Shown here in pieces: positions 1 to 64,000 of a stretch of DNA of 64,000 nt. The DNA is from Gracilariopsis chorda (Eukaryota; Rhodophyta; Florideophyceae; Gracilariales; Gracilariaceae): NCBI GenBank assembly GCA_003194525.1, contig NBIV01000075.1, positions 1 to 64,000 of the forward strand, in the 5' to 3' direction. Numbering within the stretch: the stretch's first letter is position 1; each line of letters starts with the position of its first letter. Made by a program: the position numbers and the translations under genes. The notes beneath the pieces were generated by a model. The model worked only from the letters and a program-made list of their open reading frames with translations. It was not told the DNA's origin and searched no databases.

Positions 1-875
1 ACGAAGACGTTCGGAATCTTCCTCTCACGAGGGTAACACAGCGAACGGAGCCTCTCCGGATGAGCACGACGAAGTCGGGTTGTAAAGCCGAGGCTCACGC
101 TCACGCCAAGCGGGGAGAGTTGAAACGGTAGGATTAGGATCACCACGAATGGGAAAACAGCCCTTCCAAGGAGTACGAGTCCACGTAAGTGGGGGAAGAC
201 GTCACGGGATTCCGGCACGAGAGACACGCGTCAGCGGTGACGAGCAACCACGTAAAGGGGTAGGAACCACGGGAGTGGGGTAAGGGAAATACGGGGGATG
301 CCCGATTGGGGGCGACAGGGGTGTGGGCCAACGGGACCACGGAAAAAGGTACAATGGAAACCCTATACAGGGGCGAGAACACGTCGGTGGTTAATAAAGT
401 GACAAGTGCCCAAGGCGGTGATACTCCTAGTGACGCAGGGTGGATAGGTCTACCGTTAGTAACGCGGCTTTACCTCCGAGGAGTGTAGAAGACTCGCGAA
501 AGCGGAAAAGACTTAGAGCCAAGAACCCTGGTTGGGGAAGTTACTCAGTGTCAGGGCGAGGTCGCCGAGCCACTATATAGTTGTTAGTAATCTCCTACTG
601 TAGCGTAGATAAATATAAATAATAAATATAAAGTTAACTAAATGTCCACACCGTGGTGCCAAACCTCCTCTTGACTATCCGTGTCAACACGTGGTCCACC
701 CAACGCCTTGGGCGGCAGACGGCGCATGCACAGGTGTGCACCTGGCGCACAGCGCGGATCCACTGAGGGCTGAGGCACCCGCTAATAGCGGTAGTAATCA
801 TCAACACGCGAAAGCGGTAAGAACATCAAGTCCACAGGGCATCGCTGAGTCTTCCTCCTTGAGGATTGCACTTCA
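1..875 (-). repeat. Left LTR (3' LTR) of chromovirus A, truncated by window edge
   Basis: Window base 1 aligns with base 10766 of the right LTR, and the two copies stay collinear to base 875 with roughly 3% difference (my estimate by eye). The first ~31 bp of the repeat lie outside the window. The end GATTGCACTTCA is the imperfect inverse of the repeat start seen at 10735 (TGTAGTGCAAT), so the LTR has the usual TG...CA ends. Gag and pol are on the minus strand, so this copy is the 3' LTR of the element. It contains no convincing ORF; short frames in it are chance. Confidence 0.93.
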
Positions 876-887
876 TATCCCCCTCCT
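876..887 (-). promoter_or_regulatory. Polypurine tract of chromovirus A
   Basis: The plus strand reads TATCCCCCTCCT directly inside the LTR, which is AGGAGGGGGATA on the element strand. It abuts the 3' LTR, the position expected for the plus-strand DNA primer. Element B has nearly the same tract at 19038-19049, also touching its LTR. Confidence 0.85.
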
Positions 888-910
888 GAGGTGCGAATAC
901 GACATCCACG

Positions 911-2738
911 ATGGCGACGGAAGCACCGGGCAAGGTCCTTAAATGTAAGTCCGGTTCGCCAGTTCTCCATCCCACTCTGGGTAACGAGCACCTAGCTGCG
1001 AATAGCGAATCTGCAACCAACTCTTCCGAGGTTATTCCAACAACACGTACGCTTTTGCGGCCTTCTTCTCCGATTACTCGGCTTCCTTCATCTACGATGA
1101 ACAACAACAACAGCAACGGCAACAACAACGGCAACGCTGGCAGCAACACACCGTTACAGTACTTCTCCGGATTTCATTCCGTGCCTCTACCGCAGAGCGG
1201 TCTCTCGACTCCTTCGCAACAAACAGGCGCAAATGCGAGTGCGGCTCCCATGGGAGGGTATCTAATGGCAGCGTGGCCGTCGTACGACATGCTGGTTGGG
1301 CTGCAGCCTTCGCAACATGCGATGACTCTCCGGCTGGCGCCGTGGTTCCACCCGACTGCGGTGTTCAATGATGCGCTTCTGGCGATGTATACCGATGGAA
1401 ACGGAATGCTCCCTGGTGACGTTCCGGCAATCGTGACCACTTCGTGGGATTGGCGCAATCGCATAGCGATAACCCGTGCACACGGTAATCCGACGGGGTC
1501 GGGAATCAGCAGCCTCCGCGCACGCGGCGTTGGTCTTACTCGCTCATCAACGGCTTCGCCGGGCTCCCTTTGAGTATCCCATCCCCGATGGTATGGGCTC
1601 CGACATCGGATTGTATCGCACCCAAGGTGAAATGGGGTACCTCGACCGCCTCGCGGGTTTGGAACCACTCTTGTGGAGAAGCATTCCCGCGGCGCGCCAA
1701 GACGCGGTGTGCTGGACACGACCGATCATTCGGGCTGAATTCCGTTATATGCGTCGCTTAGCGAGGGCCAACTTCTTGTCGATGATACGATTTGAGCGGC
1801 GAGCACGGTCCCGAGTCGGGTATTTGATTCCGTATCAGAACGTAGAAGTCGAACGCATCCGCGTGGCTAACCGACGGGGTCGGTACGTTCCGATTCCACC
1901 GTGGTGGTCGCATCTCGAAGCGTGCCGAGGTTGCTACATCGAGTTGCCTCCCGTGATCACGTATTACGGCTCATACCTCATCGAGGATCCTCATTCCGGG
2001 CTCTGGTCCGTGGTGGTCACCGAATGGGCGGTCCGCACAGCGGCTTTCATCCTCTGGGAGGTTTATGACCAGTACAGACTGTGGTTCATCCCGTTGCGGG
2101 TCCGTGCCGCCATCCGAGCGCTGAACTTACGAATCCCACTAGGTGGTGAGGCAAACGCTGACGAAGTAGCGGGGCTCCTTGATTTCATCGACCAGGTTGA
2201 CTGGGCTTCAGTTCCTCTAGAGCAGAGTGGGCGTACTGCCGGTAGCCGGATACAGGATCTGTCGCCAGGGCGTCGAACTCCGCTCGCGGGGGACTTCATC
2301 TACTTCAACCCTTGGGAGGGGCATGAGATCTCCGCGGAGGAAGCGAACTTGAGCTCCGTTTTGCACCGAGATACATCCTCGAGGGGCATCCGACCGGTTT
2401 TCGTTCACGCCGATGAGTACTACAACGTCTACGACGGTGAGGATCCGATGTTCGGCAACGAGCCCGACGAAGGTGCCGGTCACGCCGGGGCGGAGGGAGA
2501 ACCATATGGTATGGATGCTCTTGGAGTCGCCCCTGCGAGTCAGCCGTCCAATCCGTCGGTCGGTCTCCCCACTGGTGGGTCCTCTACGCCAGGTGAGGCG
2601 AACGTGGCCCCTGCGGGTCAGGCTGCCGTGATCTCTCAGTTCCTCCGCCAAGTGGGGCTGGGAGGTAAGGAGGCCAGTGGCGATGTCACCGCGATGCGGG
2701 ATGCTCTGATAGCCCGACTCCAGGGAAATAACCACTAA
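911..2738 (+). CDS. Antisense accessory ORF (aORF) of chromovirus A, one frameshift
   Basis: A long reading frame opposite to gag-pol starts at an ATG 35 bp inside the 3' LTR and ends 214 bp before the pol stop. It runs in one frame to about 1495 and continues in the +1 frame from a GGGG run (1495-1498) to 2738. With that single base discounted it would be a protein of about 608 residues. The N-terminal ~110 residues are Ser/Thr/Asn-rich. The middle is Arg/Trp/Tyr-rich and probably folded. A Pro/Gly/Ala-rich linker precedes a C-terminal motif beginning AVISQFLRQVGL. I see no signal peptide, membrane segment or known domain, so it is not an obvious envelope protein. A diverged copy sits at the same place in element B (19120-21097) with matches such as CWTRP, RAEFRY, GRYVPIP and EVYDQYR. 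That argues for protein-level conservation. The function is unknown; antisense extra ORFs are known from some plant Ty3/gypsy lineages. Confidence 0.75.
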
Positions 2739-2952
2739 TGTGGGGGCAGTTCCAACCCGTAAGGGGGCGTGTTCCCTCACCAAGGGGGGGGAAACCTTGT
2801 GACGTAGTGTAGTCCTTCGACTAGTCGGTGTTCCATCGATCGTATCGAATAAAATCCAAGTTGACTTGTGTTCCTTCTTCTTTCCTTTCCTTTCTTCTTT
2901 TCCACACCACAGCTCCGTCCTTCATTTCCTTCCTTTCACCGCAGTGGCTTGC
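2739..2952. other. Spacer between convergent aORF and pol, with pyrimidine tract
   Basis: This is non-coding. Bases 2871-2944 are almost pure pyrimidine on the plus strand with CACAG and CCGCAG at the end. Read on the plus strand it looks like a 3' splice site; read on the element strand it is a long purine tract that could act as a second PPT. Element B has pyrimidine tracts in the same interval (21183-21205 and 21303-21330, the latter ending in CTACAG). Confidence 0.6.
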
Positions 2953-5900
2953 TTATCCCACTTGGGCGTTTATCACCGATGCCGGGATTCCCGTTCGTGT
3001 TCTGCGATGATATGACACCACTTTCGAACGTGGGAGGTGCTCTATCGGCTCATCCGAATCATATTCGGGCCCGAAACCGTACCAGCGTACGCGGTACTGG
3101 ATGTAACCATCTGGATGGTAAGAATGTTCCACAATGTGGTCAACAACAAACTCCTGTTTGTAGACTTCCCGGCCTCGCCGTGTTCGCACTATCGCGTCCT
3201 GCACGGCAGGCTCCACCACCACTGTTGGGTGTTGGACAGTCTTCCCCGGAAGGGGCATGGCTTGGTACTGCCTGTCCATGCCCTTTGAGGGGTCATTAAC
3301 CGGTTTCCGGGTAGGTTCATCCGTTTCGCGGGTCTGGAGGTCCTCGGCACGGCCGTTTGCGTCGACCACTTGATGGTGCGTATCGGGACCCTTGCTGTGG
3401 GTTAAAGTATCCCGCTTCGCGGTTTTCTTCACTCCTTGAGGGGGCTTCTATTGACGATACCCTTTGAGGGGCTTCTAACGCATCTGAAAGATGAGCATCT
3501 GGGTCGCGAACCACAGGTTTGTGTGTAGATATCCGTCTTGACGGGGGTGCTTCAGACGACGAAGTCGGTTGCACCACGGTGCGTCGTACAGTACGCGTCG
3601 ACTCGCCTCGGGCGGTAATTGGTGCCTTTGCCGTCCGTAAGGTGTCGGGGTCACGTGCCGTTTGCAACGGATGGTCGAGGGTTGTCCGCGCCGTGTTGCG
3701 TTCTGCCTCCTCACGTGAGGGCGGTTGCAACGGTGCTGCCGGTGTGTTGTCTCGCTTCGGCGACGAAGTATTTCCGTCTTTGACGTGCTTTCCTTCCGGA
3801 GTGACCGGTGCGACTTTGGCGACACTGTCGGGATCAACAGAGACACTCGGAGTGAGTTCGCGACTGCGCGATGGTCCTAAACCAGAACCCAGCTTGCTGG
3901 TCGTTTTCCTTCCGTCCTGTACGGTGTGCTTGCCCGGCCTGGCCGGTGTGTTCTGCCGTGCAGTAGTAGTTATCACGTCCGTTGTAGTCGGCTCAGAGGA
4001 TCCCGCGAGGGCCTGCTCTGCACTATCCAGCGTAGCTGTTGTTGACGAACCGTGACCCACGGAATGCGGATCAACGCTCGACGGCACAGCCGGTTCAGTA
4101 TCGCGAACGCGAATAGTTTCCTGCAACGATTTCACTTTGGCGAAAGACTTCCCACTGCGTGGTGCATTTTGACGACTAGAATCCCGGTGGGGAGTGCGAT
4201 CTGGCGCAGATGCGGTAGAAATTCCTCGAGAGGGTTCAGCGGGAGCTGTAGCGCGCAAATGCGAAGATGGCACGTCAGTAGACGGAATTCTCGGTCCACT
4301 ATTGTCCTTTTCGATGTTTCCGGAGGTCCGTGCACCACGGTTGTCATGACGCGACGAAGCGGTTTCAGTCTCTCGACGAGAGTTAGGGTTCTCCTCCCCC
4401 TCCTTAGATGGAGCGGCATGGGGAGTTGTAGAAGCGCCCAAACTGTGGGGATAGACACCGCGCGGTGGCGTTAGAGAAGAAAGGCCATTCGGGCCTGCGT
4501 CCGATAAACACGGTATATCTGAGAGTCCCCTTGAACGGTGTGGCAACACAGAAGGCCTGTTAACCACAGATGTGGGTTGTTCCACTGGGGTGTGTTGGTT
4601 CTCATCTTGGTAAGCAACCTCTACGGAAGGTGGCGGTGCCATAACAGCGCGATCGCGGGAAATCCGCTCATGAGCATCCTTCATTTCCACCACTAAGGTG
4701 TCGTTATCCACTGATATGACCTTGTAGGTACCGTCCGCGACGGGTGAGAGCTTATGCCGTTTCTCCTTATCAGGGTTCCAGTGCTCCTTACGGACGAAGA
4801 CGTAGTCACCCTCCGTAATTGGCGGTGCTGTACCTCGTACACGAGAGTCAAAATCACGCTTGTACGCGGCCTGTGTTCGTGCCATGGAGCTCCGGGCGAC
4901 CGCGATTAACTTCGTAACCCACGCTTTCCATCGTTGGCGATAATCCTTCACGGAAGGGAAGTTTGCCAGCGTAGGCTGGGGTTCCAACGCTACGGCGGGC
5001 GGATGACGCGAAAGTACCAATTCAAATGGAGTCAAACCCGTTGTACGGTGTACCTGTGTGTTATACGCAAACGTCAAGGCGTCAGTGTACAGGTCCCATG
5101 TTTTGGGGTGATCAGCAACGTAAGAACGGAGAGAGGCTAACAGCGTTCGGTTAAACCGCACGACTTGCCCATTACACTGGGGGTGGTAGGTCTTTGTGAA
5201 CAGATTCTTGATATCGAGAATCCGACACACGTCCTCAAAGAATCGCGATGCGAATTGCTTTCCGTTATCGGATAGAATGTTAACCGGTGGTCCGTAGACA
5301 AATACCCAATGGGTGAAGAAGGCTTGCGCCACCGCGAAAGCGGATATCTTCCGTAAAGGTACGGTGCGAACCAACTTGGAGAAACGATCCGTGATAACGA
5401 GTAAAAACTTATGTCCACGCTTTGTGGTGAGCAGCGGTCCCAAGAGGTCAATTGCGACAAACTCGAGAGGGGCCCGTGCTGGAAATAACTTCAACTTCGT
5501 TGAGTGCTTCCGGAGTTTGACCCGGTTTTTGGCACACTCCGTGCATGACCGCACAGTGGCGTAGCAGTCCACAGCCATGGCTGGCCAATAGTAACTCCGT
5601 CGCAACGTGAGGTAAAGTTTCCGTCCACCGGCGTGTCCCCAAGGTTTGCATAGTGCGACAAGTGCAACACTCTAGATTGTAAAGTATGCGGTACCACTAC
5701 CTGTGGGGTTTTTTAAACCGTCCTGACGAGGTATCCAACATTATTCACCTCGAAAGGGAGTTGCGCACCGCCATTAAGTCGGGCGCGAATCTGAGTACAG
5801 AAGGGATCACCTTGTTGTTCTCTGACCATCTCCTCCGGGGGTATTGGCACGAAATTACCCGGTGGGGGTTTCTGAGCATCGTCCGAGACGAGTAGTGCGT

Positions 5901-8514
5901 CCAGTTCATCATCCGATTCCGGTTCTTCATCCGAGTTATCGAGTTCACGGTCCGGGTTCTCCGGTTCTCGACCGTCGACGACGAAGCAAGGAATGTCCTC
6001 GTCCCCAGCGGGTAGAGTTTCACCATCCGTGGGTAAACGCGACAGCGCGTCCGCCTGAGCGTTCTTTGTGCCCTTCTTGTAGATCACCTCGAAGTCGAAT
6101 TCCGCAAGGCGGAGCCTCCAACGCATTAAGCGGCCTGACGGTTCAGAGACTGTCATGAGCCATCGTAATGACGAGTGATCCGTGTAAACGGTGAAGTGCA
6201 CACCCATAAGATAGGGGCGGAGAGTGGAGAGTGCCCACACAACTGCAAGACACTCTTTCTCCGAGACAGATTAATTCCGATCGTGAACATTCAGTGAGCG
6301 TGACCAGTACCCAATAGGGGTTCGTTCTCCTTCGGAAGTTGTCTGAAAGAGAGCGCAACCTACTTGGTAATCACTAGCATCCGTGTCTACGGTAAATGGT
6401 AGTCCGTGTTTCGGTAACGATAAGATCGGTGCTGATGTTACAGCCTCCTTGAGGGAGTTAAACGCCTTCGTCTCGACGGACGTAAAGGGTTCCAATTTCG
6501 GTGGTTGGCCTTTCCGCAAGAGCGCGTTCAAGGGTGCTGAGATATCTGCGCAATTCGGGATAAACCGTCGATAGACGTTGACTAATCCTAGAAAGGAGCG
6601 AAGTTCTTTTTGAGTGGCGGGTTCCTTCGCTTGACGGAGCGACTTAACTCGAGCTTCCTCGATCATCACACGCCCAGGGCGGATTATGTGGCCCAGATAC
6701 TTCACTGTATCTGTAAAGAACTCACATTTCCTCAACTTGAGAGTAACTCCAGCTTCACGTAGAGTGGTCATGATATCTCTCACGTGTGTGAGGTGGTCAT
6801 CCAGATTATCTGAGAATACTATGATATCGTCCAGGTAGACGAGGCATGTACGCCATTTGAAGCGATCCAGTACTATGTCGATAGCACGCTGGAAAGTAGC
6901 AGGAGCATTGGTCAAAACAAAAGGCATCCGTTTGAAACGGTAGAGTCCGGAGTGACAGACAAAAGCAGTCTTGTCACGGTCCTGTTCCCTGACGGGCACC
7001 TGCCAGTATCCCCAATTGGCGTCTAGAGCCGTGAAAACGGTAGCATTTCCGAGTGAATCGATGTACTCATCCATTCGTGGGATCGGGTACACATCCTTGA
7101 TGGTTACGGCGTTCAGTCGACGGTAGTCGATGCAAAAGCGCCAGGATCCATCCGTTTTCGGAGCCAGTACCACTGGGGATGCCCACGGCGACTGAGCCGG
7201 TTCTATTACTCCAGCTCGGAGCATCTTTTCCACTTGGAATTCTTCCTCTTCTCGAGCATTAGGGCCTGCCCTATAGGGGTGCTGAGCGATCGGCCTGGTA
7301 TCAGGTAGCAAGTCAATCCGGTGCTCCGTTGTAGTAATCTCCCCTAGGGAGCCATCCCACATCGTGGTGAAATTCTGTAGCATCTCACGGAGACGTTCAC
7401 GGTGCGATTCCGGCACATGACCGAGGTCAAGTTCCTCGAGTTCTTTCACGGGATCAATCCGGTCGTAACTCGTTGGAACCGGCTTAGCATCCGAGCATTT
7501 CGGCATTTGGACGGCAGTGTCCTCCCCCTCCTTAGAGTGAACGAGACCGAGGACATCGGCGGCGGTCATTCTCGTGGGAACCATCGCGGTGGGGTGGGGC
7601 ATTACCGAACCAATGACTTGGTTTTTCACCAGTGACTGGGGCGTAGAGCCTAGATTGGCGACCAGCACGTTGAACGGTTTATCGGGCTCAATTTGAGTTA
7701 CTCCATTCGCCACGGCGAGTTGATACCTATCATATAAGGATGAAAGGGGTTGAATTACTCGTAAACCGTGTTGACGGGAAGTGACTCGTACCCAAACTTG
7801 GGATTCCGGTGGAAGTTGGACAGATGCGGCAACGCGGAGCTTTGTAGAGTCCCGGGAAGCCGGTGGGGGTTCCTGCGCAGCAGGTAATGGAACGTGCTTC
7901 TTCGAGGCACGTCGTAGAGGACGACGTAAGATCGAAACGGAGGAGCCGTCTTCCATTTCCACACGTCTTAGACGGGGCCTGATGGCATCGACGAATCTGT
8001 CACAGAAGTCGCATCCCAAGATCAAAGGGGCGGCAAGTTTCCGACAAACAATAAAGTTGAGTTTCACAAGATAGGAGCCAAGGCGCACGACCAGGTCGAT
8101 TGTCCCAACCGTTGATAACGGGTTATCATTCGCATCCGCGACATCCGGTATCACGCCATGGCGGATCTGAGACTGCAACGACGGTGGCAGGAGCGACTCA
8201 ACGATGAAGTTCGGGCCTGCACCTGTGTCCAAAACAGTGAGAACTCGCACCATAAACTGGGTGGAAAGGCCAAGGTCAGCATATACCTTGTAGTTTCTCT
8301 TGGCCATTACCAAAACTCTGTCAGGGAACCGGTTGTTTCGAACACGTTTCCACGGTCGACGCAGAACACTAAAGTGTTCAGAGTTCACGTCTGAGACGGC
8401 CTGTTTCCTAGTAAGGATTTTGACCGGGGAGCGAGGCAGTGACGCCTCGGGCGCCTTCAACCTCAACTCTGAGGGCGCCTCTCTAGTAGGGGAGACTCCC
8501 GAAATCAGTTTTCC
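2953..8514 (-). pseudogene. pol: Pol polyprotein of chromovirus A (PR-RT-RNaseH-IN-chromodomain), lightly damaged
   Basis: Domains on the element strand are in Ty3/gypsy order. The aspartic protease has LDTGAGPNF near 8235. The RT has VYLDDIIVF near 6840. RNase H (FTVDTDASD) and integrase (HHCC finger, AIDLLGP, ILSDNGK) follow. Then comes a tail of about 400 Pro/Ser/Thr/Arg-rich residues and a chromodomain (EFVVDHIVEHSYH...IQYRVRWYGF) near 3000-3170, making this a chromovirus. The breaks are specific. A TAA at 6271-6273 replaces an expected Tyr before SVSEKE. A TAA lies at 5713-5715, a one-base loss occurs near 5640, and a frame change occurs near 3430 before the chromodomain. The third catalytic residue of integrase is Val (NGQVVRFNR) where the family has Glu; element B keeps Glu. 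The copy is therefore probably not autonomous, though damage is light. Confidence 0.92.
8505..8514 (-). promoter_or_regulatory. Probable -1 frameshift site at gag stop, element A
   Basis: Gag ends CAG GAA AAC TGA and pol stays open in the -1 frame across this stop, so pol is expressed only if ribosomes slip back one base. The heptamer here is GGAAAAC. The diverged element B has the canonical slippery heptamer GGGAAAC at the same spot, so element A may carry a weakened version. Confidence 0.6.
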
Positions 8515-10619
8515 TGAGCCCGTTCCGCCTGAGGCGGGGTCTGAGAATCCTGAACCACTAGCAGTGGAGCGCTAGCGGGGGTGTCTTGTCGAACAAGACG
8601 GGGGTTAGTGACCTGCTCAGCAGGGGAAAGCAACGCGTGTCGCGGGTTCGTATCCGGGATATTCCGGGGGAAGTCCGTCTTCGCTCGTAAGTACGATGCA
8701 ATCGGAACGGTCTGCTTCTCCGCTGGAGTAAGGGCTTCATAGTTACCGATCACTCCGGTTACTTCTCTCAAAGTGAGGATGCAGTCCGGTGAAATGTGAC
8801 CGTGTTCGTAACATATGTGGCATATGACTCCAGAGCGTGGGGGCGGCTGACCGGAACGAGCATCCGTGTGTCTCACCGCTGGGCGGGTATCCTTCCATCC
8901 GGGACAACTCTGCCGGAGGGCACCATTCGAATAGGGGATTCGAGGTCCGTGAACACGGGGTCCGTCAACATACAGCAGGGAATTCTCCTGAGCTGTGTCG
9001 TAGGACGCATCCGTCGTGGACGGCAGTTCCGTTGTCAGAATGGACTGAGCACCGGCCTGAGCGAGGTACACGTTATCGTAGTCCCTTGAAGGGCGTCCAC
9101 TCGCTGCTAGCGGTAAAGATGGTGAACTGGCTTCCATCATCAACGCCTTGGCGGGACGAAACTTCGATGCAGGGATACGAGCTCGAAGTGCATCACCTTC
9201 CGCTTGCGCGTGTTGAATCAACTCCAGGTAGGTGGTGTTACGACGATCCTCCCGATATCGGGCCACCAGCGTACGGATTGCCGGATCCAATCCATCGATA
9301 TACATGGTGCAGCGCTCTCCAGAGGAGTAAACATTGCCACACCTGTGGAAAGCCTTATTAAGGCGTACCGAGAATTCGGTTTCCGTCTCTCCAGATTTCT
9401 GGCGGGTATCGCGTAAAGCGAGAATAGCCGCCTGAATAGCGTTGTTCGTCGCATAGGATCGCAAGAGGTACTGAACCGCTTCCGGCCAGCACGTTACACC
9501 TCCTTCGGAGGCTCGGGAAGAACATCTTACAGAGTTGTATTGATCCTCGGCGAGGCCACGTAGAAAATACGGTAGGGCAATAAACGCCTGTCCTTCGTTC
9601 ATACCAAGTATGTCCGCTTCGGAAACGAACCTTCCGAGGAAGTCTAACACCAATATGGGATCCTCTCCAGAAAAGGACTGGTTACGAAGGGAAAGCTGCA
9701 TACGCTTTATGCAGTCCTTCACCTTACCCGTACCACGGGGTGTACGATCCAATGAGGAGTCCTCAAGCCGATAATATCGGTACGATACCAACCTCTTGTA
9801 GAGGGGATTAGTACATTTGAGTTCCCTCAATCCTAAGTGTTTCCTCCCCTTCCTCCGGGGGCAAATCACACCTTGGGTGGAAGAAGACCGTTTAGAATGG
9901 GACGGGCGTCGGCGACGATCATCGTCCGACGAAGAATCCGACGACACCGATCCATCTGAATGGTGAGAATCCTGTGAAGACAGGGAGGAATCCGAAGAGT
10001 CGGGATCGTGCTTGGGCTGCTTCTTACGAGTGCGGCGGGCAGAATCTTTCTTCTCGCGCTTCGCTTTTTGCGATACAGCAGCGGCCTCACCCGGGACGTT
10101 GTCATCCATCAAGATAGTTTGCTCCAACGTCCTCAGACGGGCACTGACACGATCAAATCGGGTTTCCACATTCTCAACACAGTTGGCAGGGCCACCAAAA
10201 CATTCCAACACAGTGTTGACATCCGCCCTTAAAAGGCGAATGTCCTCAGCCAAATCCTTCATAGAAGAGGTATCAAACCTGACACGCAGGACTTCAAACT
10301 CCTCCACGAGGGTATTGTGTGCTTCACACATCTCCTCAAGCTGCGCTTGGACACTAGGGGGGGCGTCGGTATCGGGTTCTCCCCTACGGGGTGCAGCTAC
10401 ATCGGCAGAAGCCGGGTCGACACCAGAGTTGGGAGCGTCCTTCAACGCCTTAGGTGGGGGTTTCTGGGCTCTCGACGAGTCTTGGCCCTTCGATTTGCCT
10501 TTCAAAGTGGCACGTCGAGGGTGGCCAGCGGGGACCTTCGACATCTCTGCCTGTTCCACGTCAGTGACGGAACGACTCCGCGTGACAACGGGTTCGGCGG
10601 AGGATGGTCGCCGAGACAT
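8505..10619 (-). CDS. gag: Gag polyprotein of chromovirus A
   Basis: This is an open frame of 704 residues counted from the first ATG (10617-10619); the frame is open upstream without another ATG. It is the structural protein of the virus-like particle. The N-terminal third is basic and Ser/Asp-rich, with a long charged stretch resembling a nuclear or nucleolar signal. A capsid-like helical region follows from about residue 260. A CCHC zinc knuckle near the end (CHICYEHGHISPDC) fits C-x2-C-x4-H-x4-C and would bind the RNA genome. It overlaps pol, which lies in the -1 frame. It is uninterrupted, unlike pol, so gag may still be expressed. The family call rests on the knuckle and on its position before protease. 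Confidence 0.88.
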   Translation of the reverse strand: MSRRPSSAEPVVTRSRSVTDVEQAEMSKVPAGHPRRATLKGKSKGQDSSRAQKPPPKALKDAPNSGVDPASADVAAPRRGEPDTDAPPSVQAQLEEMCEAHNTLVEEFEVLRVRFDTSSMKDLAEDIRLLRADVNTVLECFGGPANCVENVETRFDRVSARLRTLEQTILMDDNVPGEAAAVSQKAKREKKDSARRTRKKQPKHDPDSSDSSLSSQDSHHSDGSVSSDSSSDDDRRRRPSHSKRSSSTQGVICPRRKGRKHLGLRELKCTNPLYKRLVSYRYYRLEDSSLDRTPRGTGKVKDCIKRMQLSLRNQSFSGEDPILVLDFLGRFVSEADILGMNEGQAFIALPYFLRGLAEDQYNSVRCSSRASEGGVTCWPEAVQYLLRSYATNNAIQAAILALRDTRQKSGETETEFSVRLNKAFHRCGNVYSSGERCTMYIDGLDPAIRTLVARYREDRRNTTYLELIQHAQAEGDALRARIPASKFRPAKALMMEASSPSLPLAASGRPSRDYDNVYLAQAGAQSILTTELPSTTDASYDTAQENSLLYVDGPRVHGPRIPYSNGALRQSCPGWKDTRPAVRHTDARSGQPPPRSGVICHICYEHGHISPDCILTLREVTGVIGNYEALTPAEKQTVPIASYLRAKTDFPRNIPDTNPRHALLSPAEQVTNPRLVRQDTPASAPLLVVQDSQTPPQAERAQEN

Positions 10620-10710
10620 GTGTAGACCAAAAACTCCCACGAAGTAGTAAGAAACCAAAAGTTTGGACAGTGAATCTCCGAGGAGAGGTAATACAAAACT
10701 TAACCGTTTC

Positions 10711-10731
10711 CGATTCTAGGTCGGGAGACCA
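10711..10731 (-). other. Primer binding site of chromovirus A
   Basis: The plus strand reads CTAGGTCGGGAGACCA up to base 10731, three bases inside the 5' LTR. It looks like a tRNA 3' end (T-stem, seven acceptor bases, discriminator A, CCA), so the element strand begins TGG as a PBS should. The acceptor end GGGAGACCA resembles that of yeast-type tRNA-Tyr, but I cannot confirm the primer. Confidence 0.75.
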
Positions 10732-10734
10732 CTT

Positions 10735-11637
10735 TGTAGTGCAATACCCGCAAGCGGGACAACACACGAAGACGTTCGGAATCTTCCTCTCACGAGGTTA
10801 ACACAGCGAACGGAGCCTCTCTAGATGAGTACGACGAAGTCGGGTTGTAAAGCCGAGGCTCACCCTCACGCCAAGCGGGGAGAGTTGAAACAGTAGGATT
10901 AGGATCACCACGAATGGGAAAACAGCCCTTCCAAGGAGTACGAGTCCACGTAAGTGGGGGAAGACGTCACGGGATTCCGGCACGAGAGACACGCGTCAGC
11001 GGTGACGAGCAACCACATAAAGGGGTAGGAACCACGGGAGTGGGGTAAGGGAAATAAGGGGGATGCCCGATTGGGGGCGACAGGGGTGTGGGCCAACGGG
11101 ACCACGGAAAAAGGTACAATGGAAACCCTATACAGGGGCGAGAACACGGCGGTGGTTAATTAAGTGACAAGTGCCCAAGGCGGTGATACTCCTAGTGACG
11201 CAGGGTGGATAGGTCTACCGTTAGTAACGCGGCTTTACCTCCGAGGAGTGTAGAAGACTCGCGAAAGCGGAGAAGACTTAGAGCCAAGAACCCTGGTTGG
11301 GGAAGTTTACTCAGTGTCAGGGCGAGGTCGCCGAGCCACTATATAGTGTAGTAATCTCCCTACTGTAGCGTAGATAAATAATAAATAATAAATATAAGTT
11401 AACTAAATGTCCACACCGTGGTGCCAACCTCCTCTTGACTATCCGTGTCACACGTGGTCCACTCACGCCTTGGGCGGCACACGGCGCATGCACAGGTGTG
11501 CACCTGGCGCACAGCGCGGATCCGCTGAGGGCTGAGGCACCCGCTAATAGCGGTAGTAATCATAAACACGCGAAAGCGGTAAGAACATCAAGTCCACAGG
11601 GCATCGCTGAGTCTTCCTCCTTGAGGATTGCACTTCA
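10735..11637 (-). repeat. Right LTR (5' LTR) of chromovirus A, complete
   Basis: A 903-bp repeat with plus-strand ends TGTAGTGCAAT and ATTGCACTTCA, an imperfect inverted pair. It matches bases 1-875. It should carry the promoter for gag-pol on the minus strand. GC and then a second LTR start at 11640 follow immediately, so element A landed at the very edge of an older related LTR. Its 5-bp duplication would be GCTGT, but the other flank lies outside the window. Confidence 0.93.
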
Positions 11638-11639
11638 GC

Positions 11640-12434
11640 TGTAGTGCAATGCCCGGAAGGGGAGTGCACCGAAAGACGTTCGGAATCTTTCCTCGTTAGA
11701 GCTGAGCCCAGTTGGGTAGAACACTCTCAGGATTGGCACGACTATGTTGGGTTGTAAGGCCGAGGCCACCCGTCGGGACTTGCGAAGGGAGGTTGAGGCA
11801 AGAATCGGATATCCGCAGGATCAGTATATGGGGATGGTCGTCCACTAGAGAGGTGATGTTTTCACGTTAGTGGCACGCGCGAACACGAGCCATGGGTAGC
11901 GGGAAAGCCACCCTGTAAAGGTAAAAATAAGGGGGAGCAGAGTCACGAGTGTCATGACGAAGACTAATGGCAGTGCCGGTAAATAAACCTTATAGAAGGT
12001 GAACACCGAGACAGCTGGAATAACAATCCGAATACTCGGGTCCTTTAGATTGGCAAGGGGGGTAGACTTCCCGTATGCGACGGTGCTTCTCTCCAAAGAG
12101 GAGTAGAGAACACGCGAAAGTGGCGAGGTCTGGAGCCAATTCCCCAGGTTGGGGTCCCTTGTTGGGGAATGCATACTGGTGCGACGGCAACCCGCCGGCA
12201 CACTAAGTACCAACCATCCCAGAAATGAGTGTAAAAATAATAAACAGAACTAACTAAACTACTCCACTTTGGTGGTTCATGCCCACATCTGTGGTCAACC
12301 ACCAACTGACTCTTCCGTGTCCCACGTGTCAAATCCACTATTAGTGGTCGTAGTTCATGCAATGACTACATTACGGAAACATTCTGGAAATCAACCAAGT
12401 ACCAAGAATCCCTCTCTGAGGGCATTGCACTTCA
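11640..12434 (-). repeat. Solo LTR of a related family
   Basis: It starts TGTAGTGCAATGCCC and ends GGCATTGCACTTCA, with internal similarity to the element A LTR (for example AGACGTTCGGAATCTT and GGGTTGTAAGGCCGAGG). It is about 795 bp, and no gag-pol of the same family is attached on either side. I read it as a solo LTR left by LTR-LTR recombination. Confidence 0.75.
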
Positions 12435-12449
12435 ATTGCATTTAATACC

Positions 12450-15400
12450 GCGAGGATTTTTGGGCTAAATGTTGAGAACACGACAGGTGTCGAAGTTGAA
12501 CTGGGTGACAAGTCAGCAAAACAAGTCAATGGAAAAATTACTGCAGTGATGAATGTCAAAGGATGCCTGTTTACTGAGAGAGTCTTTCTCATCGATATGG
12601 ATGATTATGTGGATGATAAGGAAGACCTACCAGTTGTCATATTGGGACAATCATGGTTAAGGAAGCAGAATCGGAATATCGATTGGGGTAATATCGAATT
12701 GTCATTGACCAGACCAGATGGGTCAATAGTGAAGATTCTTCCGAGGACGAACAAGAACTCCTCCCAAACGCAAACGTTGAAAGGAGGGTCGTTCGAGAAA
12801 ATGGCACGAGTATTGAAGAAAGGTAAGTGTGAGTTGTACATGGCTCGAATTACAGAACTTATGGCTTTGCACATGGAGACACTGAGTACTACGAAACACT
12901 TCAAGGATACACTCGCCCAGTATGAAGACATTTTTCGAGAGGAATTGCCAGAAGAACTACCCCCGAGACGTGGAATGCATTTCGAGATTAACCTCAAACC
13001 AGGAGAACCACCCCCAGTGAGACCAATTATCCGATTGTCGTCAGCCGAGTTAAAGGAGCTGAAGCTGCAATCACAGAAGTAACTTGACAAAGGACTACTG
13101 CGTCCGTCTTCGTCACCTTTTGGCGCTTCAGTATTTCACTAAGAAGAAAAACGACGATCTACGTATGTTATGCGACTATAGGGCTTTAAATAAGATCACA
13201 ATTCCCGATGCCAGCCCGATACCACCAATCGACGAAACGATCTACCAAGCATCTGGTGCAAGCGTCTTTCCACAGCTGGATATCATATGGGGGTATCACC
13301 AAACGAGATTGAAGGACCACGACTTTAACAGAACAGCAGTAAGGACCCGACTTGGTTCTTTCGAGTGGAGAGTCTTATGTTTTGGATCAACAAACGCTCC
13401 TTCGGCGTTCTCCCGCCTTCTCTCCAGTCTGTTCCAGGACCTTCTTGGCGATTGTATGGTACTGTACCTTGAAGACATGTTGATCTATAGTAAGAATATG
13501 GAAGAACACAGGGAACAGTTGCGACGAATATTCAGTATCTTGCGCAAACGCAAACTATACCTACGGTCCCGCAAGTGTACTTTTGGAGTTTAACAAGTGG
13601 AATATTTGGGCTACATGATGAATTCGCAAGGAATAAGAACGCAAAGACGTTTGGTAAAAGCAGTCAAAGATTGGCCCATACCACAGAACATGATAGAAGT
13701 GCAAAGATTTTGGGCCTCGCAAATTATTACGGGCAATCTACGAGGAGCTACGCAGCCATTGTACTACCACTGACTAACCTGGTTCGACGGAAGGAGTTCA
13801 CGTGGAGTGAAAATGAAAAAAATGCATTCGACGAATTGAAGCAAAAGCATACGAATGCACCACTTTTAAGACATCCATCTTCAACAGAGCCGTTTGTTCT
13901 CACGACAGATGCGTCTAAGTTTGCAGTAGAAGCAACTCTTGAGCAAAGTGGTCACCCAGTTGCATATCTATCGCACAGATGGACGGACACTGAAACAAGA
14001 TGTGACACCGGGGAGCAAGAGCTCTTAGCAGTGATGATCGCTTTGAGAACATGGGCGGTTTATCTACGAGACAGAGCGTTTATTTTGAAGACAGATCATG
14101 GACCACTTAAATACCTTTAGTCGAATACCAAGCTGACTGGAAGGCAGATGCAATGGATAGACGAACCGCAGAGCTATAATTTTATCGTGGGGCATCTGCC
14201 GGGCTCAATGAATAGTGCAGCTGATGCACTAAGTTCGGAGTTCATAGTCCTGAATTCATTACCTGTGAATGACAACACTCTAGTACAGAGGGTATAGGAA
14301 GGCTACGCTAAGGATAAATGGTCAAGAGATCTGATTGCGTGGTTTTCAAACAGCGAAGCACAGCACTCTAAGAAAGTCCGTATGTATGCACCAAACTACT
14401 CAATGTAGGATAAGAGTTTTTACTGGACTGTTGCCGATACAAGAAGATTTTTATGTACCACAAGTCGCAGGTCTACGAAAAGAATTTCTTGCCCAAATAC
14501 ACACGTGCCCCCATTTTGGAGTGTAAAAAACGTTTTACCGGTGCGACAAGTCGTTCTACTGGAAAGGGATGTATAACGATATCGTAAAGTACGTTGGATC
14601 ATGTCTCAACTTCCAACACAGTAAGGAAGAACGAGCAAAAGAAAAAGGACTACTATAACCACACGGAATCCCAAAAAAACTGTTGGGAGGTGTTGACGAT
14701 GGATTTTCTTACAGAATTCCCAACCACTGACAATGGAAACGACTCAGTGTTTTTGATCGTTGAAAAGCTTTCAAAACGAGGAATCTTTATCCCAACAAAC
14801 AAGGGCATTACGTCTACTGATGTCGTTCAGTTGTTGTTTGACTATGTATTCTCCAAACATGGAATGCCAGAAAGCGTAATAATGGATAGAGATCCGCTGT
14901 TTACGTTGAATTACTTTGAAGGAATCACGCAGACGCTGAACATTAAGAAGAATATGGCAAGCAAAGGACATCCACAGACCGATGGTCAGAGTGAGAATAC
15001 TATTCGAGCTTTGAGCCAGATTCTACGTCATATCATTCAGAAGAAGCCATAGGAATGGGATTTGTTCCTCAGTGACCTGGCATTTGAGTACAACGCCACA
15101 AAACACAAGAGCACGAAGCTTACTACATTCGAAGTCGATCTGTGATATGTTCCTCAGTCTGAATTTGCAAAACGAACGGGTACTGTTTCAAATTGTGAAC
15201 CAGCGTTGAACATTCTGAAACGACGAGAGAGGTTTAAGTTAATAGTGCGAGATAACCTTTCTGATGCATAAACAGAACAAGTCTACTACGTCAATCAGAA
15301 GGGAAGACACGTATGCTTCGAAGTTGGGGACTTGGTGATGTTGAATGTTGCTGGTATGGGACTATCATCTCGCTCGGATTTGCCAAAGAAATGGAGGCCA

Positions 15401-15690
15401 AAGTTTGTCGGTCCTTTATCAGTTACTGAATTCATGGGTCCAGTGACTTACAAAGTAGGGCTTCCTCCTACGATAAAACGGGCGCACAATGTTTTTCACG
15501 TTACGAAGCTGAAGAAGTACTTGAGGGCAGAAAAGGACAACAATACTTTTTCGGTGGTAATTGATGCCGAAGGCAATGTGGAACAAGAAATCAAAGAAAT
15601 TGTAGATAGGAAGAAGTCACGTCGAAAGGTCTACTAATCGGTACAATTCGAAAATGATACCAAACAAGATGCTATTTGGATTGCATAAAG
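12450..15690 (+). pseudogene. pol: Decayed Ty3/gypsy pol, a different lineage, plus strand
   Basis: Pieces in three frames follow pol order. The protease C-terminus (ILGQSWLRKQN...IDW) is at 12620-12690. RT motifs include LRMLCDYRALN, FGSTNAPSAF and YLEDMLIYS; the last is YLDD in live copies, so a catalytic Asp is lost. RNase H is at 13575-14120 (TTDASKFAVEA). The integrase has TMDFLTEFP, IMDRDP and QTDGQSEN at 14594-15050, so D, D and E are still visible. The C-terminus near 15480-15640 has the HNVFHVTKLKKY motif and a chromodomain-like start, then a stop. Several stops and frame changes show it is dead. No LTRs of its own were found and the 5' part is missing next to the solo LTR. Confidence 0.88.
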
Positions 15691-17526
15691 CGAGTTAATG
15701 AACTGCAAGCATCTCATCGGCGCGTATGAGGAATCAACGAGGACTTCTGATTCCAAAGAGAGAGTGAATGTAATATAGTATTACGCGACACCCATTCATT
15801 GTTATTACGTAGCGACCGTTTGTTACGAACCCATATGTTTGAATACGATTAAAGCATAGAGCTACAACAAAAACCTCTATATAAGCTACGCTAGTTTGCG
15901 TGAAAACGATAGGAGCGCGAAGCGTCATCATTGCACAGAGAGAGTAAAACGTGAAGTTTGATTGTCATTCCTCTCTTACAAAACCCATTTGTTAACACTC
16001 GTTTTGGCGTTTTAAAGCCATTTCATTGGTGTTGCAACGTGCACATACCTGTATTCCAATAGCATCGCTAACCTTTAGCACTTATCGGATAATATGTCTA
16101 CAAGAAACGCCTCCGCCTTGTGGCTCTCCACAAGCCTGAAACAAACCAGTATTTGGCCCGCCAATTCCCATACTAATATACATATCTTTCTATCAGATAC
16201 ATATATATATATGCATCTGTGACTTTTTGGGTGGTGAACGTGTTAAAAAAGCCAGGTATCCAAACGTGTTAATCTGCAAATTCCGCTTTAAGATGTCATC
16301 ATCGCCAAGCGTGCACCATAACTAGTGTCTATTTGACATTGACTTCATCTGAGGTCAGATTGTATTTTCAAGGATACAAAGAAGTTTATTTATTTAAGAC
16401 TTTGCAAGGCGATCGCAGTGGAACCGCTTCTCCGTCATCTCCGATGAAGTTCTACAATCGGTTTTTCTGACTCGCAAGCATCAAGAACATGACAAAAGAC
16501 AACACATATCATTGAATATGACAACGTACTGCACTCTTTCTCCTTCCGCGCAAGTTATGATTCCAGCGCACGCTATCAACAACAAAACAACATTTTTCTC
16601 CACCAACACACATCTCATCATCTCTGATCTTGAAATCTCTCCCAGAGTATACAGCTAGACATACGCACCTCAATTCTCATCTCTTTTTACCGTAAATCGT
16701 GCCGCGGCGACAAACACAATCACCAATCAATCGTTTTTGGTTGATAGAAACATATTGTTTGAAAACAACTCACTTATTGTCTCTACAGTCAGTTTCCTAA
16801 CCCAGCAGAAGTACAATTTGGCCCTGGAAGCTTCTCTGGTATCCAAACACCCACGCTGTTCAACCTCTTCATCCCTTGATCAAATTTAATCAGTGTACAT
16901 TCTAGAACGTTTTATGGAAGATGAAAGTCTCGAGAAAAGACGGGAAATGTCAAATCTCATATGGATGATACTCTTCGAAATACCCAGGCAAACGAACGAC
17001 CTAGGTTTGGGACGAAACTTTATTTCGGGATGGAAGCATCTCTAACCATCTTGTTTTTCGGGTATTTTATCCAAACAAATGCCGCTTGCTTTTCCCTAAA
17101 AACGTATTCAGACGAACAAAACAGAAATTGTTATTGTCCTTCTGCTGTCATATGCAGCATATCCTAGAGCATATAATGCTCTGCACATAAACTAGTCTCA
17201 GATTGCGCTACGTAGCGACGTTTGGCTTTCATTGCAACGATGGGTGTCTTTACTGGAGCTTTTCTCTGACAGGTCAATGCCTCTCTCCCTTCCCTAACCT
17301 TTGTAGCAGCGTTGGCACTTAAGTATACATCCGTGTGCCCTTTCGACCAGTTTTTGTAGTGCTAATTGGACTGATTCCACGTATACTTACAAGCACACTT
17401 GCTTACAATTCTGTCATCGTCTTACAGACGTGCTGCATTGTCCTCCCTGAACTTTAGACGTGCTCTTCTGTCCTCTCTGAAGCTTAACTGGTGCAACAGG
17501 GTCATCTTCCGGGATTGACGTCCACT
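15691..17526. other. Non-coding, AT-rich
   Basis: I see no supported gene or repeat family here. There is a short AT-rich run (ATATATATATGCAT near 16200-16215). The 68-codon frame at 16961 has no recognisable features. Confidence 0.5.
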
Positions 17527-18318
17527 TCAATGTATATTTGATAGCAACTGATTGCGAACAATGTACTCACTAATAACCTTGGTTAAAGTACCGTCACCTT
17601 CAAAAAAGTCCGTAGTCGGCTGCCACTGCACATCATGGGTATCTGGCTTCTCAAGTAGTATCAAACACTGATAATCACGCCTTTGCATGCAATGAGCGAA
17701 AATTCGATCAACCTTAAACAGTGGTTCTGACAACTCTGAAACAGGCACTGGTGCAAAGCTCGTATATTGCTGCACGCCATCGAGTTCTAGACAATTTGGC
17801 TTGATATGCGAGAAATGCACAACTGGATGCGTCCGAATGTGTGCAGGGAAATCCAAACGAACTGCATTGTTCCCAACTAGAGCCATGATTCAGAATGATC
17901 CAAACCGTCGCGTCGACGGCTTAGAAGAAGTTTGGAATTTAGAACAGGAATCTCTAAGGATTTTTTGCGAAACCCACACCTGATCGCCTATCGTATAGGT
18001 CGGAGCCCAGCAGTGCACACTCGCTTCCGCAGCTTGGCAAGAGTTTGCTAGCTCATGCGCATACTTCGCTATGTCAAAGACAGCTTGCATACACTCGCCG
18101 AAATCCGTAAGTGTGTCGACAGACGTACTTGACTGGAACAAGGAATCCAAGTGTGCCATTGGTTGCGACCCAAGGTCAGCCTGAAATAGTGGCAGTCCAA
18201 AATCACCTAAAACAGCAGAGTTGTACGCACACTCCGCACTTGGAAGAAGCAAATCCCAATCAGTTTGTTCGAACGAACAAAAGCAATGAATTTAGTTCTC
18301 TGCCATTCGATTCATAAC
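17527..18318 (-). pseudogene. Integrase C-terminus of a third Ty3/gypsy lineage, cut by element B
   Basis: Minus-strand frames read DWDLLLPSAECAYNS near 18240 and GDQVWVSQK, which are hallmarks of the integrase core end and its C-terminal barrel. After one stop (about 17890) come HPVVHFSHIKPN and a chromodomain-like tail. Upstream the frame runs on (NRMAEN, one stop) to base 18318, where the LTR of element B begins. The catalytic core is absent and I do not see it on the far side of element B. Confidence 0.75.
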
Positions 18319-19037
18319 TGTGGTGCAATACCCTGCGAAAGGAAAAACACGCGAAGACGTTCTAATCTTCCTCTGTACCGGGTGGTAACAGTAAAAAGAG
18401 CCACCTGCGGTGGGCGCGCTAGTCGGGTGTAAGTCCGAGGCTGACCGTCAGGACAGACGTGAAGGTGTATGGTATAACCCGATAAGAAGCGCGACACTAC
18501 CAAGAAAGAAATAAGGAATCACCGGCAAACACGAGGATGCTGCCTTTATCAGGGAAAACATAGACAAGAAATTGAAACACGCAAATCGGATGATAACGCG
18601 GCGCTGAATACGATTCGAGGTACTAAGAGATGGAGTAACTACTTCAAGACCAGATTTTTGGCTCTCAGATGGAGTTTACCAAGCTCCAGGGGTTCCTGAG
18701 TCAGAGCCGATCACTATCGATTGTTTTGTTTACTTCCCCGCAGTGATTTCACGGTCGCTTGCCTAAGTATAGGCGGCGCTGGTCCACTTTCTGGCAACTA
18801 TATTAAATTATCTGAGTAGAATATAGCTATTCCTAAATAGTAGTTGCAAACATCACGACACGTGTCTTAATTGTGCCAAAGTGGCAAGAAAACTAATGTC
18901 AATTAAAATGTGCAAGTAACCTCAGAGTCGAGTAAGTGACCACCGATTCATATAGTGAACGCTTCCGCCGCGATGCGGTAACACCGTACATATGAGTCAC
19001 AATATGCGATAAACCTCCGCATACGCGTTGCACTACA
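18319..19037 (-). repeat. Left (3') LTR of chromovirus B
   Basis: It starts TGTGGTGCAATACCC and ends GTTGCACTACA. It is collinear with the LTR at 29028-29734, sharing blocks such as GTGCCAAAGTGGCAAG and TCAATTAAAATGTGCA near the end, and is distantly similar to the element A LTR. It is followed by a PPT-like tract. Confidence 0.82.
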
Positions 19038-19049
19038 TATCCCTCTCCT
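19038..19049 (-). promoter_or_regulatory. Polypurine tract of chromovirus B
   Basis: The plus strand TATCCCTCTCCT touches the LTR end and differs from the element A tract by one base. It is in the position of the 3' PPT. Confidence 0.75.
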
Positions 19050-19119
19050 TAGGCTCCAAAACGTTCCCGTAAGGAACGGTCGATACCGCAACTCGTGCCT
19101 AATTAACCGTCTCCTCGAG

Positions 19120-21097
19120 ATGGCCGATCCTTTTTTATCTTCTGGTGAGCAGCAAAGGCCTTTTCCTTGCAACGCGATTACATCTTCGCCTCCAAGCTTG
19201 CAAACTACTTCAGCGTCATCTGCCGCTTCACCTCCGATTCCTCGGGTCCCAGTGAGTATCAATCCGAACGACTCGGCTAATCAGCCGCAAGGCAGGACTT
19301 CAATCGTTCTGAACCCATCGGCAGCTCCCAAGAACGTTAGACCTCAACCTGCGATGCAGTGAAATCCTCTGCAATTTGTAGGCGGCTTCAACACAGCTCC
19401 TCTGCCTCAAGCGAGTCATCCTCCAGCGACTGCTGCACTGTACCCATTGAACTATCAACCTTCCCAGCAGGTCTGTCAACAAGCTATGCAGCCTCAACAA
19501 CCGAACTCACAGACGTGGCAATGGCCTTCAGAACAATTGATGTCGGGAAACCTCCCTCCGGGACCATATGCCTCTTATGAAGAGTTAGAAGCGGTCGGTT
19601 CTCTAAAGAACGCAGTGCCGTACCTGCGAGCTTCGTGGTTTCACCCTCACTGGGTCCGCATCATGATGATTATCGAATCATATGCCAGTGATTTAGGCCG
19701 GTTACTGGGTGAATTGCATGTCTATATGAATTCAACATTTGACTGGACACACCGGATTGCCATTACTTCTCAGGCCATTATCCACTTTCGTGGGGAAACC
19801 AACACAAACGTGCGAGCAGCCCTCATCAAGGTGGCACATCAGCGGTTGTATCTAGCTTATTCATACTGTCCAATTCCGACTCACTTCCGTTTCGACGTGG
19901 CCTTCTACCGAACTCCTGGGGAGATCCAATATGGAAAGAATCTCGGGCGTCTCGCGAACACCGTGGAACAGTATCAGGGTGTCCCTCTGCACAACAACAT
20001 ACTGTGCTGGACGCGTCCGCTATGTCGTGCCGAGTTTCGCTATCCTTTACGTGAATCACGGTCGTCTTGTCTTCAAAGAATGATCTGTTTTGAACAAAGA
20101 AGCCGCTCCCGTTAGGGATACCTTATACCTTATCAGAAGGCTGAAGCGACTAGGAATCACCCTCGCCACATGCGCGGAAGATATGTTCCGATTCCTTTCA
20201 CCTGGGCCTCCCCTGAAATGTGCCGGGCGTGCTCTAGGTAGAGCTTCCGCCTTGAATCACGTACGTGGGTAGCAGGTTAATGAGCTACCCGTACACGGGG
20301 TGGTGGTTTGTTGTGAACACGGAGTGGGCTGTTCAAACGGCAGTATATGTCATCCAAGAGGTCTATGACCAATATCGTCCTTGGTATATTTCACCGACTC
20401 TTCGTCGTCGCATCCGATCCCTTGATACAACAATCTCCCCCGGTGGCAATGGAAACTTTTCAGAGGTGGTGAGCCTCCTTAATTTTGTCGACAATACCGA
20501 TTGGAATACAGTGCCAGTAGACTAGGTGGCTCGCAACGATGAGCTGTATACAAATGACCGATCACCGAGAAGGAGTACTTCCCTAGAAGGTGATTTCATC
20601 TATTACGATCCGTGGACGCAGTGAGAATTACTCGAGACGAGGTCTTCAATCTTCGAGATGCCAAAAGAACCACCCCTGCGGGACACCCAACTGGCTTTGT
20701 CGTTACAGACGAGTTCTTTCATGTGGTGGACGCGCATCATCCAATGTTGAATGATGTTCCTGATGAGGATTACGGAAACGTGCTCGTGGAAATGGTAGAT
20801 CCGGTGTGCCATGGAGCAGGGCATTCATTGTCTGTGGCTTCTGCGCCATCTTCTGTGCCTTCTCCGGCTGCGCCAGTTCAAGTTCCGTCCCCATCGGGTG
20901 CATCTACCGCATCAACGAAGAATGATGCACTGCATGTCGCTGTGATCTCTCAGTTCCTCCAGGAGGCTGGCTTATCCGACCTGGTGTCAAGTGACGTCAC
21001 ACAAATGCAAGGTGCACTACAGGCGAGAATGGACCAGAATGATGGGAACCAAACGGGCTCGGTGGACCTTCCTCCTGAAGATGTAGAGATTTGTTGA
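19120..21097 (+). pseudogene. Antisense accessory ORF, decayed copy in element B
   Basis: It starts at an ATG 82 bp inside the LTR, encoding MADPF versus MATEA in element A. The reading frame has a TGA at 19360-19362 and another stop at 20113-20115. It changes frame before 20265 and again before 20612. Alignment to the element A protein is nevertheless clear over the whole length: PLQFVGGFNTAPLPQ against PLQYFSGFHSVPLPQ, CWTRPLCRAEFRY against CWTRPIIRAEFRY, the stretch through EVYDQYRPWYI, and the C-terminal AVISQFLQEAGL...DVTQM against AVISQFLRQVGL...DVTAM. The strong protein match in decayed DNA suggests that the ancestor of both elements carried this gene. No known domain was recognised. 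Confidence 0.78.
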
Positions 21098-21374
21098 GTT
21101 ACAAATTAGCTTGGCTGTTGTGAGCCCAAATAGCGGGTAGCAACATAGTAATGACCTTCCAGTAAACTGGGCTTCTCTGATACTTTTCTTCTTCTTCTCC
21201 CTTTCGGGATATCCATGTATATAAAGTATGCCATTTGATCGTCTTTGCCAAGAGTCTTATTTCCTTCTTCAAGGCTTCATTTATTCATTCCCTTCCAGGG
21301 CTTACTTCTTCTTCTTCCTCTCCACTACAGTAGTGGTGGGCTCTTCATTCCCCATCGTGGGTATAACTGTGCCG
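21098..21374. other. aORF/pol spacer of element B with pyrimidine tracts
   Basis: The interval between convergent genes holds two plus-strand pyrimidine runs (21183-21205 and 21303-21330), matching in position the run at 2871-2944 in element A. No coding sequence is seen. Confidence 0.5.
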
Positions 21375-24300
21375 CTACGGCGTCAGGTCACCCTGTGAGG
21401 GCTTGATCAACGTTTCGCGGAAGGGATCAGTGATTACAACGATGGTATTGCGCCATAACAGATCGGGAAGATGTTCAAAGGGCTCATCCGTGTCCATTGA
21501 TGGTGGGAGGCTGCACAAACAGATATGATATTGTATGAACCCATTGGGGTGGTAACTGTGTCCCACGATGTGGTCGATTACAAACTCCTGTGGATAAACG
21601 TCCTGCGTCGAAATGTCGTCAAGCGTTCGGTTTACCGATAGATTCGATGGCTGCGACGGTGGTGTGACCACCTTGCAGGGTAATCATAACGTCTGAAACG
21701 GAGTCAAGAAACTCTGATGGGTATTGGTTACCATTCTCATCGAGAGGCGCCGAGATTCCTCAATTGCGAGGGGCACAGACTCCATGAATTGACGGTGGTC
21801 CCTGTTCGCAAGCTGCGACGGTTCAGACCGGGGAAGCGGATCGGTGGTACCGATATCACGTGATAGCGATAGCGGCGCGTCCATGGGAGTGGTGCCAGCA
21901 ATGCGCACTGGTGGCAACGAACCTCTGCTGGTGTGGGCGAGTGGCACGCCGCGTGGCGTGCCGCGCGACATTGCTCCTGCCGTTGCAGTGTCGATTACTG
22001 TAGACTGGCCTGCCTCTGAACGTTCACTATCCATCTCCTGTTATCCCTGGCAGTATTGACGGGTGTCATTCTCATCTCGCACACCACGTGGTGATGGTAG
22101 CTTTGCATGACCCGTCTTGGGGCGAGTATTTTCCACTTCATAGTGTGCCTTGTAATCCGAAAAACGGTTGCTGATTAGACCGGGATCTGCCGTGACCGTT
22201 TCAGAGCGCACAGCGAGCTGCGATAACGAGACAACGTCAGTGATATTGTGGTCTGTGTACGACGAAGTATCCGGGTTAACCATACTAGAATTAACCAGAG
22301 TTTCTGTGTCCATTACCTCCTGTCGGTCAGGGATGTCTATCCAAATCCGGCTCTGTTGAGGAATCTTCGCGAGAGCGATCAACAAATCGTGATACGTCCT
22401 TAATGGTGTGGGAAAATTCAGTAGTCTGAAGCGAATGGTTCTCATCTGATGAGCGCAAAACGTCATTGTTACTAGGTTTACTATGCCCCGCAACAGGTGT
22501 GGTATCCGTTTCAGCGTTAGCCCATAAATGCGGTGCTGCGGTGCCGCGATTCCAATCAATCTCAGCTGAGCCTACTTGAATATCCCCAAGAGGCTGTTCC
22601 ACTTCAGAAATCCGTGTATCACGAGCGTTAGACAACGGTTGCCAAACCGGTAAACATTCCTTGCCAGAGCCGGCAATCTCCTTCTCTTCTTTAGGTGCAG
22701 CGACATCGGGAGCCGACAGGACGTCGCGTGGTGGATTACCAGGCGCTGAAGAGCGAGTATGAACCAATTGGTTCGTAAACCAATAATCGGATGAAAATAA
22801 ACGACGGTATGTCGGTAAGACCTCTCGGAGGGATCGGTATCCCTGTAGGGGTGATCCCAATGTCCTTCTGTGCCGCTTTGTTTACCACATTATCGTTTAG
22901 TCCAGTACGGGGACGTATTGCCATCGTATGGAGTGTAGGGGCTTGAATCACTCGATCTCGAGAGAGGCGTTCGTGATTGTCACCAACTTCCAGTACTACT
23001 GTGTCCTTTTTGACGTTGACGACTTAATACGGGCCATGCGCGATGGATGAAAGTTTTTGGCGTTTGTCCTTCTCAGGATTATAGTATTCCTTGCGAACGA
23101 AGACCAATCGTCCTTTCTCAAGGGATGGAAGAGGCCGGCGGATCCGAGCATCAGAATTCCGCTTACAAGCGCTTTGTGCTGTCGCCATGGACGAATTAGC
23201 GAACAGTGCAATCTTAGTTAGGCAATTCTGCCATTGGGTGTAGTGATTGGTTGTGGACGGAAACTTATCCAGCATAGGTTGAGATTTGACCGCCACAGGG
23301 GGTGGTTAACGTAAGAGTACCAGTTCAAATGGAGATAAACCAGTAACTCTGTGAACTTGGTATCGTATGCATAGGTACTTTTATCCCTGAAAAAATCCCA
23401 AGGCCTTGGATGTTCAACCCTATAAGCACGGAGGGCTGATAAAAGGGTACGGTTAAACCGTTCCACCGGCCCATCACATTTGGGGTGATAGATTTTTGTA
23501 AACAAATTCTTCACATCGAGTATCCAAAAAATCTCTTGAAAGAAGTAAGCCACAAATTATGGTCCATTATCAGAAAGGATATTAACCGGCGGGCCGTAAA
23601 CCAAGACGCAGTGACGGAAAACAGCTTCCACAACACTGCGAGTGGTAGTCTTCTTCAACGGAACTGTCCAGAATAATTTAGAGAACCTATCCGTGATCAC
23701 AAGCAAAAACTTATGTCCACAGGATGTCCAGAGCAATTCACCGAGAATATCGATAGCCACAAATTCCAAAGTAGCCCCTGCCGGGAACAACGTCAATTTC
23801 TTCGCATGGCGGCGAAACTTAACTCGTTCGCGGGCACAGTGCGTACATCTTTTCACCATTGAGTAACAATCAATTGCTAATGCGAGCCAGTAAAAATCCC
23901 GAAGAAGCGTCGTGTAAAGCTTCCTGGCGCCAGGATTAGCCGACATCTTTGAGTGATGGGATAGATGTAGAACTTGTGACTGCAGCAAATGAGGAAGCAT
24001 GATCTATGGGTTGGAAGGGACTGTTAGGACCAGATATCTCTTTGTATTGACTCCAAAGGGGATATCAGCACCACAATTAATCTGGGTGCATATCTTCGTA
24101 CGAAACGGATCTCCGAACTGTTTGCGAATCAGTTCATTGGGGGTAGTCGGGGTAAAGGATCCCGACTCCAGGTCTACTCCGATGGAAACAAGTATGTCAT
24201 CACAGACATCGTCTGACACCAGATCCCAGTCTTGATCATCCCTCCACTCCAGCAAGGTATTTCATCGTCGTTTTCATCGACAGCGAGGGCTTCACTTCCG

Positions 24301-26811
24301 TCTTAAACGAGATAATGCATCCATTTGAGCGTTGAGACTACCTTTCTTATAGGCCACTTCGTACTCAAACTCGGCGAGCCGAAGCCTGCAACGCATTAGA
24401 CATCCGGAAGGCTCGTTTATCGACATCACCCAATGCAAGGCAGAATGATTCGTGTTGACAGTAAAGGGGGTGCCTATAAGATATGACTTTATTGTTTGCA
24501 AGGCCCATACTATGCCAAGAAATTCCTTTTCTGATACAGAATGATTTCCTATATGAACTTTAAGCGTTCGTGACCAGTATCCAATTGGCTTTCGTTCCCC
24601 ATCTTGTGTGGTTTGAAACAAAGCACAACCGATCTGGTAAGCACTAGAACCCGTATCTACGGTGAATGCTAGGTCCTTCTTGGTTAAAGATAATATCGGG
24701 GCAGAAGTAACTGCCTCTTTGAGAGAATCGAAGGCTTCCGCTTGAGAAGATGTGAAGGGATCCAGTGTTGGTGGCTGTAATTTCTTCAGTAGTTCGTTAA
24801 GCAGTCCAGCGATCCTGGAGAAGCCGGCCATGAAGAGTCGATAGACAATGCAAAATCCTCAGAAAGAGCAGAGCTCAGTCTGTGTAGTTGGGTGCTTAGC
24901 CCTTTTGAGGGACCTAACACGAGTTTTCTGGATCAGGAGCCGTCCTGGAGGGATAAAATGCCATAGATACTTGATCGAATCTATAAAGAATTCACACTTC
25001 CTTAACTTGAAGGTGATTCCAGCATCATGGAACGTGGCCATCATTTCTCCAAGGTGTTTGAGGTGATCATCCAGATTGCTGGAGAACATAATGATATGTT
25101 GAAGATAGACGAGACAACTCCGCCATTTGAAGCGAACGAGGAGAATATCCAAAGCGCGCTGAAACGTAGGGGGAGCATTCTTTAATCCGAACGACATACG
25201 CTTAACGCTGTAAAGTCCAGAATGGCATACAAATGAAGTCCTAGCACGGTCTTCCGGCCGAATGGGTACTTGCTAGTAACTGCAGTTCGCCTCAGATATG
25301 GAGAACACTGTAGCGTCACCAAAGGAGTCGATATACTCGTCCATGCGAGGTATCGGATACACATCCTTGATGATGATGGCATTCAGGCGTCGATAATCGA
25401 TAAAAAAGCGCCAATAACTATCTGGTTTCGGAGCCCGTACGGCTGGACATGCCCAAGGGGACTACGTGGGCTTAATCACGCCTGCACGGAGCATCTTATT
25501 GACTTGAGATCGTTTCTCCTCCCATACTGTCAGGCCCGCTCGGTACGGGTGTTGAGAAATCAGCCGCGCGCCAGGCACGAGATAAATACAGTGTTCTCAG
25601 GATGAGATCTCTCCAGGAGAGCCATTCCACATATTTGTGAACTCACCTAACATATCACGCGGTTTCTTTCGCTACGAATCCGAAACCAGTCCGAGATTCA
25701 ACGTTTCCAACTCCTTAACAGGTTTGATCTTCTCATAACGCGTGGTAAAGGCCTTCATTTCCAAATCGTTATTTTCATTCAGCTGCTGCGAAACAGAGTC
25801 ACCACTCTCCCCCTCCTTTACCTGAGGAGCGTCTTCCGAGGTCAGAGTGAGTCCAAGTATCTCAGCGGCTGACACCTTGGTGGGTATCAAAGCTCTCGGA
25901 TGCGGTAGCACGGTTCCGACAACTTGATTCTTCAACAGATACTGGGCCGTCTTACCAATATTGGCAATCAAGACCTGGAAAGGGTGTTCATTCGATATTC
26001 GAACTCCACCATTCGCTAAGGCGAGCTGATACTTGTCATTCAATAATTTCAGTAGTTGAACAACTCATAACCCTCGAGTAATGGCTGTGACATCGACCAT
26101 TACCTGGGATTCAGTAGGAATAGCGACGGGTCGTGCGACACGAAGCTTTGGTGACTCCTTCGGAGGTGTGGAATCCTGCAAGAGAGCGGGTAAGGGAACC
26201 AAATTTGAGGAATACCTACGCAGGGAGCGACGTATAATCGGTACGGTCGAACCATCTTCCATTTCAACCTCCCGTAACCGCGACCGAATCGAATCGACGA
26301 ATCGATCACAGAAGTCACAACCTAAAATAAGGGGAGCGGCAAGCGTTTTGCAAACAACGAATTCCAGCTGCACAATGCATTTTCCAATCCTCACAAGTGA
26401 AACGATACCTCCCGTCTTCAGCGGGTTATTGTTCGCGTTGAAAATGTTGATAACAGGTCCTTGACGAACTTGAGCGCGAGTTTTCGGCGGTAACAACGAT
26501 TCAATAATGAACATTGGGCCAGAATCTGTATCCAAGATTGACAGATGACACACCATATACTGGATGGAAAGGCCAATGTCAGCAAAGAATTTGTAATTTC
26601 TCTTGGCCATAACCATGACTCTATCCGTGATGTGGTTGTTCCTGAACTGAATCCAGGGGCGACGAAATGCACCAATTTTGGTCAAATCCAGGTCAGTATT
26701 GGTCATTTTCCTTGAAAGGATATTGACCGGAGAGCGAGGTTTTGATGCCTCGGGCGCCTTAGGCCTCAACTAGGACGCCTCTCCAACGGAAACTCCCCCA
26801 CTCAGTTTCCC
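21375..26811 (-). pseudogene. pol: Pol of chromovirus B, heavily decayed
   Basis: It has the same order as element A pol. The protease is at 26065-26769, where the active site reads LDTDSGP instead of DTGA. The RT is at 24850-25660, where YLDD has become YLQH. RNase H is at 24292-24831 (FTVDTGSSAYQ, so one Asp is lost). The integrase is in pieces at 23024-24000 (AIDILGE, ILSDNGP and PVERFNRTL with the catalytic Glu kept). The chromodomain is at 21375-21671 (EFVIDHIVGHSYHPNG). Many stops and frame changes make it non-functional. Divergence from element A runs throughout, so B is a related older family, not a fresh duplicate. Confidence 0.88.
26802..26811 (-). promoter_or_regulatory. Canonical -1 slippery heptamer at gag stop, element B
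   Basis: On the element strand GGGAAAC is in the correct phase (G GGA AAC) and is followed at once by TGA. Pol continues in the -1 frame. This fits the X XXY YYZ rule for programmed -1 frameshifting. Confidence 0.65.
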
Positions 26812-28028
26812 TGATTGGCTTCCTTTACGGGGGCGAAATTCTGGGCCAGCGGTGGTTGTGTGTCAACCCAAACGGTGGTAAGAACCGGGTTGTGAACTGA
26901 CGGCGCAGCCGGTATCCACGTGTGACCGATATATTGATGAGGCAAATTCTCTTCAGTACGAAGATGCGAAGCTTTTGGAACGGATTCCTTCTCCTCGGGA
27001 GTCAACGCTTCATATCGAACCACGATGGTGGGCATCTCTCTCACTGTGAGACCCCAGCGCGGAGAAATGTCCATGTTCATAGCAAATATGACATATCAAC
27101 TTCCGAATGAGTTCGGACTTCTGTCCATTGTCCTGGAACTTCGCGGCAGTGCACTTTTCGACCCTTCCAGGTCTCTGAGAACGGATTCCAGCGGAATGGT
27201 GAACCGGTGGTGCTCGAACATGACGACGATCTGCATACAGCAGTTGAGTATCCTCCCGCTGTGAGGCTTCTGTGGTAGACGGAAGCTCCATAGTGGGGAC
27301 GGAAACCAAATCCTTACAAGCGAGGTGTAGTTTATCCACCTTGGTGCGGGCGTAGTCCTGGAGCATCATGGATATCGAGAAAGGGGCAGCCTCCAGGTGT
27401 AATGCTCTAGAAATCACCCGATTACCGGAACGCACACGCATAGCGTCTCCCTCCGCTTTTGCGTACTGGACCAGCTCCAAGTAGGTAGCATTCCGCTTAT
27501 CCTCGTGGCGTTGAGCGACAAGGGTGCGGACAGATACATGCAGTCTATCAATGAAAACGACGCTCGAACGACGAGTAAAGATTACAAAAACTGTGGAAAA
27601 CCTTGTTCAGGCGGACTTAGTAATCGGTTTCCGCTTTCTTCAGACGTTGCTCAGTGTCGCGTAGTGCGAGGGTAGCCTCATGAATCGCTTTTACTGTCAC
27701 ATACGAGCGAATTATATATTTAACAGGTTCTGGCCAACAAGTAACACCTCCGTCAGAGGGCCGTGACGATTCTCTGATAGATTTGAACCGATCTTCAGCG
27801 ACTTCACGAAGGATATTCGGCAAGGCAACGAAGGCATGTACCTCATTCAGGCTGAGAATATCTGCTTCCGCTACAGCGCGTGCAAGAAAATCCGACAAGG
27901 ATAGGGTCTTCCCCAGTAAAGAGCTGGTTACGAAGTGAAAGAGCCATCCGCTTGATGCATTCCTTAACCTGACCCGTATCACGTGGTGTCCGATCCAAAG
28001 AGGAATCTTCCAAGCGGTAGTAAATCAC
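26802..28028 (-). pseudogene. gag: Gag of chromovirus B, N-terminal third missing
   Basis: It matches element A gag from YYRLEDSSLDRTPR onward. The zinc knuckle is broken (CHICYEHGHFSALG lacks the last Cys). The match stops abruptly at about 28028, where element A gag still has about 290 residues to go. Upstream there is unrelated sequence and no PBS beside the LTR at 29028. The end of gag carries CAG GGA AAC TGA. Confidence 0.82.
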
Positions 28029-28239
28029 TCAGTTGGCGCCTACCCAACTTCTCTAAATTACTTAAAATGCTTCACCCGCTATTTGCACAAGATTCGAACC
28101 GTTCTTCTCGAAAGTACAGTTTTTAGCTGACATATTCCACCTGTAAAACTTTGAACTGTCCCAGGAGACCTGAACAGAGAATAGCTACGCTCAAAACCTC
28201 TAGAATCCCATCAAACTCACAACTTTAGAAATAAGGGCT

Positions 28240-28857
28240 ATGACGCAACAGAGCTGTCATAAACTTCTTGACCTGATCAACTTTGCCATAGAAGCTGACA
28301 TCAGCCTTTCCACGAGGATCATTCCTGCCAAAAACAATGTTCAGGCCGCTTCCACTGCAATATCATGCTTATTTGATGCGAATAGTCAGATCAATCCTCA
28401 TCGTTCTGCCACCCATGGAAACCCAGCCCCTCCAAGCGGCGCTGCTCTTTTGTTTACGCCTATATCTGCCCTCCTCTCCTTTTAACCGCAGACATCACCT
28501 CGCACTGAACCACAGCCTCAGCCAACGTATCGGGCTCAACCACAGCGCAATTATCATAGCTCCGATGAGGAGGATGAACATCCTCGCCCGAGGAAGAAAT
28601 CAAAACAGTTCATCGTATTTAAAAACTCTTCTATCGTAGTAACCAGCGCACAACAGAATGTTCTCGTGCACTATCCGCGAAATTGCATAACATCCACTAG
28701 CTTGGATGTTAAGGAGCTCATGGGTCCATCAATTTTTCCGCTGCTGATATCCTCCGGATCAGGCATACCCATATTTCTGCAGCATCACTTCCAGCATTGG
28801 AAAATAACAGCAGCGTGCCAATCGGCAGCTTCCAATACGGAAGTAATATCTCTTTGA
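28240..28857 (+). pseudogene. Unrecognised ORF, 5' piece, one in-frame stop
   Basis: About 205 codons in one frame, broken only by TAA at 28483-28485. After a hydrophobic start the sequence is Pro/Gln-rich, then acidic and basic (SSDEEDEHPRPRKKSK). It lies where element B should have its 5' region. The frame continuing at 29948-30477, beyond the LTR, has similar composition. I suspect both are parts of one older retroelement gene, but I recognise no domain. Confidence 0.35.
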
Positions 28858-29027
28858 AGGATGATCAATCTAGAACTACTTACCCACTAGTTTCCTAAAG
28901 AAGCACATGAGCAAGGAACATCACAAAAAATAGCACTACGTGGGTTTTACGAAATACTGCGTGTCGAGGAAGTGATGCCCACAGGCGTCTACAGCGGGCG
29001 AAGAGATGCATGAGAAGAAGTAAATCA

Positions 29028-29734
29028 TGTGGTGCAAAATCTTGCAAACGGAAGGTCACAAGAAGGCGTTCGTAATCTTTCTCTATAAGTACAAGAACAG
29101 TAAACCAAAGCACGTGTGGTGGGCGCACTAGTGAGATGTAAATCCCGGACTCACCGTTGCAACACGCGTGCAGGAGTACGGTTAAACCTGGAAAAGTCGC
29201 GGGACAAGAGGTAAAGAAGCATAGAATCACAAGATAACACAAAAGTGCTGGCTGTATCAGGGAAGTACAGAATCATGAAGAACACGCAGTGTGGATAGAA
29301 ACGGCAACGCATTATGCGGTTCAATACCCCATGAACGGGAGTAACTACTCTCGCGCAAGGCGTTGGCTCTCCAATGTAGTTTAACAAGCACCAAGGGTTT
29401 TTGACCCGGAGCCGAACACTCAGGTGTTTTTTTACTTCGTGACGAGGGGTGGCTGCCTACCTAAGAATGGGTAAGGCAGGCCCACTGTCAAGCGGTTATT
29501 TGTAGAACATATTATTAAATTAGAAATATTTCTAAATATTTGGTGCAAACACTACTACACGTATGTGAAGTGTGCCAAAGTGGCAAGTAAACTAATAGCA
29601 ATTAAAATGTGCAGTCAGCCTCGATATCTAGTTATTGATCACGTATCCATATATCGAGCTAACGCTACGCGATGCTGTAACTCTGTATATGAGTTGCCAT
29701 ACGGGATGAGCTTCCGCGAACGCCTTCCAATACA
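29028..29734 (-). repeat. LTR of chromovirus B family (solo LTR, or 5' LTR of B)
   Basis: It starts TGTGGTGCAA and ends near CCTTCCAATACA. It is collinear with 18319-19037 but strongly diverged. Flanks AATCA (before) and AATAA (after) look like a 5-bp duplication with one mutation, and no PBS lies next to it. Both points favour a separate solo LTR inserted into the older ORF, rather than the 5' LTR of element B. The alternative is that element B lost its gag start and PBS. Confidence 0.65.
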
Positions 29735-29947
29735 AATAAAATCCTCAAAACTGTCCCACAGGGCATTGTGAGAGCTCAGAACCTCGAGCAAACTGTCAAG
29801 AGGAAGATATTGCTGCAAAAAAGTGCTTGAAAGGAATCAAAGCCATCGAGAAATCCCGAATGCAACAATGCCAAGCACGATTCGAAAGGCAAGACAGACG
29901 GAGCGACTACTCTCAATCATGAGAGAGAAGAAGGCCAGGCCCTGAAT

Positions 29948-30477
29948 TAAGCCAAGACAGATATTCGCCCAAAAATCCCATCCCTAATCACTTCAACCCC
30001 AGAACTGCCGATGCCGTAGAAATACAATCGGTATTCGACGCTATCTCCCATTTATACCATGGTCCCACACTACCGTCTTCCGCATATCCCAATGGGAATC
30101 GGCTTACCCGTTTGCAAATCCCAGTCCAATCTGAATTCTTTTCACGTTTCCATGACTCTCAGTTTGACACAAAACACACTCAAAGCTACGATTTTCACCA
30201 AACTTACACAAAACCCCTTCAGGATCAACTTCAAGAACTGTTTGCGAATCCAGCTAGCTCATTCTCTATAGGTCTCTTCAAGAATTTCAACGCCAACAGA
30301 ATCGCTCTGCCAGCAAACAGATCTCCTGGTAACCCATGCAACGCCATGCAATGGATCTCAAGACTACACTCCGAACGCCAACCTGTAATTGGAAGAGAAC
30401 ACGTAAGACGGCACCCGTTTATTCAATCTCAAGTCCATTCATTCAAACTAAAGCGTTCATGTTTGAACCAAACATGA
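29948..30477 (+). pseudogene. Unrecognised ORF, 3' piece beyond the LTR
   Basis: A single open frame of about 175 codons begins near RYSPKNPIPNHFNP and ends in a TGA at 30475-30477. It is rich in Asn, Gln, Phe and His and has no membrane segment or zinc motif. It lacks an ATG at its start, consistent with an internal piece of a longer gene. Downstream (30816-31232) another frame has a weak reverse-transcriptase flavour (YFDVPNMFHNI, LPSTFAKTL), so a degraded non-gypsy retroelement is possible. Confidence 0.3.
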
Positions 30478-30815
30478 ACTCTAAAGACTAGTACTTAAGC
30501 ACGTGCTCTCCTCCGATAGTTGTAGAAAGGGGGCAACTCATAATTTGTAAACTGACTTTTTTTGTAAACGAGAGTCTCCAGCAAGTACTCTCTTACAGTA
30601 ATCAACAACCATCATGATTTGCCGTTTCAGAGGACGCTTCTCAAAGATCTATTTCGTTCTCAGAACGCAGAGAGATCTGCAAAACTTTGTCTAAGCCAAT
30701 CACTCATGCATCACAAAGCCAATACAGGAAACTCCTTAAAAGAGCCGACGCGGCTCGTATGCTCAGGTAGTCGGTAGTCGCCCAAGAAGACCAGAGCTAC
30801 TCTCAGCTGGCGGAC

Positions 30816-31232
30816 ATGATACAGCCCCTCCTTTTCTATGTTACTAAGTCCCCTCAGGACGATAGACTAATACCTTGGCCAAGGATCCAAAACCAACGTC
30901 TCCCGGACCCCCCGTACACGTCCTTACAAGACTCAAGCCTTTTCGACTCCATCGAAGCACAACCATCACTCTCAGCTGTTTACTTCGATGTGCCAAATAT
31001 GTTTCATAACATTTCACTACTGGTCTCCATCTCAAAGATATTGCCACTACCTATAGTGCGACTAAACAAGCTTCCCTCGACCTTTGCAAAAACGCTTGCC
31101 CACGAACTCAAACTTCACCCACGCTGCAACATTTTACTCCGACTGTGCCAAGCCTCAAATCCGATGGCAATTAGACGCCAAGCCAAAGGCAAGGGTTGTT
31201 CAAGGACACGGGGGTGTGCAAGAAGACTATAG
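30816..31232 (+). pseudogene. Possible RT-like remnant
   Basis: A 138-codon frame contains AVYFDVPNMFHNI and KLPSTFAKTLAHEL. These loosely recall the Asp-containing and PS-F motifs of reverse transcriptases of the DIRS type. No YxDD box is present. This is a weak call based on two short stretches. Confidence 0.2.
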
Positions 31233-32521
31233 TCTAAACCTGTCTATGCAGCGCGGGAACGAGGAAAAGAAAGCAGGGGTTTCTTTCCGGGTGATCACAA
31301 CTACGCAAGGTTCCGTCGGTGATTGAGAAGCAAGAGTAGAAACACAACGTCCAGTTTGCTGAGAAGTTGCGTTATTCTCGGCAGCGTACGCGGTAAGGAT
31401 GCGCGAGGCCCGAGGAGAAAGGCGAGCAGATTAAGCACAACGGATAACTGCGAAGATGAAACCCGAGCGCGAGGGAAATACTGTTTCACTTCCGCACTAG
31501 CGCGGTGAAAGTCCAGTGGCGACGGTAATGCGCAATACCCGAGGTGGTGGCGAGCGTCAAGACGTTTTTGAGTCAGATGTTGCAATGTGCGAGCCCGGTA
31601 GATGTTCTTGAAATAAGAGGAAGTCCGTAGGTTGCAGAACTGGGGGAATGTTTCCCCCAAATCTGCAAGTCAAAAAAATAACTGCCAGTAAGGCGGGTTG
31701 TGGTCCGGCGCAGTGTTGCCAAAAGGGTTACCAATTTTAACGGACTGGGGCTACTGAAGGATACTTCGGAGGCTACTTGGAGCCTGCTGAAATGGGGGAA
31801 TGTTTCCCCCAACTCTGCAAGTGAGGTTGTGATTTAGAAGCCAACTTCAAAGAAAAAAATGCAAGTCGGAGCGTGCGCCGACGCGTTGGTGAGGCGAGAG
31901 TTCTGCGCTGGTGCAGTGAGTAGTAGGAAATTTGTGAGAACAACCAATATTGAATATCGCGTGCAGATATGAGCAAAAGCTCGAAGCGGAAAGAGAGTTC
32001 TTGAAAACGTGAGTTGGTTCGCATGAGACATATATGCGCAGCTGCAGTGCCGCGTGCAAGTATAGGTCAAAGCGGGTGAAGGGTTGCGGGTGCGTCAGGG
32101 GGGAGGCGCGTCCTTGCGTTGGGAGGAGACCCGTAAGGGAAGTGGAAAGGGAAGCGCGGTGAAAACCCAGGTTGGGAGTTTTTCACCGCGATGCTACCAT
32201 GAAAAACGCAGGGTAGTGCCTGGCGGCTTGACCCACACACGAGGTCAGCCAGAGCCGCCGGCGGAATTTTATTGATACTCTCACCGTCAGGTTTAGTGAA
32301 ACGTGTACGTCTACACGTTTCACTGAACGGCTGGTACAGCCATTCACAAGGGCGTTGCATAAACAATACTTCCATCCTTCGCTTCCCTTCCTGCTCGCTT
32401 GCGGTATTGTTCTTGAACAATATCCTCAAGAAGATCCTCATTCGCTCTTGATATTTTCAGTTTCTTGAACAATATCCTCTAGAAGATCATCGTTCGCTCT
32501 TGATATCTTCATTAATCTCAC
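31233..32521. repeat. Non-coding stretch with several inverted and direct repeats
   Basis: There is no supported gene. The palindromic unit TGGGGGAATGTTTCCCCCA occurs at 31641-31659 and 31793-31811; each copy is followed by TCTGCAAGT after two bases. A perfect 13-bp stem with a 4-base loop lies at 32295-32324. A direct repeat of about 50 bp (TTCTTGAACAATATCCTC...) occurs at 32410-32460 and 32462-32511. Confidence 0.7.
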
Positions 32522-32929
32522 TTATCTCCTTGCAGCCAGAACATGCTGAATTTCTCTAAAACCCCATTCCCAGGTGCTCACAAACAACCATAAACTTCGA
32601 TCCATTTTTAGTTTCTCTTTTATTCCATTCAACCAATTTTTTTCACGCTGATCCCACCCTTTTCTAAATTGCTCAATCCATGCTTTGGCCAAAAACAAGA
32701 TCTCTTTTTGTGAAAACGATTTTCTTCTACCGTTGCGTTTGTCCGCTTTGTGTTCGTGTTGTTTGATATCTACGCTAATCTCGTTATTGCTGAGATTCAG
32801 GCATACTTGCCTATAAATATGAGGTTCGTACCTCTGAGATTTGCGGAGTGTTTTTTGTAGTTGTGTGTCAAAGCCCTTCTTGAAGTTCAATGGAACGGCT
32901 TCGTTTTTAGTATTGTTCAAAGTCTGCAA
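32522..32929 (-). CDS. Small basic protein, possibly SANT-like
   Basis: 135 codons on the minus strand, very rich in Lys, Arg, Gln and Asn. The part with FSQKEILFLAKAWIEQF and regularly spaced Trp residues recalls Myb/SANT-like DNA-binding segments that accompany some DNA transposons, but the match is weak. It may be a chance frame in a basic composition. Confidence 0.25.
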   Translation of the reverse strand: MQTLNNTKNEAVPLNFKKGFDTQLQKTLRKSQRYEPHIYRQVCLNLSNNEISVDIKQHEHKADKRNGRRKSFSQKEILFLAKAWIEQFRKGWDQREKNWLNGIKEKLKMDRSLWLFVSTWEWGFREIQHVLAARR

Positions 32930-34656
32930 AGGGTCCTTTACAGGCGTTGCACAAGATTAAACTGTTGTTGAAATCATAGTTGCGCTGGAAGGGTTGAAAA
33001 AACCTCACGAGAAATTAAAATATAGTAAGAGCTACATTGTACATAGGAGTTTGGAAACCCAACGGGTGACGTCTTGAACAGAGAAAGAAAATGGGAGGAA
33101 CTGCTGCCCAGCTGTGCGAAGGTTTTTTTTCCGGACGTTCTACCGGCAAAAATCGTGGTCAATATAGAACCAAAGCGCTCATTGGTCGATGGGGTGCTCA
33201 ATGGTAATTGAAATTTTGAACCATTGTTGCCATTCTTATTTCTATATTCGCCGCGTATTGGAATCAGAAAAGCAATCACACTATCTATATGGCAGCGGCA
33301 AATGGCGATAACAACGCTCATAGGGATGCAAAACGCACCTCAGTCACGATATGTTAGAGCAAGTCTACAAGAGATTTATATCCCCAAAAAGTCCTAGGCG
33401 ATTTTGGCATCCTTAATAGGGTTCTTATTGCCATTTCTTGTTGCCATCTCCACCTTGTGATTTGTTTTTTCATTTCAGTACAAGGAAAATATGTAAATGA
33501 AAGTAGACACCGTGATTTGAAATTGTAATGGATTTTGAGAACTTCATTGACCTATGAGAGAACTTGTTTTATATCAACCAGATTTCGGGCGGGTAGAATG
33601 AGCAGGAAACAAATATTCGCGCCAACGACTGCTAAAACGTCTATCTGTTCAAAACTTGAAATAATGTAACTTCAGTGGAGAGCCATCGAGCAGAGGCGAG
33701 GCGATCAAACGGCGTCGTTCGAACATGTTGGCTGTGATTATTTGTACCTCATGCAGGGCGCTTGGTTGAGTGCTGAATTGATTGGCTAACGTTTCTTGTA
33801 TTGCAAATGGCTCGTACTTGTAGTCAAGCATAATTGCACTAGACTGGTCGACTTGCACCTTATTTGGGATGCTAAATTGAATGTTATTTTCAAAACAAGT
33901 GTCTATAGCATAGAGCACTGGTAGACTTGCTCTTAGGTTTCTTTGAGATGCAGCTCTCTGGTAGACTTGCTCTAACTTGATATTTAGGATGAGCAAGTGG
34001 AGCCGCACGACTCCATATCTGGTTTCTTTTAGGATGCGCCGTGACTGCGGCCGGCGGCCATCGCGGCGGCCGGTCGGCTTATAGAAATGCATGCTCTGCA
34101 CCCATGAATATCCCCTCACAAAACTTTTCCCCCTGTCTAGAAAAGTTTTTTTTTTGTCTCCCACGTTCTATACGTTTTGCACATGGCAGGAGGTTTCAGA
34201 AATTACTCAAACCTAAGACGCTTCAGGTTGAATATAGCTCTCCAAATAAGAATACAAATCGAGCTCCCAGATCCCCGAAATCCGTCTGATTGTCACACTC
34301 TGACACCGCGACTTCTGCATTCGATGCATCTAGGGCACTACAGGACGCAGCACACTGAATTGGTGGAATACACCGCTGGCCGAAGCTCAGGCTGCGTTCC
34401 CTGATTATGCACCAGCTCCGCACAGCGTACCTTTGCTCTGCTTGCGTTGTCAGCGCTTTCGCGCCGAGTCCCTCCTGCACCCAAAGAGTTGTTCTCCGCA
34501 CTTGCATGAGCTATTCTCTAAAATCATTCACCGGCTTTTGGCTTCTATTTGAATCCGCCGCTCATTATCCCAATATCCCAAACTGGTTCCCATTGCTGCG
34601 GTTTGTAATACTGTCTGAATTACTTTCCATCAAAGAGGTCATGAGAGCGCAGTGTT
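32930..34656. other. Mostly non-coding upstream of the hAT gene
   Basis: No gene is supported. A 16-base direct repeat CTGGTAGACTTGCTCT is at 33918-33933 and 33958-33973. A GC-rich patch at 34046-34077 with repeated GGCCGG and GGCGGC stands out from AT-rich surroundings. A 171-codon minus frame (33649-34164) starts with GTG and shows no known features. Confidence 0.5.
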
Positions 34657-36879
34657 ATGAATCCAAATCCATCGCGCCTTTTTCAATCTCCGTCCGAGTC
34701 AGCAGCTCAGAATCAATCTTCACGTTCTGGAAGAAAGCGAAAATGGTATATGGTAGAGTGGTTCGAAGAAAAAGCTGATAACAACTTAGAGAGAGCACAA
34801 AGTCCTGAAACAGCAAATAGTACGCCTCGAAGAACCTTTCATACTTCTATAAGTTGTGGTTGGCAGACGAGGGCAAAAACGCCAAATGCTACGCAAATGC
34901 GAGATCATCTACTCAGATGTACTGCATTGCCAAGAGATGTCCGCACAAAGCTTCTCAGAGAACGAACACTACTGAAACGGGACCAGTCGCGATATGGTGG
35001 CCATTCGGAGCTCTTCAGGAGACCCATCACCCCTACAAAGCCCAAAAGAACGTCTTCAACTGCAAACAATAGTCGTTCACATGCTGGAACAACAAATTCA
35101 CTCAATTGTGTCAGCGAAGTGGGAGAAAGTGCTGTCGTAGCATTGAACTTTGAGGAAAAGGTGGAAAGCCAAGAATCATATCGTGTGAGAATGAAACTTA
35201 ACGAGCTTCGTACGCGTTTTCTGATCAATAACATGCTTCCTTTTGCGATTTTTTCTCGTAAGCCAGGTAAGAATCTTTTTTACCAGATTGCAAAGGTGTT
35301 AAACCCAGATCTATGCGACCAGATACCCTCCATGTTCAAAATGTCCGAGCGGAATTTGAACATCTACTATGAATCTATGATGGATAGAGTGAAGTCTTCG
35401 ATCTCTTCATCGTTTGCGAATGGTTATGGGACTTTGTTGTTCGACGGTTGGACGGACGATAATAATGAAAGCGTGGTGAATGTAATGCTGTCAGTCACAG
35501 GTGTTGAAAGAACAAGGAAAACGTTCTTCCTTAGCTCCACCTATGCCGGTTCAGAACCTGTGGATGCAAACTACTACGCCGACCTTTTAGAAAACACTGT
35601 TCTAACGTTCGGAACCATGAAGAATATCTGCGCTGTTGTAAGCGACGGTGCCAGTTGCTGCCGAAAGGCGAAACAGAAACTTATTGAGAAACATAATCAC
35701 CTTTTACCGGTTCAAGACCAAACTCACTCTGCTAACCTTCTCATGCAAGACTTAGGTTCCATATCGTGGATATCTACCGTGTTAAGTAAGGTGTCAAGCC
35801 TCGTTACCGAAGTCCGAGCTCACTCAAAGCTCTATCATCGGTACAAGGAACTAAAAGACCTACACAACCTACAACTCTTCTCGGACTCCACGCCACCCGC
35901 AACCACTCGAAATACGCTTGATGAATTCGGGCGACTGGCTCTTCCTAGAACTGCAGTACTGCCATCGAAGCCGGCCAAAAAACTTTTTACTTCCGCGGAA
36001 GGCATGTTGAGATCCGTACTGAGAAGCTTGACGGTTTTTCAGCGGGTAATAGAATGCTCTGACTTTGCTACTAACTTATTTGGAGCTCGAGACGCTCGAA
36101 CTCGACAGAGGCGTTCCGCGTTTGAAGCGACAATCCGAGACCAGAACCTCTTTCAACAAGCTCTCGACCTTTATCATATCTTACGGCTGGTACGTCAGTA
36201 TTTACATCTATTTGATGAAGAATCCTCTCTCATATCGGAGGTGTATCCGGCAACGAAGGAGCTACGACATCGTCTTTCCATGGTACCTCTAACCCCCTTT
36301 TTCTCTATCGAGCGCCGCAACGAAGTACTCTTTGTTTTCGATGAAAGACTTGGCGGGTCTTCACCAAGAGTTGTTCTGATAACAGCGCTGCATCGGGTTG
36401 CCTTCTTTTTAGATATCAGGAGCACTTATGCTGACATGACAGAAGATCGACCTCATGTGACACGCATGCTGAGGGATTTCGTGAAATCTAGTGTATTTCC
36501 GGAAGCTGAGAAAGACGAAGCTCGGGGTGGAGAGGATAGAGCCGTACAATCATTATTGCAAGAATTGAGCCTGCTCCGTCTGTCATGGAGATCCAGTGGC
36601 AATGATCCTACGAAGCGAGACATGTTGTGGGCATTCAGTGACATCCCCGTTGTCTACTGGATAGAATATCCAGAGAAGAGCTCTCTGTTACGTCAATTCA
36701 CTCTGAGAGTTCTAGGAGCCAGCCCATCTTCCTCCAGTGTCGAGCGAAGTTTTAGTCGCCAAGGTCGAATCCTTACAAATGTACGAAACCGCTTAAACCA
36801 TACAAAAGTGAGGAAAATGATTTTTGTTCTTACAATGATATCCTTCTTTGTCAACACACGACTCATATCGGGAGATTAA
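34657..36879 (+). CDS. hAT-superfamily transposase (DUF659 type), intact frame
   Basis: An uninterrupted 740-residue frame from ATG to TAA. The N-terminus has a degenerate BED-like segment (Cys at CGWQ and HLLRC near residues 66-88). The central DUF659-like region includes LLFDGWTDDNNESVVNVML, with the first catalytic Asp expected at FDGW, and VVSDGASCCRKA. The C-terminal hAT dimerisation domain is clear (YWIEYPE, GASPSSSSVERSFSRQGRI, NRLNHTKVRKMI, about residues 665-730). It cuts and pastes DNA with 8-bp duplications in this superfamily. The length is normal. I did not find its terminal inverted repeats by eye, so it could be an active element, an immobile copy or a domesticated gene. Confidence 0.88.
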   Translation: MNPNPSRLFQSPSESAAQNQSSRSGRKRKWYMVEWFEEKADNNLERAQSPETANSTPRRTFHTSISCGWQTRAKTPNATQMRDHLLRCTALPRDVRTKLLRERTLLKRDQSRYGGHSELFRRPITPTKPKRTSSTANNSRSHAGTTNSLNCVSEVGESAVVALNFEEKVESQESYRVRMKLNELRTRFLINNMLPFAIFSRKPGKNLFYQIAKVLNPDLCDQIPSMFKMSERNLNIYYESMMDRVKSSISSSFANGYGTLLFDGWTDDNNESVVNVMLSVTGVERTRKTFFLSSTYAGSEPVDANYYADLLENTVLTFGTMKNICAVVSDGASCCRKAKQKLIEKHNHLLPVQDQTHSANLLMQDLGSISWISTVLSKVSSLVTEVRAHSKLYHRYKELKDLHNLQLFSDSTPPATTRNTLDEFGRLALPRTAVLPSKPAKKLFTSAEGMLRSVLRSLTVFQRVIECSDFATNLFGARDARTRQRRSAFEATIRDQNLFQQALDLYHILRLVRQYLHLFDEESSLISEVYPATKELRHRLSMVPLTPFFSIERRNEVLFVFDERLGGSSPRVVLITALHRVAFFLDIRSTYADMTEDRPHVTRMLRDFVKSSVFPEAEKDEARGGEDRAVQSLLQELSLLRLSWRSSGNDPTKRDMLWAFSDIPVVYWIEYPEKSSLLRQFTLRVLGASPSSSSVERSFSRQGRILTNVRNRLNHTKVRKMIFVLTMISFFVNTRLISGD

Positions 36880-37431
36880 GTAAGAAGAACTACAAGGAAC
36901 TCCGATTTGGTGGGTGGAATAGGAGTATACGCCGAGCTACGGGCAGCGGGGGACGGACAGGGACACTTATTTGGAGACTTCTATGCGTGTCAAAATGACT
37001 CTGATAACGGTAACGATGATAGAGAGGAAAGGGAGGGTATTGAAATCGACGATTTGGACCTCGATGAAGCCGTTTTGCCACCCATGAACGAAGCGTTGCG
37101 TTTCTTTGACGCATAAGTACGAGACATCTGGTGATGGGAGTGGCATTGTGCGACTATGATATCGAGAAAGTGGATGCTATCCCTTTGCCTGATATATGGA
37201 ACATGTGCGCATGGGGTTGTGAGATATGTAGAACTGTCAAAGTTGTTGCTGAGACGCGCACTAGCGAGCGCTAACAGGACTGAGCAGGAATCATCCATTG
37301 TTGGAGAAATATGGAACACAGCAGAGACAGGGCACAGCAAGTTTGACGTGGACTTGGAACTGGAGGCTGAAATCGAAGAGTACGCTCGCACTTGGGGTAC
37401 AGATTTGTTGCTTGATGAAAAAGGTATTTAG
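36880..37431 (+). pseudogene. In-frame acidic continuation after the hAT stop
   Basis: The same frame continues past the TAA at 36877-36879 for about 79 codons, to a stop at 37114-37116. This part is acidic (NDSDNGNDDREE, IDDLDLDEAVLPP). It reopens at 37156-37431 in the same frame, ending in an acidic segment (DVDLELEAEIEEYARTWG). Either stops have arisen in a longer gene or this is a separate broken gene. No domain was recognised. Confidence 0.35.
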
Positions 37432-37768
37432 TAGGGCGGAAGGAGTAACGTATGCGCTAGATGGCAGTGAGCAGTAAAGTTTTCTAACCCCGAATTGTGT
37501 GTCTTTTATTCGGTGACTGTCGTAATTGGAACATCATGGGAGTTACGAGTTTCCAACTTGGTAATCAACCATCACCTCTCCCCACATCTTTCTCTGTCTC
37601 TCTCTCCACGGGTGCAGTACCAGAACAACTGGATTCAGAACGTTAACGATGAAGGAACAGTTCACGCAAACTCTCTCATAAATTTCACATAGATGCTTCG
37701 CCACATTGTCTGAGCCTCAATCATGGATCGTCGGTAGTACATCCTAGTCGAATGTCATTTGAAAGAAT

Positions 37769-38391
37769 CTAAGAGTGCGAGATCCAGAAGTAGCGCAAAC
37801 ATATTGGGCAGTACAAGACTGGTATGTCACGTTTACTGCAAATTGCAGAGAAACGTTGTATGCAGGAAGGATGGAAAACGTGGCCACAATCATTTGATGA
37901 GTTCTGAATCTTTGTTTCACACTCTTTTGGGTCAGGGGAGATGCAGTTCTGTATGCAAAGGTAGCAGGAGTTGTAGAAAGAATGCCCAACAAGATTCTGA
38001 ATATCACGAACAGTATTTTTGAGACGTCGGTGATATCGATTGCTAAGTGTTTCCCATTCAGGTTTGTAGCGAGGATCATTTGAGAGAATCACCGAATTGT
38101 CAGTGTAGAGCAGTCGTGTCCTTGATGATGCATTTTGCGGAGGTACAGTACAGTCATAGTGTTATTTACAAATGTTCGTTCAATCTTAAGATCAATTAAA
38201 AATGCCTTAACTGTAGGTGAAGAAGAACAAGGATTGAAGGACTTGGAGAAGAGTCCTAGTGCTTTTGAAGCACGTAGATGGTCTGATGTTGAAGGCGGTG
38301 ACAAGATTGGGGAGCCGTCTTTGTGCTGCCGGATTGTCAGTCGGTGACTGGCTCCGGAACCTATTGACTGCAACTGCTTGATTGGAGCCAT
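37769..38391 (-). pseudogene. RING-H2 finger protein, broken by a frame change
   Basis: The minus frame ending at 37769 encodes a C-terminal RING-H2: CYLC, a 24-residue spacer, CGHVFHPSC, then YCPIC. All eight ligands (C-x2-C, C-x-H-x2-H-x2-C, C-x2-C) are present. RING-H2 domains usually bind zinc and act in E3 ubiquitin ligases or in endosomal tethering subunits. The frame has no ATG of its own back to a stop near 38162. The frame at 38089-38391 starts with ATG (MAPIKQLQ) and seems to supply the N-terminus after a shift near 38160. I read it as a gene or gene fragment with one indel; an unseen intron is possible. Confidence 0.5.
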
Positions 38392-39681
38392 GTGACTTCA
38401 AATGTGGGAAGCAGCAGAAGTCGAGCTCATCTTGAGCCGCATATGTGTCATGAACCACCCAAAAGTTGTGGATCAACCATGGTTTTCACTTCCTTTCTAA
38501 TTGAATACCATCAGAAGATTCTCATTATTTCAATATCTATCGAGAACTTTGAACAGGGTCCGGTACCTGACAACACTTTTCAGAATGTGTACGTGACGTG
38601 AGGGACGTCTGGAAAAGTTTTGTGAGAGAGAAAACGCGGCTCTGCACTCCAGGTTCTGTGAAGTGCAGTGTAGACTCGTCAGGCCGAACCCCAAGGTTCT
38701 AGTTGTCCTTCGTTGAAACCGAACGCCTTTCACACTTCCATCTGTCTTGCTCTGCATTTTGGTTTTCGTTCGCCCACCCTCCCGCCCACTTTTCTTCTTC
38801 TTCTTCTTTTTTATGGGCACACATTACCTGATTACGGCATTGTGGTAGAATCTAACTCTACAGGGGAGCTTTTCTTCGTCTAGCATGCTAAACTCTATGT
38901 ACCTAAAGCTCCTCGGAAAGAAAGATTTTCTCTGTCCCGTAGTACCAATCTCTATTCATGTCCCCGGAATGTAGCCGATGACTGCTGCTTGCTCTCACCT
39001 TGCAGCAGCCGTGTTGCGCTCACTAGCTACTATCTCGGAACATGGAAAGATTAGTACCAAGCTTCTACGGGAAGACCCGAGATCGGATCCATTTCGTTCA
39101 CTTTTCTTATGCAGTCATCGCATTGACCTTTTTAGCCACAATCATAGTTGTGATTAATTTTCTATTGCGCTAGGATGAAGAACACAACACATTGCAGCAG
39201 CACCGCTCGGTGCCGCCAGATATCTTCGCACGACGCGTGATATCATCGTTTCTAGCGAAAGAAATGCCTGTATCGTAAAGCGGGCTTTCCAGAATAATGC
39301 AACATCTGGTTCTGGTTCGCGAACGAGCGCAATAACAGATTGTATTGCTGACAGAAGAACAAGGCTAGAAAGCAATGAGTTTATGATATTGGAAGTCTCT
39401 GTTGCAATCGCTAGCAATCGATTGCGTTCCATCCCTGACACGCTATTCCTGCTGGGATCACACCAGAAATCCCCAATATCTAATGAAGTTTTACGCCCCG
39501 AGGTGTTGTGTAGTTCCTGTTTGTAGGCTGGAGAGTTTTTCTTCAGCTCACATGTCTACTATGCCATTGCGAAAAGGTTTATACGTGAAGCACTGACGGT
39601 AATCAAAATCAACGCAAGACTCTTTCTATATCTTCATGACTTTATAAGGTTTTCTACACGCCCCTCCATATTAACGCGTTT
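38392..39681. other. Intergenic region 3' of the bestrophin gene
   Basis: No recognised gene. Two tiny frames encode single hydrophobic helices: a 43-residue one at 39042-39173 (+, MERLVPSFYGKT...) and a 92-residue one at 39154-39432 (-). Neither has other support. Confidence 0.4.
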
Positions 39682-42600
39682 CTACTCTGATTCCATCACA
39701 TGCGGGAAGGAATTGCGTTCTTGACGAATAAACGGCTGTACCCCGGCGTTGTACAACATCAAGTTCTGCTTCACTACATCACACATTTCATCAACAATTT
39801 GTTCCAGCGGCACATCCGACAAGTCCTTCCCAAACGGATTCGCCAGCTCGGACGACCACTTCTCAATCCCAACAATTCCATACGAGATAAATCCAATCCA
39901 GAGTATGGCCAGCCACCCGGACGACTCCACAAACCCTAGCGGCAACAACAACAACCAGATAAACAGAAAGATCCTCAAATGTTGAACATATCCATACGGC
40001 ATTGGGATGTTCACTATTTCTTCTAAGTCCACCGACTTATATCGCAGAACCCTCAAATACCAAAAGAATATCCAGTGCTCGTTGCATCCGGCGTGGCCCT
40101 TTTCCTTGTAAGCGGACCAACGATCTCCTTCTGACAAGTAGTAATGCAGCACGTCCAGGCAGTAATCACTTCGATCACGGGCGCGTAGCAATTGGTCGCA
40201 GTCTTCTTCGCTTAGGATTTTCCGTAATCTGTCTTCGCAATCTTCGCCCCTCAGTTTGCTCATGATCGTCACCGCGAACGCCGCCAAATGTGCGGCAAAC
40301 CTCTCCAGGTCCTGTTCGTGCCATTCTCCGCCATAATAACTTTCGAAGACACGGTTGGAAAGCAGATGCATAACACCTGTCATCTCTCCCCAGATACTTG
40401 TTCCCTTCACAAAACGGCCGTGGCTCTCATATAGGCGGAAGCCCAGCAGTAGGAACAACGCAAATCCCACGTATTCCTTCACCTCAGCACTTACTGCAAT
40501 CCGAGAACAGAACCACATCGAACACCCTTCTTCAATCTCGTCCGAGAACGGGAATTCCCGAGATACCAACCACGCTGCCAGAACACACAACGCAGTCCAT
40601 ATCAGTATCACAGTTGTCTGCCAAAGAGAAAATGTGTTCAACGCCAGTTTCAAGTTCTCGCGCATTCGCTCCTTGAATCCTTTGTTCACTGGCTTCTGTC
40701 CGTTGTCAGATCTTTCCGTCCAGAATGGTTCGATGCTGGATGCGCGCACGAACTTCTCCGAATTCCGCGTCAAGTGCTTCTGAACAAACAACAAGTCCGC
40801 CACAATCTCATCGGCCATTGTGTCTAGATCCAGGTCGTTCAGATCTGTTCCAAACGGGAACTGTAATTCCTTCGCAATCGAGTACATTCTGTTGCAACAA
40901 TATGAAATAAGTTAGTGTGAACTGGTTTCACTCTCGGCAACAGCAGTAAACGAATTGTTTCGTCAACTTACCCTAGTACACCATACGCAATGATCGGAAT
41001 CCATAATATAGTAAACCAGCCTGTACGCACCGTCAAGGGAGTGGGTGATTGTTAGTACTTGTTCGCGTAGCTACTCTGAACACTGTAATCGATGCATGCG
41101 CTCGTACCTGAATGCTCTGCAATAGCAAAGGGTAGGATCAGGAACCAAAGCCCAAGAAACGTGTTCAGCAATATCAGGAACCCTGGTGCAATCTCAAATG
41201 ATCGGAGGAACTTGGATTCTCGAATCATCTTCTCTAGCTCAATGATCTCATACTTCACAAATGCTACTCGACTGCCATAGTGGAATGGTTTGCGCATCTG
41301 ATCGCTGTTCGCTACTACACCCAAGAAGTACGAGCGTAAGACGTCCACACAATGGCTTACCATACTATCAGCGCACTGAATACGAGCAACATCCTCAAAT
41401 GACAGCAGCCCCTTGATTTCCCGTATGTCTCGTGAGTTGCGAAGTTCAGCTTTCAACACCAACGGAATCGCTGCCACATGCGCAATGATCCGACGGTGAT
41501 CCCCATCATGAAAACTCCCTTCCTCGAACAGTACTTGGAATTGGGTCGCAAGTGCGTGACACGAGGAACGCAGTCGGGCACCCCATACGCTTCCAGCCGA
41601 TATGTATCGCACAAACGCCGATCTCACGAAGAAACCAAGAAGCATAAACGCTGATGTCCACAACACCAAATGCAAACACGAGTAGAGAAAACAGTTAGTC
41701 GCTCGTATCTTCATCTCATTAAGTACCGGCAACCAATGAATGATTCGTACCTGCAAACGAAATGTACGTCGCCACCGTCGCGTTAACACTGAACTTCGAC
41801 TGCCACCATCTGGCTACAACATCGTCACCTCTCTTCCTCGCAGCATAGGAAATGATGGTTCCTATCGCCGTCCAAACAGTTACGTACAGCAGCATCCACC
41901 ACGGAACAGAGCCGAGTACATGAGCATAGAACCCAGGCTTCATCTTGGAAGACTTAGGTCCGCTGAACCGTACAGGAGTGCCATCCCCAAACATTGAGGA
42001 CTCCTGTGAATCATCGAAATGAGGCAGGGTATATTCATTACCAACGGATCTCTTCTGAAGAACTGTTCCAAGCTGTGGGTTGTTGTCTGAAAGCATAGGG
42101 TGGATGTGGCGAGATAATCCCCATTCAACGCTTTGTACACCTCCAAGAACACCGGCTGCAGCTTCGGTACACATTTTCTCCAAAGGAATGTCAATCGCAT
42201 CGTTTCCGTACGGGTCCACCAGTCTGGCAGCTATCTCTTCAAGACCAAGCACGCCAAATGAAATAATCGGAGCCCACAGTATAGTGAAAAAGCCTGTGCT
42301 CGGTGCCATTGCTAGGGGAAGAAGACCGAGCCACAGCACTGTGAACATGTGCTGATGCAGAGTATAGCTCGCAATAACAGGAAATCGTTTCACACCCAAA
42401 GCCCTGGAAATGGTGGTTCGGGTTGCAGCGATTCTATTCAGCATGGTGCCAGTCAACGTCCCGGCTATCCGCTCATCCCCGATACTCGAGTAGTCACGGA
42501 CTCTTAAATCTTGAAGTAGGAGGTAACCTTCTATCGTCTGAAGAAGGTGCTCAATCGGATAAGCACTCGACTCGAAAGCATGCCTGTCTTCATCGGAAAG

Positions 42601-45546
42601 CAGTCCTTCCTTCTCATCCGCTTCCTTTCTTTCGATTCCCAGCAAGCGATCGCGAAAACACAATGGTATTTGAACGATGTGCGCGACTATCCTCTCCTTG
42701 TCCTTCTCATGAAAGAAACCGTCCCGAAAATTCTGCACGATTTCAATGGCCAGATTTCGTAGGTTCATTTCAATGTCGTAGACGAGCATCGCGCCCTCCT
42801 CATACCTTCCAATAGCATCAGAAGCGCGGAAACTAAGAATCATGAATAGAGCGAACCCGATATTCGCCAGAACACTCACTTCAACATCTATCGGACTGCA
42901 CCACCAAAGACATTGGTCGCGTCTCTCATCAGACCATGAAAACGACAACCCGTATGACAAGAACACAGCCATAATTGCCCATACTATAACCAGTATCATG
43001 TATCTTCGTGATACGGACGGAATTTTGTCCGACAGCAACCTCAAGGACCCCATGACAGTTGGATGTGTAGATTGGTCATGAGAGCTATTCGATTTCCTGA
43101 ACCATCTGCGCCATAGGGATGTAGATTCTTTCAGGTCTTCTACATCACATGTGACTGGATTCGCAGAAAGTTGCCTTGCTTTGAACATTTCTCGAGAATA
43201 GGTCGATGGCCGAACGTATGAAGCTATGCCACCCTTTGTCTCGTGGTACAAATTATGAACAGATGTCTTGATTTCATTGCACAGCACGTCCAATGGAATG
43301 TCTTCCTTATCGAACCCAAACGGATCGGCAAGGTTGCTCCCGATTTTGATGAGGTTGATGATTGAATAGCTGATTGGGATGATATACAAGAACGACAAAA
43401 ACCCAGAGAAGCTTATCAGCGACAGTGGTAGCAGAGCTAGCCAGAAGAACGTAAACACCTTCAAATGCGTGGTGAAGGAAGGAGATATGGGGAACTTGTG
43501 AATTGCCGCGCACTCTTGCATCGTCCTTTCTAAGGCCCAGAGCGTATATCCCAAACTGTAAATAGCGCTGCTGAACGGACATGCCGGGATCTGAGTGGTG
43601 CTTTCGTGTGCACAATCAACGCTGTTTATGTAGCCGAAGACAACATCTGTAGCGTGAACAAAGAAGTCATCCGACATGTCAAACGCAGCGACGTCCTGAG
43701 GAGAAAGGAATTCGTTCAGCTCACTGGTGTCCCTGCTTCCTCGGAGCTTGAGTTTTGCTGCATAACAAAGTGCAACTACATGCGAGAAAAGACGCTCTCG
43801 ATCACGATCATGCCAGGTACCCGGTTTGCACATAACTGCGAATTGAAATGCTAATTCCTCGATGCAGGTTCGGATCTCACTCTGCCACAACTGCAACGCC
43901 CGCCAGTACCGGCTATATGCAACATTCATCCAAAAGCCGAGAATGAGGAAGATACCCAAACTAACATAGGATGTGATTGAGGAATCAACGGGAAGGTATA
44001 TGCACCACCATCGACATGTCCCGTCGTCCGTGCGTTTACCCCATGTGAGGAATAACAAAAACGCACTCCACACTACGACGACCAGGACGTACAGAAACAC
44101 TCCCTTGCCGATGTTTGCGATACGATTGATTATGAGCCGTTTGAGCAGACCTGGACCTTTAGGGGGCTTGATTGGATCTTCAATAGATCCACCTACAGGC
44201 TTCTCCAACCAAAGCGGTGTGTCGTGGTTCTTTCGGACTACAGATGTGAGCTCCAGTGGATCACGAGCGAATGCGTCGAGCACCTGAAGAGCAGAATCAG
44301 CGGCAAAGTGATTGAGCTTGATATCCTGCATATCGTAACCATAAGGATCGGTCAAAGCTTGACCAATGGTGAACAGCATGCCTACACCGTACGAAGTGAG
44401 CACTGCCCAGAGAATAGTGAACCTAGATTCGAAAAGAAAAGTAGAACAACGATAAGCAGGTCAGTTACAGAAGTGTACCAGTACACTTCACGGTTCTGTA
44501 GGAAAGAGCTACGTTGATACTTACCATCCGCTGCTCTGTACAAGGGCCAAGGGCAGGAAGAACATCCAAATGTAGAGGAAGATATGCAAGTGATTGACAT
44601 ATCCGGCTGAGGGACTGGTGTTCGCGATCTTCATAACGCCATTAGCATACGTATCGACAGCGTCCATAACGTCCATGATCAAATAGCGCACACCCCAGCC
44701 GGCCGGTGTTTTCGCCGCTGCTGCGCAAGCAAAGGAATTAGGTGCGTCATCTTCAGAAGCACTGAGATATGTGCGAACGACTCGCATGCAGTGCAGATGG
44801 TCTCCATAGTTGAGAACATCATCAATATCGCCCCCGTGGAGTATGCCTTGCAACTGTTCGCTCTCCTTCTCCCCTCGGATAACCATCTTCAGTGCGATGG
44901 GATATGCAACAAGATGAGCAACGATACGGTCTATATCCCTGGCATGCCAAGTACCTTCGGGGTAGTTCTGTCGCAAGTGACGAACAGTCTGGCGAAGGTT
45001 TCCTGTCAATTGAGCCCAGTTCAGTTGAGCCTCCCAGTAACGGTTACTGGCCTCTCTGATGAAGAAGCCCAACAACACAAACAGCGCCCAGCCAACGCCA
45101 TACGAAACCGAAGAGGAAACAACCAACCGAGAAGTCCAAAACTCAACAGAGAACCAACTGATGGAAATATCCTCACGCGGGGCAAGTCCGTACGCTACGA
45201 GAGTAACAAGCGTACTCCATATCAGCTGAAACAGGAGAATTCTGTAGGGAATTGTCTGCAGTACAGCAATCAAGCCGGAGTAGTCAGCGGGATTAGGCTC
45301 CGGCTTTCCGGAGCCGAGCTGACCGGTGGCCTTTGCGCTACGCAGACGTAGAGCGACTGCGTGATGTTCAAACAGACGATATGATGGGCCAGGAGGCGGC
45401 GCTTCTATGTTGTTCTCTTCGGGCGAAGTTTCCTCGTTGACCTCGGAATCCGGCTCTAGCTGGGCATCTCGCTCGAGCTGAGAATCCGTCTCGAGCAGGG
45501 TTCTCTGCTCAGTAGGCGGTGAGACGGGGGCGGACATAGTTGGCAT
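39682..45546 (-). CDS. Five-domain tandem bestrophin, single-chain anion channel
   Basis: Five exons on the minus strand: 45546-44525, 44422-41751, 41650-41108, 41020-40972 and 40888-39682. The four introns (102, 100, 87 and 83 bp) begin GTAAGT, GTACGA, GTACGA and GTAAGT and end in TAG, CAG, CAG and CAG. Exons sum to 5,493 nt, exactly 1,831 codons including the stop. ATG at 45544-45546 is chosen because codons further upstream lack ATG and the following residues are a typical acidic tail. The 1,830-residue product has five bestrophin units. The clasp-like signature ([DNF]P[FY]G-x-D-x2-D) recurs at residues 366, 707, 1077, 1439 and 1779. Each unit also has the pore-helix block (LLGF...RY or RF), an AHL/AHV block and the FLYIWMFFLPLALVQSSGW-like block. 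Bestrophins are pentameric Cl-/HCO3- channels, so five linked units could fold as one pore. Units are strongly diverged from each other, so the repeat is old. Confidence 0.9.
40889..40971 (-). other. Intron 4 of the bestrophin gene
   Basis: It begins GTAAGTTGA and ends TTGCAACAG. It is phase 2 and follows a 49-bp micro-exon (40972-41020) encoding WFTILWIPIIAYGVLG. Confidence 0.82.
41021..41107 (-). other. Intron 3 of the bestrophin gene
   Basis: It begins GTACGAGCG and ends GCGTACAG. It is phase 1 and interrupts EHSGW in the fourth unit, nearly the same place as intron 1 in the first unit. Confidence 0.82.
41651..41750 (-). other. Intron 2 of the bestrophin gene
   Basis: It begins GTACGAATC and ends GACATCAG. 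It is phase 1. Joining restores the ISFA-AFMLLGFF pore-helix block of the fourth unit. Confidence 0.82.
44423..44524 (-). other. Intron 1 of the bestrophin gene
   Basis: It begins GTAAGTATC and ends GAATCTAG. Phase 2 splits a Trp codon in the QSSGW/FTILW block of the first unit. Confidence 0.85.
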
Positions 45547-48500
45547 GACCCGACCCTGCTTAAGAGAAGCGAAGTGGAGGATGAAGAAAGCAACGCAGAC
45601 TAACGATACTCTTTGCGGTACAAAGGTCGAACCTGGGCTAGATTGGACGATGAGGAGGTAAAGGTTTTTTACAGTAGCAACAATCGGGATGGAGGAAAAT
45701 GCTACGATGAGCTCCGGCGGTTGCTGTAGTACTCGTGGTTGCCCAATATAGACAAACAATGGCGTGACAGGCGTATAAAGCCTGTAAATTTGCCTACCTG
45801 GTAACGGTGAAAGGGTTAACAGCTTATCATTGCCCGTATATTGCTCGCGAGACTGAAGGTGGTCGTCGTTGCAGACCGAGGGTTATTAGGGTCAGCAACC
45901 CCTACTCTTGTCGGGTGCTTCTGCGCATGCAGGAGGATGTGTCTCGTCTAGCGTTGTATCCCGCATGAGCAAATGCTATACTTTGATACATGGTACGTCT
46001 ATTTTACGCCGGTTAGTCGTGGTATCGTGAAGGTGCGACGATATTTTATGGCTCAATGGAAGGGCCCTCTTTCGCAGAGTTCCGAGGGATTAAAGCCATA
46101 AACCCACGAATCGAGGGCTGATCATCTCCACGAAAGGCCGGTAGAAGCTCATGGTTGAAGGCTAGCTAGTGTCTATCCGCCTGGATGAAATGTTGCCAAA
46201 TGATTGTTTTTTGAAGGTTTTGAAACTTTCATACACCCCTCAAAAACGGTGTTTTTGAATCAAAAGTACGTTTTTTATATCAAAAAAGCTTGTTTTCTGA
46301 AGCTTTGTAGTAAATTAGACATATTTTACCAGCACATCGCTATTAAACCATCTGCTTGTCTTACGTTTCTGCTTCTCACCTAGCTAAAACAACAGAAGCT
46401 TAGAATTTTTGCTATACAAAAACATGTTGCATAACTTATACAGACTACAAAAGGCGAAAAAATCCGATCAAAATAACTAAAATTAAAGGTTAAGTTGATT
46501 GTTTTGACCTCATATTAGGTCAGCGGCCCTATAGAGAAGTGTCTACTAGTGGTTCTGATTAAAACCGCCAATGCGCGACGTGTATATGAAACAACTGAGA
46601 AGTTCGTGCTCATCTCTTGTACTGGTGTCAACAGAGTGCATATCTTGAACGAGGTTACATAATGTAGCCCGTTTATGTGACCCGTCGTGACGTCAACAAC
46701 TCAAAAGATTTGCTTCTGGAGAATAGGCCAATGGCAGCGAAAAAGCGGCGTGACAGTAACCTCTGGAATAGGAGCATGAATAGAATCTTCAAGTCTTGAA
46801 AACTGGAGCCTTAATAAACTTCATTGCTGGTCGCTCGGAGCGAAAACTGGTAACCCTGCGGCTCGGGACCATGTTTGCCCCTTCGCGTGCCCCGTAACCC
46901 GCACTCGTTCGTCGAAAAACTCAGGCACACGAACAATTATTACATACTGCACATTGTATGATCGCAGATTATGGGAAGTGTACTTTCTTCGGTCACAACG
47001 GGCGGCGGTTTTGTGAGGGGTTAGCGGTGTAACCTAAACAGTGCCTCAGGGAACGGAGATTTTGTAGATGGAACTGGATGGAGGCTGTATAGCCATCCGT
47101 TGGAACGGGCAGCATGAGCCACACGTTCCAACGTGATCTACCAAATAAATAAGCTCGCTCCACTCGCGCCCCGGAGTCCGAGAAAACGGAGCAGAAGGCC
47201 TCTACGCTGTGTACAATCGCTACAGATTTTTAACTAAAGTTCAAACTTTAGTTACAGGTTCCTAGGAACATACCTTCTGTAGGAACCTGTCACGTTTAAT
47301 CATCGTTCCCTGAAGCAGCGCAATCATGCGTTTTTTGCATCTCGGTTTTGTTATTTTTCGAAAACCTCTCCTTCACGCAAAAAGCAACGACCCACTGCCT
47401 CTTCTTCCCGTCTCATAAGAACTCAAACTTTGAAAGCAGCATACTGTATGTTACATGGTTTTCTCCGCCAAAAGTGACTAGAAATTTTCTTCAAAAAGGG
47501 GTTTGAAGATATCAGAAAGCAAGTCAATCTGTTCTCCGGTGCTCGTTTGGTTGTTAAAGGGCCACTGGTTAAGGTTTAACTGCTACCACAAAAAAACAGG
47601 CGCCCATGTCTTTCTCGTTCCCAAAACTATTGTAGTGAACGGCAACCTTTTGGTGTGGTCCGTAGAGTCTCGAGAGTCTCGACGAAGAGTGAATCGAAAA
47701 CAAAGGCAGGCACCTCCATGCTCGTTTTCTCTCCGCCCTTCGCGAGCGTGGGTTCATTCATTTATCCAGAGATTCACTCTCTAGCCGCTGGCCACAAATG
47801 CGAGTGGAAGGCCAGCTGAATGGTGTCGAGATACTGTAAACTGGTGCCCAGTGGCCACTATTGTGCGCCGCTTAGCAATGATTGGCTGAATCTGATATCT
47901 TCGTGTCTTATTCCGCCGCCCTTATGGCACATTCGTACCCTCACGCCCGTTTGTGTAATCCACTGCTATTACAGTCTATACCTATTGCGTCTATTTTGTT
48001 GGCAAGCGCGTGCGCACATATAGGAGTAGTGTAATTCCTTTCACGGTAAGTTGGTAGACGTCATGCTGAGGACGCAGCACCGCAATTTGCTACTTCATTC
48101 CACTGTTTCCACGCCTTACATTTGAGAGCGATGTTCTAAGTCACTTTCGCTTAAGCCAGGATAGGCAGCGTCTCTGGCTGTTCTAAACCATAGAGATCAA
48201 CATTTAACAAGAACAACCAGACAGGCGACCAATCCCAAGCACAAGACGAAAGCCAATGTCGGTGTGTCTGTCCGTTTGTCTGTCGCTGATCGCCGTTTGG
48301 ATGGTCTACCTGTGCAAAAAACGCCATTTCATTGGGAAACCCTTTTTGCATGCGGTTCGAGAGACAATGCAACCGCTACAACGCGCGCACTTCAGCTTGT
48401 CAGCGCCAGTTTATTGGCTTTTGCCCTCTACACGTGTGGCAAACCTCACAGCCAATGAGCTACGTATTTCTGCATTTCACTTCATACTCCATTAGCTTTT

Positions 48501-50247
48501 CTTACTACCTTTCATTTGCCACTCCACCACTATGCGGCCTCCCCCTGGAGCACGCTGGCGCCAGCGCGGCTTTCGGGATCTTTCTAGATACATATGGACA
48601 TGGACAAGCGTTTTTGGCACTGCACCAGGAAAAGAATTAGGAATAATTCATGTTCACAAAGCGAAAATTTAAAAACAAATCTGATAGAATGAGTTCAAAG
48701 TGTCTCTTCCGTGGGGTCGCTCAAAAGCGACCCCAAAATCATGGACAGTGGACAAGATAGATTTTTGTCCATGTTCATAATATGAACATATTATGTGGAA
48801 AGGGCCTTACCACTGCTACGGGGAACCGAACCGTTCTTCACGCCTTTGTGTGAAGCACGTTGCGAGGCTACTAGATCTAAGTTTCGTTGGGCACTCTGCG
48901 CCCGCAACATTTGGACTAATGGTTTTAGCTTTAGGGCTGTACGGTCGCTCTTGAACCTAACAATTGTGTGCTTGTTGCTCGGATACGCTACGCAGGCGAA
49001 TATCGACTGTGTGTGGTATTCTCGCAAGGAAAAGTAAACAGGCACGAAGACCTCAGAAGTCCTACTGAGGTTGCCTCCTTCTTCCAGAGTTCTTCCTCTG
49101 AGAGTCGGCTTATATATTCTATTTGTACTGCGCACCGTTCCATCTGGGTTGCGTGTGCGCTGCGCTACCTGCCGCGCAATTCAAAGTGATTCAAATGGAA
49201 TTGTTCTTCCTTATCGGGAAACACCTGTTTCCAATTCGGGGAATTGCTCGCTCCATCAACAGTGCTGTGTGTCGATGTGCAGTGATGATGTGTAATATAA
49301 TGAAGGCTGATGCAAACGGATACTGAACATCTTTAACAGAACCAGGATCGACACACTGCCGATGACTGGAACAAAGCAGAGCGTCACTCATCAGTGACCT
49401 CTGTACTTATACTACTTGTACGGTCGAATGTAATCATATGGAATGGTCGCAATGCTAAGCGGGTGTTATTCTATTACAGGATGCCACATGTGCAAGGATG
49501 TGTTTGATCTTAACCTGAAGTGTCCAACATGTGCACGAAACAACAAAGATAGAACAACCGTGGGCATCATTGGTTAGAAGTTCGATATCCACGAAGAGTC
49601 TATCATATAGGCAAACTAACGTAGTCTTGGAATTAGAGACATGAGCCCATCTAAACACACACACACATAAGCAAACATGCCCGCACTATCTTCCTGTGGA
49701 TAAACTACCATGGGTAAGGGTTAAAGGGTTAGCCTTATTGCGAAAACTACAAATGCGAATCATCGCCTCGGCATTACTCACCTGTCCAACAATAGCTTTA
49801 CCTTCATTATTCGAAGTGCGCTGCAATCAATCAAAAACAATTATAGGTCAATGACTATGACGCTCAAAGTTTGCTAGTTGAAACTTCGAGGTTGATCGAG
49901 ACACCTAACTTAGCAAGCTTTGCTGTAGGAGTTTCCTAGCTTTCGTTGATTTGGCGTCACGGCTGCAGACAAGCAGCTCAAAGAGAATCCCTTTTCGTTC
50001 CTTCTGTTGGAACTCTATACAACTTGCTCGATCTGCAGTGTGTAGCTTGCGGTCAAATTGGGAAGCAAACAAGATTCGTAATCGGGAGGTGTCATAGGTC
50101 CGATATAACGATAATCTCAATAGCCATCCTAGTGTACTTGCAGCTTGAATGTAGCGGGACGATACTATTGTCCTTAACACGTCGCTTTATCGAGGCATAA
50201 GCGAGTCGTTCGGTATTACCAAGGATGGCCCAGATGCTCGGTCTCTG
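45547..50247. other. 4.7 kb without a supported gene
   Basis: This should contain the bestrophin promoter. It is AT-rich in places (46200-46500). Two adjacent perfect hairpins lie at 47231-47254 (11-bp stem) and 47254-47290 (11-bp stem, 15-base loop). Two more lie at 48713-48734 (9-bp stem, GGGGTCGCT) and 48771-48789 (palindrome ATGTTCATA). The frames present are short and mutually overlapping, without family features. Confidence 0.6.
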
Positions 50248-51519
50248 TCAATGTTCAACGCAAACTTCTTCCGCCGACAACATCGAGTCAGCACAAGGGA
50301 GCCCAAGTTCATGGCGAACAACACTCCCAATCGCAACAGCCACATCATTTGCAACCAACGCGCTTAAAACTATCCTAAATAAAACCACTACCAACAAGAT
50401 AACTAATAACACTCCCACGCTAGCAATTGGTGCCCGTCTTCTAAACAAAACCACATCATCAAGCGTGCGCGTCTCGTTTCTAATGGCAAGTCCAACAATA
50501 CCCCCGAGCAAATCTATGGGTTCGTCCGGTACAGAGACAAACGACCTTTCAGCGTTCACAAAGCTTACTTTGGCAAGCATCTTGTTAATCGTATCGCCCA
50601 TTAGTTTCTGCATCTCGTGGACATTTTGTCTCGCGCACACTGCTCGAAAAGTCAAGTAGTTGTCTACCTTGAAAGTTGAGAACAGGCCAGGCTTTTCAAA
50701 AGTTTCAAATGCTTTGAATTCGTCTCCACACCGTTCCTGTGCTACCCGCAAGCCCGAAAAAGCCCACTCTCGCAGATATTCTTCGGATGACAGATAATGT
50801 AATGCAAACAGATTTGCGCGGTTTAGCGTCTTTGAAGATGACACTACTTCCCCTTTCTTTGTGCCATGGATCGCCCCCGCCCATGTGCGTATAATAACGT
50901 GAAAACCTGCAATCCTAGCCAAATCGAACACTTCAAGCACAAACAAAACTTCTGAAGCATCAGCACGCAGTTGTGTACGGGTTTCGCACAGAACAAACTT
51001 TGCCTCTGCCTTCTGATCACTTCCATGCGCTACATCGAGAGGCACTTGTTCACAACCCGAAGATAACGGCTTGGTTTTCAAAACGCTGTTATTCAAGCGC
51101 AGACCAAGAGCGATGCCACCAAAACCAGCCGTTCTGAACGTGAACTCTTGCTCTCTCTCGATTGAGAGAGCGACGAACACTGCATTGATCAAGGGCGCGG
51201 CTACAACCAGTGCGATCAACTTCATGGCCTGAGGTATAGTTGGAGAGGGATACTGCCCATCTTGGACGCCGGAAATAGCTTGTGAAACAGCACTTGGCGA
51301 AGATCGCCAAGCCACCAGCTGTGTATACAGGTCGCATCTTGCAATTATGTTCCGCATCTTGCATCCCAAAACAACACTGTGCACGATTGAGAACAGTTGG
51401 CTCACGATTATGGTAGTGATGACGGAGACTAGAAGGGTATTCAGGTTATTGTCAGCTGGACGCCATGTCACGAATGCACTTGGTTGATTTGCATAGGTCA
51501 GAGTTGAGCCTTCAATCAT
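50248..51519 (-). CDS. Three-helix membrane protein, family unknown, paralogue 1
   Basis: An uninterrupted 423-residue frame from ATG (51517-51519). Hydrophobic segments lie at about residues 27-52, 99-120 and 365-388. A loop of about 50 residues separates the first two, and a domain of about 240 residues containing several Cys separates the second and third. A short tail follows the third helix. The N-terminus (MIEGSTLTYA...TW) and helix pattern match the protein at 61881-63311 (MIENGTIVYS...TW), so the two are paralogues. The conserved start supports this ATG. I know no family with this layout; a lineage-specific surface or organelle membrane protein is possible. Confidence 0.75.
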   Translation of the reverse strand: MIEGSTLTYANQPSAFVTWRPADNNLNTLLVSVITTIIVSQLFSIVHSVVLGCKMRNIIARCDLYTQLVAWRSSPSAVSQAISGVQDGQYPSPTIPQAMKLIALVVAAPLINAVFVALSIEREQEFTFRTAGFGGIALGLRLNNSVLKTKPLSSGCEQVPLDVAHGSDQKAEAKFVLCETRTQLRADASEVLFVLEVFDLARIAGFHVIIRTWAGAIHGTKKGEVVSSSKTLNRANLFALHYLSSEEYLREWAFSGLRVAQERCGDEFKAFETFEKPGLFSTFKVDNYLTFRAVCARQNVHEMQKLMGDTINKMLAKVSFVNAERSFVSVPDEPIDLLGGIVGLAIRNETRTLDDVVLFRRRAPIASVGVLLVILLVVVLFRIVLSALVANDVAVAIGSVVRHELGLPCADSMLSAEEVCVEH

Positions 51520-52071
51520 GTTTCACTCTCTGGCGATACTTGGGTTGGTCGTGGGATTCAAAGCACTTCTCTGCTCGGTGTTTGATTTGTTATCTGGAGC
51601 CATAGTAATTCATTTCTGCCGTCAAGAAGAGCTGATGAGCTGCTGTTCGACGAAGGTCACGCATTCATAATAGCGTAATAAACCCTCTCTGCACGACAAA
51701 AATCGAAAGGCGGATCTTTAGGTCCTATTACATTCTGTGCCTGAGAACCGTACCATCCCGTCAGAAGGTGAAGATGGCACAGAAGCTTGGGAATACACAA
51801 CTAGGATAAGCCTCCAATCAACAATTGAACAAGAGCTAACGCAATAATAGAGTCATTCTATTATACATGTTCTGGCACATAAAGTATAGGTTCGAGCAAG
51901 AACGTGGCGGAAAACAATTCGAGTTGTCACTTTCTAGTCGTGTATGGCTAAAAGTTCGGATGTCTGATAAAGGGGTAGATTGTTACCTTCAACCTTTGTC
52001 TGACACTGTAATATTAGTATTCCTTCGATCTGACATCAAGTCAGACGCTCATACAGTCCCCGAAATCAAAT
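51520..52071. other. Intergenic, nothing recognised
   Basis: This is the upstream region of the membrane-protein gene and should include its promoter. I see no gene, repeat or RNA. Confidence 0.5.
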
Positions 52072-52073
52072 AA

Positions 52074-53608
52074 ATCCACCAAGCCACCGGCCTTGCTCGT
52101 GAAAAGTAAGGCCGATCGACGGTGGAGTAGTGCGTCTGAGCGTAAAGACTATTACAGTTAACGGCACCAAGAAGACCAAAAGTGCAGAGTAGCCCTAGTA
52201 AGAACTTATGTACACTATACAATGTGAAATGCGAAATAGATCCACGAAATTCAATAAATCCAAACAATTGTTTACTGTACTTCGACGCCCTTTTTTGCCA
52301 TTTGTAAATGAAACCGAGCCTACTAGAACGACACCAAACGGTTTCATAGTCTTGAACAAAGAACGTCGAACGTCTAAACAACAGTTGCAAAAAAAATTTC
52401 CCGCGACAAAGCCCTTCCAGACAGGGAAAAAAGCGTCATTTTAGCTCTACATCATTAGCAAGTCAGCCAAAGAGACATTGCAGAGGCTATGAACCGCTCT
52501 AGGAGAGCCATGCAAAAGTTTTTAAACAATTTGAACAAATCCAGCCGAAAGCATTTGCAAGCTAATAAACGAAAGCTTACAAAAAAAACGGCGAATAATT
52601 CGCAAAGCTCTAACCAGAGACCTTATTCCAAATGACATTTTTCCATACATGAAACTCCACGTAACAACTCATCGAGTACAGAACATACTTCAAAAAGTTC
52701 CACACCTGAAGTACAAAAAAATTATGAAAGGCCCTTACATGAAGGCGGCACACAAAATTAAACGGGTAGAGTTTGCTAGAAAGTATCTTCAATCTGAGGC
52801 TATCGATTGGAAGAAAGTTATTTTTACGGATGAGACGAAGTTCAATTTGGACGGCCCTGATATGAACTGCATGTAATGGCGCCATCTACCTACCGAACTA
52901 AGATGGTTTTCTAAACGCAATATGGGAGACGGATCGGTCATGGTTTGGGTAGCTATTTCTTACTATGATGCGCTGGAAGTAGTAAAATTGAATGGTAAGC
53001 AGAACTTTACGGACGATGTGCAACTATTTGAAGACAATCTTTTACCATGTGCTGCAGAAAGATTAGGTGAAAGTTGGACTTTAGAGCACGATAGTACATA
53101 CACTATCGTTCTAAGTATACAAAAGATTGGATTGTACGCAAAAAAGTTGAAGTTTTACAGTGACCGGCTCACATTCTGGACTTGAATTTCATTGAAAATG
53201 TGTGGGGGTGTATGGTAAGGGACTTGTATCAAGGTTTTAAGCAGTTTAATACTGTGGACGAGCTTGGTGCAAAAACCGCATCAGTATGGAACAATATTGA
53301 AGAAGCTTTTATACGGAAACTCTACTGTTCTATCCATAATCGTCTACTTTGCGTGCTGGATGCAAATGGTGGACCTTCTGGCCATTGATTTTGATGTTTT
53401 GTCTACGAACTTGTTTTTGGACTTATTGAATTTCGTGGATTTATGCTATATATCACATAGTAAAGTCTAAATATGTTGTTGTTTGAGTTTTAATTTGTCT
53501 TTTTGCTACCACCAATGCAAAACCTCTACTATTGTATATGTTCTGAGCTACTCAACAGATCCTCACTGGCCTTGCTCTTCACGAGCAAAGCCACTGGTCT
53601 GTTGGACC
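52074..53608 (+). mobile_element. Tc1-like transposon, dead
   Basis: It is bounded by imperfect terminal inverted repeats: left core GGCCTTGCTCGTGAAAAGTA near 52090, and the right core near 53569-53594, which read in reverse is GGCTTTGCTCGTGAAGAGCA. TA lies outside both ends (52072-52073 and 53609-53610), the target site used by this superfamily. The length of about 1.5 kb is typical. Confidence 0.75.
52440..53388 (+). pseudogene. Tc1-like DD34E transposase, broken
   Basis: A helix-turn-helix N-terminus is visible in pieces (VSQRDIAEAMNRSRRAMQKF, near 52470-52530). The catalytic core follows: VIFTDETKFNLDGPD at about 52818, then a stop; GDGSVMVWVAIS at about 52925; LEHDS at about 53085; and LNFIENVWGCM at about 53182 after a frame change. 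The D, D and E are still recognisable, but three or more lesions block translation. Confidence 0.85.
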
Positions 53609-53610
53609 TA

Positions 53611-53962
53611 TTTGAATTTCAGGCAGTGTATCTGTACACGAAATTATCTACACCTGAGAGTCAGAATAGTCTCTCACCTTTGCGACGGTTGACCCCCAGA
53701 TTGCGTCTGATTTGCTGGCGGATACTGAAATCCTATCTTGGATTGGCTGGAAGTACAGCACTTCCGGCTAAAGTTGGAAGAATTCGTGTCTCTGCAAGAA
53801 TTCCAGCACTTCATCTGGCCATTTTCTCACAATTGCTGGAACTCTCAAGCCCTTGTCTTTCTAAAGTTAGTTGACTTATTTGCTGCCTACAACAAGGCCT
53901 TTTGACTCTTGACTCGCAAACGTAGTTAAGAAATCTGGAACAATGAATAAAAGTTAGATATA
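53611..53962. other. Gap between Tc1-like and Harbinger elements
   Basis: 350 bp with no recognised gene. It is host DNA between two insertions. Confidence 0.5.
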
Positions 53963-54104
53963 TAAGGGCCGTTCTATGACTTTCTTAATCTGTGAACGGT
54001 TAACTCTGAATCAAAAAATTTTCGATTTTGGTCCAGTTTCGTACACTACGAAAAACAAATAAAGATTCTAAGAGGAGAAAGCTATCCCATCGCGAAGAGT
54101 ATGC

Positions 54105-55399
54105 ATGCAACTTGGCAACAACATGGTGGAAATCACTCTTTCGTCGCGCACCATTCATTTGCTTCAACTCCCTCACGATAGAACCGTCCAGTCGAGCAAA
54201 CGAAGCAAACAAAGGCACTTTTTAGCGAGATGTGTTATGCATATCATTTGCAGTGCAATATGCGCACAAATGGTGGAACAAGATAACCGTGCACTCCGTT
54301 GCGTGCTCCCCCAAACTCCGTTCAACACACAGGCGCACATAGAGTTCCTTTCTGACATTGTTTTTACCAGAATGTATCGCGTTACAAAATCTCAATACAG
54401 CCTTCTTCTCTCAACTGTGCAAGGTTTTCTCCAACGAACGCAGAAAAATTGTTCTAGAGTTGCAGCTTCTCTTACTCAACCTGTTATGTTATTTCTTAAA
54501 TTACGAGTTCTAGTCGGAGAAAGTTACTTAGATATATCGTGGCCATACGGGGTTGGCTCCTCAACAGTTTACCATGCATTCAAGGAAACCTTAATCGTTC
54601 TTGATCAGACACTCCCGAAGATCAGATTTTCGCGCACAGAGGAAGAGTGTATGAACCAGGCAAATATGTTTCGAAGCCTAAGAAACAGTCCAATACATGG
54701 TGTTATATCGGCACTGGACGGAAAAGCCATTGCTATAGGTGCCCTTCTCTGAGAGAAGCTCCAGATCCTATGAAGTACGACAAGCGAAAGAAATTCTTTG
54801 CTCTTTGCGTGCAGGCAACCGTGCAAGCGGACTATAAGTTTTCGTTCGTGTCTGCACGTCATTCTGGTGGAACGCATGACGCCACCGCCTTTAGTAATAC
54901 AGAACTATACGACTTACTACATGGAGATGAATTACCTTCTTGGGCAGCCGTCGTTGCGGACGATGCATATAGTAACAAAGCCCGAGTTTTGACGCCCTTT
55001 CCGGGTCGACATTTAACACAGAGAAAAGACACATATAACGCTTATCATTCTGTTACTCGGGCGTGCGTAGAACAAGCGTTCTGGATTCTAGTATGCCGCT
55101 TTGGAGTCTTCTGGTCTTCTATACTCTATTCTTTGCACCACACTACTCTAATCATTCTTGTCGCCTGTAAGTTACACAACTTTCTCATTGATACGTCTGA
55201 CGATAATACGTACGAATTCATTGCTGCGCATGAAGACAATCAGGTTTATGGCAATCCTGTTGTGCATTTTCAAGATGGGTTGCACTATGAGAGAGATAAC
55301 ATGCGTGCAAGAAACCGTGGTAGAGAAGTTTCCGATTTGAGAGATGAACTTGCGGATCATCTTCAAAGACAGGGCTTTGTACGAAGAAGAACATGCTGA
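54105..55399 (+). pseudogene. PIF/Harbinger transposase (DDE_Tnp_4 type), one frameshift
   Basis: About 430 codons in two overlapping frames. The first frame (54105 to about 54745) has the helical N-terminal region (VTKSQYSLLLSTVQGF, YGVGSSTVYHAF) and the first catalytic Asp in GVISALDGKAIAI. A single missing base near 54738-54742 moves the rest to another frame. There SARHSGGTHDATAFSNT, VVADDAYSNKA (second Asp) and ACVEQAFWILVCRFGVF (Glu) complete the DDE triad. The C-terminus ends in a basic/acidic tail. An internal ATG at 54237 is an alternative start. With one lesion it is nearly intact. It lies about 140 bp inside the left TIR. Confidence 0.85.
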
Positions 55400-55685
55400 G
55401 CTTTATTTTAAAGTGTTGCGAACAGAATCCCAGGCGGTAAGTGGTGTAGTATAGGGTTTCCAACTTGAGGTACTGAAAGGGACACTTGGTGGTGGAGCTG
55501 TAGGGCGTAAAAATACAGATCTGCTAGACCTGGATGGATTCTGTTCGCCATTATCTTCATAATATCAGCCCTGCTTTGCCTGGTGAACACATCACAACAT
55601 AATGACCGACATCTTCCGAAGGCACGGTTTCTTCAACCCCACATGGACTGCAGCTACTCGCGTTTTGCACTCTCGAAGCATGTGA
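55400..55685. other. Non-coding spacer inside the Harbinger element
   Basis: No gene recognised between the transposase stop and the captured fragment. Confidence 0.4.
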
Positions 55686-57007
55686 ATGCTGACAAATACG
55701 CCGTTCATTACACCATGGGTCCCCTGCCTTCTACGCATCGCCCAGATTTCATCACTGAGGCTAGAAGGATTTCGAGAGCACCGTCTTAACTTTCGATCTC
55801 GAACTGCTTCCCGAATTCTGCATACACCATGTGCATCAGCGGTCTCCCCATCTTCCGACCCTTTCAGATCCAAATGTGCGCCGCCCAAGTCCGACCCACT
55901 GCCACCGTTACCAGAGGAGCTGCGACCACAGCGCGAAATGCCACCTCGCTATGATCCGCAGTCTGTTGAGCAGGTTCTGTACCAGTGGTGGGAATCTGCA
56001 GGCTTGTTTAAGCCATGCGTTACAAACGTTAAAACACTTGGCTTGAATATATTCGGGACTGGTGTGTTTCGCGCCAGTTGTGGTGAGGTCACCGCATTCC
56101 TGTATGGTATGTTGAAGAGCACTCCGGAGGATATATTGTTGCGAGAAGTGACGAAGAAGCGGCGCAGATAGCCAGCGAGAAATACAATGGAGAGGCAGTC
56201 ACTTTGAAGCAAGAGACAGACGTTTTGGACACATGGTTCTCGTCTGGTCTATGGCCCTTCTCGACAATGGGCTGGCCGAACGAGGATGCTAAGGACCTGA
56301 AGACTTTCTTCCCTGGCTCAGTTATGGAAACTGGATACGACATCTTGTTCTTTTGGGTAGCGCGAATGATCATGTTGAGCCTATGGTTCACGGGTGAAGT
56401 CCCGTTTCACATTGTTTATTTGCATGGGTTGGTTCACGATAAGCAGGGAAGAAAAATGAGCAAGACGGTTGGCAATGTTATTGATCCGATTGATTTCATA
56501 TCATCATACGGCACTGACGCTTTTTGCTACACGCTTTTAACTGGTAGTACGCCAGGTCAAAACATCACACTATCGAACGAAAGGATTGAATCCAGTTGCA
56601 ACTTTGCAAATAAGCTATGGAATGCTTCTAGGTTCATCATCGGTAACCTGGACAAGATATCAGATGAAGAGCGACACGAACTTGCTAAAGTTGCTATTTC
56701 TGATTTTGGACAGATTGATGAAGTGGAAAAACAATTTCCAGTAACTGAAGAGCCAGCACAGGCTAATGCAGAGCCGGAAGAAGATGGGGATGGTCGAAAT
56801 TTGGAATCCCAGCCTAGCCAAGACGCGGAGCACCCTGCGGAACTTGTTTGTGGGGCTGGAGCCGACTGTTTAATTCTTCGCAAGGACGCTCCTGCTGTTA
56901 CCGGGCAATGTACAAAATGTCGCTGCCCGCTGCAAGTTTTGTGTGGCGGTGGTGAGAAAAAAGGCATGTTGTGTAGAGGTTACAAAGGACCAGGACAGCT
57001 ACCGTAG
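55686..57007 (+). pseudogene. Valyl-tRNA synthetase fragments fused, middle deleted
   Basis: Bases 55686 to about 56000 encode an N-terminal extension and the start of ValRS (PPRYDPQSVEQVLYQWWE...GLFKP). About 100 bp later the sequence jumps to the catalytic C-half: YIVARSDEEAAQIASEKY in one frame near 56110-56190, then an open frame from 56204 with VLDTWFSSGLWPFST, the KMSKS box (HDKQGRKMSKTVGNVIDP) and ASRFIIGNLDKI. The HIGH box and the editing domain are missing, so it cannot charge tRNA. After about 56740 the frame leaves ValRS similarity and reads through an acidic linker into a Cys-rich segment (CTKCRCPLQVLC) of unknown origin. It lies wholly inside the Harbinger element, so I read it as a captured pseudogene. 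Confidence 0.82.
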
Positions 57008-57139
57008 TAAAATCTCTTCAAACGAATACGCTGCATGTAGAGGTGTTATACACGAAAGGTTTGATACAAAGCTATCAAGTCTAAATGTACAAAGCCTGTT
57101 GTGTACTCTTAATACAGAAAACTCGGCTGTCTCGATGTC

Positions 57140-58660
57140 TCAGAGCTCAGCAGCTCTCTCGAATGATGGTAGAATAATCTTCACGGTACCGTTTTCGTAA
57201 AATGGAGGAAGTTGCAGCACACTCGTTCCATGTGCAATAGCCCTAAGCTTCATCAAATCTGACGCGCTAGGAATATCATTTCCGCAATGAAGGAGAATGT
57301 CTGCCAAACTGTCGGGGGTCTCGTTCCGACATATATCTCCATACACTGTTCTTCGAATCAAGAGGTTGTTCAGTTTTTCAGGGTCTGCTTTGTCGGCCTT
57401 TGAACATCCCAGGATTTGAGCCAAGGTCTCAATGCTAACGTTCGTCTTACGGGCACGACGGATCATCTGTGCCCTTCTTCATCTCCGAGCTTCACCAAAG
57501 TCGGCCCACTTTTCCACTAACCCCACCACTGGAGCGTCGTTTTCCGCAGACAGACGCTTACCCTTTGGATCGTTTTTGTCTGGCCCAAGACAGTAGGCAG
57601 TTAGGATATCGCAGTTGCATATCTCAATTTAATAACCGTCCGGATCTCGAATGAAGTACTGCTTGACGACCTTATCACTGGTATTACTCTCGTTCGTGCC
57701 TTGACCAGCATCGGCAGCCTTCGGTACGGAGACGTTCTATTGGAATGGAACTTGCATCCTTCGCAAGATCTCTGGCACCTTCTCAATTTCTAAGGTCTTG
57801 ATGCTAATGTGACCGACGATTAGATCATCTCCGCTTGGCACTATCGGCGTTCCCTTAATCAAGTGCAGTTCAAGATTACCCATTGTGAACCAAGCCCCGT
57901 GACAATCGAAGTTCGGGCGACGAATCTGCTGAAATCCGAGCACGTTTGAATAGAAAGCCGCGCTTCGCCCAACGTCACTGACGATTAGTGCGATATGAAT
58001 TGCTTTGTAAACAAAGCTCCCCAACCCACGTTTCTCGCGTCCCTTGGACCAATGCAAGAACGGGTTGTCATCTGGGTTACAAAGCGGGTTCCGTTCTGCT
58101 TCCAGTAACTTCCCTGCATGTTCCAAATCAGAAATGGTAACCTCAGAGTCGGAGTTGAAATCAAACAATTTCAGTACATCTTGCACTGCCTGCGGCATAT
58201 CTGCAATGTGAATGACACAATGGTCTTCGTCGTTTTCTTCATTGAAAAATACTCCAGTTCCACCGGCCTTCGCATCATTTGCAGAAATGCAGGATTGTAC
58301 ACATGCGTCCGCACGACCGGAGTTGTTGGATATATGAGAGTACTGTTTCTCTGTGCCAAAAGATGGAGAACAGCCCCCCAGTTCGTTCATCAGTTTGACA
58401 AATTAAGGAAACGTGATGCGACCGTTTCCATCACTGTCATACACGGTGATCATTTCATCCACAACACAATCTACGCCGCTCATTACTAGACTTGTCATGA
58501 CATGGCAGAGCTTGGCGGCAGTGATATACCCTGAAGAATCGAGGTCCAAGGCGTCAAGGAGGTCTTTGTAGCGTGCTTCTGCTGAGTAAGCAGATCTTTC
58601 GTCAGAAGAGGGCAGGACTTCACGGGGTTGATCCTTTATCCCTTCGGTATTGCAAGTCAC
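57140..58660 (-). pseudogene. EF-hand + VOC (glyoxalase-like) gene with four in-frame stops
   Basis: One minus-strand frame, unshifted over 1.5 kb, holds two EF-hands (LDLDSSGYITAAKL and YDSDGNGRITFP). A third loop DFNSDSEVTISDL and a VOC fold follow (HIALIVSDVGRSAAFYSNVLGF, GNLELHLIKG, and YFIRDPDGY near the end). A downstream helical segment follows. Stops interrupt at about 58403 (TAA in place of an expected Glu), 57737 (TAG), 57630 (TAA in place of the second Tyr of DGYY) and 57470 (TGA). No frameshift is needed. There is no ATG at the left-open start, so the 5' end is missing. EF-hand plus VOC proteins occur in algae. Here it is a captured, decaying copy inside the Harbinger element. Confidence 0.75.
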
Positions 58661-59258
58661 TCTCTCAGGTCGAGGTTAGATTTCCTGTTTGATAGTCCCC
58701 GAACAGATATCGGCGCAAGTAGTACGGCATGATTCAAGAATCGCTCAGGTGACCCACTCTTGTGCTCTTTGGCCGTAGTCTGGAGCTCTGCGTAGTATTT
58801 GATTTTCGGCTCTGTACGATGGAGAAACAACAAAACACGTGATGGCACGTCAGTTTCCACTTGAAAAAGAGCTACTGACAGCATCTTCCGCTATGCTGAG
58901 GAGAAAGGTTCCATTCGTCATTCCTCTCTGAGCAATGGTACGTTGCAGGGGTCCGGTCCAGATCAGTGCCAGGTGAACTGAAACCAGATCCCTGAAGATC
59001 AAAGTGAACTTACTTGTGCCGCCTCCCCGCAAATGAATAATGAGAGGACAATCATTATCATAGCGATCCGTCTTCGCGCATCTACAAGTCAATAATTGCA
59101 AAGAGGTATCTCCTGGTAGGCGAGCGTTGCCTCTGGGCTCAGCTTTGTCTCTGACATACGTCAGATCCCGAACAGACTTCACTACAGCACTGCAGAGTTA
59201 ACTGGGTACTCCCTTTTCCATGGCTGAATAGAATATTTCTGAGAGCTTGGGTGGAGAT
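58661..59258. other. Non-coding stretch inside the Harbinger element
   Basis: Two overlapping minus frames (58657-58884, 58850-59182) show no family features. I see nothing else. Confidence 0.4.
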
Positions 59259-60635
59259 TCAGTGAAGCGTTAATAAACGTTGCGATGTGGTGCTGCGAGG
59301 CCGAGGCTGATGGCTCACTTTTTGTTTCAAGCTTTTAAAACTTCCTGCACCATTTGCAAATGCCCCATTCCCTTTGCAAGAATTCCACATGGCAGCTTCG
59401 GCTTCTGCCAGCTGTCCAAGAAGCTTGTGCATTATACCCTGAAGGAGGCTTTTCTCTTCTTCTGTGCTTGCTAACGAGTGCATTTGCTTTGCTTCATTCA
59501 GGGCCTGTAGAGTAGATCTGGTAGCCCGTGACGCTGCATACATTTCTTCGAACGACCGTTTTCTCGTTTCGGACTCTTTGGAGTGAGCATCTCGCTTCTC
59601 CTCATTCGAATTAAGCGCGGAAATGAGGCTCTCGACTCCGACAATGTTTACTTCTCGTGCTTTTGTCTTGCGCCGCTTCTCTCGATGATACGAAACTGGT
59701 TGTTCACCAAATCGATAAGAAGATATAGAATCTCCTACACCTTCTTCCCTTTGTACATCAGTACTTAAAGCACGCGTGGCTAACGGTTGAAGGATGGGGT
59801 TGACCTGTAGAAAGCAGTAAGCATAAATAATGTAGCACTTACCATGAGCAAAGTTCGCAAATGCATCTGGATCACCTTGTCCAGATGCTTCAAATCGTGA
59901 CACACATGTTCCGTAAAGGCTCTTGAATTCACCAGACTTACGTTTCAGTGCCCCACTATTGCTCCAATGAGGGCGAAGGGCCGGATCGATCATTCTTATG
60001 TCATCTAACGTAATGCCACCGCACAAGACTGCATTGGCTTGCGGAGTAAACTGCTCGTCATTAAATAGTGATGCAATCGAAATAGACCACGGATCATCAT
60101 GCTGTTTGTCCAGTTCTTCTCTTTACATGCATTGCATTAGACTTTGTCTTGCTGCAGTCATCTGCACCTCTGCCAAAACATGAAAGAGGCTGCAGTACTC
60201 TCCTGCTTCAAATCGAGGTATTTTTTCATCACTCAGAGTAATTTTCTGGCCATCAGACACAGTACTCGGCAAACCAACTGAGATAATTCCATTACTTTTA
60301 ACTGCTATGTCTCCTCTCACATATCCAATTTGTTCACTACCGTTTTCCGTTCGAAGAATTCTGACCGTAGTTGAACGAAGATTTTGAGTCCATTGTTGCT
60401 CAATAATGGCGTTCGGGTTGCTCACTGCCTTCAGTATTTCCGCCATGACTATTGATCTCTGTACCTTTTTTTGCGCTATAATAAGATGCTTTGTTGATAA
60501 TCGAGCATTTTTTGCTCTTACAATCTTCAAGCATTTGAGTATGGCTTTCGATGTGTGATTAGTCAGTGCAGCAGCTGTTATAATCTCTTTTGCTTCGCCA
60601 ACGGTGTTTGGAACGGTTAGATTTGGACGCTGCAT
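59259..60635 (-). pseudogene. Second Harbinger gene (probable accessory DNA-binding protein), one stop
   Basis: From ATG (60633-60635) a frame of 170 codons ends in TAA at 60123-60125. The same frame continues at once for another ~288 codons to 59259. The first part is helical and Lys/Arg-rich. The second contains CGGITLDDIRMIDPALRPHW, a KRKSGEFKSLYGTC segment, a basic EKRRKTKAREVN patch and a long C-terminal helix. PIF/Harbinger elements usually encode a Myb/SANT-like partner that helps the transposase bind DNA. The position near the right TIR and inward orientation fit that role, but I do not see a textbook Myb motif. An intron-like GTAAGT...CTACAG stretch near 59810-59847 lies within good coding frame and is probably not spliced. 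Confidence 0.55.
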
Positions 60636-60960
60636 TTCATCGAGCAGGCTAATTCCAGGTTAAAAACCATTATCATAAAACACGTGATGTTGGCAATGCT
60701 TTTCAGGCATGTTTGAGCTTGGTCTTTGCATCTAAATTTCACCCATCGTGGTATGATGTCGAAAGTGATGTGTAGGAGCTAACTCACAAAACAAGAGCAT
60801 GCAGGTGAGTTAAAATGTTGTTGAAATGACTTCGAAAACGTTTGAGCTGCAGACGAAAACGAAAGTTGGCTTCCAGGTCTTGCAACATGCTGTCGTTTTA
60901 TTTGACGTCTTCAGATTTCGCTTTCACTGTTTCCGCGTAAAGGAAGTCATAGAACGGCCC

Positions 60961-61880
60961 TAAGCTGAGAACCTTTTAGTAGTCGCGGGAAGCTTGATGT
61001 AAGATTGCTTACCCTGCAGCAAGAAAACACAGGATTCTGGAATTGACGAGTGATTATGGGCGCGATGTCATTGTTTCTAGCAACGGTGATCTGCTAGCCG
61101 AGATGAGAAGAGTGAGATTGGTGATGTGCCTGTCCTCTCCTTGCCAGCTTTAGAACTACTCAATAACCTGCATATTTGCTCGGCCATAGTTTGGGTACGT
61201 GTTCGAGTTGCCTCCCGTTGATAAAATGGAACATGCAGGACCTGGAAGACTAATGTAATTGTTGGTGGTATCTTCCTCTTGGTTCTATTGCCCTTTCGGG
61301 ATTCTAGAGCCTCCTTTATATTGATTCGATTAACTCAAAACCTCGCTAAAATAGTTAATCTCACAGTAGTTTCTAACGCGAGGAGCTACAAATATCTACT
61401 ACTTGACATATTACAAAACACTGAATTGTTTCGTAATCTCTGACACAACACAATTCATGTTGTCTTACGACAGAACTGTCAGGCTCGCGCAATCATTTCA
61501 TCAGTAATCCCAGCATGTGCGGAACGGAGAGAATACGTATGAAGGAAAGACGATCGATTTTAGGAGGTCTAGGTTGCCGCTGTAAGAAATGAAGAGATGA
61601 CCGTATCATGTACCAAGGGTAAAACGTTTGAATACTTGCGGAGAGAGAGGTTCTTTGATAAGAATTCTCGCCATGCTTTCGGAATTATTAGCGTGCACCT
61701 CTAATGATTATACATTATTCTTACATACAAACAAGCTAAACAGCAACTGGTTTACAAAGGAAAGAGTCAAAGGCGTTCACAATGATACCGGGCACGTCAG
61801 GATAGGCGGACCGTACATAGGATCATGAAGAATAGTATCTCTCTTGAGCTATTTGAATTCCCTATCAAAGAACCAAAAAC
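60961..61880. other. Intergenic, nothing recognised
   Basis: About 0.9 kb of host DNA after the Harbinger target duplication and 3' of the membrane-protein gene. Only a 66-codon chance frame is present. Confidence 0.5.
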
Positions 61881-63311
61881 TCAATCTCTCGACATTGGCG
61901 CAATATCTAAAATTCCGCTACAAAATCCACCAACTTCTTCCTCATTGTCAATGTGCAACCCCAAATATGCATTTTCTCCCCATTGGTATTTGTGATCAAA
62001 TCGAAATGTCTCCTTTACGCCCAACAGAGTTTGGTTCTTTTTTGAATTCAGCCTTAGCCCCCTTCGAACCACAGTATCAATGGCATCATCAATGTCGGCA
62101 TTAGCAAAAACTTTCACCGTAAGTCTCACGACGATTGCTGCGACTGTTGAAAGGGCCAAAACGGCTAACGGGGCGAGGCTTCGTCGACGTCGTATTAAAC
62201 TAAGGGACTCACCATTGAAAAACTCCGCCACTTCTCCATCGACCCCGTCTATCGCATTTACCTCGCCCACCCAAAACCCTTCAGTGTTTACCAGTCCAAT
62301 TATGCCTGCAAAGACGGTCGTCGAAAGAATGATCGCGTTTGTTGAGCCCTCGCACCCGACCTTGCTCCACGCTCTAATAACCCCACGAGCTCCTATTTCA
62401 TGTTTCATTTCTCCTTCTACCTCAGGCTTTTGCCCCGCTTCAATTGCACAAGACAAGACGAGAGCATCAGAAGCTCTCTGCACTACCTCGCGAGCGTCAT
62501 CAACGCTCCATCGTGGTTTCGTACGGAAAATACCATCTTCATGGCTCACATCCAACCACATTGTGTATGCTCTTTCTGCAACTCCATGTTTGAAAGATAC
62601 AGTTATTGACCCACGGGGCAAATTCACTGCCGTTATAAGCGTTCCCCCATGCACTTCACCTTCAAGAGCAGTCTCAAATGTATCTGGACCTACGTACGAA
62701 TGCTCACTTGATCGGAATCCCGAACACATGGAGAAATCCATCAAAGACTCTTCATTTTCACTGAAACTTGTCATAACCTGATGGCATGCCAGAGTACCAA
62801 GCCCGCGCACTTGATCGGTTACCGGTGTTCTTAGGACGCCGACCGAAACACCTTGAAAATTTGAAGCGGAAACTGTAAGGAAAGTGTCTCGTTCCAACGC
62901 CACCACGATGGATAGTACGTTCATCAAAGGAGGAATGGCAAGCAGCAGTACCAAGCGAGCAATAGTTTTGAAACGAACTGAAGAAGAGTGCCTCTCAATA
63001 GCCATGAATGATGGTACTTTAGCTCTGTGTCGGAGTCGAATTCGATCAAGTGTGTCCAATCTCAATAACGCTGCTAACACATGTACCATGCTTTTCTCAT
63101 TGCTCAGCAATTGAGAATGAATTTGACTTGCTGAAGTTTTTCCTTTTGGCTTCAAGCCTAGTAGGAGGTCCGAAAACGCAGCGGTAATCTGATAGGAAAG
63201 CACGGTGGTCAGAATTGCGATGGTAATAGTGTTCACTGCTGGCCACGGAGTGCTCCATGTAAAGAGAGGTAGCTGCTCCGCAGAGTACACGATTGTACCG
63301 TTCTCAATCAT
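61881..63311 (-). CDS. Three-helix membrane protein, family unknown, paralogue 2
   Basis: 476 residues from ATG at 63309-63311. The frame is open a little further upstream but only with a GTG, and the paralogue at 50248 starts at the matching Met. Hydrophobic segments lie at about residues 27-52, 117-139 and 379-402. The region between helices 2 and 3 (about 240 residues, several Cys) is likely a folded domain on one side of the membrane. The block after helix 3 (ADIDDAIDTVVRRGLRLN) resembles the paralogue's DVAVAIGSVVRHELGL. The tail is about 50 residues longer here. Function is not recognised. Confidence 0.75.
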   Translation of the reverse strand: MIENGTIVYSAEQLPLFTWSTPWPAVNTITIAILTTVLSYQITAAFSDLLLGLKPKGKTSASQIHSQLLSNEKSMVHVLAALLRLDTLDRIRLRHRAKVPSFMAIERHSSSVRFKTIARLVLLLAIPPLMNVLSIVVALERDTFLTVSASNFQGVSVGVLRTPVTDQVRGLGTLACHQVMTSFSENEESLMDFSMCSGFRSSEHSYVGPDTFETALEGEVHGGTLITAVNLPRGSITVSFKHGVAERAYTMWLDVSHEDGIFRTKPRWSVDDAREVVQRASDALVLSCAIEAGQKPEVEGEMKHEIGARGVIRAWSKVGCEGSTNAIILSTTVFAGIIGLVNTEGFWVGEVNAIDGVDGEVAEFFNGESLSLIRRRRSLAPLAVLALSTVAAIVVRLTVKVFANADIDDAIDTVVRRGLRLNSKKNQTLLGVKETFRFDHKYQWGENAYLGLHIDNEEEVGGFCSGILDIAPMSRD

Positions 63312-64000
63312 TGAGAGTTGTAAATGGTGAGAGAGCAGCCTATTCTTCACTGATAAAACGTTTTATAAAACGCCAAGAGCGAGACCCGCTTTGATTTCAA
63401 CTCTGAAGACAGCCACGCGGCTGCACATGCAATATTAAAAACGTCTTCGCGCACAGCGGTAGTGCTCTAGCTCCCAAAGCTTGTCATCTCCCCTTGATAC
63501 CTTCGTGTCAAGAAAAACAAACAAATACCTTCATTGATGATTTTGGGGCTTACTCGTGGTGAGCAGGGGTCCTCATAGCTCCCTGTGGGGAGGTAAAGCC
63601 ACGTCGGTTCACCGCAGCTACTGTCAGCAGCAAGACCGTCCTCCCTGGGCAAAATTGTATCTTATGGTACTCCGCCCCTGGGTTTGCATTTCAAACTTTG
63701 AACCGCGCACGCTAGTCGCGTCCTCCACGAGCTGCGGCAAGAAGGTTGGCAATTGAGGCTTTGTCCGTTTCTAAATATTCCCCCAGCAATTGTCAGTACA
63801 AACGATGATATGTTACGAAAGCTACTCTCAATTCATGAATGATTTCGAAGAAAGCTCTAATTCGGTCAAATCCCATCAGTCTATTAAAAGAAGTACGAAA
63901 GATGTTGTTAGCCAATTACCTCTCTGCCACAACGAATTTGTGAAGCATCAGGGTTGAACTTGAACCTATATTTGCCGTTTGGCTTGTAATGTTACCCTTG
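63312..64000. other. Upstream region of paralogue 2, no gene seen
   Basis: It probably contains the promoter of the minus-strand membrane-protein gene. Overlapping frames of 60-66 codons at 63467-63756 lack support. Confidence 0.45.

Follow-up and report, generated by a model that had tools for sequence, protein, structure and literature searches.

A Gracilariopsis chorda gene encoding five Bestrophin_2 units in one chain: a candidate pseudo-pentameric anion channel

The described proteins of known structure closest to the one analyzed here are bacterial bestrophins of the KpBest type (PDB entries 4wd7, 4wd8, 5x87 and the 6iv-series, all of which we take to be KpBest), and they provided its best PDB matches (whole chain versus 6ivo, E value 9.9e-18). 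These chains share the neck and signature regions with our protein, but each of them (approx. 297 residues) carries a single unit and five chains build one ring, whereas our protein carries five units per chain. KpBest, cBest1 and bBest2 were solved as homopentamers (PMC9253114).

Among algal bestrophins, the BST proteins of Chlamydomonas and diatoms are thylakoid proteins, pentameric where counted, with one unit per chain; for Chlamydomonas BST4, a passage of PMC11638005 reports five molecules per complex counted in living cells. Transport of HCO3- by bestrophins is described for diatoms in PMC11142338 and, through work cited in it, for Chlamydomonas; the article also reports that red algae lack orthologues of the BST1-3 clade, although they have other bestrophin homologues. 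Since red algae lack such orthologues in that account, a role of the five-unit protein in carbon uptake would be only a guess.

The bestrhodopsins resemble our protein in being large algal bestrophin fusions, and one of them (PDB 7pl9, an entry with five chains) matched its fifth unit with an E value of 1.8e-15; however, they contain one bestrophin unit per chain, together with rhodopsin domains. They are reportedly described, in the title of a paper, as gigantic pentameric channels. The number of repeats per chain equals the ancestral number of subunits in the four-domain sodium and calcium channels, whose repeats specialize by position, although these channels have an unrelated fold, four repeats and cation selectivity. 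We know of no naturally concatenated pentameric channel besides this candidate, and among the open-access papers listed in literature searches none described a five-unit bestrophin architecture in its title or abstract opening.

The gene was found in a 64-kb stretch of DNA of the red alga Gracilariopsis chorda (64,000 nucleotides, hereafter the window), where five minus-strand exons occupy positions 39682-45546 (Table 1). Re-splicing from scratch reproduced what the initial annotation had proposed: once four GT/AG introns are removed, 5,493 nt (stop codon included) form one frame encoding 1,830 residues, in which the signature [DNF]P[FY]G-x-D-x2-D occurs at the five residues originally given. 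The claim that this is one gene and not several was also borne out, in that the units share exons, with the borders 1-2, 2-3 and 3-4 all lying inside exon 2. This exon alone runs from the end of unit 1 to the start of unit 4 without a stop codon, and therefore the joining of these units requires no splicing.

Table 1. Exons, introns and bestrophin units of the five-unit gene in the window (unit coordinates were derived manually from those of the exons).
Feature	Position	Strand	Description
Exon 1	44525..45546	-	1,022 nt; N-terminal tail (acidic) plus the greater part of U1
Intron 1	44423..44524	-	102 nt, GT/AG; site conserved at the C195 and C202 loci; absent from transcript-like P0005
Exon 2	41751..44422	-	2,672 nt; last part of U1, whole U2 and U3, first part of U4; no internal stop
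Intron 2	41651..41750	-	100 nt, GT/AG
Exon 3	41108..41650	-	543 nt; middle of unit 4
Intron 3	41021..41107	-	87 nt, GT/AG
Exon 4	40972..41020	-	49 nt; part of unit 4
Intron 4	40889..40971	-	83 nt, GT/AG; conserved at the C195 and C202 loci; beyond P0005 coverage
Exon 5	39682..40888	-	1,207 nt; last part of U4, whole U5, stop codon
Unit 1 (U1)	44245..45294	-	residues ~85-400; intron 1 inside; signature 366
Unit 2 (U2)	43210..44124	-	residues ~441-745; signature 707
Unit 3 (U3)	42085..43062	-	residues ~795-1120; signature 1077
Unit 4 (U4)	40750..41952	-	residues ~1165-1475; introns 2-4 inside; signature 1439
Unit 5 (U5)	39685..40653	-	residues ~1508-1830; signature 1779

The expectation that a profile search would return five bestrophin domains held for their number but not for the family named, Bestrophin (PF01062). 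The chain matched PF25539 (Bestrophin_2, described by Pfam as Bacterial/Fungal Bestrophin protein) in five stretches, with an E value of 5.5e-169 and a score of 561.5 bits versus a cut-off of 27, and in the profile search of the genome every unit of the window appeared as a separate match above the cut-off. Since PF25539 was the only Pfam family found on the chain at E ≤ 0.001, the protein belongs to Bestrophin_2 and not to the classic Bestrophin profile, and for the same reason a rhodopsin-bestrophin fusion was rejected. PF01062 was absent from the chain at this threshold; it also had no match in the G. chorda genome, which carries little weight, because this profile matched none of the 14 control genomes either.

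The five units were found to be as strongly diverged as had been claimed, with pairwise identities of 25-32%. In a simple hydropathy scan, units 1 to 5 showed 5, 3, 3, 4 and 4 hydrophobic peaks, respectively, a bestrophin unit having four membrane helices.

Two further loci share this frame and its intron sites, so that the genome contains three five-unit genes (the window gene and those on contigs C195 and C202). The best relative of the window protein, with 90% identity, was the hypothetical protein BWQ96_08484 of G. chorda (P0001); it is the paralogue encoded on C195 (G000:C195:67543-73404) and is distinct from the window gene. The C202 protein (1,805 or 1,806 residues, depending on the choice of start) is 62% identical overall, and its gene is spliced at the same four sites. 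When the whole window was compared by blastn with 18 kb around the C195 gene, one match covered the gene and ended at the stop codon, and a second one (771 bases) lay elsewhere, in opposite orientation. Similarity at the gene begins 96 bases past the ATG and the flanks are unmatched; therefore these are duplicated genes, and the possibility that they represent two haplotypes was rejected. At least 26 places in the genome matched PF25539 and, as far as these were examined, no intact five-unit gene was found among them beyond the three.

Comparison with C195 revealed that the window gene is under purifying selection in all of its units, with a dN/dS of 0.21 overall and 0.11-0.45 in the individual units; for the linker that joins units 2 and 3 (49 codons) it was 0.86, based on very few changes. 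The dS values were 0.66 in the N-terminal tail, 0.40 in unit 1, 0.07 in unit 4, 0 in the next linker and 0.15 in unit 5. Such a fall from the 5′ end to unit 4 is the pattern that gene conversion between the copies would leave.

The proposal of a single joined transcript could be followed through units 1-4, which are spanned by one transcript-like relative, P0005, in which introns 1-3 have been removed where predicted. This relative carries the EukProt label GEZJ01002761.1, presumably, from its accession style, the name of an entry in a transcript assembly. It is continuous where introns 1, 2 and 3 interrupt the window gene (residues 341, 1232 and 1413), loses similarity a few residues past the site of intron 3 and then ends. 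A term search of the main text of the G. chorda expression paper PMC10853006 gave no mention of bestrophin in that part of the article.

The same architecture, for which a search of other red algae had been suggested, is present there, in proteins assigned to Gracilaria domingensis and Agarophyton chilense. A full-chain search of 5.8 billion protein clusters yielded 46 relatives: P0001, a G. domingensis protein, three A. chilense proteins, one transcript-like record and 40 others. The G. domingensis relative (1,859 aa) bears the database name Bestrophin/UPF0187, and thus its sequence is already annotated, even if the design is undescribed in the searchable literature. Candidates in this search had approx. 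1,006-3,200 residues (up to 1.75 times the query length), and consequently chains of one to about three units were hidden from it, while longer chains could appear.

A profile built from the window units gave 4-6 domain matches per relative, the counts of six (P0004 and P0043) arising where a single unit had been divided into two matches. Of the 46 relatives, 35 contain sequence from every one of the five units, nine stop in unit 4 and two begin in unit 2. When the window and C202 proteins were added (48 proteins in total), every unit present had its closest match at the corresponding position of the window protein in all 48, and the positions always ran 1-2-3-4-5. None of the 48 contained a sixth unit, and 11 were open reading frames without an end unit. 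The signature, intact in all five window units, was imperfect in some relatives.

In 27 of the 46 relatives the match starts at profile position 247-271 of unit 1; the nine that end in unit 4 do so at position 66 (four), 253 (three), 268 (one) or 261 (P0005). Because these points lie close to the first three intron sites of the window gene, most partial relatives can probably be read as single-exon open reading frames of longer genes. A separate search with unit 4 retrieved 16 proteins of 181-446 aa, which were rejected as single-unit donors on the basis of length and fit; most or all of them were taken as exons of the same family.

For phylogenetic analysis, 19 of the 48 five-unit proteins were combined with 13 single-unit and nine bacterial-type rows, chosen from 64 matches that an alignment query had returned (the best 8,000 candidates were scored). 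Organisms were assigned to two of the 13 single-unit rows (P0064 and P0070, both of A. chilense) and to three of the nine bacterial-type rows (P0086, P0088 and P0093), the rest being grouped by the tree. A first, quick tree contained 102 rows, 16 of which were dropped for the second.

In the second tree (86 rows), each unit position formed one clade with support of 100/100 and the five positions together formed a clade (99/94), adjoined by the single-unit proteins, with the bacterial-type ones further out. The quick tree agreed, with a support of 80 for the five-position clade. P0070 had a long branch and did not group with the remaining single-unit rows, falling outside them. Since the position clades all lie inside one five-position clade, the expansion from one unit to five took place in one lineage, ahead of the divergence of these genes. 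The design is the product of a single ancient amplification from a single-unit bestrophin, and the order has been fixed since then. Branching among the five units had support of only 13/3 to 43/72, too low to order the duplications. It also follows from the single origin that the constancy of five is no independent proof of its importance, as it may reflect inheritance and not repeated selection.

The number of units equals the number of chains in the PDB relatives, 20 of the 22 matched sequences having been deposited with five chains. The best reading of these sequences, and in our judgement a probable one, is that one chain forms one pseudo-pentameric anion channel. The five units of a single membrane protein would fold as five sectors of one ring around one pore, and this pore would pass anions, Cl- and/or HCO3-, as expected from the family. 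We infer ring closure by one chain, anion conduction and gating roles specific to the sectors.

An alternative, which we regard as unlikely, is that five-unit chains share their pores between molecules, for example as five like-with-like pores or as rings of mixed chains. The linkers are long enough for such an assembly (81-110 residues separate each signature from the first hydrophobic peak in the unit that follows), and single-unit relatives, necessarily multi-chain, exist in the same genome. However, sharing between molecules leaves unexplained why there are exactly five units in a fixed order, with no sixth in any of the proteins inspected, and the nearest partners of each unit are the neighbouring units of its own chain.

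The register of the neck was set by alignment of unit 4 to the PDB chains (the KpBest identity and an offset of 3 in the chain numbering are deductions). In the window protein the neck residues of units 1 to 5 are W/V/F, L/L/F, F/M/F, F/M/F and F/L/F, respectively, and are hydrophobic in all five. The outer residue is conserved according to position: W in 10/12 U1 rows, L in 15/19 U2 rows and F in 18/19 U3, 14/16 U4 and 13/14 U5 rows. It was among the four columns, out of 302 well-filled ones, that were strictly position-specific by a threshold of our own choosing.

Such conservation by position makes an asymmetric channel gate plausible. To the outer gate, sector 1 would contribute a conserved Trp, sector 2 a Leu and sectors 3-5 a Phe each; the sectors of the channel would have fixed neighbours, and in its lopsided gate each of them may have its own gating role. 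Both acidic residues of the signature (+5 and +8) are retained in all five window units, which leaves calcium binding by these units possible; they presumably correspond to the calcium-clasp aspartates of human Best1. We lean slightly towards the fuller proposal of a covalent pentamer with one pore, five specialized sectors, an asymmetric hydrophobic gate and, possibly, gating or calcium control exerted sector by sector, in the manner of four-domain cation channels.

Some positions have lost residues that single-unit proteins carry. The single-unit red algal Bestrophin_2 proteins (P0064 of A. chilense and the G. chorda gene on C125), the nearest proteins outside the five-unit clade, have the same neck and signature, but they retain an arginine after the neck and a cysteine pair that are missing from some positions of the five-unit chain. 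This arginine is present in 13/13 single-unit and 9/9 bacterial-type rows, as well as in 17/19 U3 and 10/14 U5 rows; its place is taken by W in 18/19 U2 rows and mostly by F or Y in U1 and U4. The cysteine pair, located before the neck helix, occurs in 13/13 single-unit, 17/19 U3, 14/14 U5 (one of them with three cysteines) and 7/19 U2 rows, and in 0/12 U1, 0/16 U4 and 0/9 bacterial-type rows.

These losses (the arginine from U1, U2 and U4, and the cysteine pair from U1 and U4) would suit a second alternative, in which only some units line the pore and the others are regulatory or structural, the ring being incomplete or completed by single-unit bestrophins. The low identity of the units (just 25-32%) points the same way, as does the middle neck residue of U4, which is polar (T or S) in 9/16 rows, against a uniform gate. 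Yet F or Y occupies the innermost neck position nearly throughout in all five units (12/12 U1, 17/19 U2, 18/19 U3, 16/16 U4 and 14/14 U5 rows of the 102-row alignment), and selection against C195 is purifying on every window unit; we therefore consider this alternative quite improbable.

Comparison of the window protein with its C202 paralogue, between which synonymous change is saturated in most parts of the gene, revealed linkers that are less conserved (36-57% identity) than the units (62-73%), as might be expected of a polyprotein cut into five subunits that assemble into an ordinary heteropentamer. There is very little to recommend this scenario, since no cleavage site is known and cutting would yield a mixture of subunits, leaving the fixed order without a reason. 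That adjacent single-unit genes or a decayed array were misread as one frame is scarcely credible, despite the decayed family fragments found elsewhere in the genome, in view of the three unit borders inside exon 2, the identical frame and intron sites at two more loci, the five-unit proteins of other species, the dN/dS of 0.21 and the joining of U1-U4 in P0005.

A single chain forming a single pore would be a naturally concatenated pentameric channel, the pentameric counterpart of the four-domain sodium and calcium channels. Each sector could then be altered alone in its native setting, which would make stoichiometry, sector-by-sector gating and asymmetric ion selection directly testable, questions that are usually studied with artificial concatemers. 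Such a protein would also show an evolutionary route from a homomer to a heteromer of fixed order.

In addition to the five-unit genes, the G. chorda genome carries single-unit Bestrophin_2 genes or gene pieces at C125:114203-115387, C125:102409-102528 and C10:412498-413486. The single-unit gene on C125 is near P0064 of A. chilense and that on C10 is near P0070. Three other places (L018, L019 and L020, on C337, C86 and C311, respectively) contain U5-like or U4/U5-like fragments only, split over several frames, and three more (L016, L017 and L021; two on C72 and one on C318) contain only a U1-like fragment. The C72 and C318 stretches are 99.7-100% alike over 2.4 kb and are recent copies of one fragment, which, in a small comparison, was nearest to unit 1 of an A. 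chilense protein (42%). At C337, C86, C311 and one of the C72 copies, the examination was extended by another 8 kb into the flanks.

Several other features were observed in the window. Two long open frames of 424 and 493 aa on the minus strand (50248-51522 and 61881-63362, respectively) resemble, by eye, a pair of related membrane proteins; neither had a Pfam match. A retrotransposon-like gag/pol region, recognized by eye, occupies positions 3317-10715, a hAT-type transposase (DUF659, Dimer_Tnp_hAT) is encoded at 34645-36879 and a DDE_Tnp_4 transposase at 54072-55399. Positions 56087-57007 of the plus strand encode a portion of a class I tRNA synthetase (tRNA-synt_1), and a protein with a glyoxalase-type domain is encoded at 57737-58402 on the minus strand.
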